From a virus: 64,000 nucleotides of DNA. The notes beneath the pieces are model-generated. The model ran no database searches, was not told the DNA's origin, and saw only the letters and a program-made list of their open reading frames with translations. The stretch covers positions 1 to 64,000 of IMG/VR virus record IMGVR_UViG_3300025141_000065; one strand, given 5' to 3'. Both the position numbers and the translations under genes were made by a program. Numbering within the stretch: the stretch's first letter is position 1; every line of letters starts with the position of its first letter. Below, one piece after another: positions 1 to 64,000 of this stretch.

Positions 1-148
1 GATTTTTTGATCTGATTTAATTCTATCAGACGTGTCAAGCGTTGTATATATTTTTTTAGTTATTGTTTACAAACTTTAGAGAATTTTAATGTCCGGTTAT
101 TCGCCGGGTAAATGGTTATTGTTGGGGAAAAAAAATTCCGGGTCGACT

Positions 149-424
149 CCCCTCCCCTCCGGGTCGGCCCTCCCCTCCAGCCCTCCGCCCCTCCAGCCCA
201 GCTCCCCTCCCCTCCAGCCCTCCGCCCCTCCAGCCCAGCTCCCCTCCCTCCTGAGACCCCTCCCCTCCAGCAGCACCTCCCTCCGCAGTATTATGGATTC
301 CCCTCCCCTCCGTAGTATCTGATTCCCCTCCCCTCCAGCATCCCCTCCCTCCAGTCCTCCGCCCCTCCCTCCAGCATCCCCTCCCCTCCGGAGGGCCTCC
401 CCTCCAGACCTCCGCCCCTCCCCT
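149..424. repeat. Pyrimidine-rich CCCCTCC interspersed repeat array 1
   Basis: About 30 CCTCC pentamers, mostly as CCCCTCCCCTCC units, separated by spacers of a few to about 15 bases. A 37-bp segment is tandemly duplicated at 179-252. Frames on both strands stay open only because of the composition, so I do not call a gene. Read on the minus strand the units are GGAGGGGAGGGG, which resemble Shine-Dalgarno sequences and could also form G-quadruplexes. Two more arrays lie at 2673-2937 and 13088-13346. Function unknown. Confidence 0.9.
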
Positions 425-432
425 GATAAATA

Positions 433-444
433 GAACATATGTCC
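433..444. promoter_or_regulatory. LexA-like box, one mismatch
   Basis: GAACATATGTCC differs by one base from the GAAC-N4-GTTC palindrome bound by LexA of Gram-positive and related bacteria. It sits immediately downstream of repeat array 1, as the better boxes do downstream of array 2. On its own the match is weak; the recurrence of the arrangement is what supports it. Confidence 0.4.
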
Positions 445-464
445 TAATGTAATCTGCGAAAGAT

Positions 465-684
465 TGTGAAAATAATCACTAAGTCTTTTTTTTTATTATT
501 ATGAATGAACGAGCCTCGCCTCAAGCCAACCGCATTGTGAAAAAAATCACAATATAGAAAATTCAATCCAAAACGGATTGTGAAAATAATCACAATGTAG
601 ATATAGATTCGGATTCGTTTACCGTTTGTGAAAAAAATCACAATGTAGAAACCCAATCTCAAAGCGATTGTGAAAAATATCACA
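465..684. promoter_or_regulatory. Cluster of five TTGTGA-N6-TCACAA palindromes
   Basis: Palindromes with TGTGA-N6-TCAC(A) cores lie at 465-480, 536-551, 579-594, 627-642 and 669-684; the first ends TCACT. Most extend to TTGTGA...TCACAA, and several are followed by ATGTAGAAA-like flanks. Start-to-start spacings are 71, 43, 48 and 42 bp. The motif equals the CRP core and closely matches published Rex (NADH-sensing repressor) operators and Bacillus FNR sites. The block could be an operator array, an iteron-type origin or a titrating decoy. No gene or clear promoter lies inside it. Confidence 0.8.
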
Positions 685-692
685 AGTATAAA

Positions 693-1001
693 ATGCTATC
701 ACTTGGTTTTGATATGGTATGGTATGGACGCCAAGTTAGAGGTAGGCACAAATCAACATACAGCAAGAATAAAAAAAATGTGGACAGGGCTGGTTCTGAC
801 CCAAGAAAAAAATCGCTGTGCGAGGATCGAAAAATGATTGTGAAAAATATCACAGAGCGAATTATAGCATACTCTTTTGAATATGGCAATAGTTTAAATG
901 CAATTCAATTTCAATATTATAGCACTTTAGTTGTAGCCAAATATGCGCCATGGTGTTATAATGGTTATATACAAAACAGGCATCGACATGCCACACAATA
1001 G
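693..1001 (+). CDS. Doubtful hypothetical protein
   Basis: Open frame of 102 codons with no convincing ribosome binding site. It overlaps a further TGTGA-N6-TCACA palindrome at 839-854, which supplies the residues IVKNIT. There is no recognisable domain. It could be a fortuitous frame in the operator region or a leader of the gene that follows. Confidence 0.2.
   Translation: MLSLGFDMVWYGRQVRGRHKSTYSKNKKNVDRAGSDPRKKSLCEDRKMIVKNITERIIAYSFEYGNSLNAIQFQYYSTLVVAKYAPWCYNGYIQNRHRHATQ
839..854. promoter_or_regulatory. Sixth TGTGA-N6-TCACA palindrome
   Basis: Perfect inverted pentamers around six A/T bases, same motif as the 465-684 cluster but 170 bp further right, about 160 bp upstream of the first well-supported gene at 1013. 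Confidence 0.7.
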
Positions 1002-1012
1002 GAGTGATCAAT

Positions 1013-1234
1013 ATGAACGGATTCGCATTAACTGGAAACCAGATTCAAAAAGCAAGACTCATAACTTTATATAAAGGTATGGAGTTAGAAGGCAAGATAA
1101 AGGGATTTAAACTGACTAGTAGAAGCAGAAGTGCGCTAGCCATTACAAAATCTAAATTTGGGTGGAAAGGGAATAGAGCTAAAATCATGGCTAACCTTAA
1201 AAATGTTATTGACGATATGCCAGATACTCCGTAA
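1013..1234 (+). CDS. Hypothetical protein, 73 aa
   Basis: Basic small protein, no recognised family. A GTG at 1004 would give three more residues, but the ATG at 1013 has AGGAG ending 8 bases upstream and is the better start. Residues 25-55 are rich in Lys, Arg and Ser (LTSRSRSALAITKSKFGWKG), which suggests nucleic-acid contact, though this is only composition. It is followed by an orphan Shine-Dalgarno site and a terminator hairpin. Confidence 0.6.
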   Translation: MNGFALTGNQIQKARLITLYKGMELEGKIKGFKLTSRSRSALAITKSKFGWKGNRAKIMANLKNVIDDMPDTP

Positions 1235-1248
1235 TACCGACACGGGGA

Positions 1249-1258
1249 AAGGAGGTGC
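1249..1258 (+). promoter_or_regulatory. Orphan perfect Shine-Dalgarno site
   Basis: AAAGGAGGTG is a near-perfect complement of the 16S rRNA 3' end, but no ATG, GTG or TTG lies at the usual distance. The codon 7 bases on is ATC, opening a nine-codon frame that stops just before the hairpin at 1296. It may be the remnant of a lost gene, or a tiny leader frame using a rare start. Confidence 0.4.
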
Positions 1259-1295
1259 AAAGACATCAAACAACGGGCCGATCAATCAAGTTAGG

Positions 1296-1320
1296 GCCAC
1301 CGCTCCGGCGGTGGCTTTAT
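1296..1320 (+). terminator. Hairpin terminator GCCACCGC/GCGGTGGC
   Basis: Perfect 8-bp GC-rich stem (1296-1303 with 1308-1315), UCCG loop, followed by TTTAT. The ribosome binding site of the next gene starts only a few bases later. It is one of four similar hairpins in this region (also 1550, 4191, 6091). Confidence 0.75.
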
Positions 1321-1336
1321 AAAGGGGAAAATTAAT

Positions 1337-1537
1337 ATGTTAGGAATATCAGGATTCAAAACTAAAAAAGAATTGAAACAAGCAGTCGGCACTAAGCCAG
1401 ATTTTATTGAGACTAGTTTTTTTGGGCCAGAATATATAGGTGATGGCACCTATGCAGTAGTCGGCCCTGATCCAATGATCCGTAAATGGTTTGCAGAATT
1501 AACAATTGTTAATGGCTTGATTCATAAAGTTAGATAG
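1337..1537 (+). CDS. Hypothetical protein, 66 aa
   Basis: Preceded by AAAGGGG about 9 bases from the ATG. Globular-looking sequence with no family I can name. It stands as a single-gene cassette between two GC-rich hairpins (1296-1315 and 1550-1577). Confidence 0.65.
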   Translation: MLGISGFKTKKELKQAVGTKPDFIETSFFGPEYIGDGTYAVVGPDPMIRKWFAELTIVNGLIHKVR

Positions 1538-1549
1538 GTTAAAAACAAT

Positions 1550-1577
1550 AAAGCCGCCGCCTAAAAACGGCGGCTTT
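1550..1577. terminator. Bidirectional hairpin terminator
   Basis: Perfect 10-bp stem AAAGCCGCCG with CGGCGGCTTT around an 8-base CCTAAAAA loop. A-tract and T-tract flanks would allow termination in both directions. The loop is identical to that of the hairpin at 4191-4218. Confidence 0.75.
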
Positions 1578-1592
1578 ACTACAGGAATAAAT

Positions 1593-2369
1593 ATGAACAA
1601 CAAACTTAAATTCTCAAAAGCAAATAGTAAACTACGGAAAATTGCGGAGTGGTCAGATTATCCAGTTAATAGCATTTTTAGTATCGGCCTACCGTCTGGC
1701 TATACTTGCTTAGGCGCGGCGGATATATGCTTATCTTTTGCGCATAAAAAAACGGATAAAATTAGAATAGTAGATGGCAAAAACACAAAATTTCGTTGCT
1801 ATAGCGCAAGCCTAGAAGCCTTACATACTAATTTACGGAATAGCGTTTGGCACAATTATAATCAGCTTAAGAATTTGCATACTAACGAAATGATTGAATT
1901 AATAAGCAGTTCAATACCAAAAAAAGCGCGTCTTATCCGGTGCCACACTAGCGGCGATTTTTTCAATGAAAGATATTTCCAAGCGTTTTTAGCTACAGCT
2001 CGAAAGAATAAATCAATACTGTTTTACGCCTATACAAAGCGGCTGCAGTGGTGGGTTAATAGCTTAAACGGAGTTAGTCCACCAATACCCGGAAATTTTA
2101 AATTTATCGCCAGTCGTGGTGGCAAATTCGACAAGTATATTGACGAATATAAATTGCGGTCAGCTACGGTAGTTTATTCTGAACAGGAAGCAGCGACTAA
2201 AAATTTGATAATCGACTACAATGAGCGGCAAGCCATAACAAGTGATAAATCTTTCGGTTTGCTTATTCATGGCTCGCAACCTAAAGGATCAGTAGGCGGA
2301 ATAGCTATTAAAAATCTTAAGAAAAATAATGTTCAATTTTCATATTCACGAGGTAAACAAAATGAATAA
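1593..2369 (+). CDS. GP88-like phage protein
   Basis: 258 residues. It resembles the family named after mycobacteriophage gene product 88, of unknown biochemical function. Visible hallmarks are an N-terminal LKFSKANSKLRKI segment, a Cys-containing GYTCLGAADIC motif near residue 37, the HTSGDFFNERYFQAF motif near residue 118 and a YTKRL motif soon after. The ATG follows AGGAA by 6 bases, just after the hairpin at 1550. Assigned from motif memory, not from a search. Confidence 0.7.
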   Translation: MNNKLKFSKANSKLRKIAEWSDYPVNSIFSIGLPSGYTCLGAADICLSFAHKKTDKIRIVDGKNTKFRCYSASLEALHTNLRNSVWHNYNQLKNLHTNEMIELISSSIPKKARLIRCHTSGDFFNERYFQAFLATARKNKSILFYAYTKRLQWWVNSLNGVSPPIPGNFKFIASRGGKFDKYIDEYKLRSATVVYSEQEAATKNLIIDYNERQAITSDKSFGLLIHGSQPKGSVGGIAIKNLKKNNVQFSYSRGKQNE

Positions 2370-2562
2370 CAAAAGACTATATACAAAAATAATGCAGCAC
2401 TTAGAAAAATATGGAACGGGGTTTTGGGATTTCAAAACACTTGAAATATCACATCCAAAGTTAGCACTAGCATTGAAACAAATTATTATTGATGTTGGTA
2501 TTCTTGATAGTAATGCTGACTTTAATAAATACTATATACCTAGACGATTATGGCATTATTAA
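2362..2562 (+). CDS. Hypothetical protein, 66 aa
   Basis: The frame opens at 2329, but the ATG at 2362 overlaps the stop of the GP88-like gene as ATGAATAA, a junction seen repeatedly in this phage, so translational coupling is likely. The sequence reads like a small winged-helix or helical protein (MQHLEKYGTGFWDFKTLEIS), with no firm family. Confidence 0.6.
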   Translation: MNNKRLYTKIMQHLEKYGTGFWDFKTLEISHPKLALALKQIIIDVGILDSNADFNKYYIPRRLWHY

Positions 2563-2672
2563 ATTAGCATCCACGTAAAGCAACGTTTACGGGCTTGCCT
2601 ATGCTATGGTATTGCTAAACAATTTAAAGGCCTGTGCGTTGAACTGTGGGGTGGGGTAGGCCCTATATATAT

Positions 2673-2937
2673 GCCCCTCCCCTCCACAATGATCCCCCCT
2701 CCCTCCATACTCCCCTCCATAAACACTTTGGTTCCCCTCCCTCCCCTGTATGAGTAGGCCCCTCCCCTCCACAAGATATAATGCCCCTCCCCTCCAGCCT
2801 CCCTCCACAGGATATGATGCCCGGCCCTCCATGACATATGATTTGCCCCTCCCTCCCATAAGGCTTTGCCCCTCCCCTCCATACCCTCTCCTCCCTCCCA
2901 TCTCTCTCCTCCCTCCCCTCCAAACCCCCTCCCTCCA
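2673..2937. repeat. Pyrimidine-rich CCCCTCC interspersed repeat array 2
   Basis: About 25 CCTCC pentamers with A/T-rich spacers of 5-20 bases. Many units fit (A/T)TGCCCCTCCCCTCC, a consensus shared with array 3 (TGCCCGTCCCTTCC), so arrays 2 and 3 are probably related. Long low-complexity frames cross it on both strands and are not called. The array ends directly at the -35 element of the promoter at 2941. Confidence 0.9.
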
Positions 2938-2940
2938 AGC

Positions 2941-2969
2941 TTGACATTTTTTCTTTAATGTGTTAGTAA
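2941..2969 (+). promoter_or_regulatory. Sigma-70-like promoter abutting array 2
   Basis: TTGACA (2941-2946), 17-base spacer, extended -10 TGT-TAGTAA (2961-2969). A LexA-like box begins 2 bases further on, over the expected transcription start, so LexA-type repression is plausible. The first downstream gene is at 3308. Confidence 0.5.
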
Positions 2970-2971
2970 AC

Positions 2972-3121
2972 GAACAAATGTTCTAATTATGTATAGAACA
3001 AACGTTCTGTAAAAGTTTGTGATTTTTGTCACAATGTTTTAGAACATATATGCTAAAGTTTGTGATTTATTTCACAATATGTTTTCGAACAAATGTTCTA
3101 GGGATTGTGATAAATTTCACA
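2972..3121. promoter_or_regulatory. Interleaved LexA-like boxes and TTGTGA-N6-TCACAA palindromes
   Basis: Perfect GAAC-N4-GTTC boxes lie at 2972-2983, 2996-3007 and 3087-3098, with a degenerate one at 3042-3053. Perfect TGTGA-N6-TCACA palindromes lie at 3018-3033, 3061-3076 and 3106-3121. The order is LexA, LexA, palindrome, half-LexA, palindrome, LexA, palindrome within 150 bp, between the promoters at 2941 and 3191. This is the densest operator region of the window and suggests two regulators acting together. Confidence 0.8.
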
Positions 3122-3190
3122 ACCCCGATTTTACCATGAGTCAAATCTTTTGTCAAGTTTTACTTATTTGTCTCTAATTTCAATAAACGC

Positions 3191-3219
3191 TTGACATTCA
3201 AAAGCCATGATGCTAAGAT
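3191..3219 (+). promoter_or_regulatory. Strong extended -10 sigma-70-like promoter
   Basis: Consensus TTGACA (3191-3196), exactly 17 bases, then TAAGAT (3214-3219) preceded by the extended TGC element. It is best placed to drive the genes from 3308. Confidence 0.75.
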
Positions 3220-3307
3220 TGTATGTAGAGTAACTTAACAACTGAATATGAGATCGAAAGACTTTGTATCTGTTACCTTAATCTCCGAAAGGAAAGAGAG
3301 GAACATT

Positions 3308-3655
3308 ATGGATAAAAAACAAAACAAATTCTGTGGAGTCTGTGGTGAAGAAAATGAAATCTTTCACGAGGATTTCAAAGATGGTGACGAAGTGACTTGG
3401 CGAGAATACTTTTGGGTAGATGGTAGGAAAGATAGTACAATCTTATCAGGTAAAAAAACAACATACTATGTTAAGCATGATAAGGAAACCAAGGCATATT
3501 TAGAGAATCATAAACCGCTTAATTGGAGTCTGGAAAAGGCAAAATATAGATGGCATTATGAACGAACACCTTTAGTTGATATAACTTATCACGGTTTGAA
3601 CCATCATCTTGATGGCATGGGTTTAACAGCTAAAGACTATTATAAAACTAAGTAA
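3308..3655 (+). CDS. Hypothetical protein with N-terminal CxxC
   Basis: The open frame begins at 3248, but the ATG at 3308 lies behind GAGAGGAA and keeps the CGVCGEE motif close to the N-terminus. The 115 residues include many aromatic and acidic positions. There is only one CxxC pair, so a full zinc ribbon is not evident. First gene after the 3191 promoter. No family recognised. Confidence 0.65.
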   Translation: MDKKQNKFCGVCGEENEIFHEDFKDGDEVTWREYFWVDGRKDSTILSGKKTTYYVKHDKETKAYLENHKPLNWSLEKAKYRWHYERTPLVDITYHGLNHHLDGMGLTAKDYYKTK

Positions 3656-3724
3656 TTAATCAGGTGATAGATACAAGGTCAATCGGCAGTCTAGGAAGCT
3701 CAATAAAAATAATGAGGTGACAAT

Positions 3725-4075
3725 ATGTATATAAATAAAACCAGCAATGAATGGATTGCTCCAAATGGTATAGAAATATGCAAGGGCTCATACCATACTG
3801 TGGAAAGGGTGGAACAGTTAGGTTTAGAAGAGGGGGATACAATAGAATGGACAGACAGTGATTATGGTACCCTAACCGGAACCCTTGAATTTCTGGAATG
3901 TACTCCTACGAGTCTGGTAGTAGAGTATTCAAACAAAACTATTATACGCTTAGGTAAAGCACTCTTAGGTGGAGCGGCAACGTTACGACAAGCGCGTGAT
4001 GAACTAAATGATAATGGTGGAACCTACGAATACTTCGACTGCAGATGGTATGACGGATGTGGATTACATAGGTAA
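3725..4075 (+). CDS. Hypothetical protein, 116 aa
   Basis: ATG preceded by GAGGTGA at good spacing. The sequence alternates short beta-like stretches (GDTIEWTDSDYGTLTGTLEF, then a Val/Ile-rich strand), suggesting a small beta-barrel, and ends with Cys/Trp/Tyr-rich residues. I do not recognise it. The small interrupted frame at 4079 follows at once. Confidence 0.65.
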   Translation: MYINKTSNEWIAPNGIEICKGSYHTVERVEQLGLEEGDTIEWTDSDYGTLTGTLEFLECTPTSLVVEYSNKTIIRLGKALLGGAATLRQARDELNDNGGTYEYFDCRWYDGCGLHR

Positions 4076-4078
4076 CGA

Positions 4079-4189
4079 ATGGCAGATAGAAATAGGAAGC
4101 TTATAGAGCAACGTTTATCCTAGCACTGGTATGGTTGGTATATTGAGACGAAAAGAATTGCTGTACAAGGAGTGCAAATGAATAATTAG
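4079..4189 (+). pseudogene. Amber-interrupted small frame
   Basis: ATG at 4079 encodes 14 codons, then TAG at 4121-4123, then 21 further open codons in the same frame (including HWYGWYIETKRIAVQ) to TAG at 4187. The post-amber part looks like real protein. Other genes here stop normally at TAG, so general recoding is unlikely; a decayed gene or local readthrough are the options. Near its end, ACAAGGAG precedes an ATG (4178) that opens only a three-codon frame. Confidence 0.25.
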
Positions 4190-4190
4190 T

Positions 4191-4222
4191 AAGGCCATCG
4201 CCTAAAAACGGTGGCCTTATTT
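4191..4222 (+). terminator. Hairpin terminator, 10-bp stem
   Basis: AAGGCCATCG pairs with CGGTGGCCTT (one G-T pair) around the CCTAAAAA loop, followed by ATTTT. Same design and identical loop as the hairpin at 1550. Confidence 0.75.
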
Positions 4223-4223
4223 T

Positions 4224-4334
4224 ATGCTCAAATTTACTGACTACAATCCACGCACAGCAAAATTAAAAAATTTGGGGATCGGCCTGCACCTGACACAGAA
4301 TAAAAAACGCTGTACGGGAAAGCTAAATCTGTGA
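4224..4334 (+). CDS. Possible GP88-like N-terminal fragment, 36 aa
   Basis: Short frame starting LKFTDYNPRTAKLKNLGI after the initial Met, reminiscent of the LKFSKANSKLRKI start of the GP88-like protein at 1593. No ribosome binding site precedes it and its stop lies inside the palindrome at 4330. Possibly a remnant of a second copy; weak evidence. Confidence 0.2.
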   Translation: MLKFTDYNPRTAKLKNLGIGLHLTQNKKRCTGKLNL

Positions 4335-4345
4335 TTTATTTCACA
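4330..4345. promoter_or_regulatory. TGTGA-TTTATT-TCACA palindrome
   Basis: Perfect palindrome centred about 84 bp upstream of the likely transcription start of the 4387-4415 promoter, a position compatible with upstream activation by a CRP/FNR-type factor. Identical in core to the 3061 site. Confidence 0.65.
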
Positions 4346-4386
4346 TATAAAATTAATCAAAATAGCTGGAAAATAGCTATATATTG

Positions 4387-4415
4387 TTGCACTTATACTT
4401 GCATGCTGTTATAAT
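4387..4415 (+). promoter_or_regulatory. Strong extended -10 promoter
   Basis: TTGCAC (4387-4392), 17-base spacer, perfect TATAAT (4410-4415) preceded by TGT. The transcript would start near 4422 and carry a leader of about 550 bases before the gene at 5005. Confidence 0.75.
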
Positions 4416-4527
4416 ATAGTAGAACAAGCTAAGGAATGATGAAGTAGAGAGAAGACAAGGTAGCCCAGCAAGAAACTCATTGATTAACGTTACAAAGAAC
4501 ATCCCCTGTCCAAATGTAAAACTCGTA

Positions 4528-4557
4528 GCACATTTGTTCTATGTGATTAATTTCACA
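4528..4557. promoter_or_regulatory. Paired LexA-like and TGTGA-N6-TCACA sites
   Basis: GCACATTTGTTC (4528-4539, one mismatch to GAAC-N4-GTTC) directly followed by TGTGA-TTAATT-TCACA (4542-4557). Third instance of this pairing in the left 5 kb. It lies about 120 bases downstream of the 4387 promoter. Confidence 0.5.
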
Positions 4558-4708
4558 ATAACTGATTCAATTTTGGGTAGGGTGGAATTTGACCATGATC
4601 TAACTGGCGAATACTTTGCTATTTTCTGAACTTTTCTAAAAACTCCTTTCTTGTCTAAACTTTGCTATACTTTTCTTATGGATACAATTTAATGTATCTC
4701 ACTTACAA

Positions 4709-4737
4709 TTATAAGGGTTGTGGGTATATATGTCAAG
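4709..4737 (+). repeat. 29-bp direct repeat, copy A
   Basis: Matches copy B at 4912-4940 with four substitutions. Common core ATTATAAGG-TTGTGGG and TGTCAA. If translated, the differences all change amino acids while the two Cys and Gln are kept. Confidence 0.75.
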
Positions 4738-4740
4738 CAA

Positions 4741-4786
4741 TATGGTTAGAGACTTTAAACCGCCACGCTTATTATCTCTAACCATA
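4741..4786 (+). repeat. Perfect 12-bp inverted repeat
   Basis: TATGGTTAGAGA and its exact complement separated by 22 bases. No T-tract follows, so it is not a simple terminator. It starts four bases after copy A of the direct repeat. Candidate RNA stem or protein-binding site. Confidence 0.75.
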
Positions 4787-4911
4787 CCTGAAAGGAATAT
4801 CGGTTAATATGTTTTGAAGGAGCAGGACTCGCTTGATAGCTCTACTCCCCTAATAATGGGAATAACAAAACCCAAAATCAATTCACATTAACGACATAAA
4901 CATGAGACTCC

Positions 4912-4940
4912 ATTATAAGGCTTGTGGGCATACGTGTCAA
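4912..4940 (+). repeat. 29-bp direct repeat, copy B
   Basis: Second copy, 203 bp from copy A, inside a 28-codon frame (4902-4988) that starts MRLHYKACGHTCQ. That frame overlaps the upstream end of the next gene. Confidence 0.75.
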
Positions 4941-5004
4941 ACCCCAATAAAAAAGACCTGCAAAATACTTGACAGGGATAATAGGTAATGTTACTTTTTA
5001 TCAC

Positions 5005-5442
5005 ATGACCCAACAATTAACTACAATAGCAAATACTGAAACTGGCTATCAGGAAATGCACAGGCAAATCAAACAAACCAGTGGCAGGCTATTCTATATA
5101 CTCTCAGTAATACCAGACCCTTTATATGCCTCTGGCTTTAGGATCAGAGAATTTATGGGTAGAACGGGCGTAAAGAAATATTATCCAACTAAACAACACT
5201 CTAACCCAAGATATGACTACGATACAGCAAGAAATACCCTAGTTAATATAACCAGTACAGCTAGAACACTTGAAATGCTCCGTACGGTTAAAGCAGACAG
5301 GGTTGCAGTCCTACTGTGTAAAGACATCTATATCAATAAAGAACTATATTATAAGGCTCTCAGAATTAAACAGGAAAATGACCAACAATTATCTGAGAAC
5401 ATTATTCAATTAATCAATAATCATAATTTAAGTAATTCATAG
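5005..5442 (+). CDS. Hypothetical protein, 145 aa
   Basis: A TTG at 4969 would add 12 residues; the ATG at 5005 (MTQQLTTIAN) is the more ordinary start, although neither has a strong ribosome binding site. The protein is Thr-, Arg- and Tyr-rich, mostly helical in appearance, and contains a short hydrophobic run (ADRVAVLLCKDIYI). No family recognised. Probably expressed from the 4387 promoter. Confidence 0.6.
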   Translation: MTQQLTTIANTETGYQEMHRQIKQTSGRLFYILSVIPDPLYASGFRIREFMGRTGVKKYYPTKQHSNPRYDYDTARNTLVNITSTARTLEMLRTVKADRVAVLLCKDIYINKELYYKALRIKQENDQQLSENIIQLINNHNLSNS

Positions 5443-5452
5443 GAGTCAACTA

Positions 5453-5683
5453 ATGAGAATAGAAGAATCCAATATAGAGGCGTCTAAGAGGACATTAGAG
5501 AAGCATTTTAAACTTGACTATAGTAATGGTACTTTAGACGAAAAACAGAGGGCTGAATTAGCTAAAGACTTCAGGGCTATTCTTTATTCTTTGTATTGTA
5601 TTGAATCTCTTATATTGGTTGAGGAGATTGAGATTTTTAATATGTTGAAGTTGGATTGTCATTGTATGGATTTAAGGGATTAA
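5453..5683 (+). CDS. Hypothetical protein, 76 aa
   Basis: Ten bases after the previous stop, with TAGGAG upstream of the ATG, so same operon. Helical, acidic, with Cys residues near the C-terminus (KLDCHCMDLRD). Not recognised. Confidence 0.65.
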   Translation: MRIEESNIEASKRTLEKHFKLDYSNGTLDEKQRAELAKDFRAILYSLYCIESLILVEEIEIFNMLKLDCHCMDLRD

Positions 5684-5727
5684 TTTTTCTTTGCGCCGGA
5701 CTTTTCAAAGCAAAAGAGTTGAAAGAC

Positions 5728-5757
5728 TTGACAAGAAATATAAACTGATGTTACTCT
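5728..5757 (+). promoter_or_regulatory. Sigma-70-like promoter
   Basis: TTGACA (5728-5733), 18-base spacer, extended -10 TGT-TACTCT ending at 5757. It lies in the gap between 5683 and 5859, upstream of the long rightward run of small genes. Confidence 0.5.
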
Positions 5758-5858
5758 GTATTTAGTTAAGACAAAACACGAAAAGGAACTAAGAGACATT
5801 AGAAAAAACACAACTGAATATCGGAGTGGATAGATTAATTAAAACAAAGGAGTATTGA

Positions 5859-6086
5859 ATGGCACTAGTTTACGAAGTCCAGATTAAAACCGAAAGCGGT
5901 CACGATTGGAAGAAGATACGTCAAATTTTTGATGGGGTTAATTCACCTATGACAGAACCGTATAGCTACAAAATAAAGCGTAGTGATAAATATATACCAA
6001 GTGGAATGCCTGTCGTTGACTGCAATAGAGATTGGGACTTTATAAAAACAACATATAAAGAAAGATTAGATTCATATAAATTTTAA
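5859..6086 (+). CDS. Hypothetical protein, 75 aa
   Basis: AAAGGAG precedes the ATG by about 8 bases. Small soluble-looking protein with an aromatic C-terminal half, no family recognised. First gene after the 5728 promoter, separated from the next gene by the hairpin at 6091. Confidence 0.7.
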   Translation: MALVYEVQIKTESGHDWKKIRQIFDGVNSPMTEPYSYKIKRSDKYIPSGMPVVDCNRDWDFIKTTYKERLDSYKF

Positions 6087-6090
6087 GTTA

Positions 6091-6120
6091 AGGCCACCGC
6101 CAAAACGCGGTGGCTTTATT
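6091..6120 (+). terminator. Hairpin terminator GCCACCGC/GCGGTGGC
   Basis: 8-bp perfect stem (6093-6100 with 6107-6114), CAAAAC loop, followed by TTTATTAT. The stem is identical to that at 1296-1315. The next gene's ribosome binding site begins within 10 bases, so genes downstream depend on readthrough or another promoter. Confidence 0.75.
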
Positions 6121-6138
6121 ATAGGAGTAAATAAATCA

Positions 6139-6498
6139 ATGGCTTATAGAACTAAAAAAAGGAACTTCACTAAACAACAAAAACAGATGAATGAAGTGCT
6201 TAAAAGAGAGGAACAAAACGTCAGAGCTTTAAAGCGTCTTATTTTAGACGTTGGAGAATCGGCTCTTGATAGTAAATTGGGGTTCGTTAAATGTGTATGC
6301 GGAACTGACTGTATACCACTCAACAAGTTAGGTATAAGTAAAACTGAATGGCAAATACATTACGAAACAACTTTATTACCTAAAATTGCAGAGCAAAGAT
6401 CAAAGTACCCAAAATTACGAGACAGGATAACTAACGACTACAAACCAGCACATGTTTCGTGGAATGACTTGCGGTCAGCGAGCGAAAAATTTATATAA
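6139..6498 (+). CDS. Hypothetical protein, 119 aa, CxC
   Basis: Preceded by AGGAG. The N-terminus is very basic (RTKKRNFTKQQKQ), followed by a helical stretch and one KCVCGTDC cluster near residue 53, suggesting metal or nucleic-acid binding. Not recognised. Confidence 0.7.
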   Translation: MAYRTKKRNFTKQQKQMNEVLKREEQNVRALKRLILDVGESALDSKLGFVKCVCGTDCIPLNKLGISKTEWQIHYETTLLPKIAEQRSKYPKLRDRITNDYKPAHVSWNDLRSASEKFI

Positions 6499-6515
6499 CA
6501 AGGAGTAAAGAAAGA

Positions 6516-6809
6516 ATGAAAGACCAATTTATAACACAAATTACAGATGAAGATTTTCCTCCAGTGTGGGAAGTATCTGAGATGCGAGAATATGACCGAT
6601 GGAGCTTTAATGCTGGACAATCTTATCCAGTCATTTTAAAAGAATTTGGAACACTTGAAGATGCACAGAAGGAATATCCAAAGGCCGAATATCAGGCTGA
6701 GTCTATGCCTTTAAATACTAATAATTTCGATCATTTACCCGATGAGGAAATGACGGCATACCAAGAGCAATCATATTGGGATAACTATGACGGTCGTAGG
6801 GACTGGTAA
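6516..6809 (+). CDS. Hypothetical acidic protein, 97 aa
   Basis: AAGGAG about 9 bases upstream of the ATG. Strongly acidic with many aromatic residues (EVSEMREYDRWSFNAGQSYP). Such acidic small phage proteins often bind host proteins or mimic DNA, but nothing here proves this. Three bases separate it from the next gene. Confidence 0.7.
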   Translation: MKDQFITQITDEDFPPVWEVSEMREYDRWSFNAGQSYPVILKEFGTLEDAQKEYPKAEYQAESMPLNTNNFDHLPDEEMTAYQEQSYWDNYDGRRDW

Positions 6810-6812
6810 ACA

Positions 6813-7142
6813 ATGTATTACACAATGACACAATCAGATTTTCTTGACGCGTTCAGGGGTGCTAATGGGTGGTCAGACACCTATAAGAACAATTTTAGTT
6901 ATACTGGTTTACTCGCTTTATATGAGTATCTTGAAAATTTAGAGGATGATACCGGCGAGAAGTTAGAATTTGACCGCGTTGCGATTGCTTGCGATTTTAG
7001 CGAGTATGACAGCATAAAAGAATTTCAATCCGATTATGGTAAACCAGAAATAAAAACGCTTGACGATTTAAGCAACGAAACAGTAGTTATAAAAGTCGAT
7101 GATCCTGACAGGGAAAACGCTTTCATAATGGGGGTGTTTTAA
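6813..7142 (+). CDS. Conserved small phage protein, 109 aa
   Basis: Acidic protein with the pattern FSYTGLLALYEYLENLEDDTG, then IACDFSEYDSIKEF and QSDYG. I recall this pattern from short uncharacterised proteins in many phages and plasmids, without known function. Packed between its neighbours with almost no gap. Confidence 0.7.
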   Translation: MYYTMTQSDFLDAFRGANGWSDTYKNNFSYTGLLALYEYLENLEDDTGEKLEFDRVAIACDFSEYDSIKEFQSDYGKPEIKTLDDLSNETVVIKVDDPDRENAFIMGVF

Positions 7143-7325
7143 ATGCCTAAATATGAAGTGATCGTTAAATTCGTTGAGCATTATAGACACGAGGTGACGG
7201 CAGACTCACAACAAGAAGCGCAAGCACAAGTAGAAGAAGGCCTTTACGAAGGCAACACAGGCGAGTTAATAGAGAACTCAGGCGACATTTATGTAGAGTC
7301 TGTTACAGAGGTAAACAATGGGTAA
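7143..7325 (+). CDS. Small DpnD/PcfM-like protein, 60 aa
   Basis: Pattern MPKYEVIVKFVEHYRHEVTA, then an Ala/Gln/Glu helix, resembles short DpnD/PcfM-type proteins (a beta strand followed by a helix of an EAExxEEA type). Function of that group is not settled. It overlaps the following gene by 8 bases, so the two are probably coupled. Confidence 0.55.
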   Translation: MPKYEVIVKFVEHYRHEVTADSQQEAQAQVEEGLYEGNTGELIENSGDIYVESVTEVNNG

Positions 7326-7695
7326 CAGAGCAGTATTAGAGTTTGAAGATAATCCAGTAGGTATATATTTACACTGGAATGGCGGTAGAAACACCGTAGA
7401 GCCATTATTAGAGGTTGCTAGGGAGTATGGGGTTAGAGGCGATGATTATGGCGTAGCTAGATTAGCACAAATGATAGGCAACTTTTTTGGTGGAACTTTA
7501 TCAATAGGCGTTGGCCTAGTCGATAGAATGGATTGCGACAATGGCGACAATGGCGTTTATTTAATAGACAACAATCTAAACATAATAGAGCGGAAGTATT
7601 TTAGCGGACAGGAACAAACAAAAGATGATCCAAAGTTAATCAAACAACATTTTAAAAAGATTAATGACGATATATTTAAAAAGGAGAATGAATGA
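7318..7695 (+). CDS. Conserved hypothetical, MGNRAV family
   Basis: Starts MGNRAVLEFEDNPVGIYLHW, followed by NGGRNTVEPLL, DYGVARLAQMIGNFFGG and a DNGVYLID element. This pattern recurs in uncharacterised phage and plasmid proteins. The ATG follows GAGG closely. The overlap with the next gene is an ATGA. Confidence 0.7.
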   Translation: MGNRAVLEFEDNPVGIYLHWNGGRNTVEPLLEVAREYGVRGDDYGVARLAQMIGNFFGGTLSIGVGLVDRMDCDNGDNGVYLIDNNLNIIERKYFSGQEQTKDDPKLIKQHFKKINDDIFKKENE

Positions 7696-8438
7696 CTTAT
7701 TTCAAATTGAAGGATAAATACCCTAACAGGAAAGTAACCTATACTGCGCTAGTTAAAGCAGTTAGTGGAAACGAATATCGAACACTACAATCCATCGGTG
7801 ATGAGTTTGGAGTTACTAGGGAAAGAGTAAGACAGTTGTTAATAAAACATGGGCTGTCTGATGTGCCATCGCGTCAAAAGCCAGACCCTAGAAAAATTTG
7901 TAGACATTGTAACAATCCTGTGGAAATGCGCTATTTTATTAGAACAACATCGAGTAATAAAGGCGCGTGGTATCCAGCATCACACCAAGAGTGTCGAGAC
8001 AAGTGGAGTGTTAATAATTGGACAGAAGTACAATGTACTAATTGTCAAATACCAATAGAACTACGGAAGTCTGACGCTCGACTCAAACGGCGAATAAAGG
8101 ACTGGTTGTTTTGTAGTAAAAGGTGTTCAACAACATATCGCGTTGCAAATGAGACTGATTGGTTTGGAACTTGGGCAAAGAGTAGCCATCTTAACCGGCG
8201 CAACTACAAGAAATCTATTCTCCCTAAGAAAGAGGCAAGTAAAGCACCTGTCCAAAAAGAAAGAGAAAAAACCAAAATGGAGATGGCTGAGGAGAAATTT
8301 GGTGATCTTAAAGTTTTAATTCCAAATTTAATTGAGGAAGTCGGAGTTGGTAACACAGCTAAAGCGTTGGAAATAAGCAGACCTACGTTTGACCGCTGGA
8401 GAACAAGATTAGCAATTCAAAAGGCGAGCAGACTATGA
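7692..8438 (+). CDS. Helix-turn-helix protein with two zinc motifs
   Basis: 248 residues. Residues 34-58 (SIGDEFGVTRERVRQLLIKH) form a sigma-region-4-like helix-turn-helix. Next come CRHC (about residue 73) with a later Cys, then CTNC...FCSKRC (about residues 116-150), like the zinc-stabilised core of HNH-type phage proteins, but I see no clear HNH catalytic set. A second possible HTH lies near the C-terminus (GNTAKALEISRPTFDRWRTR). Same architecture as the leftward protein at 45596. Probably a DNA-binding regulator or a degenerate homing endonuclease. AAGGAG precedes the start. Confidence 0.7.
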   Translation: MTYFKLKDKYPNRKVTYTALVKAVSGNEYRTLQSIGDEFGVTRERVRQLLIKHGLSDVPSRQKPDPRKICRHCNNPVEMRYFIRTTSSNKGAWYPASHQECRDKWSVNNWTEVQCTNCQIPIELRKSDARLKRRIKDWLFCSKRCSTTYRVANETDWFGTWAKSSHLNRRNYKKSILPKKEASKAPVQKEREKTKMEMAEEKFGDLKVLIPNLIEEVGVGNTAKALEISRPTFDRWRTRLAIQKASRL

Positions 8439-8632
8439 GTGATGGAGTTAGAAACAGCCTAATAAAAGAATATGGGATATCTGAGATAGTTAATAAGATA
8501 GTATCGCAGATGCCTATTGAAGAATTAGAGGATATTGTACAGGCTCATATCGAGGATGAATTATCAGTATTAGCAGAAGACTTAGGAGATCGACAGAAGT
8601 TTATAAACGAAGTACAGGAGATATACTTTTAA
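8435..8632 (+). CDS. Hypothetical acidic protein, 65 aa
   Basis: Start overlaps the previous stop as ATGA. Entirely helical-looking, acidic, no Cys. No family recognised. The next gene starts on its stop codon (TAATG). Confidence 0.65.
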   Translation: MSDGVRNSLIKEYGISEIVNKIVSQMPIEELEDIVQAHIEDELSVLAEDLGDRQKFINEVQEIYF

Positions 8633-8877
8633 TGTTACTACAACCTTTAAGGACTGGAAAACAACTGTTACTAAATCAGGTTGGTCGGATTGTAGATATT
8701 TTTGACGCGGACGTCATAACATTCGAGTTACAATCATCAAATGGTAAAAAGGTCATTAAACGCTTGCCGTACAGCCACGAAAAAGGATGTCCGAAGGCAG
8801 ATACACCAGAGACCTTAAAAGAATCGCTGTACTGTACGTGTAAATCAAATTGGGAGCTTAATCATGTTAAAAATTAA
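8632..8877 (+). CDS. Hypothetical protein with C-terminal Cys motif
   Basis: 81 residues. The N-terminal half has a small beta-barrel look (GRIVDIFDADVITFELQSSN). The C-terminal half carries GCPKAD and YCTCKSNW, potentially a single zinc site. TAATG coupling with the upstream gene; overlaps the downstream gene by 14 bases. Confidence 0.65.
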   Translation: MLLQPLRTGKQLLLNQVGRIVDIFDADVITFELQSSNGKKVIKRLPYSHEKGCPKADTPETLKESLYCTCKSNWELNHVKN

Positions 8878-9148
8878 CACCTCTAAAGACAGGACTTGTT
8901 GGAACTGTAAGAAACAAGCTGTAGATCACATTGTCTATTATGAAACTACGACTGTTAAGGGATTTGTTTGCCAAAACTGTTTAGACCAGTTTACCATGTG
9001 TGATAGATGTCAAATGGAAATACCACCTGAACAAATCCACTATATTGTTACAGCACTAAAGACCCAAGACGCGGAGCAAGTCTGTATAACTTGCATTGAC
9101 CCCTGTTTAGACGTAAATGTCAGCTCTAACGTTAGGGCGGTGTATTAA
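8864..9148 (+). CDS. Zinc-ribbon protein, 94 aa
   Basis: Four CxxC pairs: CWNCKK, CQNC, CDRC and CITC, spaced like two interleaved zinc ribbons or a treble-clef pair. The C-terminus is short and non-basic. Likely a DNA- or protein-binding accessory factor; exact role unknown. Confidence 0.7.
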   Translation: MLKINTSKDRTCWNCKKQAVDHIVYYETTTVKGFVCQNCLDQFTMCDRCQMEIPPEQIHYIVTALKTQDAEQVCITCIDPCLDVNVSSNVRAVY

Positions 9149-9375
9149 TGAGATATATAAGAACCATCCAAATACCAGATCAATTCTATTTTGAATTTGA
9201 TGCTGAAACACCAGAGGAGATCGACTTGGCATTTAAAGATCATTGGGATATTGATAAACAAGATTTCATTGATACTCTCAGCGTTAATGATTTGGACATT
9301 ATAAAAACAGAGACAGAACAGGCTTTTAAAGACCGCCAGAAAGCCGAGAGAGCAAAGATTTTCGGAAATGACTAG
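9148..9375 (+). CDS. Hypothetical protein, 75 aa
   Basis: TAATG junction with the previous gene. One beta-type N-terminus (MRYIRTIQIPDQFYFEFDAE) and an acidic helix. Not recognised. Confidence 0.65.
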   Translation: MRYIRTIQIPDQFYFEFDAETPEEIDLAFKDHWDIDKQDFIDTLSVNDLDIIKTETEQAFKDRQKAERAKIFGND

Positions 9376-9423
9376 CAGAGCTTATAAAATTAAAAAGAAT
9401 AGCTTAAAAAGGAAAAGATAAAA

Positions 9424-10572
9424 ATGTTTAAATTATTAACAACAACAAAGGATCAAACTATGTATCAATCACAAGTTCAATATAGATATGAGAGATGGAG
9501 TATTCAAAAAATATTAAAGTTAAAAGCAACAGGTAAATTACAAAGAGACCTTACTTATCAAAGAAACGATAAGATATGGGCAACCGAAAAAAGAAACGAA
9601 TTTTGTCAAGGGTTGTTTAATTATCCTATGTCGTCTCCAATTTTGTTGGACGGACGCGTTAAAACACACTATAAGATCATTAACGGACAGCAAAGACTAC
9701 ACACCCTAAATGACTTGTATGAAGATAATTTAAAGTTAAAGCCACTTCTACATAAAAAGTATGGACATCAATTATCGGGCTTTTTTATTGAGTTACCAAA
9801 AGCAGCTAAAAATTTCATATTAAAAGAGAAACTTAATATAGTTATAGCGGAAACTGGATCGGATCAAGATATAATTGAACTTTATCAAAACGAAAATCAA
9901 GGAACGCCGTTAAATAGTGCAGAGATGCGAAAACCTTTAAACCATGAATTAAATGCCTTTCTCGATACTTTGCTTAATAAGCATTATATTTTTAAATATA
10001 AAGATTTAAAAAATTCAGACCCGAAAAAAGCTCCGATAATAAACGCTACACAGCATAGAGAATCATTAAGAACTTTGATTGAACAATGTTTATTGATTTT
10101 CAATCATAGTGATATAAGAGTAAGTATTTCAAATGAGCAATTAACAAAACAAGCGTTAACGATTAATAACCAAATATTAAATCAAGAATTTGTAAGAAAT
10201 ATGATTAATGCGTTTAATTATGTGGGTAAAGGGGTCGAAAAAATTAAACGAACAAATCCCGATTTAATAATAAAAGCACGTGGTCAAGGGGGTAAGAGTG
10301 GGGGAATTCTCAGTAAAGCTCTAATTAAACATGCCTTATATTGTTATGATGTCCTACTGCAAAGGGGTTATCCAATCAAAGGCCAAGAAGAAAATTTTAT
10401 GGGGTATATACTACAATATAAATTCGTACCAGACTTAAAGCGGAGAATGGCTGTTTATTATTCGCGTGATAATAGTGCAAAACTCCGATGGGAGGCACAT
10501 CAGTTCATGTTAAGGCGACTATTAAAAGAGAAGTGGTTAGTTCGGCCAATAAATATAAGTAAGGTCGCTTAA
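9424..10572 (+). CDS. DUF262-type protein (GmrS N-terminal-like)
   Basis: 382 residues. It shows the DUF262 pattern: TYQRNDKIWATEKRNEFCQG (residues 44-63), then ILLDG, then IINGQQRLHTL (85-95), equivalent to the ParB/Srx-like nucleotide-binding motif IxDGQQR of GmrS. The usual Asp is Asn87 here. No HNH (DUF1524) nuclease domain follows, so it resembles stand-alone DUF262 proteins. Family members include type IV restriction subunits and anti-phage or anti-restriction proteins; the role in this phage is unknown. An alternative start is the ATG at 9460. Confidence 0.7.
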   Translation: MFKLLTTTKDQTMYQSQVQYRYERWSIQKILKLKATGKLQRDLTYQRNDKIWATEKRNEFCQGLFNYPMSSPILLDGRVKTHYKIINGQQRLHTLNDLYEDNLKLKPLLHKKYGHQLSGFFIELPKAAKNFILKEKLNIVIAETGSDQDIIELYQNENQGTPLNSAEMRKPLNHELNAFLDTLLNKHYIFKYKDLKNSDPKKAPIINATQHRESLRTLIEQCLLIFNHSDIRVSISNEQLTKQALTINNQILNQEFVRNMINAFNYVGKGVEKIKRTNPDLIIKARGQGGKSGGILSKALIKHALYCYDVLLQRGYPIKGQEENFMGYILQYKFVPDLKRRMAVYYSRDNSAKLRWEAHQFMLRRLLKEKWLVRPINISKVA

Positions 10573-10599
10573 TCTATTTAATTTAAGGAGAAATACAAA

Positions 10600-10836
10600 A
10601 TGACTATAAAAAGAAACCATAGCCCAAGTATGCACTATAACCATAATGAAACAGAAATAGCGGTTTTATTCACAGATGAATACTGCTCTTTTTACATGCC
10701 CAATGATCCAGAGCCGATCTTTGGTATAAGACGTGAGATAGTGGAAATATTAGCGCATCAATGGCCTGATGGAACAGAGGTGTGTCCAGCTTGTGACTCG
10801 GACGACCCGAACCACACAATGCAAGGAGCAGACTGA
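10600..10836 (+). CDS. Hypothetical protein with CPAC motif
   Basis: 78 residues, preceded by AAGGAG. A C-terminal VCPACDSDDPNH motif suggests a partial metal site. Its stop TGA is immediately followed by the ATG of the next tiny zinc-ribbon gene. Confidence 0.65.
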   Translation: MTIKRNHSPSMHYNHNETEIAVLFTDEYCSFYMPNDPEPIFGIRREIVEILAHQWPDGTEVCPACDSDDPNHTMQGAD

Positions 10837-10953
10837 ATGATTAACGAGAAAGATAATATCTGCCCTGAATGTGAACACTCACTAATCGAGGGATCAGACT
10901 ATTGCCACAATTGCGATCCACCGCAGGAGTGGGAAAGAGTAGAAAATGAATAA
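10837..10953 (+). CDS. Tiny zinc-ribbon protein, 38 aa
   Basis: Starts directly after the previous stop, with GCAAGGAGCA at the right distance. The short sequence contains ICPECEHS and YCHNCDPP, a complete C-x2-C...C-x2-C zinc ribbon. It overlaps the next gene by 8 bases (ATGAATAA). Function unknown. Confidence 0.7.
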   Translation: MINEKDNICPECEHSLIEGSDYCHNCDPPQEWERVENE

Positions 10954-11149
10954 CATTGATTGGCCTATTTCAGAGATTGAAACAGAAATACAAATAACTT
11001 GGTCAATCCATGATGTAAAGAGTAGAGATTCAACTCTAAGTGATGATGAGGCAATAGAGATTTTGTTGTTGATTAGAGATAATCACGATGCGTCAATAGG
11101 GGTTAATTGGGATGTGATAGATGCAGCAATCGAGTGTTGGAAGAAGTGA
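10946..11149 (+). CDS. Hypothetical acidic protein, 67 aa
   Basis: Start embedded in the stop of the preceding gene (ATGAATAA). Acidic and helical with several Trp residues. No family recognised. Confidence 0.65.
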   Translation: MNNIDWPISEIETEIQITWSIHDVKSRDSTLSDDEAIEILLLIRDNHDASIGVNWDVIDAAIECWKK

Positions 11150-11276
11150 CAATAGAGTATTGGTGACTAATAAACCCATAAAACGATCGACACACAGCCA
11201 CGAAAAGATAGTCCAGATAGCTACCACACCAAAGACTAACTAAAAAACGCTCTAATTTAAACAAGGACACAATACA

Positions 11277-11558
11277 ATGCTGAAATACGAAGTTACTACA
11301 GATATGGTTGAACATTACTTTGCAGGTAATTTAAAAAAATTGACTCAGGTATTCAATGGACTATTCAAAGAAAATACTAGATTGAAATCGGAGTTTATTA
11401 AAAATCTCAACTACGATATACTAGAGAGGTTTCTCAATGCTGATTGCAACATACACGAGCCGTCAGGCTGGCATTGTGAAGAGTGTTGTGATTGCCGGAC
11501 TAAAGGCCAGTTAAAGGAGTGGGACTGGCCTATTGGATGTAGATATGACCATGAATAA
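11277..11558 (+). CDS. Hypothetical protein with C-terminal Cys cluster
   Basis: 93 residues: helical N-terminal half, then a Cys-rich region (HCEECCDCRTKG) beginning with DCNIHEPS. The 18-bp DNA encoding DCNIHE recurs at 11767-11784. Metal binding is likely. The last codons overlap the start of the next gene. Confidence 0.65.
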   Translation: MLKYEVTTDMVEHYFAGNLKKLTQVFNGLFKENTRLKSEFIKNLNYDILERFLNADCNIHEPSGWHCEECCDCRTKGQLKEWDWPIGCRYDHE

Positions 11559-11769
11559 TCAAGAGCAAGAATTTGAATGTGTGTTTGAGTGTACAGGTTG
11601 TGGCTCATATCCGACCGAACAGATAATCGAGGATGAAGGACGGCCTGTATCCTATTGTGAGTATTGTGAGATAGATATCGTGTTCGAGTGTTTACTGGTT
11701 TATAAATCGCGCGGAGGCCACGACACATGTATAGGCACTTATCCAATGGGAGAAAAAAATGAAGTATGA
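11551..11769 (+). CDS. Zinc-ribbon protein, about 72 aa
   Basis: Candidate starts are TTG 11533, ATG 11545 and ATG 11551; the last forms the ATGAATAA overlap typical of this phage and is chosen. CTGC and CEYC pairs about 20 residues apart form a zinc ribbon. No named family. Confidence 0.65.
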   Translation: MNNQEQEFECVFECTGCGSYPTEQIIEDEGRPVSYCEYCEIDIVFECLLVYKSRGGHDTCIGTYPMGEKNEV

Positions 11770-11800
11770 TTGCAACATACACGAAGATGTAAATGAGTAA
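11759..11800 (+). pseudogene. 13-codon remnant sharing DCNIHE
   Basis: ATG behind GGGAGA encodes 13 residues containing YDCNIHED, then stops. The 18 bp at 11767-11784 are identical to 11441-11458 in the gene at 11277. Probably the start of a lost paralogue or the scar of an unequal recombination. Confidence 0.3.
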
Positions 11801-11805
11801 ATTTA

Positions 11806-11814
11806 TGTTATAAT
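11806..11814 (+). promoter_or_regulatory. Extended -10 element TGT-TATAAT
   Basis: Perfect TATAAT with the TGN extension and no good -35. It lies just upstream of two hairpins and a terminator, with no gene between, so it may start a small RNA near 11821. Confidence 0.5.
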
Positions 11815-11820
11815 TTAAAG

Positions 11821-11910
11821 ATAGTTGATAGTAGGGGTTTAACCAGCTACTATCGTTAGGCCAAAGACCCTAGATGGTTTCTTATTTACTCCTCATCTAG
11901 GGTCTTTTTT
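11821..11910 (+). ncRNA. Candidate small RNA, about 90 nt
   Basis: Between the extended -10 at 11806 and the terminator lies an 8-bp inverted repeat GATAGTAG/CTACTATC (11827-11834 with 11847-11854). No frame of useful length is present. Could alternatively be only the 3' end of the upstream operon. Confidence 0.4.
11863..11910 (+). terminator. Strong intrinsic terminator
   Basis: Perfect 14-bp stem AAAGACCCTAGATG with CATCTAGGGTCTTT, 17-base loop, followed by further T residues. Ends the rightward run of small genes. Confidence 0.9.
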
Positions 11911-11952
11911 ATGTTATTTTAAAAATACCTCAAAAAACGGTTTGAGAAAGGC

Positions 11953-11980
11953 TTGAAATTGTTTTAGAAGTGTCTATGAT
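11953..11980 (+). promoter_or_regulatory. Sigma-70-like promoter
   Basis: TTGAAA (11953-11958), 16-base spacer, TATGAT (11975-11980), located between the terminator and the gene at 12007. It probably restarts transcription for the short 12007-12499 operon. Confidence 0.55.
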
Positions 11981-12006
11981 ATGTATAGGAAATAGGAGAG
12001 GTATTT

Positions 12007-12177
12007 ATGAACCCCAAAATCTCTTTGACACTGAAGGAAAACGAAGTTTATCAAATTCGCTTTAATGGAGAAATATCCATTTATGTTCCCAACTATGAAC
12101 GCCAGCAGATAAACCTTTACTTCAAGCGTAAATTACAAGAGAGGCACAAATCTCAATCTAACGAGTGGATCACATGA
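12007..12177 (+). CDS. Hypothetical protein, 56 aa
   Basis: Behind TAGGAGAGG at good spacing. Sequence pattern KISLTLKENEVYQIRFNGE then a basic C-terminal helix (YFKRKLQERHK). Small beta plus helix protein, unknown function. Its stop overlaps the next start as ATGA. Confidence 0.6.
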   Translation: MNPKISLTLKENEVYQIRFNGEISIYVPNYERQQINLYFKRKLQERHKSQSNEWIT

Positions 12178-12275
12178 CACCGAGTCTAAGGGGCTTATTA
12201 TGGCTTTGCTTACTAGGGTTTATTGTAGGCCTTTGTCAGAATTGTCTGCCAACATACTCAACACTTATCGTTTAA
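12174..12275 (+). CDS. Small membrane peptide, 33 aa
   Basis: ATGA overlap with the previous gene. Residues 7-21 (GLLWLCLLGFIVGLC) form one transmembrane helix; the short polar tail has a CxxC pattern. Could be a membrane-acting regulator, an immunity peptide or a small lysis modulator; no homologue recognised. Confidence 0.5.
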   Translation: MTPSLRGLLWLCLLGFIVGLCQNCLPTYSTLIV

Positions 12276-12298
12276 GCTATCAATAAGGATTTTTAATT

Positions 12299-12499
12299 AT
12301 GACAAAGAAAGCAACTTGCACTGAATGTGGCAGCGAGAATGTGAGATTGATTTTACCAGCTTTTTATGCCTATGACTCTAGCACTGGAGAATTTGAGACG
12401 CATTTATACAATGAAGACTGGCCTGTGTCTTATGTCTGTATTGACTGTTCTAATGAATCAGCAGACATGGATCACGTGGTGGAAATCATAAATAGTTGA
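12299..12499 (+). CDS. Zinc-ribbon protein, 66 aa
   Basis: CTECGS near the N-terminus and CIDCSNES near residue 50 make a complete zinc ribbon of the kind found in small phage accessory proteins. Ribosome binding site weak (AAGGA). Last well-supported rightward gene. Confidence 0.65.
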   Translation: MTKKATCTECGSENVRLILPAFYAYDSSTGEFETHLYNEDWPVSYVCIDCSNESADMDHVVEIINS

Positions 12500-12976
12500 C
12501 AAGATATTGATTCAGGTGTACCATAAGACTTAGGTCTTGGTTTCACAAGATCAAATTTAAAAAGAGAAAAGGAATTTTAACAACAAAATAATAGGTGGTT
12601 AATAAGGCTAGGATTTGATAACAGAACCGTATCCTTAGACAGACATTACAATCTTTTAAGATGTAAAGTAAACCATCCAAGATAAACTACGGTCAATGGC
12701 TTGTTAAGGCATTAACAACAACCTAGACCACAAGCGTTTTGGATTATCTGCAACTAAGCAAGTAGACAGCAACAACACCGAAAGTTAAGCAGTTGTGAAT
12801 CAAGCCTAAACATTAATTGATCTTACTGGACGGCAGTTCAGCAATTAAGTTTAGAGATTACTGTAACTTATTAAAAGAGTATTTTAGCGAATATTCTTTA
12901 TTGGAAACAAGGCCTTAAATGTAGAGAAAATTCTACGGCCTATTAGTTATTACAACTTTTGGAGGAATTAGAAATT
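12500..12976 (+). other. Gene-free stretch with hairpins
   Basis: About 475 bases with no convincing frame. A TTGACA at 12496 with a poor -10 (TACCAT) could start a transcript. Near the right end are a 10-bp hairpin (12874-12883 with 12890-12899) and a two-part stem AGGCC-GTAGA/TCTAC-GGCCT (12910-12941). No tRNA cloverleaf was found. Candidate non-coding RNA or decayed genes. Confidence 0.35.
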
Positions 12977-13105
12977 GTGACAGCAGAAAACAAAAATATA
13001 TGGGAAGTGCTTATAATTGAAAATTGTAAGCACTTAAAAAAGAAAAAAGAGAAAACATATATTTTGAGAGGCGAACCAAATTTTTTTGCCCGTCCCTTCC
13101 TATAG
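12977..13105 (+). CDS. Possible 42-aa frame running into array 3
   Basis: GTG start preceded by a very good GGAGGA 10 bases upstream. Basic Lys-rich middle. The last codons (ARPFL) are encoded by the first unit of repeat array 3, and a 14-bp inverted repeat lies inside. May be a truncated gene or a leader peptide. Confidence 0.3.
   Translation: MTAENKNIWEVLIIENCKHLKKKKEKTYILRGEPNFFARPFL
13005..13035. repeat. 14-bp inverted repeat with 3-base loop
   Basis: AAGTGCTTATAATT and its complement (one G-T pair) around GAA. No T-tract on either strand, so not a standard terminator. It lies in the convergence zone between rightward and leftward genes. Confidence 0.6.
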
Positions 13106-13346
13106 GCCTTCCACTTCCTATAAACTAGAATTTATATCCCCCCCCTTCCTATATAGACTCCCTTCCTACTTAACCTTCCACTTCCTCTAATAACAATGCC
13201 CGTCCCTTCCACTTCCATTCCTTCCTATGATGCTATGCCCTTCCCTTCCTATCTACCCCGTCCCTTCCTATCTAACCTCCTCCTTCCTATACTCCCATAA
13301 TCTAATATGCCCCCCCCTTCCTACTTCCTATGCCCCGCCCTTCCTA
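13088..13346. repeat. CCCTTCC interspersed repeat array 3
   Basis: About 20 CTTCC units, many as TGCCCGTCCCTTCC followed by TAT, with A/T-rich spacers. Related in design to array 2 but with CCCTTCC instead of CCCCTCC. On the minus strand it reads GGAAGGGACGGGCA. It lies directly after the last leftward gene, so leftward transcripts would carry it as a 3' region. Confidence 0.9.
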
Positions 13347-13351
13347 AGAGA

Positions 13352-13546
13352 TTATTTATTAGGGACTTTAACAATATACTCTCCTGTTATAAGTGAGTTA
13401 TCAAATTGTTGTACTTTAACCCTTCCCACCAAACCTTTTAATGCTTGGCACGCTTCCTCTTCCTCCCCTTCCCACACTATAAAACTCATCAACGAATAGG
13501 CTCCTACCTCGTGGCCCCTTCCTATGCTTCCATTAACTTTCTTCAT
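13352..13546 (-). CDS. Hypothetical protein, 64 aa
   Basis: The frame opens at 13570; the ATG at 13546 (MKKVNGSIGRG) is chosen, although its AGGGG is far upstream. It resembles a small phage protein with SFIVWEGEEEEACQALKGLV and VKVQQFDNSLITGEY segments. A GGAAGGGGC repeat unit lies within its coding sequence (SIGRGH). Last gene of the leftward block. Confidence 0.5.
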   Translation of the reverse strand: MKKVNGSIGRGHEVGAYSLMSFIVWEGEEEEACQALKGLVGRVKVQQFDNSLITGEYIVKVPNK

Positions 13547-13736
13547 TTTGTTTTGTACCCCTATTATCATTTACATACCAGCCGGAACCTTTAAACACTA
13601 CAGATACTTTGCTGATTTTTCTTTTACATGCCCTTCCACAATTCGGACAATCTGCTACCGGCTTTGAACTGAAAGACTGCTTTAACCAAAATGCCCCTTC
13701 CTCACAGTTGTCACATATATATTCATACTTAGGCAA
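13533..13736 (-). CDS. FmdB-type zinc-ribbon protein
   Basis: 67 residues. MPKYEYICDNC start, CPNCG at residues 30-34 and the FKGSGWYVNDNRG ending match the FmdB-like putative regulatory protein family (C8, C11, C30, C33 bind zinc). The loop after the first pair (EEGAFWLK) is encoded by a GGAAGGGGC repeat unit, and so are residues around GRAC. Presumed regulatory or protein-binding role. Confidence 0.8.
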   Translation of the reverse strand: MPKYEYICDNCEEGAFWLKQSFSSKPVADCPNCGRACKRKISKVSVVFKGSGWYVNDNRGTKQNEES

Positions 13737-13940
13737 CTACCCCTTCCTTCCCTCTTCCAAAGCCTTTATCCTGTTCTCTAAAGCAGTTATTTTAAGATGT
13801 ATCGCGTCTAAGGCTTCTAAATAATTAAAGAATGGTTCTGTCTCAATAAGTATTTGATCTATCGCTTCCTCCTGCCAGTCTTCCAACTGTTCTGTATTCT
13901 TGTATTGGGATATATCTATTATCTCCCCGTCCTTAACCAT
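13737..13940 (-). CDS. Coiled-coil hypothetical protein, 67 aa
   Basis: C-terminal third is a heptad-like helix (LKITALENRIKALEEG). Its ribosome binding site is itself an AAGGAAGGGG repeat unit. Adjacent to the FmdB-like gene. Function unknown. Confidence 0.65.
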   Translation of the reverse strand: MVKDGEIIDISQYKNTEQLEDWQEEAIDQILIETEPFFNYLEALDAIHLKITALENRIKALEEGRKG

Positions 13941-13997
13941 TACTATAACCCCTTCCTTAATATTTTTGAGGGTACTTCGCGCATTTTTCTATCTTTC

Positions 13998-14225
13998 CTA
14001 CGTTAACATTAACTTGGTAAATAATGTTTTCTTATCTTTCTCTACTTTTATAGATCTTCTATAAATAATATCTTTTAGGATCTCATTCCAATTTAAACCC
14101 TCTTCCTCTTCCCAATTTTCTCTAGGCCATTCACCATCTAAATTTGAGTCGCGGGGAGGAGTATACTTTTTAGGAAATTCATATTCCACAGTTACCTTTA
14201 TACATCCTTCATTAATATCACCCAT
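13998..14225 (-). CDS. Hypothetical protein, 75 aa
   Basis: Acidic and aromatic-rich middle (GEWPRENWEEEEGLNWNEIL), basic C-terminus. Shares DIIYRRSIK-type wording with the protein at 14386 (DIIYIEDLKRQS), so these may be distant paralogues. Confidence 0.6.
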   Translation of the reverse strand: MGDINEGCIKVTVEYEFPKKYTPPRDSNLDGEWPRENWEEEEGLNWNEILKDIIYRRSIKVEKDKKTLFTKLMLT

Positions 14226-14300
14226 TATGATAGCTTCTTTTCTATTGGGGTTGGATACTGTTTTTGTTTAGTCATTGTTCTCCTCTTCCCTCATGTCTTT

Positions 14301-14402
14301 TCATAGATTGTCATAGAAACCACAATTTAAACATCTATAATAGTTGTCTGCTTCTAAGAATAAAAATCCTCGGCATTTTGGACATTTATTTTGTTTCTCC
14401 AT
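14301..14402 (-). CDS. Tiny zinc-ribbon protein, 33 aa
   Basis: ATG behind GAGGAGAG, overlapping the end of the upstream gene. Sequence contains CPKCRGFLFL and RCLNCGFY, a complete zinc ribbon. Shorter than the usual gene-calling cut-off but well supported. Confidence 0.65.
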   Translation of the reverse strand: MEKQNKCPKCRGFLFLEADNYYRCLNCGFYDNL

Positions 14403-14586
14403 TACTCTCCTCAACTTTAAAACTCTCAAATCTCTTTATGAGTTGTGATTCTAATTCCTGTAGAATTTTCAACGAATCTTCCCGCCCCTTCCCAGCTATA
14501 CGAGGCACGGATTGCCTTTTTAGATCTTCTATATAAATAATGTCTTTGATGGTTTTTATAATCTCATCTACATCGACCTCATTCAT
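14386..14586 (-). CDS. Hypothetical protein, 66 aa
   Basis: Helical acidic protein starting in an ATGAATGA overlap with the gene upstream. A CCGCCCCTTCCC unit of the array 3 type is embedded in its coding sequence (AGKGRED). No family recognised. Confidence 0.6.
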   Translation of the reverse strand: MNEVDVDEIIKTIKDIIYIEDLKRQSVPRIAGKGREDSLKILQELESQLIKRFESFKVEESNGETK

Positions 14587-14740
14587 CTTGTTCTCCTATT
14601 CCTTCGTTACATATCCAGCCTCTATCTAAAGCCGTAACTAAAATATTTATAGGTATCATGATTGGTGTATCATCATCATTTACAATTACTGGAATTGTTT
14701 CTTCCGAACTATTAGAATATTCTTCGTAAGAATTGAGCAT
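14579..14740 (-). CDS. Hypothetical acidic protein, 53 aa
   Basis: Short frame of 53 codons (starts MLNSYEEYSN, ends GIGEQDE) behind a weak ribosome binding site and overlapping the next gene as ATGAATGA. Contains VIVNDDDTPIMIPINILV, a beta-like stretch. Unknown function. Confidence 0.55.
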   Translation of the reverse strand: MLNSYEEYSNSSEETIPVIVNDDDTPIMIPINILVTALDRGWICNEGIGEQDE

Positions 14741-14831
14741 AACTTAGCTATTCTCCTTCTTAATTAAATTATTAGTTAATAAAATATCATGGAACTAAAG
14801 GGGGTGTCAAGTGGTGTGGGACTGAGTTTTA

Positions 14832-15059
14832 TTAGATTACTATGAAATCTTTTGCGTCTTTTAGACCATAACCCTTTAATCTGGATACAGTATCATCAAC
14901 AAGGCTATATTTCATAGCTAAACTCACAGCTATATCTGCTATATAAGTTAAATTTATGTTTACAAAGGTTTTCTCATTTAAAAACCAAGCTTTTATTATT
15001 TCTGGGAAGGGTTTTAATATGTATATGTTTACTTTAGGTTGTTGTTTAGATAAGTTCAT
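14832..15059 (-). CDS. Hypothetical protein, 75 aa
   Basis: Start overlaps the previous stop as ATGA. Mixed alpha/beta composition, no Cys, no membrane segment. No family recognised. Confidence 0.6.
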   Translation of the reverse strand: MNLSKQQPKVNIYILKPFPEIIKAWFLNEKTFVNINLTYIADIAVSLAMKYSLVDDTVSRLKGYGLKDAKDFIVI

Positions 15060-15328
15060 TTAGTTTTCTTATTTGTTTTTGCGGTTTCTTCTTCGGGATC
15101 TCCTAAAGCCTTTCGTAATTTTATACTTTCAATTAAAACATCTTCAGATATCTTTCTAATTAAAATTGTTTCTTTCCTGATAATAATGGTTTCTTCAAGC
15201 ATTTTAATACTGATATTAAGAATGTTCTCAGAAATCTTTAAAATTCTCCAATTTATCCAAATTAGAAATAAAGTGAAGCTTCCTAAACATATACTGGCTA
15301 GTAACGTGCCAACTATAAATGAATCCAT
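15056..15328 (-). CDS. Small membrane protein, 90 aa
   Basis: Residues 4-25 (FIVGTLLASICLGSFTLFLI) form one transmembrane helix; the rest is a long amphipathic Ile-rich helix ending in a basic, charged tail. The topology suits a holin accessory, spanin-like or superinfection-exclusion protein, but no family can be named. Confidence 0.6.
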   Translation of the reverse strand: MDSFIVGTLLASICLGSFTLFLIWINWRILKISENILNISIKMLEETIIIRKETILIRKISEDVLIESIKLRKALGDPEEETAKTNKKTK

Positions 15329-15337
15329 ATTAAACTA

Positions 15338-15721
15338 CTAATGAGGGTATTCTACTGTATCTGTGGCTTCCGAAGCTGAATTATTTTCTTCAGTAATAAG
15401 ATTATCAGTTACCATGTTAATCATTTCGTGTAATGAATTCTTCCATTGATGTTTAGTTAAAGGTGTTTGAATTGTTTCAGTAAGATTTATATTATCTTCA
15501 ACTTCTTTTAGAGAAGGCATTCTCCCTTGACCGTCCTTCAACCCTGAATCCACAACGTTTGTAATCCAACCAACATTTAAAACTTGCATATTCTTACCAC
15601 GTCTATAAAATTCCATGTAGCTTTTCTTAGTAATCCGGGGTATACCTACAAAATGAGCTTGCATTCGTAAGCATTCTTCAATTGTTTGTGGTGTCGGAAA
15701 TCTAATTGGTTTTTGTGTCAT
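15338..15721 (-). CDS. Hypothetical protein, 127 aa
   Basis: Soluble protein with PIRFPTPQTIEECLRMQAHF start and a KKSYMEFYRRGKNM motif. Overlaps the upstream gene by 20 bases. No family recognised. Confidence 0.65.
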   Translation of the reverse strand: MTQKPIRFPTPQTIEECLRMQAHFVGIPRITKKSYMEFYRRGKNMQVLNVGWITNVVDSGLKDGQGRMPSLKEVEDNINLTETIQTPLTKHQWKNSLHEMINMVTDNLITEENNSASEATDTVEYPH

Positions 15722-16232
15722 CTGTCTTCTCTTTCGACTTTTCTAAATCTTTAAAACTTTTTACTTCTTGAAAATCCTGTAAGCTAAAATCTATTCCACT
15801 GGTTAATGTATCTATAAAATTTCTTTCTTCCATACTATCTTCTAAGATCAAAGTGTATATTTTACGTAAAAGATTGTATCCTACTAATTCCTTATTTATC
15901 TTTACAAAAGACTGACAACATTCTCTGAGTAGATATAAATCTGCTATATTAAAGAAAAGAGTAGCTTCTTGAGATGCATTAGCTGGGTCTGTAGCAATTA
16001 ATACTCCCATACCAATAGTGTGAATTAAATCTACTGATACTGGTACACCAGCACTAGGCATTAATTGTCTGGCCGGTATATGCATCTTACCATGTTCAGA
16101 CGTATGTTCCATTAATAATGTTATTGAATCACTTAAATATAGTAATTCGTTTTTTGTTAATACTAATGATTTAACTTCCAACAAAAGTTCTTCCTCATTT
16201 TCGGCTTCTTGGTCGTAGTTTTGATTATACAA
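15702..16232 (-). CDS. Hypothetical protein, 176 aa
   Basis: TTG start directly on the stop of the upstream small gene, with AGGGG at reasonable distance. A well-folded looking protein (SLVLTKNELLYLSDSITLLM; DLIHTIGMGVLIA) with a charged C-terminus. No family recognised. Confidence 0.6.
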   Translation of the reverse strand: MYNQNYDQEAENEEELLLEVKSLVLTKNELLYLSDSITLLMEHTSEHGKMHIPARQLMPSAGVPVSVDLIHTIGMGVLIATDPANASQEATLFFNIADLYLLRECCQSFVKINKELVGYNLLRKIYTLILEDSMEERNFIDTLTSGIDFSLQDFQEVKSFKDLEKSKEKTDDTKTN

Positions 16233-16377
16233 AAGGTTTTTCCCCTATCTGTACCAAACATCTTCTACAAAGAAAAACACTTTTTTGCATTGAATTACTT
16301 GCCTCCCATACTTCAATTATAGGTGGTGTTGAATTATGTCCCATTAATCTACACAACAAGTATTTTAAGTTAATCAT
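16225..16377 (-). CDS. Small Cys protein, 50 aa
   Basis: Encodes C-x4-H near residue 9 and CRRC near residue 37, a possible single zinc site, with a conserved-looking CRLMGHN segment. There is no good Shine-Dalgarno; a TATAAT-like stretch lies just upstream, so a short leader is possible. Overlaps the next start by 8 bases. Confidence 0.5.
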   Translation of the reverse strand: MINLKYLLCRLMGHNSTPPIIEVWEASNSMQKSVFLCRRCLVQIGEKPFV

Positions 16378-16394
16378 ATCATATTATACTAATA

Positions 16395-16562
16395 CTATTC
16401 ATCATTACGGCGATTAATATTAATCCTCGTTTCTATTTCTTGGATTCTAAAAGCTAATAAATCTATCTTGTCTATAATATTTAAGATTTGTTTATCAATC
16501 TTTTCATAAGATTCTCTAGCGTCATCATTCATTTGAATAAGATACTGCATAATATTTGACAT
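16395..16562 (-). CDS. Coiled-coil protein, 55 aa
   Basis: Behind AGAGG at 7 bases. One continuous helix with a heptad pattern (KIDKQILNIIDKIDLLAFRI), ending in a basic tail. Unknown function. Confidence 0.6.
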   Translation of the reverse strand: MSNIMQYLIQMNDDARESYEKIDKQILNIIDKIDLLAFRIQEIETRININRRNDE

Positions 16563-16651
16563 GTGATACCTCTTAACTTATTTTAAGCTAAGTATACCTA
16601 ATCAGTCAAACATATTAATACTAGTAATTACCATACCCCCCTATTCTGCTA

Positions 16652-16933
16652 TTACTTTTCTTTTCCGAACACACTTCCTGTTAATAAAGCACCGAAAGCT
16701 AAGTGGAATAACCCACCACCCTTCAATGTAAAAGGTTCGTGTTGAGATACGAGTTTCTTTAGATATTCCATCTGTACTAAAGGGTCTTCAATTGCTTGTA
16801 GATGACTCATATAATCAGCTAAATCTAAACCTATTCTTGCAAACCCATAATAAATAGGAACTACCATAAAATCATATATGCAGATTACTAAGTAGACTAT
16901 TAAAGCCGTCCATCGCCATCTCATAATACTCAT
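16652..16933 (-). CDS. Holin-like membrane protein
   Basis: 93 residues. The first transmembrane helix (MRWRWTALIVYLVICIYDFM, residues 4-23) and a following hydrophobic stretch resemble 3TM-type phage holins that begin RW...YL.ICxxDF. A C-terminal weakly hydrophobic segment (GLFHLAFGALLTGSVFG) could be another. It would permeabilise the inner membrane at lysis. No endolysin is recognisable beside it. Moderately sure. Confidence 0.55.
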   Translation of the reverse strand: MSIMRWRWTALIVYLVICIYDFMVVPIYYGFARIGLDLADYMSHLQAIEDPLVQMEYLKKLVSQHEPFTLKGGGLFHLAFGALLTGSVFGKEK

Positions 16934-16940
16934 CTTTTAA

Positions 16941-17165
16941 CTACTCCGGAATAACGATGTTGTCTATAAGTTTTATTGCGCTAGCACTAAACTCTTTTAG
17001 TTCCTTTACAATTACTTTTTTCTCAGCCATAGTAATCTTTTTATCTTTCAACGCAGCCCCAAGAGCTTTTATAACGTCCATCCCCTCTTTTAAAACCTTC
17101 TTACCTTGAACTGATTGCCCAGAATTTAACTGAACAAACGTAATAATTAAACTAATTATATTCAT
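16941..17165 (-). CDS. Small protein with N-terminal hydrophobic segment
   Basis: 74 residues: residues 1-12 are hydrophobic, followed by two amphipathic Lys-rich helices (GMDVIKALGAALKDKKITMA). ATGA overlap with the upstream Cys-rich gene and eight bases before the holin-like gene, so probably part of the lysis or membrane cluster. Confidence 0.6.
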   Translation of the reverse strand: MNIISLIITFVQLNSGQSVQGKKVLKEGMDVIKALGAALKDKKITMAEKKVIVKELKEFSASAIKLIDNIVIPE

Positions 17166-17362
17166 AATAGATTCTCCTTATCTAAATCGTCTTCTTCACA
17201 TAAACACTGACCATTCCCACAAATACAAGATGATATAATTTCTTGAGAGCAGTCATAACAGTCGCAATCGCATATGCATAATATTTCTGTACATAAGCAT
17301 TCGCCGGTTTCCACACAGTCACAATCGTTATTCATTAATGTCATAACAACAACCTCATTCAT
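17162..17362 (-). CDS. Cys-rich metallothionein-like protein
   Basis: 66 residues with 13 Cys, mostly as CxC (DCDC, CLC, CIC, CDCDC, CIC, CLC) and rich in Asp and Glu. The pattern recalls metallothioneins or metal-cluster scaffolds rather than zinc ribbons. No signal peptide. Start in an ATGAATGA overlap; stop overlapping the next gene as ATGA. Family unknown. Confidence 0.65.
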   Translation of the reverse strand: MNEVVVMTLMNNDCDCVETGECLCTEILCICDCDCYDCSQEIISSCICGNGQCLCEEDDLDKENLL

Positions 17363-17513
17363 TTTCTAAAACCTTCATTCCCAAAGCTATTACGCCACCT
17401 ATTGTGCCTGTAGCAATCTCAGGCATACCATTAGTAGCCCCAATATAAGCTAAAACTCCTAAGACTAAAATAGCTAAAAATATTTGTGGTCTGAATTTAC
17501 CAATAAATTTCAT
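17355..17513 (-). CDS. Small two-helix membrane protein, 52 aa
   Basis: Basic N-terminus, then residues 11-26 (IFLAILVLGVLAYIGA) and 31-46 (PEIATGTIGGVIALGM), two transmembrane helices in a hairpin. The size and layout fit a class II holin or a small membrane effector. Next to the Cys-rich and holin-like genes. Confidence 0.65.
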   Translation of the reverse strand: MKFIGKFRPQIFLAILVLGVLAYIGATNGMPEIATGTIGGVIALGMKVLENE

Positions 17514-17543
17514 TTCAGTCTTCTTCCCTTAAACTATATTAAA

Positions 17544-18923
17544 TTATTCTTTTAATGCTTCTGCAATCTCATCCCGTTTTTTAGCCCCAGCACTACCTTC
17601 TGAGAAGTCTTTATGTCCCTGTTTCTTAGCCTGTGCTGTTGCAACCGCAAATGGATTTTCCACATCTTTTTCTATTATACCCATGAACGCTGATTTTTCT
17701 TGAAAACAATTTTCACAGTTACATGAATCTTTAACTAAATGTTTAGTTCGATTTAGTGGATCATTCTTAAGCCAGTCATTTAATACTGTTGTCTTAGCTA
17801 CTGACTGAGGTAGGTTTAATTTTTTTAAAGGTACACCCATAAGCGTTTTCATTAACGGATCAAAATCATTCACCACATCGTTTTGTGATAAGGAAAGAAA
17901 TTTATTTTTAAAATTAGATAAATAAGACACTTTCCCTTCAACTCGCAACATGAGTTTATCTATGAAACTTATACCAACATCCTGTAGCAGTTTATTTGGT
18001 ACTTTCTTACCTTCATATATAGCATCTTCTAAATATTTTTTATACCCTCTCGCTCTATCTTCAGAAGTAGCTCCATTATTATATTCCTTTGAATAAACAT
18101 GGAGTATATCTTCTGTACTAGCCCCACTGGCCTCCGCCATTCCTAAAAATGTAGTCCCCGGCAGACTACTACCATATAGGGGGTCCATTTTGTATCTATA
18201 AGCACGTTTACTTTTTCTGTAGTCTTCTATGTCATCCAATTGTCTCTGACTTTTTCCAGAACGTTTGTATGGATTCACTGCCTTACCTTTCTTTGCAGTC
18301 ACCTCGAATTCATTTTGCGCCATTTCCCACGGAAGTTTCTGTACTGCAGCAGGTCGAGCTGATTGCCTAACAGTGGGACGATGGGCGGCTGCTATTGTTT
18401 TATCGAAGTCTTCTCCTGCAAGATTTGGTAGTATTTTAACACCATATTTTTCCCCAAGATGCTTAGCCATCTCCTTTCTATGACGTACTGAATCTTCATC
18501 CCTACCATAATGATTTTGGTCCTCCACATTCAAAGCAAAGGACTTAAGAGGAGGTTTACCAGCTAATATATCTTCCAGAGTCTTAACAATAACTCCACCA
18601 TCAAGATTTAAGGCTTCAGCTTCATCGTAGACTTCCCCTGTAAATCCACCCTTCTCCTTTGAATAATTAGGATGTTCTTTAAGGGATTGTATAAGTTGCT
18701 TGGTCTGTTCTCCCGGTGATTTTTTCGTATCCTTTTGACCGGGAATCCAATAGCTTGTGCCACCTTCAGTTTGGAGTTCTCTTACACCTTCAGGAGGTGG
18801 TTTTGAAGATGAATAAACCGCTCCGGGGGGCAAAGCTTCCTTTTTAAACTCCATTTTTAAAAGTTTAATAACCCCATCCTTTACGGAATCATCATATAAT
18901 TCTCCAAAATTGAATTTGGTCAT
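17544..18923 (-). CDS. Putative virion-associated protein, 459 aa
   Basis: Soluble, Lys-rich protein directly downstream of the XkdF-like protease gene. Motifs: PPGAVYSSSKPPPEGVRELQ and SYWIPG near the N-terminus, a Cys pair CNCENC near residue 405, and NPFAVATAQAKKQGHKD near the C-terminus. The last motif recurs in phage structural proteins of unknown function. Its position suggests a minor capsid or ejected protein. No enzyme motif recognised. Confidence 0.6.
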   Translation of the reverse strand: MTKFNFGELYDDSVKDGVIKLLKMEFKKEALPPGAVYSSSKPPPEGVRELQTEGGTSYWIPGQKDTKKSPGEQTKQLIQSLKEHPNYSKEKGGFTGEVYDEAEALNLDGGVIVKTLEDILAGKPPLKSFALNVEDQNHYGRDEDSVRHRKEMAKHLGEKYGVKILPNLAGEDFDKTIAAAHRPTVRQSARPAAVQKLPWEMAQNEFEVTAKKGKAVNPYKRSGKSQRQLDDIEDYRKSKRAYRYKMDPLYGSSLPGTTFLGMAEASGASTEDILHVYSKEYNNGATSEDRARGYKKYLEDAIYEGKKVPNKLLQDVGISFIDKLMLRVEGKVSYLSNFKNKFLSLSQNDVVNDFDPLMKTLMGVPLKKLNLPQSVAKTTVLNDWLKNDPLNRTKHLVKDSCNCENCFQEKSAFMGIIEKDVENPFAVATAQAKKQGHKDFSEGSAGAKKRDEIAEALKE

Positions 18924-18929
18924 CTTATG

Positions 18930-20819
18930 TTACTTCTTTGAGATGGTTTTGATGTTTTTTCTTTTAGGTTTTACTGCTTCCCTTGAGGCTTTTGAACTAA
19001 GTAATTTAGATGCTCCGAACCCAGCTAATGCAGGCCAAAACCACTTCTCAAGCTCTAAAGTATCTTCGGTATCTTTAGAAATAGTTTTAATGTTCTTTCT
19101 TTTAGGTTTTACTGCCTCTTTTGAAGCTTTCGAACTGAGGAGTTTCCCTGCTGAGAACCCAGCTAATGCAGGCAACCAAGGAAATTTCACTAAGTCGGGT
19201 TCAGTACCCTTTATATCTTTAGAAATAGTTTTAATATTACTCTTTTTAAATTTAGCATTATCTTTCGATGCTCTTGTACTAAGAATTTTCCCTGCAGCTA
19301 AACCTGCAAGACCAGTTACCGCTGGATTAGCTGCTAAGGCCGCTAATGCCGGTGCTATTTTTTCAATTCTCATTTTTTTAACAGCTTTTGTACCTAAAAC
19401 TTTATCAGCAACTCTTTCAGCCACTACTGTGGCAGCTATAGATCCGGGGGTTAGTCCAGCTGCAGGACTTACCCTTACTTTTTTATTAATTGGTTTAGCG
19501 TTACTCATATAATTATCCTTTTCAATAGATTTTTTCTTTAGTTTACTTCCAGCAACAGCCCCTGCTACTGCTGGCAACACGAAAGGTGCAGCTAAAGCGG
19601 CTAACCAAGGAAATTTCACTAAATCAGGTTGGGTTTCCTCTATATCTTTTTTATGTTCTTTGGTATGTGCTTTAGTCATACTTAATCGCTCTAACATTTT
19701 TTCTTTCATAGCGGAATCCATATACGTAGACTTCATGTTTTGTCCTGCATCATTAACAACCCAAGGAGGCGAAGGATGCATCGGATCATATTCATCTATT
19801 CCTGCATCCCGTATACTTTCTTGATCTACATCTGCAGGGAATCCATATTCAGCTAGGAATTGTCTATGTACAAGTCTCCTACCCTCTTCATTTTTTAGGG
19901 ATGGGAAAGGATCTTCTCCTAAATCATCAAATATACCTTTGTTCATAAACTTAAGAAAAGATTTTGTGAAATCTATATCTCCATTTGATTTATACATAAG
20001 TTCAACTCCTTTCTCATGTGTTTCTTCTTTAGATACTAAACAACTACCATCTATACAAGAAGAAGTTGCAGCATCCTCAGCTTTTAATATCTCAAAGGAA
20101 GCACCTTGATTAACTCCCTTTTCACATACAGTTACCTCAGCAAGTTCCAATTCATCTACTTGCATTACATTTTGTAATCCTTTTTGTATGTTTTGAGTTT
20201 TAGTTGCACTCCCAGCAATACTATAGCTTCTTAATTTACCCTCATGAATCTGTTCCATTACCCTCTTAGCAATTTTAGTATCATTCCTAAGTTCAGTAAT
20301 AAAAAATAAACCCTTATCATCTACCCCACTCTTAAAAATCTGTCCGCCCTTTGAAATGTATGCGGGTAAAGCCCAACCTACCTGTACATCAGAGTGTAAT
20401 ACCATAGCATTTCTTGTACGGAAATTATCCATATATTTTGTAAATGCCTTCCCTAATGCATCTGTAGTTATGAAATGGCCTTCTCTGTCAACTAACTCAA
20501 TTGAAGCTGGACCACCAACTACCAAGGAATCGTCATCACCTATTTTCATTTTAGTTAATGCTTTAGAGAAAGTAGAATTATCTGGATAAGCCCTAGATAA
20601 TGTAAGCACTTCAGCAGGACTTGCTATCCCAGCTTTATAAAGTTTTTTATATTCAGTAAGAGCTGGTTCAATGTCATCTAAAGTGGTTCGTCCATCCGTA
20701 GCCTTCTCTAAAAATATAACAGGTTGGTCATTATTAATATCATCAGGCATATAATACCCAGCCCAATCTGATGGGTTTGGTATTGACGTAACTGCTGTTT
20801 GAATAGTTTCTGTAGTCAT
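18930..20819 (-). CDS. XkdF-like prohead protease with repeat tail
   Basis: 629 residues. Residues 95-250 resemble the phage serine protease family XkdF (peptidase S78-type): VLHSD (His142), VGWALPAY and LRSYSIAGSA (Ser198/Ser200), followed by LELAEVTVCEKG. Such proteases cleave scaffold and capsid proteins during head maturation. The C-terminal third contains three to four modules, each a hydrophobic Ala/Leu/Pro stretch (PDLVKFPWLPALAGFSAGKL-like) plus a basic linker (KRKNIKTISKD). The gene is downstream of the capsid gene, whereas the protease usually lies upstream. Confidence 0.65.
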   Translation of the reverse strand: MTTETIQTAVTSIPNPSDWAGYYMPDDINNDQPVIFLEKATDGRTTLDDIEPALTEYKKLYKAGIASPAEVLTLSRAYPDNSTFSKALTKMKIGDDDSLVVGGPASIELVDREGHFITTDALGKAFTKYMDNFRTRNAMVLHSDVQVGWALPAYISKGGQIFKSGVDDKGLFFITELRNDTKIAKRVMEQIHEGKLRSYSIAGSATKTQNIQKGLQNVMQVDELELAEVTVCEKGVNQGASFEILKAEDAATSSCIDGSCLVSKEETHEKGVELMYKSNGDIDFTKSFLKFMNKGIFDDLGEDPFPSLKNEEGRRLVHRQFLAEYGFPADVDQESIRDAGIDEYDPMHPSPPWVVNDAGQNMKSTYMDSAMKEKMLERLSMTKAHTKEHKKDIEETQPDLVKFPWLAALAAPFVLPAVAGAVAGSKLKKKSIEKDNYMSNAKPINKKVRVSPAAGLTPGSIAATVVAERVADKVLGTKAVKKMRIEKIAPALAALAANPAVTGLAGLAAGKILSTRASKDNAKFKKSNIKTISKDIKGTEPDLVKFPWLPALAGFSAGKLLSSKASKEAVKPKRKNIKTISKDTEDTLELEKWFWPALAGFGASKLLSSKASREAVKPKRKNIKTISKK

Positions 20820-20820
20820 T

Positions 20821-21765
20821 TTAACTTCCCCAGATTACACCACTAACTGTTGGTGTGTTTTGTGCCGCTATTATTGAAACCTTCTTAGTGAAATGTAATG
20901 GGAAATTTGTTTCAAACACGCCTTGGCTTGAAGTAGCAACTAATGGTAATATCGGTACTCCAGTTGATGAAGTTGCTGTTTGATCAAAAGCTAAATAAAG
21001 TATGTCTCCACTTGTAGAGGATTCGTTAGTTATCTTAATACCTTTTATAACTGTTATGCCGGGTCTTTTTCTTGACGTAGAAGCATTAGCAGTTCCTGAC
21101 CATTCATAATTAACCCCCGTAGATCCATCTAAGTAGGTGGAAACTGCTGTGGTATCTTCCCTTACTTCAAACATAATCTTATCAGCGTAAAAATTGATGT
21201 TATGTTGTGCATATGAAGTTAAATATAATCTGTATTTAGCGGCAGCGGTACTACCTGCTATTGTGTAAGCAGCAGTTATTCTAGTCCAAGAAGTTGCTAG
21301 GCTACTAGAACCTGATGTTGCTAATACACTTGTACCAGCAGCATCTCGAATCTCTAATTTAACAGTACCTGAAGCTGAAGCACCACGATGTTCTACATTT
21401 ACAGATAAATGTTGGGGGTTAACACTAACAGGAACTGTGGGAGATTCCCAGTACCAACCTTCACCTGCCGCACTGTTGTCAGGATTTGCTAGTAAAGAAG
21501 CGGCACCAACGGACTGTTGTCCTGTGTCCCTAGTTATAGAGCTACCCGTAGCAGTGAACCCATCAGCAGAACTAAGTGCCGTCTCAACTCTTGGGTTAGT
21601 TACCCAGTTTGTTGCTATTTCCCCTTGAGCAGCAGATAATATAGTAGATGCTGTAGTGGAAGTAGCTTCCCTAAAGGGATAATATTTTGTGTATGCATGT
21701 ACAGATTGTCTTGTAGATGGGTCTATTTCCCATTCTCTATAATCTGTATGTCTTTCATTAGCCAT
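20821..21765 (-). CDS. Decoration protein with carbohydrate-binding-like domain
   Basis: 314 residues. The middle part (about 50-210) has the look of a CBM4/9-type jelly roll: WVTNPRVETALSSADGFTAT, RDTGQQSVGAASLLA, then SVNVEHRGASASGTVKLEIR. The C-terminal 90 residues (GIKITNESSTSGDILYLAFD...) end in PTVSGVIWGS, very like the C-terminus of the protein at 60322 (RIRGIIWGR). Probably exposed on the capsid and glycan-binding; inference from fold resemblance. Confidence 0.55.
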   Translation of the reverse strand: MANERHTDYREWEIDPSTRQSVHAYTKYYPFREATSTTASTILSAAQGEIATNWVTNPRVETALSSADGFTATGSSITRDTGQQSVGAASLLANPDNSAAGEGWYWESPTVPVSVNPQHLSVNVEHRGASASGTVKLEIRDAAGTSVLATSGSSSLATSWTRITAAYTIAGSTAAAKYRLYLTSYAQHNINFYADKIMFEVREDTTAVSTYLDGSTGVNYEWSGTANASTSRKRPGITVIKGIKITNESSTSGDILYLAFDQTATSSTGVPILPLVATSSQGVFETNFPLHFTKKVSIIAAQNTPTVSGVIWGS

Positions 21766-21774
21766 GTAATACTC

Positions 21775-22038
21775 CTATTTGTCCATGAAATTAATTAGGG
21801 TTATAAAACCACCCATTACAGCGGATGTGTGGAGTATTAATACGCTTAAAGCTATAACTACTGTTTTACCGCCATATATTCTGCTTCTCCACATCTTAAA
21901 ATCATCAAGAGAATTATGAACGCTTTCTAAACTAGAGCATAAAGTAGCATTTAAAGTATTTTGACTCTCAATATAAGCATCGAGTCGTTCCATATACACT
22001 GCTAAATTCACTTCGGTTGAATTTGCTATACTGCTCAT
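21775..22038 (-). CDS. XhlA-like membrane-anchored protein
   Basis: 87 residues: an amphipathic coiled coil (VNLAVYMERLDAYIESQNTL) followed by one transmembrane helix (VVIALSVLILHTSAVMGGFI, about 59-78). The layout resembles haemolysin XhlA-type phage proteins that help holins at lysis. It sits among capsid genes, so a structural role is also possible. Confidence 0.55.
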   Translation of the reverse strand: MSSIANSTEVNLAVYMERLDAYIESQNTLNATLCSSLESVHNSLDDFKMWRSRIYGGKTVVIALSVLILHTSAVMGGFITLINFMDK

Positions 22039-22100
22039 TATTTATTCAGTCCCATAAATTATATCTCCCGATTAAAATTTACAAATAAATTTAAAAGTAA

Positions 22101-22123
22101 CCACGCCCCAAATTGGGGCGTGG
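22101..22123 (-). terminator. Intrinsic terminator in leftward direction
   Basis: CCACGCCCC and GGGGCGTGG around AAATT. On the minus strand it is followed by TTACTTTTAAATTT, and it lies 16 bases after the stop of the gene at 22139. Confidence 0.8.
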
Positions 22124-22138
22124 CTAGATAATTATTTA

Positions 22139-22852
22139 CTACGCATCATAACCGTAAAGTTTAATAATAAACTTGCCAGCCGTATATGTATTATTAGTGC
22201 TTCCACCTGAAGCAACTAGATACAAATATGTGTCAGCTGCTGGTACTGCTGTTAGCCCTTTAGGAGCTAATAGGTTTGTCCAATCAGCTGCTGTAGCTAA
22301 CAATGCTGCTTCACTTCCACTAGCATTAATACCAGCCTCTTCTGTTAATGTAGCTACCGTATTTGAGTATAAATCAATGTCAGGCTCTCCACCAGCAGGA
22401 GTTTCCAAACATTGTACATAACCGGATAGGATAGTACCGTTTGTAGCAGCAGTAATCTGTCCATAATGACAGTTTGCAGTATCAGCTTTACCGATAACAT
22501 CGCCATCAGCACCACCAGAGTTTAGCCCTGTTACGTCTAATGCGATAGTTGTCTCGATAATATTACCAACCTGAACGACACTGTGCTTTACAATAGCAGC
22601 AGCTACTGCTGAAATCCCAGTTCCTACAGTCATTTGAGCTGTAGTTCCTAATGCTACAGTACCAGTAAATTCGGTAGCTGCTGATGTCACATTAAGAGAA
22701 TCTCCATCCCATGCAATTGTAGCGTCACTGTCCGTACCAAAAATGATAGTTTCATCATCAGCGAAATAGTTAAAGTCATAACCTAATGAAGACCGGGCAA
22801 GTACCCTAGTATCACCAGTTACATCAGACATTTTAAATGAATGTTTTGTCAT
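22139..22852 (-). CDS. Capsid-associated structural protein
   Basis: 237 residues directly downstream of the major capsid gene. The N-terminus (VTGDTRVLARSSLGYDFNYF, then FGTDSDATIAWDG) resembles beta-structured virion proteins of marine-type phages. The C-terminal domain has DVIGKADTANCHYGQI and LETPAGGEPDIDLYSN, probably a decoration-type beta sandwich. Bracketed by two leftward terminators (22921 and 22101), so separately tuned, probably to high level. Confidence 0.65.
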   Translation of the reverse strand: MTKHSFKMSDVTGDTRVLARSSLGYDFNYFADDETIIFGTDSDATIAWDGDSLNVTSAATEFTGTVALGTTAQMTVGTGISAVAAAIVKHSVVQVGNIIETTIALDVTGLNSGGADGDVIGKADTANCHYGQITAATNGTILSGYVQCLETPAGGEPDIDLYSNTVATLTEEAGINASGSEAALLATAADWTNLLAPKGLTAVPAADTYLYLVASGGSTNNTYTAGKFIIKLYGYDA

Positions 22853-22921
22853 TTAATTCCTCCAAATTATGGCGATTTTATTGTACCGCCGACATATAAA
22901 TGTTCATTATTTCTTAAAATG

Positions 22922-22944
22922 GAGGGTGGGTTTCCCCACCCCTC
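22922..22944 (-). terminator. Terminator after the major capsid gene
   Basis: GAGGGTGGG pairs with CCCACCCCTC (one bulge) around a short loop. On the minus strand a CATTTT stretch follows. It lies just past the capsid stop at 22961 and probably reduces expression beyond it. Confidence 0.6.
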
Positions 22945-22960
22945 ATTTATAAACCTAAGA

Positions 22961-24295
22961 TTACGAGTTAAGGTCGGCAATCTTAGCTTGTACCCAAATA
23001 TTCTTACATCGCATCTCACCCATAGTATAGAGCAAGCCCCGTACTACTAGAGCATTAGCAGCGAAGTAATCCCTGTTCTCGATATATTGAGTAGGCTGGG
23101 CCACAGCCATCTCTATATAGTCCGTATCAAGTACATAGACGTTAGAACCTAGAACAGCATCTGCTGTAGATACAGATTTAGGCACATCAGCATCTGGAAG
23201 TATAGGAATACCTTGATAAGTAGCTAAAACAAGTCCTGTTCTAGTACCCGGATAAGTTCTCTCGGAACCTATGCCAACTTGATATTCCTCTTGTCCCATA
23301 TACCTTTGGTTGGAGTTAAGCAATCTTTCAAGATTGAAATATTGATCGTGACCCAAAAGTATTAGTTTTGGCTCTCCACCATTCTGCCTTACTTTCTGTA
23401 TAGCTGTATCTATCAAATTTAAAGATAGAGATCTTCCTGTACCACTATTATATGATACGGAAGCACCAGCATCCCAATCACCAGCAGTTCTACCTGCTAA
23501 TGTTAGGTCATAAGCTCTTGTCCTAGCAACACCACCACCAACAGCAGCTCCATCTTCAGAGACGATATCGTCAATTGAAGTCATTCCAGCTCTGGAATAT
23601 ATGTATGCTATATCACCGTCAGCAAAGGTTGTGCCAGAAGCTACGGTAACTACACCGGTTGAGGTGTTAACTGCGGATACAGCAGAACCAGAAGTTCTGT
23701 CATGGTCAGTTGCTGTAAGGTCATACTGCGCTACTGCATCTCCAATTTTGAAGTGTTTTGCGATAGCGGCAGGAACGGTAAATGAAGTGGTAGCACCAGC
23801 AGAGCATAAATAAGCTGAACCAGCCATTATTTCCTCATTTATTTCCTTGATGTGGTCTAACTGAGCATTTTCGTTCTCCAATGCCAAAACATCTCCAACA
23901 CCACCCTCTAATTGTGCTGTGAAGACTGACTTCACGGAAGCACCGAAAGTGGTTGAAACAATTCTAGGTAAACTAGAAACTGATTCTATATTAGAGACAT
24001 CTACTGTTGGTAGAGTTCCAGTCTCAGTTACAGGTCGTGAACGTCCGGAACCTCTATCGGTCCTTACCCTCCAACCTGCTGTGTTTCCCCATACTACGCG
24101 AGGAATAGCGTTGAAGAAGCGAGTTTGGTTATTTAATGCCTGCCAAACTTTTCTTCCATAAGTTGTGTTAAAAATACCTGTAGCAGTATCAACGGTAAAG
24201 TATGACTGCTTTTGCAGATACTCTTCGCCAAATACTGACTGATACAATCCTCGTTGGGACTGCGCCAGATATTCTGATAGACTTGGATTAGCCAT
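22961..24295 (-). CDS. Major capsid protein (HK97-like)
   Basis: 444 residues, about the expected size. It lies after an acidic scaffold gene and far downstream of the portal. Typical features are an N-terminal helical arm (LSEYLAQSQRGLYQSVFGEE), the RVVWGNTAGWRVRTDRGS loop, an inserted Val/Thr-rich small beta domain (about residues 165-235, IGDAVAQYDLTATDHD...FADGDIAYIY) and a C-terminal A-domain-like end (GIPILPDADVP, VLDTDYIEMAVAQPTQYI). Good ribosome binding site. Assignment rests on context and overall pattern. Confidence 0.8.
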   Translation of the reverse strand: MANPSLSEYLAQSQRGLYQSVFGEEYLQKQSYFTVDTATGIFNTTYGRKVWQALNNQTRFFNAIPRVVWGNTAGWRVRTDRGSGRSRPVTETGTLPTVDVSNIESVSSLPRIVSTTFGASVKSVFTAQLEGGVGDVLALENENAQLDHIKEINEEIMAGSAYLCSAGATTSFTVPAAIAKHFKIGDAVAQYDLTATDHDRTSGSAVSAVNTSTGVVTVASGTTFADGDIAYIYSRAGMTSIDDIVSEDGAAVGGGVARTRAYDLTLAGRTAGDWDAGASVSYNSGTGRSLSLNLIDTAIQKVRQNGGEPKLILLGHDQYFNLERLLNSNQRYMGQEEYQVGIGSERTYPGTRTGLVLATYQGIPILPDADVPKSVSTADAVLGSNVYVLDTDYIEMAVAQPTQYIENRDYFAANALVVRGLLYTMGEMRCKNIWVQAKIADLNS

Positions 24296-24332
24296 TAGCC
24301 AATATCCTCCTGATTATTTATTAATTAATTGT

Positions 24333-25097
24333 TTAACCTAAAAGTTCCCTTGGCACACCGTCAGTATTACCTGTTTGGATGTTGTGTTGTAGATCCCTAA
24401 GTTCTTTATATGATAATGAAGTCAATTGGTCGGCAACATCACCATTATCGGATTTAACTAGTGGAGTAGTGTCTACTCCTAGACCTGCGGATATTTTAGG
24501 AGCTTTAAGAGAAGTCTGTTCGCTGAAGCCCATCTTTCGTAGACGCTCTTCTGCTACACCCTTACTATCGGTAAGAGCTTTTTCCAAAGCAGAAATCTGC
24601 TTCTTCATCGACTTCATTTCCTCTGACTCATCATCTTCTTCTTCAGGAATATCAGCTGCTTCATCATCTTCATCCTCATCCTGTTTGTAGGCCATTCCAC
24701 CCTTCTCTACGTCATCTTCATCCTCATCTTCTTCATCATTTTTCTTAAGACTTGCTTGAATAGTATTCTGTTGCTCTTCTATGTCTGTAGAAATGTCTGC
24801 GTTCTCTGGACTATCATCTGCAGTAGCTGCAGATCCAACTGACTTAGCAGGTCGTGAATCACCACTAACATCTAAACCAGCTAATTCGTCTTTCAAAACG
24901 TTAAGAACTTCTCCAGCTATGGATTTTACTAAATCTTCTTTTGCATTGTCACTAGCTTCTTCTTGAGCTAGTTCGAGAGCATAAGACTCTTCTTTAGCCA
25001 ACCGAGTATCCATTTTCTGTAAAACTTCTGCTACAGCAGCCAAAGCAAGGTTAGTACCTTCCATTTGTTTTTCGATGCGTTCTGTTACATCTGCCAT
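24333..25097 (-). CDS. Probable scaffolding protein
   Basis: 254 residues, very acidic in the middle (DEEDEDEDD, QDEDEDDEAADIPEEEDDES), with coiled-coil helices at both ends and a C-terminal SYKELRDLQHNIQTGN segment. Immediately upstream of the major capsid gene. Composition and position are classic for a capsid scaffold; the protease at 18930 may remove it. Confidence 0.7.
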   Translation of the reverse strand: MADVTERIEKQMEGTNLALAAVAEVLQKMDTRLAKEESYALELAQEEASDNAKEDLVKSIAGEVLNVLKDELAGLDVSGDSRPAKSVGSAATADDSPENADISTDIEEQQNTIQASLKKNDEEDEDEDDVEKGGMAYKQDEDEDDEAADIPEEEDDESEEMKSMKKQISALEKALTDSKGVAEERLRKMGFSEQTSLKAPKISAGLGVDTTPLVKSDNGDVADQLTSLSYKELRDLQHNIQTGNTDGVPRELLG

Positions 25098-25273
25098 AAA
25101 ACCATACCTCCCTGAGATAAATTAATTTTTATCCATCGTGAAGGTTGGTCTGAGCCACCTCCGACCTCCATAATAGAACTAAATGTAACGCTATTTTATA
25201 ACGTCAATATATTATACTCATTAAACTTGAAAATCCTACAGTAAAGTTATAAATTATATAAGTTATATTATAT

Positions 25274-25492
25274 TTATGTGTTTTCTGAGGTATCCGGCAC
25301 TCCATTTGAATCTAAAAAGATCATTTCCTTCCTAAAATCATAGAGGGGTATCTGTATAAGTTTCTTTTGTTTCTCTAATTGACTGCCTTCTGGAGTAAAC
25401 GCTTCAATTAAATCCAAAATTTTACCCACCATTCTGCTATGTCTTGCTATTATATAATCTTGTTCTGGGGTTACTTTACGCACATCTACCAT
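25274..25492 (-). CDS. Hypothetical protein, 72 aa
   Basis: Helical protein (DYIIARHSRMVGKILDLIEA) between the gp10-like and scaffold genes. Probably a small virion or assembly factor; family not recognised. The 175-base gap downstream (25098-25273) shows nothing notable. Confidence 0.6.
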   Translation of the reverse strand: MVDVRKVTPEQDYIIARHSRMVGKILDLIEAFTPEGSQLEKQKKLIQIPLYDFRKEMIFLDSNGVPDTSENT

Positions 25493-25501
25493 TATTTCCT
25501 C

Positions 25502-26059
25502 CTAATCTGTTTCTAATTTTTTTATTTTAAGTGTTTCGGGTAATATTTTTTGTGCAAGGCTATCTTCCCCACTAAGTACGTTTTCCCAAGCTTTCTGTAC
25601 CCAGTTAGCACCTTCATAATTAATAGTGGCTTGATCAATAGATCGCCAACCGCCGTTTATCTTCATTGGTTTATAATATTTTTTATATTGTTTGGTGTGG
25701 CCCCTTACCCTTTTACCTTTTCTAGTATAAGTTTTTATTTTAGATATCCAAGGATATTGTCCCGAATCCTCTAACTCCACTTGCGACATTCCTGCCCCCT
25801 CATGTAAAGAATACGCATAAGGTGTATTGTATGTAATACTGAATGCTTCCCCGGTACGATAATTAGCAGTATCAGATAAAGTACCGCTATCTTTAAGCTG
25901 CCCACTTCTGCTAGGAACCATATCTTGAGCTTTCTTAAAAGTAAGACCAACCAATCTTTCGAAATAAGATTTCTCTAATTTTTTCAGCTCTTCTACAAAC
26001 TTCATAATCCCTTCATTAGTGAAAGGTTCCTTTAAAATGTTTCTGTTAGCTTTAGCCAT
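25502..26059 (-). CDS. HK97 gp10-like head-tail/neck protein
   Basis: 185 residues. The pattern KAQDMVPSRSGQLKDSGTLS, then a YNTPYAYSLHEGAG element and a terminal VQKAWENVL, is that of HK97 gp10 / minor capsid neck proteins (VPVDTGRL...YA...HE). A basic insert (YTRKGKRVRGHTKQYKKYY) is present. It would join the head connector to the tail. Confidence 0.7.
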   Translation of the reverse strand: MAKANRNILKEPFTNEGIMKFVEELKKLEKSYFERLVGLTFKKAQDMVPSRSGQLKDSGTLSDTANYRTGEAFSITYNTPYAYSLHEGAGMSQVELEDSGQYPWISKIKTYTRKGKRVRGHTKQYKKYYKPMKINGGWRSIDQATINYEGANWVQKAWENVLSGEDSLAQKILPETLKIKKLETD

Positions 26060-26086
26060 GATAGTTATTATACTTAAAAAATTAAG

Positions 26087-27400
26087 TTACTCTTCAATTA
26101 AAGAAGACCAGATGAGTGGTACATCATCATTAAACTTATTTTTACTTCTATCATATCTATTTAAATAAATTATTTCTTTACCTATATAGCCATACTTAGG
26201 GTGAAAATATAATGCTAGTTGTTTCGGTTTAGTGGCTGCATGAAGTCTTTGTAACGCAAATTCATCCGGCCCTTTCATACATCCTGCGATATGAAGGGAC
26301 CCAGTTCCTATATCAATTTCATCCACACGATGGAAATGTCCAATAATAGCAGAATCAAATTGTATTACCTTATTAAAAGGATTTTGATTACCCACCTCAC
26401 TATTAACGTTCTTTTGATATTGTAAAACTCCTCGCAAAGAAGTTATGGCTCTTGCAATGGACATATTACTACCAGCTCCAGAAATACTATCTCCATGCAT
26501 AATTAATATAGTATTGTTATATATGGAAAATGTGTTTATAAAACTTTTAGGGATGTCAAAGATTAAATTCTTTTGGTTTTTACAAAAAACACTTACCCAT
26601 TGATACATCATAAAGTCCCAGTCCATATACTTATCCTTCATAGGAGGCTTCCTAGTCATTCGACCATGATTACCAACCACGCAAGGTACTCGTATGGATT
26701 TAAAATGAGGAGCCAAAAACATCAAGGCTTGTGCTATCAAATTAGCCCCTCGTATCATCTGTTCCATACAGTTTGATATGTTTGACCTAGCAAGTTCCTC
26801 ATGTATATCACCAGATATCATGTCCCCCAACATAGGAACTATTAAATCATCTACTTTAGCAATATTTCTTCTATAATTTACTAAATTTAATAATTGGTTT
26901 GCCCAGCCGTATAATCGTTGATTAAAAATATTGAAATCATATGTATTAAGACCAACCATCTGTTCAGCATCTACTGATTCTCCTATATGAGTATCGGATA
27001 ACGGAGCCACAACAGTTTGGGTGTGTTTACCTACAAATTTACCTTTAGGAGGGTTATATCTAACTGAAGCTACAGGTTTAAATCTAGGGGCTAACTGCTT
27101 AATAGAATCAATTATTAAATCTTTTTTAACGTTATCTTTGAGGAGTTGTTGGTATAACTTTTTATATAAGTTTGCTTCCCCTTTAGAATGGGAAACCTTT
27201 TTATCTAATCTTATTCTATCTTCTGGAAGTAAGAAGTCCTCTTCTTCTTCTCCCCATGCTTCTTTGTCGTGACAACGTTGAATTGAAGTTCTGTGGACCC
27301 TTATTCCGTACTTCTCGTCCAACCAATCCGCTATCGAATCCCACGTCATTCCCTCTGCCCGCTTTCTTATTATCTCTGATTTTGCCTGATCTGGAATCAT
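26087..27400 (-). CDS. Calcineurin-like metallophosphoesterase
   Basis: 437 residues. The N-terminal 50 residues form a helix-turn-helix (GMTWDSIADWLDEKYGIRVH). The catalytic motifs are in order: SDTH (Asp136, His138), GD (192-193), GNHGR (243-247), MHGD and GHFH, the full metallophosphoesterase set. Similar HTH-phosphatase proteins occur in packaging or head regions of tailed phages; the substrate is unknown, DNA end or nucleotide processing being possible. AAGGAGG precedes the start. Confidence 0.85.
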   Translation of the reverse strand: MIPDQAKSEIIRKRAEGMTWDSIADWLDEKYGIRVHRTSIQRCHDKEAWGEEEEDFLLPEDRIRLDKKVSHSKGEANLYKKLYQQLLKDNVKKDLIIDSIKQLAPRFKPVASVRYNPPKGKFVGKHTQTVVAPLSDTHIGESVDAEQMVGLNTYDFNIFNQRLYGWANQLLNLVNYRRNIAKVDDLIVPMLGDMISGDIHEELARSNISNCMEQMIRGANLIAQALMFLAPHFKSIRVPCVVGNHGRMTRKPPMKDKYMDWDFMMYQWVSVFCKNQKNLIFDIPKSFINTFSIYNNTILIMHGDSISGAGSNMSIARAITSLRGVLQYQKNVNSEVGNQNPFNKVIQFDSAIIGHFHRVDEIDIGTGSLHIAGCMKGPDEFALQRLHAATKPKQLALYFHPKYGYIGKEIIYLNRYDRSKNKFNDDVPLIWSSLIEE

Positions 27401-27512
27401 AATTCCTCCTTATCTTAAGATTAACTGTTCTTCCGCAAATAATACAATGTAAATCCCCATCCATATCTATATAGATATCTCCATCACATTTAAAGCATAA
27501 CTTGGAATACAT
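27216..27512 (-). CDS. Zinc-ribbon protein overprinting the phosphatase start
   Basis: The first 37 residues are encoded upstream of the phosphatase gene and contain CFKC and CIIC, a clear zinc ribbon. The remaining about 60 residues, very Arg-rich, are read in another frame across the first 185 bases of the phosphatase gene. The ribbon part is convincing; whether the long overlap is real or the true stop was lost by a frameshift cannot be decided here. Confidence 0.4.
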   Translation of the reverse strand: MYSKLCFKCDGDIYIDMDGDLHCIICGRTVNLKIRRNYDSRSGKIRDNKKAGRGNDVGFDSGLVGREVRNKGPQNFNSTLSRQRSMGRRRRGLLTSRR

Positions 27513-27570
27513 ACTTAATCTTCTTTAACGTAGTGGATTAATCCATTCACGATGAATTAGTTTTTACCCC

Positions 27571-28236
27571 TCAAGAACTACTTTTTTCTAACTCTTGTTT
27601 TATCTCCTGTTCTAGTGCTTGTTCTATTTCTTGTTCTATATCTTTATAGTTTTTATCTTCTGGAATTTCAATATTTTCTTCTGGATCAATTTCATCGGAT
27701 TCAGTGTCTAATTTTATATTCAACCCAGCAGGTGCGGCTGTTGAAGCCTGCCCTGTATCATGAGGATCATTTCTCTTATCATCTTGACTATCATCTAATT
27801 GTTTAATGCGTTTAATTTCATCGTTTTGTTTTAATGCAGCTTGTTCATCTGGCTCCGCATCAAATTCTGAAGGTTCTGCATTAGTATCTTCGGGGGATTC
27901 TTCTTTCTTTTTCTTCCAGTCAATTCTTGGGGGTTGGTCATTTATTGAAGTTCCACTATGTTGTTGAGTAAACTGTGAGTCTTGTTCTTTATGAAGTTCT
28001 GTTGTAACCCATTTAACTAATTCCACTACAGATTTTTTAGTTGCTTTAACCATCTTTTTTTCGGGACTATGATCCCTTAGAAAATCAGCAAGTCTATTGA
28101 CACCAGTTCTTTTCCTCTGTTTCTTTTGTTTAGGACCCGCCCCATAGGTGGGGGTGAAGACGCCTGAATTAGACGATGTGAAAACAGTTCCTCCTCCATC
28201 ACCAAATGCACCATCTTCTTTTTTTACTTTTTTCAT
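27571..28236 (-). CDS. Acidic virion or assembly protein, 221 aa
   Basis: Basic N-terminal third (PKQKKQRKRTGVNRLADFLR), a middle helix (KKSVVELVKWVTTELHKE) and a long acidic, Gln/Glu-rich C-terminal half ending in a repeated EQEIEQALEQEIKQELE helix. Directly downstream of the portal gene. It could be a scaffold or portal-associated factor. No family recognised. Confidence 0.6.
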   Translation of the reverse strand: MKKVKKEDGAFGDGGGTVFTSSNSGVFTPTYGAGPKQKKQRKRTGVNRLADFLRDHSPEKKMVKATKKSVVELVKWVTTELHKEQDSQFTQQHSGTSINDQPPRIDWKKKKEESPEDTNAEPSEFDAEPDEQAALKQNDEIKRIKQLDDSQDDKRNDPHDTGQASTAAPAGLNIKLDTESDEIDPEENIEIPEDKNYKDIEQEIEQALEQEIKQELEKSSS

Positions 28237-28246
28237 GTTAATACCT

Positions 28247-30247
28247 TTAAGAATCTATGTTAGCATCAATTTTTGTTGATGCGGAATTATTTTCTTTCTG
28301 TTTATTGTTTTCCCGACTGAATTTCCTAGGATCTGTAAATGTCGCCTTCTCAACATGAGTTACGCCGGTAGGAGATAAATTGGCTACATATTCCATATTA
28401 TTTTGAGAAAACCACATTTTACTTAAATCTGAAGTCACCTCTCTTATTACTGGAGACATAAATCCTTTTTCATTTAAGGACTCAACCCAAGATTTAGAAA
28501 GTGTTATATCATCTTTCTTGCGGATATCTCTATATTCTTTAGGATTTTTATCCCCACGAGGATTTGTATACCACGATTTATCTACATTTTCAGCTCTAGC
28601 TTCTGCGTATTCATCTATATCTCTTTCTTCATCTGGAGCTTTATCTGCCCAATTAGGAGTTACGCCACCAGTTCTACCCTTAAACTTTCGCTGTGATCTG
28701 GGAATGGATTTTTCAAGCGGCTCCTCCTCGCCTTCTTCTTCATATTCAATGTCTTCATCAACCATCGCTTGTTGTTCTTGCATCTGTTGTTCCATTTCCA
28801 TTTGTTGTTTTTGTTGTTCAATTCCTATAGCCAGCTGTTCAGCAGACAGTTTAGCCGTAGGAACATATTCACCACTAACAATGAAGTCAGCCTCCCATAT
28901 TGGGGTATCCTGTTCTTTCAATCTAACATCAAATCCAAGTTGAGCAAACTGACTAACAATTTGAATTTTCTGTTGTGCAAATGATAACCTAGTATTCTCA
29001 GCCTTCTCTTCAGGTTGTGGTAATCTGATTTCATAATCAGTTATACCGAAAGCTTTTAAGAGCTGAGGGAATATTTTTTCGTGGAATAATCTTTGGTCGC
29101 CTTCTACTACACGACTCATAACAACTAATTGCTGTGTTTGACTTGATAATCCTCCGAAAGCTTCAGGTGCGCCCTGCCAAGCTGGAGTTACACCCCACAT
29201 TGCAGCCACCCTTTCTCTAATTTCATCTCGAACAGGAAGATAATCCATCTCCTGAAGGGTATGAAATAAACGAACCAGATCAACACGGCCCCTTTGATTT
29301 CTAGCAGATACAGCTACCATTGGTATATAGTTTGGATCAATTCGAGTCTGGGCTGCTATATGTTCCCGTTCTCTACGTAATGATTCTGGATCATCTGTAG
29401 TTACCATTAACATAGCCGCTGGCATCTTTCTCTCAAAGAAATACCTATAGAGATTCTTATCCATCCCCACTAAAGTTAAAGCTTTTTCAAAAATAGTGAG
29501 TAGTGGACTCCAACCATAAGTTTCAGAAGGGGAAAACTTAGATAAGTGAATAATTTCACTATCTGTAAAATACATATGTTTATTTCTATGATAATATTTG
29601 TACATCGCAGGATGCATTTCAATATCACAATTATCCTGTTTACATTGCCCTGAAGCTTCCTGTACATTTTCTCTATGTAAAGGGCAAAGGAAATGAGAAT
29701 TTTTAGGTAATCCGGCAGTATCAAGATCAAATTCCATTAAAGCTGGATTTAAACGTCTAATCTCCTGCATCTTAGCAGTAACTTTACCCTCACCAACATC
29801 TGTATATTCCTTAGCTAAATATAAAAACCCATCATCAAGAGAATTTACATCGAAATGGAATTGTCGTAATACCTCTTCTATACTTTGATCAAATACATTA
29901 CAATCAGCTGTCCAGTTTTTAAGTTTTTCTTTCTGTTTTGGATCTGGGTTTTCTACAGTTGGGACAAATTCTAATCCCCGCCTAAAAACCTCTCCTGTTA
30001 TATGGGATAAAGGGCCTCTAATCTCCTCTACAGACATGGCTATTGTTTGTAAATCTTGTACAAGTTGTTGCCTGTATGCCATTTGATGGCGTATCCATGT
30101 ATTAACCACATGATCTAAACCTATAGTAGGCGCAGCGTTGGTGTCCCCACTCGCTTTCATCACATCCAACAAACTGATTTGCTTATTCAAATCAGCCATC
30201 TGTTGTGTCATTTTTGGAACCTGTGGAAGGTATTCTGACAACTTCAT
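28247..30247 (-). CDS. Portal protein
   Basis: 666 residues, long for a portal. Recognisable elements are the IIHLSKFSPSETYGWSPLLT segment after residue 230 and VRDEIRERVAAMWGVTPAW followed by a PEAFGGLSSQTQQLVV motif, typical of phage portals. A C-x2-H-x10-C-x4-C cluster (C188, H191, C202, C207) suggests a structural zinc site in the clip or wing. The C-terminal 200 residues are charged, low-complexity extension. It forms the 12-fold DNA channel of the head. Confidence 0.85.
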   Translation of the reverse strand: MKLSEYLPQVPKMTQQMADLNKQISLLDVMKASGDTNAAPTIGLDHVVNTWIRHQMAYRQQLVQDLQTIAMSVEEIRGPLSHITGEVFRRGLEFVPTVENPDPKQKEKLKNWTADCNVFDQSIEEVLRQFHFDVNSLDDGFLYLAKEYTDVGEGKVTAKMQEIRRLNPALMEFDLDTAGLPKNSHFLCPLHRENVQEASGQCKQDNCDIEMHPAMYKYYHRNKHMYFTDSEIIHLSKFSPSETYGWSPLLTIFEKALTLVGMDKNLYRYFFERKMPAAMLMVTTDDPESLRREREHIAAQTRIDPNYIPMVAVSARNQRGRVDLVRLFHTLQEMDYLPVRDEIRERVAAMWGVTPAWQGAPEAFGGLSSQTQQLVVMSRVVEGDQRLFHEKIFPQLLKAFGITDYEIRLPQPEEKAENTRLSFAQQKIQIVSQFAQLGFDVRLKEQDTPIWEADFIVSGEYVPTAKLSAEQLAIGIEQQKQQMEMEQQMQEQQAMVDEDIEYEEEGEEEPLEKSIPRSQRKFKGRTGGVTPNWADKAPDEERDIDEYAEARAENVDKSWYTNPRGDKNPKEYRDIRKKDDITLSKSWVESLNEKGFMSPVIREVTSDLSKMWFSQNNMEYVANLSPTGVTHVEKATFTDPRKFSRENNKQKENNSASTKIDANIDS

Positions 30248-30251
30248 ATAA

Positions 30252-30704
30252 TTATTCCTTATTACCTAAATTGGTCATATCCTGTATTGAAACTAATTTT
30301 AATATTGTGTTCATAGCTTTTTCTTTTAATTCATAATCATTTGTGGGGGAGGTGTCGTGTATCCGTTGATTTTTTTCTTCTTTTAGTTTTGTTATTTGGT
30401 CATGTAAAGATTGTATATCTTCATCCCTTTTTAATATCCCCTCATCTAATTCGGCTAATTCCGATTCGTTTACCCCGTGATTAGCATTTTGTAAAACCCC
30501 TAATCTCCCCGCTTCTTTCACTAAAGCGTGGAACTGTCCTTCTGAAAGTAAAACTACTGCTGGACTATCATCCGGAATATCAGAATCTGCATCAACCTGC
30601 TTAAGGTCATCATGCCATGTATCTAATATCCTCCACGTCCTCGCTTCATCTTGTAATGCTACATATTGCAGTTCTCCACCAGCTAACATGTTTCCTATAG
30701 GCAT
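30252..30704 (-). CDS. Hypothetical protein, 150 aa
   Basis: N-terminal segment with YVALQDEARTWRILDTWHDD, then a coiled coil (IQSLHDQITKLKEEKNQRIH). Lies between the glutaredoxin and portal genes, four bases from the portal start. Unknown; may be a small structural or regulatory protein. Confidence 0.65.
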   Translation of the reverse strand: MPIGNMLAGGELQYVALQDEARTWRILDTWHDDLKQVDADSDIPDDSPAVVLLSEGQFHALVKEAGRLGVLQNANHGVNESELAELDEGILKRDEDIQSLHDQITKLKEEKNQRIHDTSPTNDYELKEKAMNTILKLVSIQDMTNLGNKE

Positions 30705-30717
30705 TATTAATTCTCCT

Positions 30718-30954
30718 CTATATACTAAAAGCTTGTTCTAATTTCTTAACGTTATAACCTACTATGTAAGTTATATCCCCCTCGTTTTGTATAATTGTTA
30801 TCGGGGTTGATTGATAACCCTTCTGAATGAGTTCTCTCCTATTTTCTTCCTCTGTAATATTTTTTTCTGTATATGAAATATTATTTTTGCCTAACCAAGA
30901 TTTCGTAGCCATACATGGAGAGCAACCATTGGATGTATATATTATTACCCCCAT
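30718..30954 (-). CDS. Glutaredoxin / NrdH-like redoxin
   Basis: 78 residues: GVIIYTSNGCSPCMATKSWL with the CSPC active site (Cys11, Cys14), STPITII carrying the cis-proline, and a GYN element near the end. Length fits NrdH-type redoxins. Immediately downstream of the ribonucleotide reductase gene, so it is probably that enzyme's electron donor. Confidence 0.9.
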   Translation of the reverse strand: MGVIIYTSNGCSPCMATKSWLGKNNISYTEKNITEEENRRELIQKGYQSTPITIIQNEGDITYIVGYNVKKLEQAFSI

Positions 30955-30998
30955 AAATTCTCCTAGTTACTTTATTATACTCAAATTATATTAATTAC

Positions 30999-32948
30999 CT
31001 AAGCAATAACACAAGCACTGAAGCCACAAGCCTTACAAGTCTCACAACCTGATTCCATCACTATGTATGGACTATTGCAACAATCCTCTGTATTTGGATA
31101 ATTTTCTTCTTTTGTTAAAGGTAAGGTAAATTCTAATTGATTACCTTCATTTGTCCCTTTAACTAACACTTCTTTCTCCCTACTTCCGGCTCTATATACA
31201 GTAATACCCTTACATTTCGTATCCCACGCTAACCTATAAGCATTTTTAACATCATCCACTGACGCTTTATTTGCAAAATTAATGGTTTTAGAGATTCCAG
31301 AATCTACATGTTTTTGGAATGTGGATTGCATTAATACATGATCTTCAGGTGAAATGTCTGGAGAAGTAATATAAACATTTTTTACCCATGTGGGTATAGC
31401 ATATGAGTATTCTTGTAATGAACCCCCATTAGCAAGATACTCCATCAACTCTTGAGAATAAAAACCGTATTCTTTAGCATCCTTCTTAAAATACTTATTT
31501 ACATAGTTAAATGATTTACCCTCTAAAATGTTTTGCTTTTTCCAAGCTAATGCAAATGTTGGTTCTATCCCACTTGAGCAATCAGCTAACATAGATATTG
31601 TTCCTGTCGGAGCAACAGTCAAGCGACAATGATTCCTGTACATTTCGGAATTTCTATCAAATGTACTATCCTCCCAAGCAGGGAAAGTTCCTCTTTGAGA
31701 ACCAAGATCCAAAGACTCATCATCAGCCCATTCTTTAATCTTGGACATTATTTCATTTCCAACTTCTCTAGCTGTTTCGGAATTATATGAAATTCTAAGT
31801 TGAATTAACAAATCTGCAAATCCCATTACCCCTAAGCCGATCTTTCGAGTAGCTTTAGTCATATGTTCTATGTCAGGAGTCGCATAGTGATTAGCGTCTA
31901 TTACATTGTCTAGGAATCTGGTTGATAAACGAGTCACCTTTTGTAGTCTTTCCCAGTTTATTTGAACTTTCCATGCAGGCCCCTCCACAAGTTGTAAATC
32001 CCTATTAATATAAAACTCTGCTAAATTAATTGAACCTAAATTACAAGATTCATTTCCTAAGAGAGGCTGTTCGCCACATGGGTTAGTAGCAATCATTTCT
32101 CCATAGGTTTCTGTTACATGATTATCTGTATTGACTTGATCTAAAAAGATCATTCCGGGTTCACCGTTTTTCCACGCCCCCTCAACTATCTTATTAAATA
32201 CAGCCTCAGCATTTAATTTTCCAGCTACTGTATTATTATGGGGATTAATTAAAGTATAATCTAATCCATTTATCACACAATCCATCCAATGTGAATCAAC
32301 TCCCACTGATATATTGAAATTATGAATATCCCCTTCATTAGACTTACAAGTAATAAACTCCAAAATATCAGGATGATAAACAGACATAACAGCCATATTC
32401 GCTCCATCACGTTTACCTCCTTGAGTTATCATAGAGGAAACCCGTGAAAGTGTTTTTAATACTTCTATCGGGCCACACGCAATTCCGTGAGTGGTTTTAA
32501 TTTTAGATCCTTTAGGTCTAATTTTTGAGAGCGAGAATCCGGTTCCACCACCAAACTTTTGTACCATAGCTGTGTCAGTAGCAGCTTTCATAATACCTTC
32601 CATCGAATCTTCTAAAGGTAAAACGAAACATGCGGATAAGGTTCCCTGCTCTGTTCCAGCATTCATTAAAGTTGGGGAATTGGGTATGAATTCAAGATTA
32701 GAAAGCATTTCAAAAAAGTCGTTTTCAATTAACTCCGTTTCTACCGGTAAAGTGTAGTAAGTAGTTTCTATAGAAGAAATTGCTTTAGCAACTCTTTTAA
32801 ACAATGTATTGCTATCTTCAACAACATTCCCATTTGTATCTTTTAATAAATACCTATGTTCTAAAATTGTTTCCGCCTGCTTTGATAAAGCCTTATTATG
32901 TGTTGTTAATGTTGTTGTAGCAACGCTTGTCATCCTCTTGTCCTCCAA
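30999..32948 (-). CDS. nrdJ: Class II (B12-dependent) ribonucleotide reductase
   Basis: 649 residues. Reduces ribonucleotides to deoxyribonucleotides using adenosylcobalamin. Seen: LSACFVLPLEDSM (Cys107), KFGGGTGFSLSKIRPKGSKI, NPCGEQ (thiyl Cys291, Glu293), second active-site Cys302, APTGTISMLADCSSGIEP and a Cys-rich C-terminus (C635, C638, C641, C646) for re-reduction. The 11-residue gap between Cys291 and Cys302 is as in known class II enzymes. No N-terminal ATP-cone. Inserted between large terminase and portal, with its redoxin just downstream. Implies a host that makes or imports cobalamin. Confidence 0.93.
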   Translation of the reverse strand: MEDKRMTSVATTTLTTHNKALSKQAETILEHRYLLKDTNGNVVEDSNTLFKRVAKAISSIETTYYTLPVETELIENDFFEMLSNLEFIPNSPTLMNAGTEQGTLSACFVLPLEDSMEGIMKAATDTAMVQKFGGGTGFSLSKIRPKGSKIKTTHGIACGPIEVLKTLSRVSSMITQGGKRDGANMAVMSVYHPDILEFITCKSNEGDIHNFNISVGVDSHWMDCVINGLDYTLINPHNNTVAGKLNAEAVFNKIVEGAWKNGEPGMIFLDQVNTDNHVTETYGEMIATNPCGEQPLLGNESCNLGSINLAEFYINRDLQLVEGPAWKVQINWERLQKVTRLSTRFLDNVIDANHYATPDIEHMTKATRKIGLGVMGFADLLIQLRISYNSETAREVGNEIMSKIKEWADDESLDLGSQRGTFPAWEDSTFDRNSEMYRNHCRLTVAPTGTISMLADCSSGIEPTFALAWKKQNILEGKSFNYVNKYFKKDAKEYGFYSQELMEYLANGGSLQEYSYAIPTWVKNVYITSPDISPEDHVLMQSTFQKHVDSGISKTINFANKASVDDVKNAYRLAWDTKCKGITVYRAGSREKEVLVKGTNEGNQLEFTLPLTKEENYPNTEDCCNSPYIVMESGCETCKACGFSACVIA

Positions 32949-32950
32949 TT

Positions 32951-34618
32951 TTATTTACGTATTCCACAATATAAACATAAACCACGTTCCGCTACCCAAA
33001 AAGAAGGACTGCAAACTACTTCTTTGCACTGTGGATTAGGTGCAGAAGACATGCGTTCCTGAGCGTTAACAGGTTCCATTTGTAATGCTTGGGCTGGGGA
33101 AGTTTTATTTACCTTCCTTAACCCTTGATTATCAAGCTTCTCTAACCTGCCTTCTGGTGTTTCATATGGACTTACAGCTTCAAACCAATCATTTGCACTG
33201 CCTAAATCCACAAACTTATACGCAGTATCATGTACTGCCTCTAATGCCATTGCTATTGAAAAGAAGGCGTCTCCGTGACCTAGTGGGGTATCGGGAGCCT
33301 TCAACTCATTACTTACTGATAATATTTGTTGTTTTTGTCTTTCATCTTTAATTAATCTTAAATTACCACTATGTACAAATTTCTCAAATATACCCGCCAT
33401 AGTGTTTTTTGACTTTCGACTAAATATTTTAGATAACCACCGAGTATCTAACCCCCTATCTTCTAACTCCCCTCTAGTATTATCTATATATCCAGAACTT
33501 AAATTAAAATTTTCCGCCACTTCATTAAGGTATTCAATCTGGTCTGAATACGACCAACCGTCTAAGAAGGATTGATGTATCTGTTCTACCCTTTCCCCAC
33601 GTTTTCTGAATAAAACTAAATGAGATGGATGTTTTTTCTTTCCCACATCAAACCCACCGAATACTTGGTCTCCAGACTCTAAATCACTAAAAACTTTAGT
33701 GGCAGGAGCGGACCTTAATATTTCATCTTCACATTTAAGTATATCTTCTTCGTCAAAATAAGCTTCAGTTGAAAAATGTGGTATTAACATGAATTCCGAA
33801 GCGAATGATTTAGGTCTTGCTTGTTGTTGTTGTAATAACCAGTCCTCCGAATATAATTCTGGCATTAAAACCCTTCTACCGGGTACAGGGTCTAAAGCAG
33901 GTAACACTCTTGATTTAAAACGACTATCTTCTTGAAGTTTAGTAAGGAGGTCTCCCGGCATCATCGGAGTCCCTAACACAATAGTTGGAGTCCCTCTTAA
34001 GGGGATGAACAGTGATTCTGTCATAAAATGGTCTTCTACCTTGGTTATCTGCCCTACATTTAAAGGATTCTCTGGATCACGTAATACGTCATCCGCTATT
34101 AATGCTCCATTAACATGCATTCCCCGTTTAAAGCTGAATAGCCCCCCATGCATTATCTCCACAGGTTTATTGTTTAAATAATATCTAGCTGAAAAATCTG
34201 CTTTGGGGCTTCTATTAACTAGTATCTCATTTAAAATAGGGTTTCTGGAAATCGCTTTATTAATTTCTGATATATGGTATTTCGCCATTCCATCAGAATA
34301 ACTAAGATAAAGTACAGAACAATCCCTTTGTGCGGTTAATAATCTCCAAACACTAAATGCATGTCCTAATACAGTAGATTTAAAATGGAATCTTGGTAAT
34401 ACTGCAACATAATTCATCCCAGTTTCCAGACATTCCTCTATATCGTCAGCTAATATTCCCACATGCCAAGCTTGAAAATACTCTGGATGGTCAAAACTAT
34501 AACACCATATATTTTGAAGGAAATCTTTAAAAGAACCAACTTTAAATTTCTCCTGCTTCTTTAAACCTTCCGAAAGTAAATTGAAGGCGTTTTCTACTGT
34601 TATTACATCATTAGCCAC
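32951..34618 (-). CDS. terL: Terminase large subunit
   Basis: 555 residues. ATPase: a Walker A-like loop PRFHFKST (75-82), unusual in lacking Gly before Lys80, Walker B LIADD (173-177) and motif C VLGTP (214-218). RNase H-like nuclease: GGFDVGKK (Asp324), GYIDN (Asp379) and GHGDAFFSIAMAL (Asp450). The C-terminal tail has four Cys (CKEVVC...CLYC), a possible zinc knuckle. Pumps DNA into the prohead. Follows the small subunit gene. Confidence 0.9.
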   Translation of the reverse strand: MANDVITVENAFNLLSEGLKKQEKFKVGSFKDFLQNIWCYSFDHPEYFQAWHVGILADDIEECLETGMNYVAVLPRFHFKSTVLGHAFSVWRLLTAQRDCSVLYLSYSDGMAKYHISEINKAISRNPILNEILVNRSPKADFSARYYLNNKPVEIMHGGLFSFKRGMHVNGALIADDVLRDPENPLNVGQITKVEDHFMTESLFIPLRGTPTIVLGTPMMPGDLLTKLQEDSRFKSRVLPALDPVPGRRVLMPELYSEDWLLQQQQARPKSFASEFMLIPHFSTEAYFDEEDILKCEDEILRSAPATKVFSDLESGDQVFGGFDVGKKKHPSHLVLFRKRGERVEQIHQSFLDGWSYSDQIEYLNEVAENFNLSSGYIDNTRGELEDRGLDTRWLSKIFSRKSKNTMAGIFEKFVHSGNLRLIKDERQKQQILSVSNELKAPDTPLGHGDAFFSIAMALEAVHDTAYKFVDLGSANDWFEAVSPYETPEGRLEKLDNQGLRKVNKTSPAQALQMEPVNAQERMSSAPNPQCKEVVCSPSFWVAERGLCLYCGIRK

Positions 34619-34620
34619 GA

Positions 34621-35127
34621 CTATTTATCTTCCTCCTGATTTTGTACCAGAGTCTTTAATTTAACGGCTATCTTATTCAAAATATCCTGATCGGATATCT
34701 CTTCAACTAAAATCCCTAAAACATCCTGAACGAATTGTAGGTTTATCAGTCCAGATAAAACATCCCTTTGCCCTTTAATTGCTATGTCTACAGCCTTTAC
34801 AGCATCAAAGGCCTTTTCAAAAGGTAACCCCTCCGATTCTCTAAATGCTTTATTAGATAATGATGTGTACCTCTCAAGCTGTTCATGTTGCAATCTTGCA
34901 AATTTCTGTCCTTCTGATTCGGCGATCTTTTGTTGATTATCAGACCTAGCAACGGCTTTCTGTTCACCCCAACCATATTGCTTCGCCCACGCATAGATAG
35001 TCACAGGCTTCACTTCTGTGTCATTTTCTTTGGATATTATTTCTGCTATTTCTTTAGCAGTTTTATCTCCAGCTACAAATAATTTCATAGCATCAAGTTT
35101 TACAGATTCAGGAAATCTTTTAGGCAT
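34621..35127 (-). CDS. terS: Terminase small subunit (HTH)
   Basis: 168 residues. N-terminal helix-turn-helix (ESVKLDAMKLFVAGDKTAKE, then VTIYAWAKQYGWGEQK), then helical oligomerisation region. Directly upstream of the large terminase. The HTH plus the YGWGEQ-type ending is usual in small terminases, which recognise the packaging site. Confidence 0.8.
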   Translation of the reverse strand: MPKRFPESVKLDAMKLFVAGDKTAKEIAEIISKENDTEVKPVTIYAWAKQYGWGEQKAVARSDNQQKIAESEGQKFARLQHEQLERYTSLSNKAFRESEGLPFEKAFDAVKAVDIAIKGQRDVLSGLINLQFVQDVLGILVEEISDQDILNKIAVKLKTLVQNQEEDK

Positions 35128-35136
35128 TTACCCCTC

Positions 35137-35637
35137 CTATTCATACATGCTGTTAGGGTCTAACGCCCCATATCCAGCATCAGAAACATGTTGGGAATCA
35201 ATATTCCCTCCAATAGGAGAACCATCAGATTGTAAAACGCTAGTAAAATCAAAATGACCTGTCTTTTTCGTAGATGACGTAAAGCAAGTAGGCACTTTAA
35301 TTTTAAATTTTCCTGCTCCTATATATACCTCATCATAAGTAATAGCTATCTCATCTCTTGCACATATAGATGACCATATAGCTTCCTGTTCTGCTATGGG
35401 GGCATACAATTTATTTTTTAATATTGTTCCGGAAGTTCTTTGTAAGCCTTTTATTTCCTGATTATATTTACAATCAATGTACTTACACCAAACCACTACC
35501 CCACGTTCTTTTTTCACATCCTCTAAAGTAGGTAATTTCTTTGGGAATTTATCTGCATACTTCTTTTTTTTCTTTACTGCTTTACTGTTAAAATGAATCT
35601 GAATTTCTGGTCTTACCTTTTTTAAACCGCCTACCAT
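35137..35637 (-). CDS. Hypothetical protein, 166 aa
   Basis: Very basic N-terminus (KAVKKKKKYADKFPKKLP), then VVVWCKYIDCKYNQEI with a pair of Cys, further Cys at SICARDE and PTCFTSS, suggesting a metal site. Lies between the RuvC-like resolvase and terminase genes, so a DNA-processing or packaging role is plausible. Family not recognised. Confidence 0.65.
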   Translation of the reverse strand: MVGGLKKVRPEIQIHFNSKAVKKKKKYADKFPKKLPTLEDVKKERGVVVWCKYIDCKYNQEIKGLQRTSGTILKNKLYAPIAEQEAIWSSICARDEIAITYDEVYIGAGKFKIKVPTCFTSSTKKTGHFDFTSVLQSDGSPIGGNIDSQHVSDAGYGALDPNSMYE

Positions 35638-36092
35638 TAGTCTAATCTCCTTTTATTCCATAACGCTATACATGCCGCATCGGCATAATCTTGTTCAGGG
35701 AAAACATCTCCCCATTTATCTACCGCAAATTGTCTGATATCATCTTTTGAGGCATTTCCTTTACCTAAAACACCTTTTTTCCATTGTTTATTATCCACCC
35801 TAATCGCATCAATACCCTTTTGTAACAAAGTACCCCAAGCAAACCCAACTACATGAGCGATTGCGATAGTCGCCTTTGGATTTTGAATAAAAATCGCTGC
35901 TTCAATGGAAGCTTTATCAGTTATATTTATTTTACTCAAATCATTAAAAAATCCTACCGATATTTCAGGGAATCTTTCCTCAAAATTTTTCTTTTTACTG
36001 CCCCACTTATACATTGAACTTATTTGTTCTTCAGGATCTAATAAAACTCCATGAATAGCAAGCGAAGAACAGTCCAAACCTAAATAATTCAT
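35637..36092 (-). CDS. RuvC-like Holliday junction resolvase
   Basis: 151 residues. RNase H fold with catalytic acids Asp7 (LGLDCSS), Glu64 (SIEAAIF), Asp135 and Asp138 (DYADAACIALW). The KGNASKDDIRQF segment matches the RuvC family. Resolves branched replication intermediates before packaging. Shares the stop/start region with neighbours on both sides. Confidence 0.85.
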   Translation of the reverse strand: MNYLGLDCSSLAIHGVLLDPEEQISSMYKWGSKKKNFEERFPEISVGFFNDLSKINITDKASIEAAIFIQNPKATIAIAHVVGFAWGTLLQKGIDAIRVDNKQWKKGVLGKGNASKDDIRQFAVDKWGDVFPEQDYADAACIALWNKRRLD

Positions 36093-36580
36093 ACATTAGG
36101 CCTGTAAGTTCTTAGAGCAACAACTCTTGAAACTGTATTATACGCGGTAGTATATGTATTTAATAAACCGGAAATCTTCTTAAGTTTAACTTGTGCATCT
36201 ATGATCTCCTGTTTAGCAGCTAATATATCTGGGAATTTAGTTAAAATCTCACCCCTAAGCTCTTCTTTTGTGGGTTTTCGTATGGAAAGATCCTCATATA
36301 TTTTAGCTATTTTAAAATGTGCTATACTATAATCTTCCACAAAAGAAGCTTCTAATGCTCCCATTACTGCTTCTTGGTCAGCTAATTCAGTTTCTATATA
36401 AGCTTTATAACCCCCATACATAGTTAGAAAAGTTTCTAATTGTTTATTTTCAACATTCATTAAATTAGAAAAGTCTAAGTCATCCCTTTCAGACAAGTCC
36501 ATGCTAAAACTGGGTATATTAAGAGCGTCTACCTCTTGTTTAGCATTCTCTAAAGATTTTGTCGGTGTCCAATCCTTCAT
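36089..36580 (-). CDS. Helical hypothetical protein, 163 aa
   Basis: Almost wholly helical with coiled-coil character (LETFLTMYGGYKAYIETELA; KQEIIDAQVKLKKISGLLNT). ATGA overlap with the resolvase gene. Lies in the recombination block; function unknown. Confidence 0.65.
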   Translation of the reverse strand: MKDWTPTKSLENAKQEVDALNIPSFSMDLSERDDLDFSNLMNVENKQLETFLTMYGGYKAYIETELADQEAVMGALEASFVEDYSIAHFKIAKIYEDLSIRKPTKEELRGEILTKFPDILAAKQEIIDAQVKLKKISGLLNTYTTAYNTVSRVVALRTYRPNV

Positions 36581-36595
36581 AATAAATTCTCCTGA

Positions 36596-37282
36596 TTATT
36601 TTAAATTAACTTTTTTACACGCACACCAAACCAATCCTGTACATCTGGTTGGTGGAACCCTCATATTTTGTATATTAAAACATCTGGTTAATATATCGTC
36701 CCATTGTTTTAAATCCCGCTTAACTAAAAAGGTTTTAATTTTTTGATTATCTTTGTTTTCATAAAAAACAGTTCCTATATCATAATGTCCTATATTAAGA
36801 TACATCTGAAGTTGGGTTTTATGATCCTCTCTAGGACCGTTTAATTTACCAAAATAGTAATTGTTTATCGACTTTAATTCTACAGGAACTATCCCATGCT
36901 CTTTATGTTTAATAAGGAAATCTATTCTTCCTGACATTGGAGGGTTTTCATGTTTCACCTTCACCTCTTGACCCATTAGAATACCTAGTTCTTTAAACCA
37001 AACCTCAACTCGTTTTTCTAAATAACTACCATTCTGGAATATACGATTTAATATAGGTTCTAATTTGGTTTCAGGCATCTGCCCGTTAAAGATCAACCAT
37101 ACCGCCCGATCACATTTATTACTTAATGTAGATGGGTGAAAAACGCCGCTTCTTGATGGTGTCATTGTGCTGGTTAAATACTCATCTAGTGCAGTGTTTA
37201 GCCACACATCTTCGGGTTGTATTTCTATTGTTCTGGGATTGTCTGGTCTTTTATCATCGTTAAATTTAATAATTCCCGGCAT
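36596..37282 (-). CDS. Cas4/RecB-like PD-(D/E)xK nuclease
   Basis: 228 residues. Nuclease motifs GRIDFLI (Asp121), VELKS (Glu135, Lys137) and QLQMYL (Gln157). Cys57 in the N-terminus together with Cys214, Cys220 and Cys222 fit a Cas4/AddB-type iron-sulphur cluster. Such phage enzymes act as 5'-3' exonucleases in recombination. Overlaps the upstream nuclease gene by 58 bases. Confidence 0.85.
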   Translation of the reverse strand: MPGIIKFNDDKRPDNPRTIEIQPEDVWLNTALDEYLTSTMTPSRSGVFHPSTLSNKCDRAVWLIFNGQMPETKLEPILNRIFQNGSYLEKRVEVWFKELGILMGQEVKVKHENPPMSGRIDFLIKHKEHGIVPVELKSINNYYFGKLNGPREDHKTQLQMYLNIGHYDIGTVFYENKDNQKIKTFLVKRDLKQWDDILTRCFNIQNMRVPPTRCTGLVWCACKKVNLK

Positions 37283-37557
37283 AAAATTTCCTTTATAGCT
37301 TTCCTCGTATCCTCTTTAATGTGTAAAATATATTCCACATCATTATATTTTTGTAACTTTACATCTCTTTTTCGATCACGCTTTTTTAAATGTCCATATG
37401 TTCCGTCAGCTTCAACAACCATTCTGAGTTCTGGTATATAAAAATCTACCGTGTATGGGTAAAAATCATATTGTTCTGTATACCTAAGCCCTAAATCAGA
37501 TAAACACTCAGCAATTATATTCTCCTGCTTTGTAAAATCTCTAGGTAGTAAGCTCAC
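37225..37557 (-). CDS. VSR/DUF559-type endonuclease
   Basis: About 110 residues. ATG at 37611 would overlap recA-like coding by 71 bases; a GTG at 37557 has AAGGA 7 bases upstream and is preferred. Motifs: E-x-I-x3-L-x2-LG-x2-Y, then YTVDFYIPELRMVVEADG and KKRDRKRD, the core of very-short-patch-repair-like and DUF559 nucleases. Single-strand nick or repair endonuclease in the recombination block. Confidence 0.8.
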   Translation of the reverse strand: MSLLPRDFTKQENIIAECLSDLGLRYTEQYDFYPYTVDFYIPELRMVVEADGTYGHLKKRDRKRDVKLQKYNDVEYILHIKEDTRKAIKEILCRELLNLTMIKDQTIPEQ

Positions 37558-38479
37558 TTTGTAATTCCTTAAAAAGTTTCTTATTCTCAATAAAGAATTC
37601 TTTAACTCCATTTAAACCTTGTAATTTAATTTCATTATATGTATACCAAGGACCGGCTTGTTTAATCAGACGTTGTTTAATCGCTTCCCTAATATAACTT
37701 TCCATAATGTCTATCCCACCCTCAACTCTAAAGGGAATGGTTGCCGAATTCCAGTTTTCACCCCCTGCTTTCGTTTTGCGTAACCTAATATCCATATCAA
37801 AACCCACGTTCTGCTTACCTTCTTTTATCCAACCCTGTCTCCGAACTTGTATTAAGAAGTGGGCGAAGAAACTTTGTGCTAATCCTCCGGGCATGTTGTC
37901 TAAAGCTGTAGGACCAACGGAAGATCTGACTTGGTTTATAGCTACTAAGGCTGAACCATATTTAAGATTAGGTAATAATTTAGGTAAGGCACTATTTACA
38001 AATCTAGCCTGCCAAGCCATAGGATTATAACTAAACTCTTCATCTAATACTACGGTGGGTACTAAACCAGCTATGCTATCCAATACAATAATATCCACAC
38101 CATCCAGCATTAACTCCCTAATCGTGCTAAAAGCCTCCTCTCCAGTAGTTGGTTGTAAAAATAGGAGGTTTTTTGTATCCACACCACATTTTTTAACCCA
38201 CTTAGGGTCATAAGATAGTTCTGTATCAATCCATGCGGCTACCCCACCTTGCTTTTGAACATTAACAACAATTTGTGAGGCTAAGTATGATTTACCAACA
38301 TTTGTAGGCCCATAAATTAAAGTAAATCTTTTCTTGGGTATACCACCACCAGTTAATTTATCCAAAGCTGGGATATTAAATGGAATCCTGTCATACTCTA
38401 ACCCAGCACTATCCCCTGATTGTAGATTTTTATGCTTTTTAAGTAGTTGTTTTATAACCTCAGATGCTGTTTTCTTCAT
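37541..38479 (-). CDS. RecA/UvsX-like recombinase
   Basis: 312 residues. Walker A GPTNVGKS (57-64), the WIDTELSYDPKW acidic strand, Walker B IIVLDS (Asp134), and a loop L2-like NQVRSSVGP...MPGGLA. C-terminal DNA-binding region shorter than RecA. Promotes strand exchange and replication-coupled repair. In one cluster with two nucleases and a resolvase. Confidence 0.9.
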   Translation of the reverse strand: MKKTASEVIKQLLKKHKNLQSGDSAGLEYDRIPFNIPALDKLTGGGIPKKRFTLIYGPTNVGKSYLASQIVVNVQKQGGVAAWIDTELSYDPKWVKKCGVDTKNLLFLQPTTGEEAFSTIRELMLDGVDIIVLDSIAGLVPTVVLDEEFSYNPMAWQARFVNSALPKLLPNLKYGSALVAINQVRSSVGPTALDNMPGGLAQSFFAHFLIQVRRQGWIKEGKQNVGFDMDIRLRKTKAGGENWNSATIPFRVEGGIDIMESYIREAIKQRLIKQAGPWYTYNEIKLQGLNGVKEFFIENKKLFKELQSELTT

Positions 38480-38697
38480 TCAGTATCCTCTTCGTCTTTA
38501 CTATTACTTTTATGATAAAGCTCGCTAAGTTTGGTTTTTATTAATTCTAAACTAGCGTCTATCACAGTATCCGCATCTGCTAACTGAGCTTCTAAAGATA
38601 ACTCTGTATCAATGTCTGATATTTCGACATCAATACGGCGATTTTCAAAATCCGCCATTTTTTGTGTAAACCCACCTTTAACTGAAATTAAAGACAT
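38476..38697 (-). CDS. Hypothetical acidic protein, 73 aa
   Basis: The frame opens at 38733; the ATG at 38697 follows GGGGGA and starts one base after the upstream stop, so it is preferred (MSLISVKGGF). Acidic helix with FENRRIDVEISDIDTEL. Precedes the recombinase gene with an ATGA overlap. Unknown; perhaps a recombinase partner. Confidence 0.6.
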   Translation of the reverse strand: MSLISVKGGFTQKMADFENRRIDVEISDIDTELSLEAQLADADTVIDASLELIKTKLSELYHKSNSKDEEDTE

Positions 38698-38698
38698 A

Positions 38699-39004
38699 TT
38701 AATCCCCCATTGACTTGTTTTCTTGGAGTTCATTAGTGAAACTCCCTTTAGCTAACATTAAAGCAATTATACCATATCCAGCGATATCTATAAACGTATC
38801 TATAACTGATTCATTCTTTGGCTCGTAATCGTTTTTCCACATCAGGTTTTTTAATCTCGACACTTTATCCCATAATCTAACAACCAATCCCTTTTCCCTA
38901 AAAGCTAAAATGTTGTCATGACCATAATCATGTTGTTTGTTTATTACAACTTGTGCTATTTCTAATGCAGCTTCCCTGCAAGCTTCTTCATAACTTTGTT
39001 CCAT
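38699..39004 (-). CDS. DUF1599/MazG-like nucleotide pyrophosphohydrolase
   Basis: 101 residues. Pattern NKQHDYGHDNILAF, GLVVRLWDKVSRLKNL, NESVIDTFIDIAGYGIIAL, matching the all-alpha DUF1599 group (nucleotide modification associated domain 1, related to MazG/MazZ). Acidic residues Glu, Asp and Asp in these helices would bind metal. Likely trims a nucleotide from the pool. Next to the DNA polymerase gene. Confidence 0.75.
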   Translation of the reverse strand: MEQSYEEACREAALEIAQVVINKQHDYGHDNILAFREKGLVVRLWDKVSRLKNLMWKNDYEPKNESVIDTFIDIAGYGIIALMLAKGSFTNELQENKSMGD

Positions 39005-39017
39005 AATAATTCCTTCC

Positions 39018-41039
39018 TTAATCTGAATAATCTAAAAATGAAATATCTTTAAAATCTTTTTTATTAGCCCATGATTTAACGCATAACTCCATATCAACTT
39101 TTAAAGGGATATCTAAACTGTTTTGTTCAAGTAATTCTTTGATTCGCTTTGGAATTAAGCCTAATTCAGATTCATGTATCTCACATATAATCTCATCATG
39201 TACTTGTAAGACTATATTGGATCTCTTATCTTGTAAATAGTTAGAAATTTCTACCATTCTCTCACTAAGGATGTCAGCACTAGTTCCTTGTACAAGATAG
39301 TTAACTCCTTTATAAGCAAAATCTGCTTTTATATTATACCTACGATTATATCTATTTTTTATACCCTTTTTACTCTGTTTAACTCTAGCAACAACATCAT
39401 TAAAAAATTTTTTAGATCCAACCATACCCTCAAAATATTTTCTTTTATAACTTGCTGCTTCTTCTGGAGTTGTTTTTAACTGCTCTGCTAGTCTATTTTT
39501 GCCGATACCATAAATTGTGCCAAAAGTGATACCTTTAGCTAGTTGTCGATAAAATTTAAACTGCTCATCATTTTCAGTAATGTTGAAGGCTAACTTAGCC
39601 GCCTCTCCATGAAAGTCCACCTCATCTTTGTTAAGTAAGGCATCTATAGTCTCATTTCTAAAGTAGGACATAAAAACTCGAACTTCCATTTGATTATAAT
39701 CAAAACTAACTAATGAGTAATGTGGTCTAGGTACAAATAAACGTCTAATAGATATTTGATTTTCATCTTTATCATCATAAGATTCATCCCCAATAAATGC
39801 CCAAGTTTCTAGTACATCATCAGATAACTCTACATTAAGTTGTTGACCTTTTGATGAAACCATAGCGTCTATTTTGTTTTTTATTCTAAGTTTTTCTTCT
39901 TCAGTTAACTCAGGACTAACTAAACGAAAATGGTTTCTAGGTATATTTTGTAAATTTGGATCTCTACTGGAAAGTCTCCCTGTTGCTGTACCCCAATTAC
40001 AAAAAGATGTTCGCATAACATCTTTATCTACATATCTATCTACATAAGTGGACTTTAATTTCTGTAACGCTCTGTATTGCCGTATTAACCCAGCTAAACG
40101 GTGATTTATGTTTACTAAAGCCGCCTCATTCCAAGAAGCAGCCCCCTTTTCAGTCTTTATTGGTGATTCTATTCCCAAAGAGGCGAAAACTTCCCCGATT
40201 TGCTTTGGGCTAGACATATTAAATTCTTTTTCATCATGTTTGGGGGAAGCTATTGGAATATCACGATTCCATTTTTTCATACCGGATACGTTAAGTATTT
40301 CACGTTCAAGTTCATTTAAGCGTATTAGTAATAATTTTTGAATTTTTAAAGTGTATTCTTTATCAATTGAGATACCTAACATTTCCATTTCAAGTAATAC
40401 TTTAGTTAGCTTACATTCTAAGTTAAATATGTTACTTTGATCCGTTTTCTTTATCTTTACTAAACACTCTTGGTATAATCTCGCGGTTAAATTAATATCC
40501 TCTTTACAATATTCCCCCAAAAAATCTATTGGTGCTTCAGAAAAATTTTTGTGCCAGTTATTCTTACGTAACTCGTGTTTAGTATCAAGATCATACTGTA
40601 CTGCTTCTGGACCATAACGCCTATTGCCTGTAGCTGTTAAACTTAACTCTCTAATGTCTGAGTGTTCAATTAGCCTAACCATCACAATTACATCAATTAA
40701 AGCTTTATTAAGACAAGTTAACCCCTCTTGAGCTAAAAAATGTAAATCGAATTTAAGGTTATACCCAATAAAAGTGTTTATTGATGAATTTAAAAACTCG
40801 ATCAGTTCTGTGCGATGTTCCTTATAAAGATTTTGATCTCTATCTTCACCGGAATGTAAAAAGGGGTAATACTGCATTACCCCCTTATATTTAGGCTCGC
40901 CAATTCCTATACCACACAACTGATTAATATCATAATCTAACCCATTAGTCTCCACATCAATAACAACGCTTTTGGTTTCCAAGGTTGACGACTTTAATTG
41001 TTGTAATGCATCTTTAAAATTATTATTATTGACTATCAT
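39018..41039 (-). CDS. Family A DNA polymerase with 3'-5' exonuclease
   Basis: 673 residues. Exonuclease: DVETNG (Asp28, Glu30), NLKFDLH (Asp98), YCKEDINLT (Asp181). Polymerase: TGRLSSRDPNLQNIP (353-367), motif A FDYNQMEV (Asp447), motif B RQLAKGITFGTIYG (498-511), motif C QVHDEI (His614, Asp615, Glu616). No 5' nuclease domain. About 60 acidic residues are inserted between NLQNIP and motif A. Replicative polymerase of the phage. Confidence 0.95.
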   Translation of the reverse strand: MIVNNNNFKDALQQLKSSTLETKSVVIDVETNGLDYDINQLCGIGIGEPKYKGVMQYYPFLHSGEDRDQNLYKEHRTELIEFLNSSINTFIGYNLKFDLHFLAQEGLTCLNKALIDVIVMVRLIEHSDIRELSLTATGNRRYGPEAVQYDLDTKHELRKNNWHKNFSEAPIDFLGEYCKEDINLTARLYQECLVKIKKTDQSNIFNLECKLTKVLLEMEMLGISIDKEYTLKIQKLLLIRLNELEREILNVSGMKKWNRDIPIASPKHDEKEFNMSSPKQIGEVFASLGIESPIKTEKGAASWNEAALVNINHRLAGLIRQYRALQKLKSTYVDRYVDKDVMRTSFCNWGTATGRLSSRDPNLQNIPRNHFRLVSPELTEEEKLRIKNKIDAMVSSKGQQLNVELSDDVLETWAFIGDESYDDKDENQISIRRLFVPRPHYSLVSFDYNQMEVRVFMSYFRNETIDALLNKDEVDFHGEAAKLAFNITENDEQFKFYRQLAKGITFGTIYGIGKNRLAEQLKTTPEEAASYKRKYFEGMVGSKKFFNDVVARVKQSKKGIKNRYNRRYNIKADFAYKGVNYLVQGTSADILSERMVEISNYLQDKRSNIVLQVHDEIICEIHESELGLIPKRIKELLEQNSLDIPLKVDMELCVKSWANKKDFKDISFLDYSD

Positions 41040-41064
41040 GATAAGTCTTAATACTTATCGTAAC

Positions 41065-41781
41065 TTAAAATAAATTCGAGGAGGCACTCCCACTAACTGA
41101 TTCCTCTTTAGGAGATCCACCCCCCTGCGTTCTATAAAAATAATCTTTTATTGACTCTACAGTATTGGCCTTCTCTAAAACATCTTCAGGTATTTTATTA
41201 TTAATTGCTGTAGGAGATATGAAATATCGAGTGTCTATACCTTTCCCCTCTCTAACCATTTTCATCACAACTTTATTTAAAGCTCCTGATTCATCACCAA
41301 TTGGCGAAATCTGTTGTTTCCAATTTGAATTACTTGTAGTAATAATGCGTAAATCATTAACTTCTTCTTTAAAGATTTTCCTGCCGCCAGCTGTCTCCGC
41401 TTCCTCCCAAATACCTTGCTCTATCAATTCTTGGTGTGTACCATCTATAACTTTTCTATGCTCTAAACTATGGTGAATTTCATGTATATATATCCAAAAT
41501 GAAATTTTAAATCTACTTCTTACATCTGCTGGTACAACACTATTGTCTATATCAGGATGATCCATTAACGAAGTCCATTGATTTGAGCCGGTTGACCACA
41601 TGTACATAAAATAACCATCTAACCAACGCTTTTCTACTTTACTTACTTCCGGTCTATCATCGCCAGAAGCTAACATTGTGAAAAATACTGCATCTCCCGG
41701 TTGAAAATAGTATTCAACATACTCATTCGCAGTCTCTGAACTTTTCTTTGGTTTATGCTCTTCAAAAGTTACAATACCCAT
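41065..41781 (-). CDS. Probable ssDNA-binding protein from internal start
   Basis: ATG at 41781 (MGIVTFEEHKPKK) is 7 bases from AAGGAG, better than most starts of the window, so a 238-residue protein is probably made separately from the C-terminal part of the primase frame. Acidic/aromatic core and a Ser-rich tail ending in Phe fit phage single-stranded DNA-binding proteins. Lies between the primase and polymerase. Confidence 0.65.
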   Translation of the reverse strand: MGIVTFEEHKPKKSSETANEYVEYYFQPGDAVFFTMLASGDDRPEVSKVEKRWLDGYFMYMWSTGSNQWTSLMDHPDIDNSVVPADVRSRFKISFWIYIHEIHHSLEHRKVIDGTHQELIEQGIWEEAETAGGRKIFKEEVNDLRIITTSNSNWKQQISPIGDESGALNKVVMKMVREGKGIDTRYFISPTAINNKIPEDVLEKANTVESIKDYFYRTQGGGSPKEESVSGSASSNLF

Positions 41782-42681
41782 ATCTGTTCTCCTTAAAAAA
41801 CTTCTATTTCTTATAATTAAATCTAACTCTTCTTTATTCCGAATTTCTTGAAAATCTTTATACTTATCTGGAAAGTCTACAAAGGATATCATGAATCTAT
41901 CCTCAAAAGCAACGTCTAGTGTCTCGCCTTTAGTTTTTAATGCTCTTATTATCCCTTCTTGACCTGCCCTATCATTATCTAAACATAAAACTATTTCACT
42001 TGGATTTAAATTCCCTAATAAATCTATCTGATACTTCGACACAGAGGCCCCTAGAACCGCCACAGACGAATAATTATGCTGATCTAGCCATATAGTATCC
42101 AAAACACCTTCTACGACCAGTATTGGGCTATTATCACGTAATTTATTTTCCCCAAATAAAACCTTAGATTTTTTAAACCCCGCAGTAAATAAATATTTGG
42201 GTATTTCTTCTCGCCTTCGCGTAATCCAACCCAATGGCGTTTTATTAGGTGATTGTACTGGAATAACAAAATCACCATATTTATTTTGCTTACATTCCCA
42301 TTTAGCTAATGTTTCTTTTGTAAATCCTCTCTGATAAATCCAATGATCATCTGGGAGAGGAAGTAAACCAGCATAAGAAGTTTGTGGAAAAACATCCAAC
42401 TCTTTTACATTAGATTTATCATCAAAAAAACTTGTATATATTAAAGGGGTATCTAATTCATTTTTTAGTTGTTTTATTGCTTTGTGGGATATACCGCTAA
42501 TTAAAGAGAATAAACTACCTTGTCCACACCCAGCATAACATATCCAAACACCCTTCTCTGTGTTAATTGAACAAGAAGCTCTTCTATCATAATGATTAGG
42601 AAGTGGACAATTAATAACGAACTGTTCAGAAGTTGGTACTTCAACCCCATATTTTAATAATTGGGAATACCAATCTATCAC
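41065..42681 (-). CDS. CHC2/TOPRIM primase fused in frame to ssDNA-binding-like domain
   Basis: 538 residues. Residues 1-300: CHC2 zinc site (Cys25, His30, Cys48, Cys52) and TOPRIM domain (Glu191 in VVEGVLD, Asp235-Asn-Asp237), a DnaG-type primase. Residues 301-538 are a separate phage-type domain (FQPGDAVFFTMLASGDD, FKISFWIYIHEIHHSLEH) with a flexible tail ending SASSNLF, like ssDNA-binding proteins. The join holds a perfect ribosome binding site and a T6 run; with one T fewer the primase would end exactly there in TAA. It may be a true fusion, a slippage product or a one-base sequence error. Confidence 0.85.
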   Translation of the reverse strand: MIDWYSQLLKYGVEVPTSEQFVINCPLPNHYDRRASCSINTEKGVWICYAGCGQGSLFSLISGISHKAIKQLKNELDTPLIYTSFFDDKSNVKELDVFPQTSYAGLLPLPDDHWIYQRGFTKETLAKWECKQNKYGDFVIPVQSPNKTPLGWITRRREEIPKYLFTAGFKKSKVLFGENKLRDNSPILVVEGVLDTIWLDQHNYSSVAVLGASVSKYQIDLLGNLNPSEIVLCLDNDRAGQEGIIRALKTKGETLDVAFEDRFMISFVDFPDKYKDFQEIRNKEELDLIIRNRSFLRRTDMGIVTFEEHKPKKSSETANEYVEYYFQPGDAVFFTMLASGDDRPEVSKVEKRWLDGYFMYMWSTGSNQWTSLMDHPDIDNSVVPADVRSRFKISFWIYIHEIHHSLEHRKVIDGTHQELIEQGIWEEAETAGGRKIFKEEVNDLRIITTSNSNWKQQISPIGDESGALNKVVMKMVREGKGIDTRYFISPTAINNKIPEDVLEKANTVESIKDYFYRTQGGGSPKEESVSGSASSNLF

Positions 42682-42692
42682 TACTCAGCCTC

Positions 42693-42893
42693 TTAGTCCT
42701 TCCCACGTAAATAAACTAGAAGTTCATTCTCATACCCATCTTTATCTATTACTACAAGCTTCTGCTTTGGGTCAACTGCTTTCTTAATCATGCCTGCGGT
42801 AATATCTATGAGGTGTTTATTTACGCCCCTACTTTTTAAAGTTGTAATAACGGTGTCATCATCATTACTATTAAATAAATTAAAAATACCCAT
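42693..42893 (-). CDS. Hypothetical protein, 66 aa
   Basis: Starts MGIFNLFNSNDDD, then a helix and a short beta hairpin (KLVVIDKDGYENELLVYL). Between helicase and primase genes; perhaps a replication accessory factor. Not recognised. Confidence 0.65.
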   Translation of the reverse strand: MGIFNLFNSNDDDTVITTLKSRGVNKHLIDITAGMIKKAVDPKQKLVVIDKDGYENELLVYLRGKD

Positions 42894-42908
42894 TTTAAAC
42901 TCCTTACT

Positions 42909-44156
42909 TTATATATTTAAATAATCGGGTCGTTCTTCAATGTTACCATTATCTACGTCCCAATGCATAACTGTCAAATCCTTCATTAATTCACCATCCC
43001 TATATTTCTGAAAACTAATACTTCTTTTATCGTCTTCTATTTCAGATAAGGTACACATTGATATAACTACATCAGCCGCTCTAAATAATGCATCACCAAA
43101 AGCTACTTGATTTGTTTTAGGGTGAGTAAATTCATCTACAACTTCTCTAGTTGCCTGTGTTGTAACCATAATAGGAATTTCCATAGAAATGGCTAAATTC
43201 TTTAAACCATAAAATAATTCATGGGATTGTTCCCAAGCTTGTTTTTTAGAAGTTCCCGTATTTAATAAGTAAACACCATCTATTACTACAAACTCAGGTT
43301 TATTCTGCCTAATTAAATTAGATATATCTTCCAAAGTAATACTTATGTGTCCGGAAATACCATCACAAACTAATAATGATTTTTGATCTGCTTTAGATAG
43401 GAAGTCTATATATTCAGCTTCATTAATCTTATCCCCCCTGCGTAAAGCACTATGTGATAAGTTATAGCCCATCATATTAGCTAAAACTACATCCAATCTC
43501 ATATTCATGGATTGAGTAGGCATTTCAGTGGATATTAATAACGTTTTAAAGCCCTCTCTGATCGCCATAGCGGCAGAATGAATGCACATCCATGTCTTAC
43601 CTATAGTAGGCCTCGCAAAAACCGATATAAGCTCTCCCGGCATCCACCCAACTCCAACATCATTAAGTGATGTAAAACTAGTAGGTATACCCATTAAACC
43701 TGAAACATTTTTATTACGTTTATCAACTCTATCTCTATATTCTTCTAACCGATCTAAACTACCGGAATTATACAGATCAAGATTTCTATCCATACCTACT
43801 CTTATGTTAGATAAGCTGGTTAAGATATTACTAAGGGCTTGTTTCGGATTTTCATTTATTATGGAGTCGACATCTCTAAAAGCTCGTATCGTTTGACGGC
43901 CTATTGAAGCTTCTTCAAATTGCTCTAAAGCAAACTCAAATTTTTGTGTTTTGCTACTTTCATCAAGTTCTGGGAACTCATTATGTAAAACTTCGACAGA
44001 TGGGGGTGAGCCACACCTATCAACGTACTGAGCAATAAATTTATATTGTTTAGCATACAAGTGAAAATCTTGTACTGAAAACTTAAACTTATCAAAATTT
44101 TCTTTTTTAGTTAATTTAAAAAGTACCGCGGATTCTATAAATTCAGGGCTTGCCAT
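42909..44156 (-). CDS. DnaB-like replicative helicase
   Basis: 415 residues. N-terminal helical domain, then WMPGELISVFARPTIGKTWM with Walker A ARPTIGKT (181-188), LLISTEMPTQSMNMRLD, Walker B-like FVVIDGVYLL and a VTTQATREV (H4) motif. RecA-fold hexameric helicase unwinding DNA at the fork, loaded with the primase encoded just downstream. Overlaps the gene upstream by 14 bases. Confidence 0.9.
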   Translation of the reverse strand: MASPEFIESAVLFKLTKKENFDKFKFSVQDFHLYAKQYKFIAQYVDRCGSPPSVEVLHNEFPELDESSKTQKFEFALEQFEEASIGRQTIRAFRDVDSIINENPKQALSNILTSLSNIRVGMDRNLDLYNSGSLDRLEEYRDRVDKRNKNVSGLMGIPTSFTSLNDVGVGWMPGELISVFARPTIGKTWMCIHSAAMAIREGFKTLLISTEMPTQSMNMRLDVVLANMMGYNLSHSALRRGDKINEAEYIDFLSKADQKSLLVCDGISGHISITLEDISNLIRQNKPEFVVIDGVYLLNTGTSKKQAWEQSHELFYGLKNLAISMEIPIMVTTQATREVVDEFTHPKTNQVAFGDALFRAADVVISMCTLSEIEDDKRSISFQKYRDGELMKDLTVMHWDVDNGNIEERPDYLNI

Positions 44157-44397
44157 GTGGTGAATTTCCTACTTTTGAGTATAAAACTCTATTAGAATTA
44201 ATATTTTCTAAGTAATAGTCTACATTCACATCATCCAAACTGTCAATAATCTTCTTAGCTTCATTAAATGAATTATATTTTCCAACTACCCACACTTTAG
44301 AGGGATTTTCTATAGCTATAACCCTAAAAACATAATCCTCATCTTTAAGCGGCTTGGCACTTTGAATTAAACCTCCTTTTCTATGTCTCTTTACCAC
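44143..44397 (-). CDS. Hypothetical basic protein, 84 aa
   Basis: Basic N-terminus (MVKRHRKGGLIQSAKPLK), then an alpha/beta region (VWVVGKYNSFNEAKKIIDSL). Between the sigma-like and helicase genes. Unknown. Confidence 0.65.
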   Translation of the reverse strand: MVKRHRKGGLIQSAKPLKDEDYVFRVIAIENPSKVWVVGKYNSFNEAKKIIDSLDDVNVDYYLENINSNRVLYSKVGNSPHGKP

Positions 44398-44423
44398 TAT
44401 ATCTTTAATCCTTCATCTACAAG

Positions 44424-45311
44424 TTAATATTCTTCAACTAAATCTGAAAATTTCTCTCTCAATGTTTGTCGAATTTTATACGCTGAATCACCTAAATCAT
44501 TACTTATCTCTTCCATAGTCATCCCCTCTTGGCGTAACTCAAGAAATTTAAGCTCTTTAACATCTAATTTTTTATTCTCAATAACACTTTCCATTTCAAT
44601 CTGTTCAAAAAGATCTACACTTCTCATATCTTCTGGCTCGATGCCTTTAATTTCACGCTGTGCAGAATCATGTAAGGGGACAAGTTCATCTAAATTTATC
44701 TCGTTCACATACTCCCCATCCGCACCCTGTTTTCTTTTCTTATCTTTACTTATTAATGTGTAGACCGTATTCTGCATAGCCCAATGTAAATAAGTATGGA
44801 ATAATACTTTCTTTTCTTCACCCTTCTCAGTTTTATATGTTCTATCAGGATTAAATAAATTTGCCGCTTTTATAATTGAATACCTTAATTCTTGCGCCAT
44901 TCCGTCTTTATCTATACTTAATCTTTTAATAGCCCCTTGTACAAAATCTGTTTGTAAAAATTTATGAACTTTAGGTTCCCATAACATAATTAATAAATCA
45001 AGATAAGGAGACATAATTTCTAACCGCAGTTGAGCTTCTTTAACTAAAAGATCACGTTCCACTTCAGAAAAGTTTAATTTTTCTAAATCTTCTCTATCAA
45101 TAGCTTCGTATTTTTTAATGAATTTACGTATTTGTTGACATTGTTCATAAATAGTTAATAAAATTTCTGTAAGTTCACGTTCTGTTTGTTTCTCATTAGT
45201 TGTTTTTATACTGTTAGCAACTTTATATGTTTTAAGTAAATTGTATTTTTGTTTAACCTCCTGTATGGCTAAACTAAAATCAGTATTTATAAGGGGTATA
45301 CTCTTTTCCAT
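44424..45311 (-). CDS. Phage sigma-70-like transcription factor
   Basis: 295 residues. The middle part (AQELRYSIIKAANLFNPDRT, then FHTYLHWAMQNTVYTLISKD) reads as sigma region 2. The C-terminus (LKFLELRQEGMTMEEISNDL, then YKIRQTLREKFSDL) reads as a region 4 helix-turn-helix. It would direct host RNA polymerase to phage promoters, probably for later genes. TAATG overlap with the small membrane protein gene upstream. Confidence 0.75.
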   Translation of the reverse strand: MEKSIPLINTDFSLAIQEVKQKYNLLKTYKVANSIKTTNEKQTERELTEILLTIYEQCQQIRKFIKKYEAIDREDLEKLNFSEVERDLLVKEAQLRLEIMSPYLDLLIMLWEPKVHKFLQTDFVQGAIKRLSIDKDGMAQELRYSIIKAANLFNPDRTYKTEKGEEKKVLFHTYLHWAMQNTVYTLISKDKKRKQGADGEYVNEINLDELVPLHDSAQREIKGIEPEDMRSVDLFEQIEMESVIENKKLDVKELKFLELRQEGMTMEEISNDLGDSAYKIRQTLREKFSDLVEEY

Positions 45312-45517
45312 TATCGTTGCTTGTTATTTAAGTATTTAACAAAAATAGAGATGGTAAAAGCCCACAATATAATACCAATTATTAAAAATCCTATGGGAAC
45401 TACAGTATATCTAGCTAAAACAGTCCAAACCATATCTTCGATAATATGGGCAAAAGATAATGATGTAAATAAAATCCAAAAACTTTTAGTTTTCAAGAAA
45501 TTTAATGTGGTGATCAT
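45311..45517 (-). CDS. Small membrane protein, 68 aa
   Basis: Two transmembrane helices (about residues 12-30 and 38-58, the latter VPIGFLIIGIILWAFTISIF). Encoded just upstream of the sigma-like gene and coupled to it by TAATG. Function unknown. Confidence 0.65.
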   Translation of the reverse strand: MITTLNFLKTKSFWILFTSLSFAHIIEDMVWTVLARYTVVPIGFLIIGIILWAFTISIFVKYLNNKQR

Positions 45518-45538
45518 TTATATTCCCCTTTAAATAAT

Positions 45539-45560
45539 ATATGAACCCCAAGGGTTCATA
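45539..45560. repeat. Hairpin ATGAACCC/GGGTTCAT
   Basis: 8-9 bp perfect stem with a CAA loop in the gap between 45517 and 45596. It lies just after the stop at 45596 in the leftward direction and is followed by A/T-rich sequence, so it may be a weak terminator or a processing site. Confidence 0.5.
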
Positions 45561-45595
45561 AATATTTTACCAAACTTATGTTCTAATGTTAAGTG

Positions 45596-46018
45596 TTAAA
45601 ATTTAGCTGTTCTAGTTTGTCCTGCTCTTTGGGCTTTGTCATAACATTGTCTAGTACAATACATATACTTTTTGTATCTTTTATCTTTATATCGCTGAAT
45701 AATTTCATTACGTTTTCGATAAAACGGAATTCTGCAGAAAGCGCAATTTACTTTAATGTTGTAATATTTGAATTTACATTTTTGTGAACATATACGTTTT
45801 ATATAACCCTTATGGTTTTCTATATAAGTTTTACAAACAAGACAATAACCAACTTTTCTTTTTTTTACTGCGACTGTGGTTATATTATTTGCTTTTAATA
45901 CTTTATGGACATATTGTTTAGATACTTTAAATTGTTTACCAATTTGCTGTAACGTTAAGGTAGGCTTTTCCTGCCTATACAAAACAATGTCTTCGATTTT
46001 ACTAGGCTTTTTCCTCAT
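45596..46018 (-). CDS. Helix-turn-helix protein with two zinc motifs
   Basis: 140 residues. HTH at about 20-46 (LTLQQIGKQFKVSKQYVHKV), then CLVC...CSQKC and CAFCRIPF...YCTRQC. The second unit CxxCxIP-x(n)-CS/TxxC matches that of the rightward protein at 7692 (CTNCQIPI...FCSKRC), so the two are paralogues in opposite transcription units. DNA-binding regulator or degenerate homing endonuclease. Overlaps the tail gene by 16 bases. Confidence 0.7.
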   Translation of the reverse strand: MRKKPSKIEDIVLYRQEKPTLTLQQIGKQFKVSKQYVHKVLKANNITTVAVKKRKVGYCLVCKTYIENHKGYIKRICSQKCKFKYYNIKVNCAFCRIPFYRKRNEIIQRYKDKRYKKYMYCTRQCYDKAQRAGQTRTAKF

Positions 46019-49000
46019 TATCTTCTGATTCTAAATTTTCTAACCTAGTTTTTAATTTTTTAATTTCTTCTACTAGCAATACTGTTAATAATTGATAGTG
46101 TAATGAATCCGGTTGCCCCTCTTTGTTATATTGAACAACTTCAGGTAATACATCCTCTAGCTCTTCAGCAATGTAACCAAAAGTAGTTCCACCTAAAAGA
46201 CTTAGGTGTCCATCTATATAATCAAAACTTTTGGGTGTTAGATCATATATCTTTGAACTGTCTAGCTCCATTCCTCTAATATTTTCTTTATATCTCTCCG
46301 AAGAAGATGTACTAGCCCAATCAGTGGCTCCACTAGTCCCATCAGCCGTTAATACATGATTATCTGTTCCTGATGGGCCATTTGGAAATGTAAAGGTATA
46401 GGTCCCTGACACGCTTGCATGAGGCCTCAGTATCATAGCACCACTACCAGAATTAGTAGCCATATCTATTTGTGCATAATCATTAAAACCCCTGAGTTTT
46501 AAATATCCACCACCATCCGATGATACAACTTTAAATGTTTCGGTAGTACCATCCCCTACATTATCTCCACTATCTGTAAATACTGCGGTAGATTCTTGCA
46601 TTTGCGCCCCGAAAATCTTACCTGAAATTGTTGTAGTGTCAACAGGTTCTTCAATATGCCATGTATATGAAGCAAGAGGATCATCTTTTATAGCCTCAAA
46701 AACAACAAAAGAATCTGCTGTTTGTACATTAACATAATTCTTCTTCATAATAGCATGTAATGATGTGCCTGTACCACCCGGATAAAAAACATAATAAGGT
46801 TCATTATCTAAGAATTCCGGGGAAGTGCTTCCCGTTAAATCACCTTGTCCGGGGTTCCCATGATATTCATCAAGCATAAAAGAAGCATGATTAGTTGTAC
46901 CTTCTTCAATTGTTAAAGTTCTATCCCCAATAGTTATACTACCATCACTTGGGAATCTTTTTGTGCCTGTATTAAAAGTCCCTGTACCCCAAGCTACCGC
47001 ATCATCATCAGTAGGTCTAACTGTAAGGTTAGTGCCTGCATCTGTCACGTTACCTGCTACTGTTGCAGAAGGCATTCCATGAATATATGCCAACATTTCT
47101 TGTGTTGCTACATCAGCTGATTTTCTACTATGTGCCGCCTCATCAGCTTTAGCTCTTCCTTGCACCTGCCATCGTGTGGATCTCACCCCTGATTGTTCTG
47201 AATAAGTAACTCTTATTACTGTAAAAATCTGATCTACATTTGCAAGATTATTTGTTACTTTTATAACATCTCCAGCTCTTACTGGAACATAATAACGTAT
47301 AGTAGAATCAGTAGCTACAGTACCTGTCGCCCAAGTTACGGTGACTTGTGTTGCCGTAACAGCTGAACAATAGCCGTATGTTGCTGTTGGTTCGCTATTA
47401 GAATCTAATTCAGTAATAGCAGTTCCTACTCTAACACCATTATTTAACGGATTACCACTAACATTATAAATTGCTGTTGTGTCGCTATGCGTAGCCGCTA
47501 CTCCCCCACCAACATCCTTATTTACTTCCCTTACAACTACTATGGTTGTACTGTTGGTTACACTTGATATGGTCATCTCCTCAGAATCAATTTTAATTGT
47601 CTGTCCTGCTGCCATACTGCTAGAACTCGCTACGGTTAAGGTAGTTGCGGTTGTGCTACTTATAGCCGCCCCTAATGTAGATAATTGTGCTGTCGTTCCA
47701 ACATTTGCTAATGTATATGTCTGCGTTGTAGAAGATGTGCTATCAATAGCAGAAGGGCTATTATCAAAATATGATATAGGTTGTGAATATGTTGTAAAAG
47801 ATCCTCTAATTGTAGAATTACTACTTTTAACTAATGAGGACGCAACCATTTCTCTAAGAGTGTCTGGGGTGGAAACTGGAGTAATTAAATGCTTAGTACG
47901 TCTAAAATTAAAAACGTTTCTAGGTCTGCTTTTTATAGTAAATGACGCAGAAGTATTTTGTTTACCATACCATATTACGTTCTCATCAAAAACAGAAGAA
48001 TTAAGACCTTGATTCACTTCGGAAATTAAAACGTAAGCAATATTATCATTATCTATAGTGCCTTTAGTTTTATTTATATACTGCATTCTAGCAACATCTG
48101 TTAGTGTTCCACCACTCGCGCCAGTACCCCCATTAGGATCGCCACTCCCGTCTAACCTACATTGCAACATTTCTGGCATGGTTATAGCATCAGTACCCCC
48201 GGTAATCTGTGTATTTCTAGCACCCCATGTAAACCCTGCGGTAACGGAAGCATTATCATTATGGGCAGCAGCCGCTGTCCCATTTACACCTCTAACAACT
48301 CCTAACTCATTAGCTACAACTGTACTTACAACTTTAACATGCATCTGTTCGTTATCAATTTTTATCGTATCCCCAACTACTATCCCATGACTTCCATCCA
48401 CATCAATCTTAGTCTGAGAATCAGTTATATTACCCGCTTCATTAAGTTTAGTAATTTCACTACCGTCAGAAACTGCTTTTATTTTTAAAGCTTCAAATGT
48501 AACTTCATGCCGTACAGTTTTATCTTTAAGTGTAGCTAAAAACTCAAGTACAACATCTGTATAAAGTTCGCTTTTAGGTCTATCAAAACGATAGTTAAGC
48601 ATATTTAATGTCCGCCCGGCAGAAGAAACTCCCGTTGAACCGGGCTGTTGTATCGTTAACCCATAATTTGCTGGGTCTGTATTTGGACGAGTTCCTGCTT
48701 TAAAATAATTAAAATCTGCAGTTGGTTTGGTATCACCAGTAGAAACAAAATTAGGATCAACATAAAAATCAAACCCATAAAATTGTTCTTCCCCAACATC
48801 TGTGTGTGGTTCACTATTTGAAAGATCTGTAATATGACTTAAGATAGATTTTTTATTAAAACTTCCTAGAAGATATGTAAAATCTGCCTTAAATTTTGTG
48901 TTAGATGTAGTGAATTTACTCGTATCTGAAGTATCTAAATTACTTGTGAATTTATTTAGAAGAGATTTAATTAAACCACTACGGTTTGAAATAGCTGTAC

Positions 49001-49472
49001 TCCACACTTTTCCACTGGATGATGAAGCTGTCTGGGTTTCTAGGAAATTAGATACATTATTAGAAGTTGCTACTGACACATCAACCTTAAAACTAGTTTC
49101 TCCATGAGAAATATTATCTTTCATCTCCGTTAGAAAATCCCGACAATCTAACTCTATTATCATCCCATATCTTTCATCAAACGTTTCTTTTACTTCATAA
49201 ACAACCCCATAAAACATAACGTCATGTGTTTCTAAACTAGTTAATCTAACCGGCATAAAATCAGTGAATACACCCGTATATGCGCCTTTAGCTGAACCAG
49301 CAGAACCAGAATAAGGGTTTGTTGTTTTATTAATTATTGATACAAAAGCTACTTTGGGTAGATTAATTTCATGTACTATGTCAAGCGAATATATAGCACT
49401 TATAGTTCCGGTTGAAACAACATCTTCCCATGAGTCCCCATCCCAATATGCAAGCATTGTACCTTTAGCCAT
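46002..49472 (-). CDS. Tail hub/fibre protein with C-terminal S74 chaperone
   Basis: 1156 residues. The N-terminal 300 residues resemble phage tail hub proteins (LDIVHEINLPKVAFVSIINK, then EVKETFDERYGMIIELDCRD). The middle is beta-rich, Ser/Thr/Val-rich. The C-terminal 110 residues are a peptidase S74 intramolecular chaperone: SSSERYKENIRGMELD, TFGYIAEELEDVLPEVV, and a final coiled coil; the Ser of SSSERYKENI is the expected self-cleavage region. Assembles at the tail tip and probably contacts the host. Confidence 0.8.
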   Translation of the reverse strand: MAKGTMLAYWDGDSWEDVVSTGTISAIYSLDIVHEINLPKVAFVSIINKTTNPYSGSAGSAKGAYTGVFTDFMPVRLTSLETHDVMFYGVVYEVKETFDERYGMIIELDCRDFLTEMKDNISHGETSFKVDVSVATSNNVSNFLETQTASSSSGKVWSTAISNRSGLIKSLLNKFTSNLDTSDTSKFTTSNTKFKADFTYLLGSFNKKSILSHITDLSNSEPHTDVGEEQFYGFDFYVDPNFVSTGDTKPTADFNYFKAGTRPNTDPANYGLTIQQPGSTGVSSAGRTLNMLNYRFDRPKSELYTDVVLEFLATLKDKTVRHEVTFEALKIKAVSDGSEITKLNEAGNITDSQTKIDVDGSHGIVVGDTIKIDNEQMHVKVVSTVVANELGVVRGVNGTAAAAHNDNASVTAGFTWGARNTQITGGTDAITMPEMLQCRLDGSGDPNGGTGASGGTLTDVARMQYINKTKGTIDNDNIAYVLISEVNQGLNSSVFDENVIWYGKQNTSASFTIKSRPRNVFNFRRTKHLITPVSTPDTLREMVASSLVKSSNSTIRGSFTTYSQPISYFDNSPSAIDSTSSTTQTYTLANVGTTAQLSTLGAAISSTTATTLTVASSSSMAAGQTIKIDSEEMTISSVTNSTTIVVVREVNKDVGGGVAATHSDTTAIYNVSGNPLNNGVRVGTAITELDSNSEPTATYGYCSAVTATQVTVTWATGTVATDSTIRYYVPVRAGDVIKVTNNLANVDQIFTVIRVTYSEQSGVRSTRWQVQGRAKADEAAHSRKSADVATQEMLAYIHGMPSATVAGNVTDAGTNLTVRPTDDDAVAWGTGTFNTGTKRFPSDGSITIGDRTLTIEEGTTNHASFMLDEYHGNPGQGDLTGSTSPEFLDNEPYYVFYPGGTGTSLHAIMKKNYVNVQTADSFVVFEAIKDDPLASYTWHIEEPVDTTTISGKIFGAQMQESTAVFTDSGDNVGDGTTETFKVVSSDGGGYLKLRGFNDYAQIDMATNSGSGAMILRPHASVSGTYTFTFPNGPSGTDNHVLTADGTSGATDWASTSSSERYKENIRGMELDSSKIYDLTPKSFDYIDGHLSLLGGTTFGYIAEELEDVLPEVVQYNKEGQPDSLHYQLLTVLLVEEIKKLKTRLENLESEDNEEKA

Positions 49473-50005
49473 TAGAAACTTATCCCATTGCGTGTTTTAG
49501 CCACAAATCCAATAGTATACATCCACCTGTCTTCCATACCCGGAGCTAAAGCAAACTGCATTTGTTGGACCGCAACTTCATATATACCACCACCAGTTGC
49601 TAAAGCACCTGAAGTGGCTATTGGAGTAGTCGCATCCCCAATCTCTAATTGTAATACAACAGAAGTTGAAATGACCCAAGTAATTAGTTTTTCTTCTAAA
49701 TAATTTTTATATGGAATATAATAATCTTGACCACCAATTGATAAAAGTTCCTGTCCTTTATGTTTAGTGTTAGAATCCCAAGTAGTATTAGCAGGATTAC
49801 CCCCTATATTATCTACTACTCCAGATAGTGTTATCGAGGGTCTATTAAAACCTAAATCTATTAATTCTGGCTCCCCACCCGGTACTGGGATTTGAATTGG
49901 AGTTCTTGATATACTAATAGAAAGCTGCTCAACTTTTAATGCTAATTTCACTCCCGAAGCATCATGTGCCACATCTCTTAATAATACAGATAAATTTGAA
50001 TCCAT
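49472..50005 (-). CDS. Tail protein, 177 aa
   Basis: Between tape measure and hub genes. Motifs DLGFNRPSITLSGVVDNIGG and a YIPYKNYLEEKLITWVIS segment resemble small baseplate/tail-tip proteins. Beta-rich, no Cys. Probably the distal tail or tail-tip adaptor; family not certain. Confidence 0.65.
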   Translation of the reverse strand: MDSNLSVLLRDVAHDASGVKLALKVEQLSISISRTPIQIPVPGGEPELIDLGFNRPSITLSGVVDNIGGNPANTTWDSNTKHKGQELLSIGGQDYYIPYKNYLEEKLITWVISTSVVLQLEIGDATTPIATSGALATGGGIYEVAVQQMQFALAPGMEDRWMYTIGFVAKTRNGISF

Positions 50006-50009
50006 TTAC

Positions 50010-51083
50010 TTAAAAGTGCCTATCTAAAATTGCTTGGTTCGCTATACTATTAAGTCTGAGATCAGCTTCAAAAATAGCTGATGTCCTTGATCCTCTATCT
50101 GTGTGCAGGTCAGCAATACTTTGGTAAGTCTCTCCACCCTGAGTATTACTAATTCTATAAGGTAAATCACTCCCTAACTTAAACTCCCTAGATCTATTAG
50201 CTTGGCTTTGATTTACCCCTGTTGTTGCAAAATATTCCATTATAGGCGGTGCTGTTATTCCCACCCCTTGTGGAGCAGCAGGTGGAAGAAAAGCATCTTT
50301 TAGTACCTGTCCCAGCTGTTTAAATTTATCTTGCCAAAATTCTGGCATGTCACCCCTAAAAGGATTTATTAACCACCATATTCCTTCACCAACATTCCAG
50401 AAAGCCGTCAAAGTCTCTACTAACGTTTTAAGTGGGGAATTATTATACCAATCTCTAATTGGTATCCATACGTCAAAGTAAATCCAACTTTCGATCGCTC
50501 TTGCTATGATATTCGCCTCTCTCATAATCCATTCCAGAGAATCGTTCCATATTTGTTTAAGATATCCTTCCCAAACGTTTTCTTTTAACCAAACCCAAGC
50601 ATTTGATAGTTGGCCTTGCCACCAATCCCAATTATCAAAATTCGCATAAGCTTCTTCAAACCACATCCTTATTGCAGGCCATTTATTGTCAAACCAATCC
50701 TGAACTTTTTCCCTAAATTCGGGCATTTGATCTACCAACCAACGTAATCCATCTGTCATCATGGGTACTAACGGAGCTAACGCAATATCAATAAAAGCAC
50801 CTATTATTTGAAATAAAGAACCAAACATAGTTGTGAAAATTTGCGATTGACGTAACATTGAAGAAACTGAAAAGCTAAGTCCGGCTTTCCCCGCAACTGA
50901 TTTAAGCATCTCTCTAAAGAATTTTCTTTCTTCTTTTGGACCCTCAATAATAGATTTAATCATCTTTTTGTTTTCGCTTGGTGTTATAGGACTTTTAGCT
51001 CCTCCACCAGAGGAGCCACCACCTGCTGAAGCAGACATTAATCCTGCTGTACTAGCTGCTTCTAATATAAGACTTGCTATCAT
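50010..51083 (-). CDS. Short tape measure protein
   Basis: 357 residues. After a Gly/Ser-rich start comes a helical region with hydrophobic segments (FGSLFQIIGAFIDIALAPLV, 89-108) and a long Trp-rich amphipathic region (WWQGQLSNAWVWLKENVWEG). Position directly after the tail chaperones supports a tape measure role. If so the tail would be short, about 50 nm by the usual 1.5 angstrom per residue rule. Confidence 0.65.
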   Translation of the reverse strand: MIASLILEAASTAGLMSASAGGGSSGGGAKSPITPSENKKMIKSIIEGPKEERKFFREMLKSVAGKAGLSFSVSSMLRQSQIFTTMFGSLFQIIGAFIDIALAPLVPMMTDGLRWLVDQMPEFREKVQDWFDNKWPAIRMWFEEAYANFDNWDWWQGQLSNAWVWLKENVWEGYLKQIWNDSLEWIMREANIIARAIESWIYFDVWIPIRDWYNNSPLKTLVETLTAFWNVGEGIWWLINPFRGDMPEFWQDKFKQLGQVLKDAFLPPAAPQGVGITAPPIMEYFATTGVNQSQANRSREFKLGSDLPYRISNTQGGETYQSIADLHTDRGSRTSAIFEADLRLNSIANQAILDRHF

Positions 51084-51100
51084 TTTAAATCATCCTCCAT

Positions 51101-51322
51101 TTACATCATGGATTGTCTTGTCCTAGACATTACCTGTGCTTCAGACTGCATCTGTTCCTCAGCTAATGTAATCCCTAGAATCATATTTATTTCATCCTCA
51201 GTAAAATGCATTATGGCTTCCCACGTTATTCCTATTTTTAATAATCTTAATATTACCATCCAATAAGAAAATACTAACGTTTCTTGGGGAGTAAATTCCC
51301 CGGCTTTACGCATGAAAGCCAT
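51101..51322 (-). CDS. Tail assembly chaperone, frameshift extension (GT-like)
   Basis: 73 residues in the -1 frame relative to the gene before it; its ATG (51322) overlaps that gene's stop. Likely mainly translated as the C-terminal part of a fused protein of about 203 residues through slippage at 51328-51334, like gpT of lambda. Helical, lying directly before the tape measure gene as expected. Confidence 0.7.
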   Translation of the reverse strand: MAFMRKAGEFTPQETLVFSYWMVILRLLKIGITWEAIMHFTEDEINMILGITLAEEQMQSEAQVMSRTRQSMM

Positions 51323-51711
51323 TACTCTTTTTTTATTTGGTTTATCCCTAAATCTGTATTACCCCCACCATAAGCACTTGGAACTACACTTTCTAAAGCT
51401 GTTCCTAAACGTTCATCTATTGACGCTAGAAAAGCTTCTGTTGTTGGTCCCCAAGGAGCATCAACTATCATCTCTTTTAAAGATTCCCGAACATATAAAT
51501 CACCATTAAATTTAGTCTGCCCATTCTTAGAAATTTCAAGAGCTTTAGAAATCAATTGATTCCTTTTACTCCAAGATAATTGCTTTACTGTAATTTCAAA
51601 CTCATCATCCGTACCCGATATTTTCACAGTTACTGGTTTTGTCTGAGTCTGAACTTGGTATTTTGATAAATCAAAATTATTAATATTAGCTTTACTTTTC
51701 TGTGTTGGCAT
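51322..51711 (-). CDS. Tail assembly chaperone (G-like)
   Basis: 129 residues between the tail tube and the frameshift extension. Pattern TVKISGTDDEFEITVKQLSW then a helical part is typical of tail chaperones. Ends NQIKKE at the slippery run. Helps tail tube polymerise on the tape measure protein. Confidence 0.7.
   Translation of the reverse strand: MPTQKSKANINNFDLSKYQVQTQTKPVTVKISGTDDEFEITVKQLSWSKRNQLISKALEISKNGQTKFNGDLYVRESLKEMIVDAPWGPTTEAFLASIDERLGTALESVVPSAYGGGNTDLGINQIKKE
51328..51334 (-). other. Slippery A AAA AAA site for -1 frameshift
   Basis: On the minus strand seven A in the phase A AAA AAA, followed by GAG TAA. A -1 slip continues as Arg-Val-Met-Ala-Phe-Met, exactly the downstream frame. 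Same arrangement as lambda G/GT and many siphoviruses. Confidence 0.75.
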
Positions 51712-51728
51712 AATGCCTCCTTATGTTT

Positions 51729-53558
51729 TTATGGATATACTGGTTCTGCATCTCTTATAAATATCTTCATACTCCTAAATATCATATCTGCAGTTACTTC
51801 AAGTACATTATCTCCACTGGGAGAATGTGAAACTGTATTAATAAATATTCCCTGACTATTAACTGCGTTACTTCCCGCTGTTGGTGAACCTTCAGAAGAA
51901 GAAGCAGATGTAGGTATATCTATAATTATGTAATCATTAGATCCACGTTCAAATTTAATTGTGGCTGTAAAACCTACTCTGGCAGTAGCTGCTGTAGCTC
52001 CTCCATAATCACCTTCCAATAACAATTGCTTGAAAAGTTCTAAAGCCCCATCTTGATCTGCATCAGCAATAGCAGCTGCAGAAAGAACTGAAGCATCAGG
52101 TAATGCTAAAGTAGCACTCATTCCATAAGTTCTGGCTCCTTCTCTTATTTCATTTGGGCCTCTTGCTCTCTCTCCTTGCATTCCTATATAATATCTAGGT
52201 TCAGCTGCATTATCTATTGAAAGGGCAAAAGTTTTAATTCTAGCAAATTCTTGCCCGAAAAATTTAACTGTTCCTTGCGAAAAATAATAGGGTTGGGTAG
52301 TAGGATACCCTGTTCCATCATTTGCACCCGGTTGTCCTACGTCATCGCTATCAATGGATTGCATTAGTGCATATCTAGGCATGTTAGCGGCTGTAGATCC
52401 CCCGGAATATAAATTAGTGCTGACAGTTGATTGACTTGCTTGGTTATGGACCATATTCAAGAAATTCACTCCAGACCAATCCATAGTTACCATTCCACCT
52501 TCTTCTGCCGTTATTGTTGAAGAACCTATCATTCCACCAAGATATCTCCTATCAAAATCCTTAGTAGCAGTTTCACTACTTTCTCTCATATGCACATGCC
52601 AAGTTACTGTATCCAAATCAACAGTTTCTGTAATAGTATGATCATAATAAGTATTGCCAGAAGCAACCTCATTAACCGCTTCATTATCAGGATGATCAAA
52701 ATGTAGTGGATAATTCAATTTGAACGTATTAGTATTACCAGCTTCTTGAATTATCTTTCTAACTTCAGATGTAGCCCCACTACCAAGTTGAATTAAATCT
52801 CCAACACCCAAATTAGCTATGTTACCACCATCTATAGGTACAAATATATCCCCTTTCATCGCACCACCTTGATGCTGGTCTGCTCCAGAAGCATCCGCTA
52901 CTTTATTTATAGCGAGTGCATCAGTAGCCACTGATTCAGGAACGGTTGCTACAGTTCCAATAGGAAACCGCAAAGGGAACCCATTTAATAAAACTATTCC
53001 AGATACCGAGCCTGATAATGTTTGTTGTCCGGGGTATGCAACTGCCCAATTTCTTTTTGATTGGGTGCTAATAAATCTTCGCCCTTCTATAGTCATGACT
53101 GGATCTGGTGTATCTATTGATTCATATACACCGGGAATCCATGTAATATATTTATCATCATCAGCCCTGCCACCATCAGTACCAGTAGCGTCAACTTCTT
53201 TAACCGTTTCATTATCTAAATGAAAAAATGCTGTAGGTCTATCTAATATGAAAGTGTTTGTTGAATTACCGCCAGCAGAAGCCATTGATTCAATACGTCT
53301 GATCTCATGTTCAACCACTGTCTCAGTTTCCGGTGAAGCTATAGTTCCAATACGTATAAAGTCCCCTACTACAAAAGTATTAGATACACCATCAACAATT
53401 ATACTTCTACTTCCAGCCGCAAAACCAGTATCATTATTCAAAACAGCGGTAGCTTGCGAAGAAGATACTTCAACACCTTCATTCATTTCTGCATCGGCCC
53501 CTTGTGCGGCTTCAGCTGCAAAAGTTAATTGCGCCTGATCACTTCTATATACAGCCAT
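51729..53558 (-). CDS. Probable major tail tube protein with inserted domains
   Basis: 609 residues, large for a tail tube. Directly before the tail chaperones. Two similar beta modules, each with FxxGDFIRIG/LGVGDLIQLG and a NTFxLxxPxxFxHxDNE pattern (about residues 30-125 and 220-300), are inserted in a tube-like frame (TLSGSVSGIVLLNGFPLRFP near 180; KFFGQEFARIKTFALSIDNA near 430). Forms the tail tube; the repeats may be surface-exposed Ig-like domains. Confidence 0.65.
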   Translation of the reverse strand: MAVYRSDQAQLTFAAEAAQGADAEMNEGVEVSSSQATAVLNNDTGFAAGSRSIIVDGVSNTFVVGDFIRIGTIASPETETVVEHEIRRIESMASAGGNSTNTFILDRPTAFFHLDNETVKEVDATGTDGGRADDDKYITWIPGVYESIDTPDPVMTIEGRRFISTQSKRNWAVAYPGQQTLSGSVSGIVLLNGFPLRFPIGTVATVPESVATDALAINKVADASGADQHQGGAMKGDIFVPIDGGNIANLGVGDLIQLGSGATSEVRKIIQEAGNTNTFKLNYPLHFDHPDNEAVNEVASGNTYYDHTITETVDLDTVTWHVHMRESSETATKDFDRRYLGGMIGSSTITAEEGGMVTMDWSGVNFLNMVHNQASQSTVSTNLYSGGSTAANMPRYALMQSIDSDDVGQPGANDGTGYPTTQPYYFSQGTVKFFGQEFARIKTFALSIDNAAEPRYYIGMQGERARGPNEIREGARTYGMSATLALPDASVLSAAAIADADQDGALELFKQLLLEGDYGGATAATARVGFTATIKFERGSNDYIIIDIPTSASSSEGSPTAGSNAVNSQGIFINTVSHSPSGDNVLEVTADMIFRSMKIFIRDAEPVYP

Positions 53559-53609
53559 TTTTTACCCCCATTGAAATTACTTTCATATCTATTATTATAC
53601 CTATTTTAA

Positions 53610-54047
53610 TTAAGTTTCTAGTAAGACAGCGTTATTAACTAATTGTATCGTCACGGTCCCCGTCCAAATATTAACTTGGTCGCTTGTTTCTTCATTGAAA
53701 CTTTGGAATTGTTGTCGTTGAAAATTAGTTAATGAATGCATTCTCGCGTGACAAATTCGTCTTACTTCCTGCATTAAATTAAATAATCTTTGCCTGCTAG
53801 TTAAAGTGAATACCTCTATCTCAATATTATACGTTCTATTTCCGTATTTCCAATTACCTATAGGCTGTTCTATAAACGATGGAGTTCCTATCCTACCTAT
53901 TAAATGATCACCAACATTTAAATCGAACCGTAATGGTTCATTCGCAGCATTTACTTTAATAAACGTTGGTTTGGTGACATTTGATGCATTCCATTGACTA
54001 TCTAAGTCTGTAAATACATCATCTATTGCAATTGGTTCATCCGCCAT
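53610..54047 (-). CDS. Tail completion protein
   Basis: 145 residues between connector and tail tube genes. Pattern FTDLDSQWNASNVTKPTFIK, then YNIEIEVFTLTSRQRLFNLM and a terminal beta strand, typical of gpU/tail-terminator-like proteins. Caps the tail at the head end; assigned from position and pattern. Confidence 0.6.
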   Translation of the reverse strand: MADEPIAIDDVFTDLDSQWNASNVTKPTFIKVNAANEPLRFDLNVGDHLIGRIGTPSFIEQPIGNWKYGNRTYNIEIEVFTLTSRQRLFNLMQEVRRICHARMHSLTNFQRQQFQSFNEETSDQVNIWTGTVTIQLVNNAVLLET

Positions 54048-55177
54048 TAGAACACCTCAAAAGCTTTTAAGCTGTCAAGTGTATCGTCTATCTCATTTGA
54101 CCAAGCAGAGATTCTTTGTTCTAAAGATACTCTATCCATACCACCTACAACAGTACCTCCAAAATCTGAGCTTCTTACTACATCTATCGCCGCTTTCTTC
54201 TTAGCAAGATCAGATGCAATTCCCCCTTGACGAACATCAGTACCGATGTCTCTTCCAGCTAAATAACTAACTTTAACCGGCATTGTAAATTCTCCTCCGC
54301 CCCATTTCCATATAGCCGCATTGTAAGAAGTAAATCGTGCTGGTAATAAGAAATAACGACTGAATTGAACCATTCCAGTATCAGGTACTAAAAAGTAATC
54401 ACTTATTCTGCCTTGTGTTTTCGTATCCCAACTATTTCCGTCCCAAATTCTAAGACTTAAAATTTTATATGGGTCCGGTTTATCTAATTTAAACCCATTT
54501 AAGTTAAATTGATGATATTCATTAGCAATATAATTTGGACGCCAAGACTTTCTCGTATACATATCTATGTATGATTGTGCTTCCATAATATACTGCTCAA
54601 CATTATTTTGAGAAGGAACTGTACTGGATGTGAAATCTGTCCCGCTTAATACATTTTTAAGTTGTAATAACTCATAAATATCCTTAGTAGTACAATAAGC
54701 CGCATACGGCCTCATTTGTATTCTTTTAATAGTAGGAGCAGTAGCTACACTAGCTGCTGTAACCCTAATCCAATATATATTTTGACTATTTACAGTTAAT
54801 GTTGCCCAATCACTTAATAAATTTGAAGGAAATATCTCTGCTCCATCTTTATCAAAAGCATATTGTGTTCCCTCACTATCATCTGGATCTATCTCAAATC
54901 TAGCACTACCGGGAACAAATTCTGTGAAATTAGTACCATTACTAAATTCCCAAGTTAATGCGCCAAGACTTCCGGCAGTATCAATATCAAAAATAGCCAT
55001 ATCAAATCTTGATGAATGCCCTAAATATAGATAATAAGCACTACTATTAAAAAGGGTAAATGAAGTTCCGGCTGGAGATTGTGCTTCCAGAGTTACGTCT
55101 GTATAGTCACCACTGGATGTACCTACACCATCCCAATTAAATATTTTTTTGAATTCTGCTCCAGCAGATGTGGCCAT
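54047..55177 (-). CDS. Head-tail connector protein
   Basis: 376 residues. The N-terminal 160 residues form a beta sandwich (FTLFNSSAYYLYLGHSSRFD), then the C-terminal half has DIYELLQLKNVLSG, NNVEQYIMEAQSYIDMYTRK, an FxRYFLLPARF loop and VKVSYLAGRD, the pattern of gp6-type head-tail adaptors. Links portal to tail. The N-terminal domain is an extra module. Confidence 0.7.
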   Translation of the reverse strand: MATSAGAEFKKIFNWDGVGTSSGDYTDVTLEAQSPAGTSFTLFNSSAYYLYLGHSSRFDMAIFDIDTAGSLGALTWEFSNGTNFTEFVPGSARFEIDPDDSEGTQYAFDKDGAEIFPSNLLSDWATLTVNSQNIYWIRVTAASVATAPTIKRIQMRPYAAYCTTKDIYELLQLKNVLSGTDFTSSTVPSQNNVEQYIMEAQSYIDMYTRKSWRPNYIANEYHQFNLNGFKLDKPDPYKILSLRIWDGNSWDTKTQGRISDYFLVPDTGMVQFSRYFLLPARFTSYNAAIWKWGGGEFTMPVKVSYLAGRDIGTDVRQGGIASDLAKKKAAIDVVRSSDFGGTVVGGMDRVSLEQRISAWSNEIDDTLDSLKAFEVF

Positions 55178-55189
55178 TTTATTCCCTCA

Positions 55190-55456
55190 TTATTTCTTTT
55201 TAGTTGGTGGGTACTCAACACTTCTCTCAAAAGTATCATTACCTTTATCTGAAGAATCGTCTTTTACTTTTTTTACTACATCTTGCGTTTCTGTATCGTC
55301 AGAAGCTACTTTCCCTCTTAAATACATCGCCACCCCATTTAACTGTTGTATCTGTTGAATTAACTGTTCTCTAACATTATTAATTCGATTAAGTTCTTCT
55401 ACTTTTTTTGTTAAGTCTTCGTTTACTTTATTTAAATCAGTTTTTAGTTCTTCCAT
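55190..55456 (-). CDS. Coiled-coil protein, 88 aa
   Basis: A single long coiled coil (VEELNRINNVREQLIQQIQQ) followed by charged tail. Between fibre and connector genes. Possibly an assembly chaperone or small virion protein. Confidence 0.65.
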   Translation of the reverse strand: MEELKTDLNKVNEDLTKKVEELNRINNVREQLIQQIQQLNGVAMYLRGKVASDDTETQDVVKKVKDDSSDKGNDTFERSVEYPPTKKK

Positions 55457-55497
55457 TCTATTCTCCTTTAAATCTGTCCTTATTATATTTTAGTCCG

Positions 55498-58400
55498 TTA
55501 CTCCTTTAAAGCAGCAACTTCAGTTTCTAAAGTTTCTATTCGTGCTATTAATTCTTTAATTGCCCATAATCCAACACCTGCCATATCTTTAGGTGCTAAT
55601 GTAGCGTTTTGATATTCGTCACCAGAATCTTTTGTAATTGTTTGACCTAATCCTGACTCTTCCGTTCCAGTGCCAAAAGCATTATAAAAGTCTTGTGCTG
55701 TTGGACTTATATGTCTTTCTGCTGTAGGAATCTTATCTGACGCAATCCCCTTAGTATAATATCTACCAACATTCATAGCTTTAAGCTTGTCTGTAACGAC
55801 TCGTCCATCTGTCCCCCCATAAATTGAATGGGCAGTTCCTTCATATGTTTTAAAAGCTGCGTCCGAAACATCATTCCACGCCCCAGCAGCTGTTAATACA
55901 GCAGTTACATTGGCATCTGCTGCTCCATTTGTAGTTGAAAACTTCATGTAGGTGATTAGTGCGTTATCAGAAGCATCAGTTGTGTGAACGCCAATTCGAG
56001 CAAAATAATGTTCCGATCCATCATCCGAATTAGCTTTAAAATTAAATGCGTGTGTGTCGTCAGCATCAGCGGCGGATTTATCAGAGTAGAAAAACATCCT
56101 AAATGGGTCAGTGGTAGTATTGGTAGAGGCAAATCTAGCAACTATCGAACCAGCCCCATTATTTACGTCTAATGCAGTATAAGATAGTGGAGCATTGGTT
56201 CCAATTCCTACACCATCATTACCACCATCAACAAATAGCATATTAGCATTACCGCTACTTTCAACCCTGAAATCAACGTCAGCACCAGAATCATTTATTG
56301 TTATAGCACCATCTAAATCAACTCCACCTCCAGCATCTTCCCACGCTACAGCAGCACCAACCCCACCAGAAGTTAATACTTGTCCATCCGTCCCGTAGTT
56401 AGCACCACCTATTCCTATTTCACCCTGACTAGTAAACCGAACCTTCTCGGTAGCAGCTTCTGAATGACCAGTTTTAAATATTAAATCTGTTGCGTTAACA
56501 GAAGAACTAAATGTTCCTTGTGCAACCGCTTCAATCGCAGCAGCAATGGTTATAGCGTCTGTGCCTCCAGCTTCATCTGGTGCTTGGAAGTCTATCTTGC
56601 CTATTACATCATTAGCATTAATGTCAGTAAGAGCTGTTGAAAGTAATAATTTACCTGTACTGGTAGTTGCATCTGCTGAAGCACCTCGAATCTCTAATTG
56701 ATCCTCAGACTGGTCATATAACATATACGCACCAGCACTAGCACCAAAGAATTTAACATCATGTCCTGTGTCATCAACACCAACTATTACTCCTCCTGAA
56801 AATGTAGAAGAGAGATCATCGCTAATGGTTAATGCTGTTGCCAGAGCGTTAAGAGAACTTCCTGAACCTGAGGCATTTGCCGTCTGAAAAACAATATTCC
56901 CACCAGCGCTTGAACCTTTACCTTGTCCGCCTTGGAAAGTTAAAGCGCCTCCAGCTTGGTTGTTACTTGTGCCAGCAGTAGTAGCACCGGCTGACATGGT
57001 TAATGCTGTGCCTGCGGCATCATGAGCAGCTGCCGTGGGTATTAATTTATTGCTAGCGAACAGTAAATCCGTTTCTGCTTGAATAGCAGAAGTACCATTA
57101 CCGGTTAATACAGCATTAGTTAAAAGTGTTGATGCGCCTGTCCCACCATCTGCAACGGGTACATCTGTACCACCAGCACGATAAATGGCATTTCCTTCAA
57201 TAGTTACATCTCCAGAACCTGACCTAGCTATAGTAGTATCACTAGCATGACCTAGTTCTATAGTTCCCGCTGTTGTGATAGAAAGATCATCACTAATAGT
57301 CAACGCTGTTGCAAGGGCATTTAATGAACTTCCTGAACCACCCGCATTAGCAGTTTGAAATATAATATCTCCACCCGCCCCAGAACCCTTACCCTGTCCA
57401 CCTTGGAAGGTAAGTGCGCCACCTGCTATATTATTCGTAGTACCTGCGGTAGTAGCCCCAGCTGACATAGTTAATGCCGTTCCTACTGCATTATGAGCAG
57501 ATGCTGTAGGTATTAATTTGTTGCTGGAAAACAAAAGATCGGTTTCAGCCTGAATAGCAGACGCTCCATTGCCTGTTAATACAGCATTTGTCAGTAAAGT
57601 CGATACTCCCGTCCCCCCATGGGCTACGCCGACATCTGTAGCTTCCCAAGTACCGGATGATACAGTTCCTACTCCTGTAATATTCGATTGATTAGCAACA
57701 GATACTAACCCGGCATTGGTCATGGCAGCTGTACTTCCCATTGTAAGCGTGCCAGCTATCGTAGTAGTGGAGGCAGCGCCAGCCCCTATAGTTACATCAA
57801 TTTCCCCATCATCACTTGCTTGGCCTAATATTTGTAACCCAGCAGTCATGGTGGCATCGTTTTCTGCTACATAAAACTTCATTCCGGCAGCTTCAGAACC
57901 GTGATCTGCCTCTACTATATAACTTTCAATTCGGGCGAGTTCTTCGGGTGTGTTATTAGATGCATCTGTTCCGTACCAAGTAATAGTCCCCATAACGTCA
58001 TTGTCTGCACCTTGTCCGGAACCGGGGTCTTTAATAAATTTTATGTATGCACCAGTTGCATCAGCATGTGTGTTTGTGATGTCTAGTCTGGGTAAACTAG
58101 CTGACGATGAGGTTGTGGAAAGAACGTCACTTGCGTATGTTAAATTAGCTTCACCATCTAATTCTGTAGTGGTGCTACCAATAGTGATTAATCTATCTGC
58201 TGTTTTATTGTTGAGAGCTGTGACCGCCCCTGTCGCTGAATCCTCCCAAGCTACCGCCGCCCCAGCCCCACCAGAAGTTAACACCTGACCATCAGTACCA
58301 TAATTAGCTCCGGCTATACCTATCTCATTTTGACTGGTAAATCTAAATTTTTCTGCTGCGGCTTCAGAATGTCCTAATGCTAGGATTAAATCTGTTGCAT

Positions 58401-60321
58401 TATTTGAGGCATCAAAAGTAACATCTGATTCAGCCCAAATAGAAGCAGAAACAAGTATTGCGTCTGTACCGGTTTCTTTAGGAGCTTGAAAATCAATCCT
58501 ACCTAATTTGTCCCCATCCACAACTGTTGTTTCAGCAGTAGATAACGTCAAAATTCCGGGCGCTCCCGCAGCCCCACGAACATCTAATAAACTACTTGGG
58601 TCTGTGGCGTTAATGCCTAAATAACCCGCACTTGTAAGTCGTATATGTTCGGTTACAGTTCCGTTTAAGGCGGTTTCTAATGCCAAATATGCATCTTGCG
58701 TGCTACCAGTGGAAGTCCAGTCTTGTTCAGTACCAATAGAAATTCTACCGGCATCGGCTACTGCTGGAGAAGAACCATCATAATACCATTGATTAAATAA
58801 TATAGATGTTTCTGTACCATCCATATCAGATGCATTTACATCGTTGGTAATTGTTAAGATGTCCTTATTTCCTTTTGCTGAACCCGTACCTGTAATTGCT
58901 AATACATCCCCGTTAAAAGTTAATTGAGCTTCCGATGATACTGTTCCGTCACCATCATCTGTTAGTAGCTGGTTATTTGAACCATCTACCCCTACAGGGT
59001 GTAAGTCCGTTACAACTAAGGTTGCTCCTGATCTGTCTAATCCTGTAGTTCCTACTGTTCCGGCAATAGTATCTAATATATCGGCAAAAGCTTCCTTTTT
59101 TGAGGAGTTATCGTCTGCATCAATAAATGCTATAGAATCTCCATCTGCTAATACCGCTCCGGTTAATTCATTTAAGTCTAATGCTAAAGATACTCCGCCT
59201 GAAGTACCGCCCCCACTTAAACCATCACCTGCGGTCACTCCTGTAATATCACCTGTCGTTGGGGTCGCCCACGAAGGAACGCCTGACGCTAAAGTTAATA
59301 CATCTGCATCGGAGCCTCTAGCTAATCTGGTTAGTACCCCACTACTATTTCTGTAATAAACATCTCCTTCAGCATCACTACCTAATGTCATCGTGACACC
59401 AGCTATTACCGCCCCAGTACCCCATGTGCCAGATGTAACGGTGCTAACACCAGTAATATTTGATTGATTAGCTACCTGTAATAATCCGGAAGAATTAATA
59501 GTATGTGTAGTTCCGGAATAAATAGAGCCATCAAATCTTGCGTTACCAGCATCAACCCACATAGCCCAATTCCTAGAAATGGTTTGGTTAGACCCCGCAG
59601 TTGCTGCATCGTTAATATAAAAAGTGGCAACATCGCTTGTAGTTACGGAAGAATTTGTAGCGGCTAATGTCGGGGCTTCAAGAGCTACATGTGTGTATTT
59701 TGTAGCGGTTCCTGAGCCTGATGTAGCGCTATCTGTAATAGTTGAGGTATCAACATGAAGCATAGCACCATCACCCGGAGTTACGCTTCTATTTCCATCA
59801 AGAATTAAACCTCCGGCAAGAGTAATGTTTCCGGAACTATCCATAGTAAATTTCGTAGCGCCGCCAACAGTTCCGCCAGTATCTATTTTAAGGGAATCTG
59901 AATCAGTATCATCTACACCAAGAGTGAATTTATCAGTTCCACCTATTTGAAAACTTAAGTGGGGGTCGCCTGAAGATATATCAATATCAACTTCACCACC
60001 ATCATTCGTTAAAATAGTACCGTCAAAAAGAAGGTTAGCCTCACCCGCAATTGCTGCGGAACCTGTAACAGTTACCACTGTATTATCAGTAGAACCAGTT
60101 AATGCTACAGCTGAAGTACCAAGTAAATTGGTTTTAGTTATATATTTTATTATGTCCGGATCTTCTGATACATCAAGGACTAATATTAAGTCACCATCAG
60201 CAGCAGCTGCATCAAGCAGCGTTTGATCGGTAAAAATATCCTCATCAATAGATGTGGCTTTTACGTTGGTGTCAAAGAGATTTCCTTTATGTAATCCGCC
60301 GGACCTAGTATTTTTTGGCAT
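55498..60321 (-). CDS. Large tail fibre protein with internal repeats
   Basis: 1607 residues, Ser/Thr/Gly/Asp-rich beta repeats. Two copies of a module of about 115 residues (GGTGxSTLLTNAVLTGNG...GGALTFQGGQGKGS) lie around 57640-57280 and 57150-56795, and the element GANYGTDGQVLTSGG recurs near 58300 and 56390. The C-terminal 100 residues (PTAQDFYNAFGTGTEESGLG...) look like a degenerate S74-type chaperone ending in a trimeric coiled coil. Probable receptor-binding fibre. Confidence 0.75.
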   Translation of the reverse strand: MPKNTRSGGLHKGNLFDTNVKATSIDEDIFTDQTLLDAAAADGDLILVLDVSEDPDIIKYITKTNLLGTSAVALTGSTDNTVVTVTGSAAIAGEANLLFDGTILTNDGGEVDIDISSGDPHLSFQIGGTDKFTLGVDDTDSDSLKIDTGGTVGGATKFTMDSSGNITLAGGLILDGNRSVTPGDGAMLHVDTSTITDSATSGSGTATKYTHVALEAPTLAATNSSVTTSDVATFYINDAATAGSNQTISRNWAMWVDAGNARFDGSIYSGTTHTINSSGLLQVANQSNITGVSTVTSGTWGTGAVIAGVTMTLGSDAEGDVYYRNSSGVLTRLARGSDADVLTLASGVPSWATPTTGDITGVTAGDGLSGGGTSGGVSLALDLNELTGAVLADGDSIAFIDADDNSSKKEAFADILDTIAGTVGTTGLDRSGATLVVTDLHPVGVDGSNNQLLTDDGDGTVSSEAQLTFNGDVLAITGTGSAKGNKDILTITNDVNASDMDGTETSILFNQWYYDGSSPAVADAGRISIGTEQDWTSTGSTQDAYLALETALNGTVTEHIRLTSAGYLGINATDPSSLLDVRGAAGAPGILTLSTAETTVVDGDKLGRIDFQAPKETGTDAILVSASIWAESDVTFDASNNATDLILALGHSEAAAEKFRFTSQNEIGIAGANYGTDGQVLTSGGAGAAVAWEDSATGAVTALNNKTADRLITIGSTTTELDGEANLTYASDVLSTTSSSASLPRLDITNTHADATGAYIKFIKDPGSGQGADNDVMGTITWYGTDASNNTPEELARIESYIVEADHGSEAAGMKFYVAENDATMTAGLQILGQASDDGEIDVTIGAGAASTTTIAGTLTMGSTAAMTNAGLVSVANQSNITGVGTVSSGTWEATDVGVAHGGTGVSTLLTNAVLTGNGASAIQAETDLLFSSNKLIPTASAHNAVGTALTMSAGATTAGTTNNIAGGALTFQGGQGKGSGAGGDIIFQTANAGGSGSSLNALATALTISDDLSITTAGTIELGHASDTTIARSGSGDVTIEGNAIYRAGGTDVPVADGGTGASTLLTNAVLTGNGTSAIQAETDLLFASNKLIPTAAAHDAAGTALTMSAGATTAGTSNNQAGGALTFQGGQGKGSSAGGNIVFQTANASGSGSSLNALATALTISDDLSSTFSGGVIVGVDDTGHDVKFFGASAGAYMLYDQSEDQLEIRGASADATTSTGKLLLSTALTDINANDVIGKIDFQAPDEAGGTDAITIAAAIEAVAQGTFSSSVNATDLIFKTGHSEAATEKVRFTSQGEIGIGGANYGTDGQVLTSGGVGAAVAWEDAGGGVDLDGAITINDSGADVDFRVESSGNANMLFVDGGNDGVGIGTNAPLSYTALDVNNGAGSIVARFASTNTTTDPFRMFFYSDKSAADADDTHAFNFKANSDDGSEHYFARIGVHTTDASDNALITYMKFSTTNGAADANVTAVLTAAGAWNDVSDAAFKTYEGTAHSIYGGTDGRVVTDKLKAMNVGRYYTKGIASDKIPTAERHISPTAQDFYNAFGTGTEESGLGQTITKDSGDEYQNATLAPKDMAGVGLWAIKELIARIETLETEVAALKE

Positions 60322-60648
60322 TTAACGCCCCCAAATAATTCCACGTATTCTTACGTTTGTACTACCTGACCTTATAATACTAATCTTTGTGCCAAACCAG
60401 ATGCCTTCATCAAAATAACCTTCTCCCTGCGGTATAAGCATACTGCTGGTTGTGGCTGTTTCATCGAAGGCCACATATGCATCTGCAGATTCAACCACAA
60501 AGGATATTTTATTACACTCCTCCATACTTCCTGCTAAGGTTACAGCATCTTCAGCACTTGAGCTGGAAGTAGTAAATGTAAAAGTCTTATGTTTTTGATA
60601 ATTTTGTAAAGATTCTATCTCTGATCGCCACGGTGCTTTAGTTACCAT
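60322..60648 (-). CDS. Small beta-sandwich virion protein
   Basis: 108 residues, ending NVRIRGIIWGR, which closely resembles the ending of the capsid decoration protein at 20821. FTFTTSSSSAEDAVTLAG and DAYVAFDETATTSSMLIPQG support a small beta sandwich. Directly before the tail fibre gene; may be its attachment or capping protein. Confidence 0.6.
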   Translation of the reverse strand: MVTKAPWRSEIESLQNYQKHKTFTFTTSSSSAEDAVTLAGSMEECNKISFVVESADAYVAFDETATTSSMLIPQGEGYFDEGIWFGTKISIIRSGSTNVRIRGIIWGR

Positions 60649-61639
60649 AACTATTCTCCTTCTTAGGATTAAATTTTAATAGGGTTGGGGCTGAATTCCC
60701 CAAATTACGTGTTCGTATATTTTCCATACCTTGAGGCATCTTAAATCCTTCCCGTTTTGCGATTGACCCCATTGATAAATATTTTGGTTGTGATAATTCT
60801 TTCCGGAAAACATTATTCAGACGGCTTAAGTATTTATTGTCCGTCATTAACCCCTCAATAACCACCCTCATTTCTGATATAGAGGATGTCGAGGAATTTA
60901 ATTTTTTATTTAACCCACCTTTAATAGATGTGTTTTTCGCGTCTTCGTTTTCCAAATTAGTAATCCACCTTCTTAATTTACTTTCAAGCTGTATAGATTC
61001 CTCTAACTGAGCTGCCATAGCCTTAGATTCTTTTTCCCAAAAATTAATTTTATCTCTAAGTTGTCTATTCTGCTTTTTTACCTCTATGTTTATTCTACTA
61101 GTTTCATCAGCAAAAGTTTCGAGTTTTTTATTTTTTTCTAAAACTTGTTGATTTAATATCGAAACTTCTTCATCAGATCGTTTCTTTACCTCAGAATTAG
61201 CAACTATTAATAATTCTTCTTTTTTATCTTCTATATTTTTTTTAAGGGTAGTTATTTCTTTTAATAACAAAGAATTTTTAGTTTCTATTTCTTTAGAATA
61301 TCCCTTAATGAAATTTAATTGATCAATTTCCTTTTGTAATTTTGGAATATTCTGTAGAAACCCTTCTTGGTCAGAAATTGTAACCTTTAATGTTTTTATC
61401 TCATCCTCTAAGTTAGCACTATCGGATTTAAGAGATTCAAATGATTCTTGTGCAACAATTAATTTACGTCTAACTCCATCGCGATCTGCTTCCATTGTTC
61501 TGTAACGACCAAGTTCGGCGTTTAATTCAGCTATTTGGTCTTTGTATTTAGAATCTAAAGCTTCATTATCTAAAACAAATCGGGGTGGAGATGTTGATCG
61601 GCGAATACTTTTTTTATTTACAAAATCATTAAGCTTCAT
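60638..61639 (-). CDS. Long coiled-coil protein, 333 aa
   Basis: Residues 25-280 are almost continuous coiled coil (IAELNAELGRYRTMEADRDG; KQNRQLRDKINFWEKESKAM). Short non-coiled ends, the C-terminus with SMGSIAKREGFKMPQGMENI. Could be a structural rod or an internal scaffold. No family recognised. Confidence 0.65.
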   Translation of the reverse strand: MKLNDFVNKKSIRRSTSPPRFVLDNEALDSKYKDQIAELNAELGRYRTMEADRDGVRRKLIVAQESFESLKSDSANLEDEIKTLKVTISDQEGFLQNIPKLQKEIDQLNFIKGYSKEIETKNSLLLKEITTLKKNIEDKKEELLIVANSEVKKRSDEEVSILNQQVLEKNKKLETFADETSRINIEVKKQNRQLRDKINFWEKESKAMAAQLEESIQLESKLRRWITNLENEDAKNTSIKGGLNKKLNSSTSSISEMRVVIEGLMTDNKYLSRLNNVFRKELSQPKYLSMGSIAKREGFKMPQGMENIRTRNLGNSAPTLLKFNPKKENSYGN

Positions 61640-62033
61640 ATGTGGGTTGAGCCTCTTCTGCTATAAACGGGTTGCCAGAAAATTCTCGTGATTTATATAG
61701 GTTTGTTATCCATGATTCTGGGGACTCTGATTTAGATATCATTTTTATGTTTCCAGCAGTTTCTATTGAAATATCACCCCCAATAATCATCTCAATATTA
61801 GCTTCATGACTAGGAACATAACATTCTAAAGTAATTGAACCCGCATTTTTATTGTGAAAAATAGCAGCTACAGGTATATTTTTCTCCATTGGCTCACGTT
61901 GAAGTAAGATGGGTGTTAAATAACCCGTTATTTCTGGTTCCTTAACAACAACTTCCTCTACAACTTTCTTCTGAACTTTTGTTGTAGTAGTTTTAGCTTT
62001 TTTTGTTTTCTTACTAGACTTTTTCTGTGCCAT
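61629..62033 (-). CDS. Hypothetical protein with Lys-rich N-terminus
   Basis: 134 residues. Residues 1-30 are Lys/Thr-rich (KKSSKKTKKAKTTTTKVQKK), resembling a disordered DNA- or scaffold-binding tail; then a beta-rich domain (VAAIFHNKNAGSITLECYVP). Overlaps the coiled-coil gene by 11 bases. Probably a virion protein. Confidence 0.6.
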   Translation of the reverse strand: MAQKKSSKKTKKAKTTTTKVQKKVVEEVVVKEPEITGYLTPILLQREPMEKNIPVAAIFHNKNAGSITLECYVPSHEANIEMIIGGDISIETAGNIKMISKSESPESWITNLYKSREFSGNPFIAEEAQPTYEA

Positions 62034-62057
62034 TGTTATAGCTCTCCTTGTGTATTA

Positions 62058-62753
62058 CTATTTTCTAGGTTTTTTCGCTTTAGTTGGTTTATAAGTTACG
62101 TCTGTTCTCCCTTTTGCCTTCCTGCCTGCACCCACAAATCTGGTAATTCCTTTACCATGACCAGCAACTTTCTTTTCCCCAATACCAGTTCCAGTACCAC
62201 GTATTCGTTTTTTACCTTTACGGGCAGCTATCGCACCCTTAGCCTTAGTTTCGGGTTTTACCCATCTATGAGAAACTGGGTCAAATACCTCACCTTTTCT
62301 TGGGGGAGATGTTGTCGCAGGATTAATACGGGGTGTAGTTTTCATTATTGAATTATTTTTATTTAATTGTTGTAATTTTTCTAATAAGATTGATTTTGAA
62401 AATCTTCCCCTTGTCATAGCAGCGTCTATCTGTCTATCAAATTCCCGTTGTTGGGAGGGAGATAATCTGCCTCTCTCTCTATTAATTTCATCTATAGTTT
62501 GTCCAAACCACCAGCCTGCTAAAGCTCCAGCAGCGGGATCTATTTTCTGTATCGGTTTATTCTGATAACCTTTCTCATAATCATGATGCCATTCAAAATT
62601 AACTGGTTTCTTCTCCCTCATCAATTTTACAGCATAGTTAATAGCCTTATCAAGACCATCATCATCATCATAAGAGAATTTCTTATCATTAACAGTGCCT
62701 TTTAGTAGCTTGATAAATACATTAATAGATTTGTTTAATCTTGTATCAGACAT
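62058..62753 (-). CDS. Basic virion/DNA-associated protein, 231 aa
   Basis: N-terminal helical part, a GALAGWWFGQTIDEINRERG segment, then a KGEVFDPVSHRWVKPET motif near residue 155 and a C-terminal 65 residues that are Lys/Arg/Gly-rich. The motif of the FDPxxHRWVKP type occurs in proteins of large DNA viruses; role unknown. May package with DNA. Confidence 0.6.
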   Translation of the reverse strand: MSDTRLNKSINVFIKLLKGTVNDKKFSYDDDDGLDKAINYAVKLMREKKPVNFEWHHDYEKGYQNKPIQKIDPAAGALAGWWFGQTIDEINRERGRLSPSQQREFDRQIDAAMTRGRFSKSILLEKLQQLNKNNSIMKTTPRINPATTSPPRKGEVFDPVSHRWVKPETKAKGAIAARKGKKRIRGTGTGIGEKKVAGHGKGITRFVGAGRKAKGRTDVTYKPTKAKKPRK

Positions 62754-62789
62754 AATACCCTTCTTAATATTTATTATACTTATTCTTTA

Positions 62790-63011
62790 TTAATCATTTT
62801 TAAGTTTAGAGACATGAAAAATAAACTGTTTAAGTGGTGACATTTTTTTAAGTGGTTCAGAAGCTAAAGATAATGCTTCGACATTGTTATAATGCTGCCT
62901 TGTTCTCTGTTCAGCCTCACTTTTGGCGGCTTCATGCCTTGTTTGTCCATACATAATATCTAAGTCTGGATCTTTAATCAGAGTTTCATAAAGGTTATCT
63001 ACTAAAGGCAT
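62790..63011 (-). CDS. Hypothetical protein, 73 aa
   Basis: Helical, with charged middle (QTRHEAAKSEAEQRTRQHYN). One base after the nuclease stop. Not recognised. Confidence 0.6.
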   Translation of the reverse strand: MPLVDNLYETLIKDPDLDIMYGQTRHEAAKSEAEQRTRQHYNNVEALSLASEPLKKMSPLKQFIFHVSKLKND

Positions 63012-63425
63012 TTATCCCCCCAATATCCCTTTCTCAATTAATTTTTGTTTATTGTTCATATGCAAAGCTTCCAGCTCGTCTTTATTTCCCCCAAAATAAG
63101 GGACTGCATATCCGTCATCACACATCCGTTGATTTATACTTACCGTTTCGTCATCTTGGTATAAAATCCCTAATATCCTACCAAACTTTCCTCTGTCCTT
63201 ACTAAGAAGTCTAATAGTAGAGGATTCACAAATGTTCTTAAGGTATTCCTTTGACAAAAGACCTCTCACTTTTTCTTCTTTATTTCTAGTCCTACTTTCT
63301 GGTGTATCTATCCCATGTAATCTAATACGCTGTTTAGATAAAACAACCTTAAATCCTAATTGAATATCTACATCGACAGTATCACCATCAATAACTCTAT
63401 CCAATGTTACTTTATACTCATACAT
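63012..63425 (-). CDS. SNase-like thermonuclease
   Basis: 137 residues. Staphylococcal nuclease fold: RVIDGDTVDVDI (Asp14-Thr17, Asp20), RLHGIDTPESR (Arg35, Asp40, Glu43) and GKFGRILG (Arg83), the catalytic set in correct spacing. No signal peptide, so acts in the cytoplasm, probably degrading host nucleic acid or aiding DNA turnover. Confidence 0.9.
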   Translation of the reverse strand: MYEYKVTLDRVIDGDTVDVDIQLGFKVVLSKQRIRLHGIDTPESRTRNKEEKVRGLLSKEYLKNICESSTIRLLSKDRGKFGRILGILYQDDETVSINQRMCDDGYAVPYFGGNKDELEALHMNNKQKLIEKGILGG

Positions 63426-63436
63426 ACTTTATTATA

Positions 63437-63655
63437 CTAAATTGCAACGAATACTCCTACAATCCCCCCGACTATGAGAGAACAAAGCAGGAGAACTAAA
63501 ATGTTTTTTTCTAATGTTTTAATGAAAGATATTTGTTTAGCTAATGAATGGATTTCAGACCTTAATGACCCAAAACTATCCATTAAAAGCTCTTCTTTTT
63601 CTTTGGTTGATAAAGCACCTTCTACAGATACTTTAGTATTGTTTTTGTTTATCAT
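63437..63655 (-). CDS. Small membrane-anchored protein, 72 aa
   Basis: A helical N-terminal part followed by one transmembrane helix at the very C-terminus (ILVLLLCSLIVGGIVGVFVA). Tail-anchored topology. Same general layout as the 21775 protein. Function unknown. Confidence 0.65.
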   Translation of the reverse strand: MINKNNTKVSVEGALSTKEKEELLMDSFGSLRSEIHSLAKQISFIKTLEKNILVLLLCSLIVGGIVGVFVAI

Positions 63656-63767
63656 GTGATTTTTGTCCTTTACGTTGTTTATTAGAACAAACGTAACAAA
63701 CTTTGTTGGGTTTTTTAGCGTGTAGTTTTACACCACACTTACAGCGTATCCATGTTCGTCTAGCCAT
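63633..63767 (-). CDS. Tiny zinc-ribbon protein, 44 aa
   Basis: Basic peptide with CKCG near residue 9 and CYVC near residue 24 (WIRCKCGVKLHAKKPNKVCY), a complete small zinc ribbon, then a Lys/Gln-rich tail. Overlaps the start of the next gene by 23 bases. Ribosome binding site not obvious. Confidence 0.55.
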   Translation of the reverse strand: MARRTWIRCKCGVKLHAKKPNKVCYVCSNKQRKGQKSHDKQKQY

Positions 63768-63785
63768 AATTTTAAATCAGTTTAT

Positions 63786-63992
63786 TTAGTGCGTTGTAGT
63801 TGTGGGTTCAGCTATAGTGACTTCCACGTTGTCTTCAAGCGTTATATTAGCCCCTGTGACTGTAGAAGATATGGAAAATTCTTTTGTAGCAAACCCGTTT
63901 CCCTCGCCTATTTCATTTAGCAAAAGTTCCATTTTACCTATATCCATCTTTGAAAATACGCAGTCTCCACCTTTGGTATATAAATTAGTCAA
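63786..63992 (-). CDS. Hypothetical protein, probably cut by window edge
   Basis: 68 codons from a TTG at 63992; the frame remains open to the window end, so the real start may lie outside. C-terminal beta-like part (FSISSTVTGANITLEDNVEV) ends in TTTTH. Not recognised. Confidence 0.4.
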   Translation of the reverse strand: MTNLYTKGGDCVFSKMDIGKMELLLNEIGEGNGFATKEFSISSTVTGANITLEDNVEVTIAEPTTTTH

Positions 63993-64000
63993 TCTAAGTG

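Follow-up and report, generated by a model that had tools for sequence, protein, structure and literature searches.

The left end of the record of an uncultured phage, probably a marine one, combines, in two places, a G-rich repeat array, boxes resembling LexA operators and TTGTGA-N6-TCACAA palindromes, and this raises the question of whether the three parts form one unit and what they may control. The original prediction took them for a functional unit, either a control region, an origin or a decoy for host regulators combined with an RNA made from the array. The window, i.e., the whole stretch of 64,000 nucleotides analysed here, corresponds to positions 1-64,000 of a source record of 71,507 bp. 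In the reading that we prefer, with a probability of about one half, the two modules would be stress-responsive control hubs of the phage, acting through the LexA of the host and a repressor of Rex type (or, less likely, of CRP type).

The arrays are not an assembly artefact, since independent contigs carry them: contig IMGVR 3300002514_001348 matches positions 750-8365 of the window with 99.83% identity, array 2 included, and array 3 is also found in a second contig, 3300025131_004782. Megablast of positions 1-12000 against INPHARED retrieved zero named phage relatives, tblastn of the terminase against the same database zero matches, and BLAST of the operator region weak matches only. The portal protein shows a 27-28% resemblance to those of haloarchaeal tailed viruses. 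Distant relatives sharing tens of kb of core genes (L144-L161) carry neither palindromes nor arrays in records that seem not to span the control region. LexA/S24, Rex, CRP and integrase families were not found in the incomplete record of the phage, from which WhiB is also absent.

Operator fields and their predicted promoters

All the arrays, LexA-like boxes and palindromes originally described are present (Table 1). The phage possesses 11 palindromes, and seven of them are perfect, whereas simulating the record with an order-2 Markov model gave none. By the same kind of simulation the number of GAAC-N4-GTTC boxes is ordinary (3 observed, 0.8 expected, maximum 4), but all three fall inside 127 bp. 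The architecture matches in the two places, but in module 2 boxes and palindromes alternate instead of following one another.

Table 1. Arrays, operator-like sites and predicted promoters, by position in the window
Feature	Position	Strand	Remarks
Leader of array 1, ~82 bp	31-112		near copy ahead of array 3 (pairwise alignment)
Array 1	149-424	-	CCCCTCC words on +, GGGGAGG on leftward-transcribed strand
LexA-like box GAACATATGTCC	433-444		1 mismatch to GAAC-N4-GTTC
Palindrome TTGTGAAAATAATCACTA	464-481		1 mismatch to TTGTGA-N6-TCACAA
Palindrome TTGTGA-N6-TCACAA	535-552		perfect
Palindrome TTGTGA-N6-TCACAA	578-595		perfect
Palindrome TTGTGA-N6-TCACAA	626-643		perfect
Palindrome TTGTGA-N6-TCACAA	668-685		perfect
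Palindrome	838-855		1 mismatch; begins 5 nt past -10 of P(-)1
P(-)1, TTGCCA-17-TATAAT, TG extension	861-889	-	predicted (consensus match only); leftward via operators to array 1
P(+)1, TAGCCA-17-TATAAT, TG	934-962	+	predicted; divergent partner of P(-)1, followed by ORF at 1004
Array 2	2673-2937	-	CCCCTCC words on +, ~22-25-bp spacing; leftward strand G-rich
SOS-type box GAACAAATGTTC	2972-2983		perfect GAAC-N4-GTTC
SOS-type box GAACAAACGTTC	2996-3007		perfect GAAC-N4-GTTC
Palindrome TTGTGA-N6-TCACAA	3017-3034		perfect
SOS-type box GAACATATATGC	3042-3053		degenerate
Palindrome TTGTGA-N6-TCACAA	3060-3077		perfect
SOS-type box GAACAAATGTTC	3087-3098		perfect GAAC-N4-GTTC
Palindrome TTGTGA-N6-TCACAA	3105-3122		perfect; begins 5 nt past -10 of P(-)2
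P(-)2, TTGACA-17-TAAAAT, TG extension	3128-3156	-	predicted; leftward into operators and array 2
P(+)2, TTGACA-17-TAAGAT, TG	3191-3219	+	predicted; divergent partner of P(-)2, followed by ORF at 3248
Palindrome CTGTGATTTATTTCACAT	4329-4346		2 mismatches; no array nearby
Third composite, GCACATTTGTTC + ATGTGATTAATTTCACAA	4528-4558		no array; degenerate GAAC box at 4528 beside palindrome at 4541
Array 4	13088-13346	-	related G-rich array of TAGGAAGGG words; ends a leftward operon, no operators
Array 3	right end of 71,507-bp record

A point missed by the original prediction is that the operator field of both modules starts at a predicted leftward promoter, P(-), while in each a series of small genes follows a predicted rightward partner, P(+). 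All these promoters, together with their start sites, are predictions from consensus matches only. The gap between the -10 element and the first palindrome is 5 nt in both modules, so that the centre of the palindrome would lie at about +7.5 to +8 of P(-). The promoter formerly proposed at 2941 (TTGACA...TAGTAA) is weak, the strong ones being those directed leftward, with their rightward partners. In the other phages bearing operator clusters, no P(-) of precisely this layout was found. A recent duplication of the whole module was rejected, as modules 1 and 2 cannot be aligned beyond the operator and the array leader alone is duplicated.

According to the reading that we favour, each module would be a hub built on two back-to-back promoters, in which LexA and a Rex-type regulator would hold down P(-), perhaps along with the local promoter pair, and P(-) would be released upon DNA damage or a change in the redox or energy state. 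The RecA/UvsX-like protein of the phage could contribute to the release of LexA. The idea of a control region is supported by the matching architecture of the two regions and by the LexA-like sites. A decoy, by which replicated phage DNA would titrate host LexA and a Rex/CRP-type protein and derepress repair and respiratory genes, would account for the high number of sites per genome (11 palindromes here and 12 in the contig G018); nevertheless, the sites are not scattered but sit precisely at predicted promoter starts, and the benefit of SOS induction to the phage is not obvious. We consider a decoy quite unlikely.

The G-rich arrays as a separable element

Since the P(-) geometry aims leftward through the operators into the array, a G-rich RNA prone to form R-loops or G-quadruplexes would be expected from the array; to this extent the RNA formerly postulated agrees with the promoter geometry that predicts it. 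On the plus strand, which is C-rich and G-poor in arrays 1-4, CCCTCC occurs 27 times in array 1 and 22 times in array 2. The opposite strand holds 31 and 25 GGAGG words, respectively, with strong pairing to the anti-SD sequence, and at most six RNA G-quadruplexes are predicted per array (six in array 1). The leader copies of arrays 1 and 3 share an identical 60-bp core in pairwise alignment. A counterpart of array 4 is present in relative L142 (12064-12280), and in relative G009 a different G-rich array, lacking operators, occupies the same place. The strand of the G-runs is kept while the words change, and the arrays represent a second, separate element.

An action of the arrays on translation or termination, with GGAGG RNA sequestering 30S subunits, or with a C-rich rightward RNA masking SD sites or serving as Rho entry, would suit the GGAGG wealth of arrays 1 and 2 and the C-rich plus strand. 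However, array 4 contains only two GGAGG words and the G009 array none, which led us to discard SD mimicry as a conserved function, given that G-runs are kept and SD-like words are not; on the whole this explanation appears improbable. The arrays are not CRISPRs either, being composed of 6-13-bp words with irregular spacers of 0-20 bp that differ between arrays, and Rfam returned zero matches to known RNA families. A widespread element was likewise dismissed: the matches listed in a CCCCTCC-triplet scan of IMG/VR were mostly unrelated repeats, among which no equivalent was seen except in L064. The arrays are a property of this phage group.

The high content of G-runs also brings to mind a replication origin, in which a transcript running from P(-) through the array would form a stable R-loop and prime replication, and the palindromes would be iteron-like sites of an initiator. 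A G-rich RNA on a C-rich template is an R-loop-prone arrangement, the predicted G-quadruplexes and the regular spacing of palindromes (42-48 bp) fit, the phage has genes for a UvsX-like recombinase, PolA, a primase and DnaB, and R-loop origins are used by T4 (PMC3016281). On the other side, array 4 lies at an operon end and has no operators, the palindromes share their sequence with sites of unrelated phages, as iterons specific to one phage would not, and GC skew tracks the gene strand, giving no independent origin signal. We consider an origin rather unlikely. Returning to the hub, its array may be an R-loop/G-quadruplex or a termination element, and we would tentatively see its likeliest job in stopping or stalling the leftward transcript or in priming replication.

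The three parts do not make up an inseparable unit, because arrays and operators also occur apart: array 4 and the array of G009 lack operators, and operators lack CCCTCC arrays at 4329 and 4528-4558 as well as in 21 other viral contigs. This corresponds in part to the situation that had been named in advance as refuting the unit. The module is a composite of two distinct elements, array and operator field, which adjoin in this phage.

Paired operators in other viruses and the candidate regulators

Clusters of LexA boxes and palindromes were retrieved in 22 viral hits (L162-L183, all but L178 without CCCTCC arrays), many of them multi-site and with canonical SOS-box cores such as GAACATATGTTC. 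They belong to about ten other lineages with a GC content of 0.34-0.56; in G018, a contig of 41.8 kb, all 12 palindromes and all 5 boxes are packed within 640 bp. The same pattern search in 257 Gb of prokaryote genomes, which is a built-in negative control for the viral clusters, yielded 25 isolated pairs only, with random-looking cores. Several other phages have a G/C-run tract beside their operator clusters, with p=8e-4 when the null is random placement; because p is ~0.08 against non-coding positions, this link is suggestive only and unproven, and the tract was not retained as a conserved third part elsewhere.

The GAAC-N4-GTTC boxes are putative host LexA sites: GAACAAATGTTC, GAACAAACGTTC and GAACAAATGTTC have the palindromic form, the purine/AT-type core and the location at a promoter that are required of a Gram-positive LexA operator, lying within ~150 bp of the predicted start of P(-)2, and the core of the viral boxes matches the Gram-positive SOS consensus (PMC2248561; PMC4551915). 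The palindromes are putative host Rex-type sites, less likely CRP-type ones. The centre of the first palindrome at +7.5 of the predicted P(-) in both modules fits the position of a Rex operator, over or shortly past the start of a promoter that it represses; one Streptomyces Rex operator spans -3 to +25 (PMC5355995). Compared with the Rex consensus TTGTGAA-N4-TTCACAA, the palindromes of the window have one TTGTGAA and one TTGTGAT half, while the other phages mostly show TTGTGAA (43 of 60 half-sites). Because its own half-sites are divided in this way, those of the present phage do not discriminate between Rex and CRP. The Rex operator TTGTGAANNNNTTCACAA shares the TTGTGAA favoured in the other phages.

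Instead of host proteins, one or two unrecognised regulators encoded by the phage could bind these sites in a stoperator-like manner, as might be suggested by the many small unassigned ORFs, by an HTH/sigma-r4-like protein (7692-8438) and by the consistent half-site asymmetry. Such regulators seem unlikely, since both consensus sequences recur in unrelated phages in which no shared candidate gene was seen, and among the cluster-bearing records the S24/LexA family was found nowhere except in one of 524 kb.

Host LexA and a Rex-like repressor stay the preferred regulators. Six cluster-bearing records encode WhiB, and their hosts are therefore probably Actinobacteria. Actinobacteria possess such LexA boxes and Rex. 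It is possible, if doubtful, that unrelated phages, several actinophages among them, converged on or exchanged a LexA and Rex hub timing expression by damage and redox state, with G-runs as an R-loop/G-quadruplex switch part.

Comparison with known systems

A few model systems provide examples of phages under the control of host LexA. In numerous uncultured phages, by comparison, putative operators of LexA type and of Rex/CRP type lie densely paired in control regions, and a literature search found no described phage operator combining LexA and Rex. Set against the clean genome-wide control, this pairing points to a possible joint sensing of DNA damage and of the energy state of the host by phages whose hosts are abundant environmental bacteria, which, if true, would be a directly testable answer to how such phages choose the time of replication.

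The half-sites and spacing of CRP/FNR sites (TGTGA-N6-TCACA) equal those of the palindromes; however, the half-sites of the other phages are mostly TTGTGAA rather than TGTGAT, and the sites are placed at +8. A +8 placement is that of a repressor. At the R-loop origins of T4, a phage that likewise has a UvsX-type recombinase, a promoter is joined to a region prone to R-loops (PMC3016281), but G-rich tandem arrays are not known there, and an origin role is putative here. In Streptomyces avermitilis, the operator of the NADH/NAD+-sensing Rex at cydA1 has TTGTGA...TCACAA over the promoter start, as at the predicted P(-) of this phage (PMC5355995). The phage sites differ in fitting the consensus in the TTGTGAA half and not in the TTGTGAT half, and in forming multi-site clusters of putative Rex sites with SOS boxes. 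A close parallel in LexA control is GIL01 of Bacillus thuringiensis, whose P1 and P3 promoters are under host LexA and gp7 (PMC4551915, PMC6182141). Rex-like palindromes and G-rich arrays are present here and not described there, and GIL01 is proven temperate, whereas no integrase or repressor was found in the incomplete record of our phage. Both systems carry SOS boxes of Gram-positive type on phage promoters, predicted ones in the present case, with the host SOS repressor controlling phage genes in GIL01 (PMC4551915, PMC6182141), and the LexA boxes of P1 lie downstream of the start site, as do those found here with respect to the predicted P(-) (PMC4551915).

Operator fields and their predicted promoters

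The G-rich arrays, TTGTGA-N6-TCACAA palindromes and LexA-like boxes (GAAC-N4-GTTC) named in the original prediction are present, as seen from motif counts and comparison with a Markov model. The full IMG/VR record (71,507 bases, the window being its first 64,000) holds seven perfect palindromes, all within 535-3122, with 0 expected under an order-2 Markov model. The three perfect boxes are ordinary in number (0.8 expected, up to 4), but their clustering inside 127 bp is not. Assembly errors as the source of the arrays were rejected, since array 2 recurs in contig 3300002514_001348 at 99.83% identity and the third array in contig 3300025131_004782.

Consensus matches from a promoter scan revealed a layout previously overlooked, in which each operator field has a predicted leftward promoter at its end away from the array. 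In both modules (array plus field) the nearest palindrome starts 5 nt downstream of the -10 element, which places its centre near +7.5 relative to the predicted start. As the modules cannot be aligned outside the operators, a trivial recent duplication does not account for their common layout. Leftward transcription would cross the palindromes and SOS-type boxes, and then yield a G-rich RNA from the array. Elsewhere, two perfect 12/12 sigma-70 promoters (TTGACA-17-TATAAT) point leftward to an array-less composite operator.

Features of the phage record (window positions unless stated)
Feature	Position	Strand	Description
Leftward promoter, module 1	889-861	-	TTGCCA-17-TATAAT, TG extension; strong in scan
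Leftward promoter, module 2	3156-3128	-	TTGACA-17-TAAAAT, TG extension; strong in scan
Rightward promoters	934-962, 3191-3219	+	each back to back with the leftward one, ahead of small ORFs
Perfect sigma-70 promoters	4708-4736, 4912-4940	-	
Array-less composite operator	4528-4558		
Array 1	149-424		CCCTCC-type words, 27 on + strand
Array 2	2673-2937		CCCTCC-type words, 22 on + strand
Array 3	record 71319-71507 (L009, right-end stretch, 7820-8008)		38-bp period; also at the end of contig 3300025131_004782
Array 4	13088-13346		TAGGAAGGG words; between convergent rightward and leftward gene blocks

Candidate regulators and gene content

The SOS core of the viral boxes is canonical (GAACATATGTTC, GAACATTTGTTC, GAACGCATGTTC) and agrees with the published Gram-positive consensus (PMC2248561, PMC4551915). 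In other phages the palindromes prefer TTGTGAA half-sites (43/60 in the non-WhiB group, 18/24 in one WhiB group), resembling the Rex operator TTGTGAANNNNTTCACAA (PMC5355995). The window's own palindromes join one TTGTGAA half to one TTGTGAT half, so that Rex and CRP/FNR are both candidate regulators. Integrase, S24/LexA, Rex and CRP families were not found among the phage's proteins; the regulators would thus be the host's or unrecognised. A RecA/UvsX-like recombinase (37541-38479; PF00154, 8e-44), which also bears on LexA release and recombination-dependent replication, could influence LexA cleavage.

The phage is presumably marine, judging from the IMG sample numbers of near-identical contigs, and its record does not encode WhiB. 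The portal protein (28247-30247) has its sole INPHARED relatives in the haloarchaeal tailed viruses HVTV-1 and HCTV-5 (27-28%); a class II-like ribonucleotide reductase is encoded close to it. A SET-domain protein (PF00856, best E-value 4.6e-9, pooled scan) is putatively assigned to ORF L009 3435-3767. Contig 3300025131_004782 (positions 1-4590 compared with window 59984-64000) is a recombinant or close relative: it matches the record's right end at >99.9% identity, but the adjoining tail genes at only 75-92%.

The arrays as a separate element

The elements of the proposed three-part unit lie together in two modules but are separable: array 4 has no operators. A relative, G009 (83-94% identity over aligned stretches), carries at the corresponding place a G-rich array with another unit, GGGAAGGGGC plus about 14 bp. 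In every one of these arrays, leftward transcription would copy the G-rich strand into RNA. GGAGG occurs 31 times in array 1 and 25 in array 2, is nearly absent from array 4 and is absent from the G009 array, whereas G-run/G-quadruplex potential is retained; strand and G-runs therefore look constrained, and Shine-Dalgarno mimicry was rejected as the constrained feature. R-loop/G-quadruplex-based stalling or priming would fit strand and composition best; termination or a translation decoy are alternative roles, and slippage-driven expansion is an alternative account of the arrays.

Arrays 1 and 3 are preceded by a leader of about 100 bp with an identical 60-bp core, that of array 3 being a near copy. 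The two contigs that carry array 3 (the record and 3300025131_004782) both break within it, so that the record's ends could not be linked. Small leftward genes form a cassette-like region (window 13088-14500; relative's stretch L142 8000-12280), where GGAAG/GGAAGGGG words lie at or near some insertion/deletion junctions between relatives; GGAAGGGG is also found within coding sequence.

Paired operators in other phages

Among 2.9 million viral contigs (fragments), 22 stretches carried GAAC-N4-GTTC within 33 bp of TTGTGA-N6-TCACAA. One belongs to a second contig of the window phage; the other 21 represent about 10 lineages (GC 0.34-0.56), their independence assessed by gene content and GC, not trees. 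Many are dense clusters: L162 has 4 palindromes and 4 boxes in about 260 bp, a 36.9-kb record packs 5 palindromes into about 220 bp, and in the 41.8-kb record G018 a 640-bp stretch (6493-7132; L171 1025-1664) holds 12 palindromes and 5 boxes. This last cluster, the densest seen, has several palindromes fused end to end and an amidase/endolysin gene nearby. A terminase large-subunit gene lies near the cluster in four of the other phages' stretches, and the actinobacterial marker WhiB is encoded in six of the records with clusters. Clusters often lie beside the contig's most extreme G/C-run tract, an adjacency not significant against non-coding positions (p=0.08) in tests using loci from the same operator scan. 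The identical scan of 257 Gb of prokaryote genomes returned 25 stretches, each a lone pair with random-looking cores, as chance would give; the comparison is of raw counts, not scaled to total viral bases.

The best-supported part of our reading, drawn from sequence, is that the operator fields would be stress-responsive operator hubs. Host LexA control of phage promoters has a precedent in the Bacillus thuringiensis phage GIL01, where LexA acts via boxes downstream of the start site (PMC4551915). What is new is the pairing of an SOS-type box with a Rex-like (or CRP-like) palindrome, and its recurrence across phage lineages as a cluster absent from the cellular genomes scanned.
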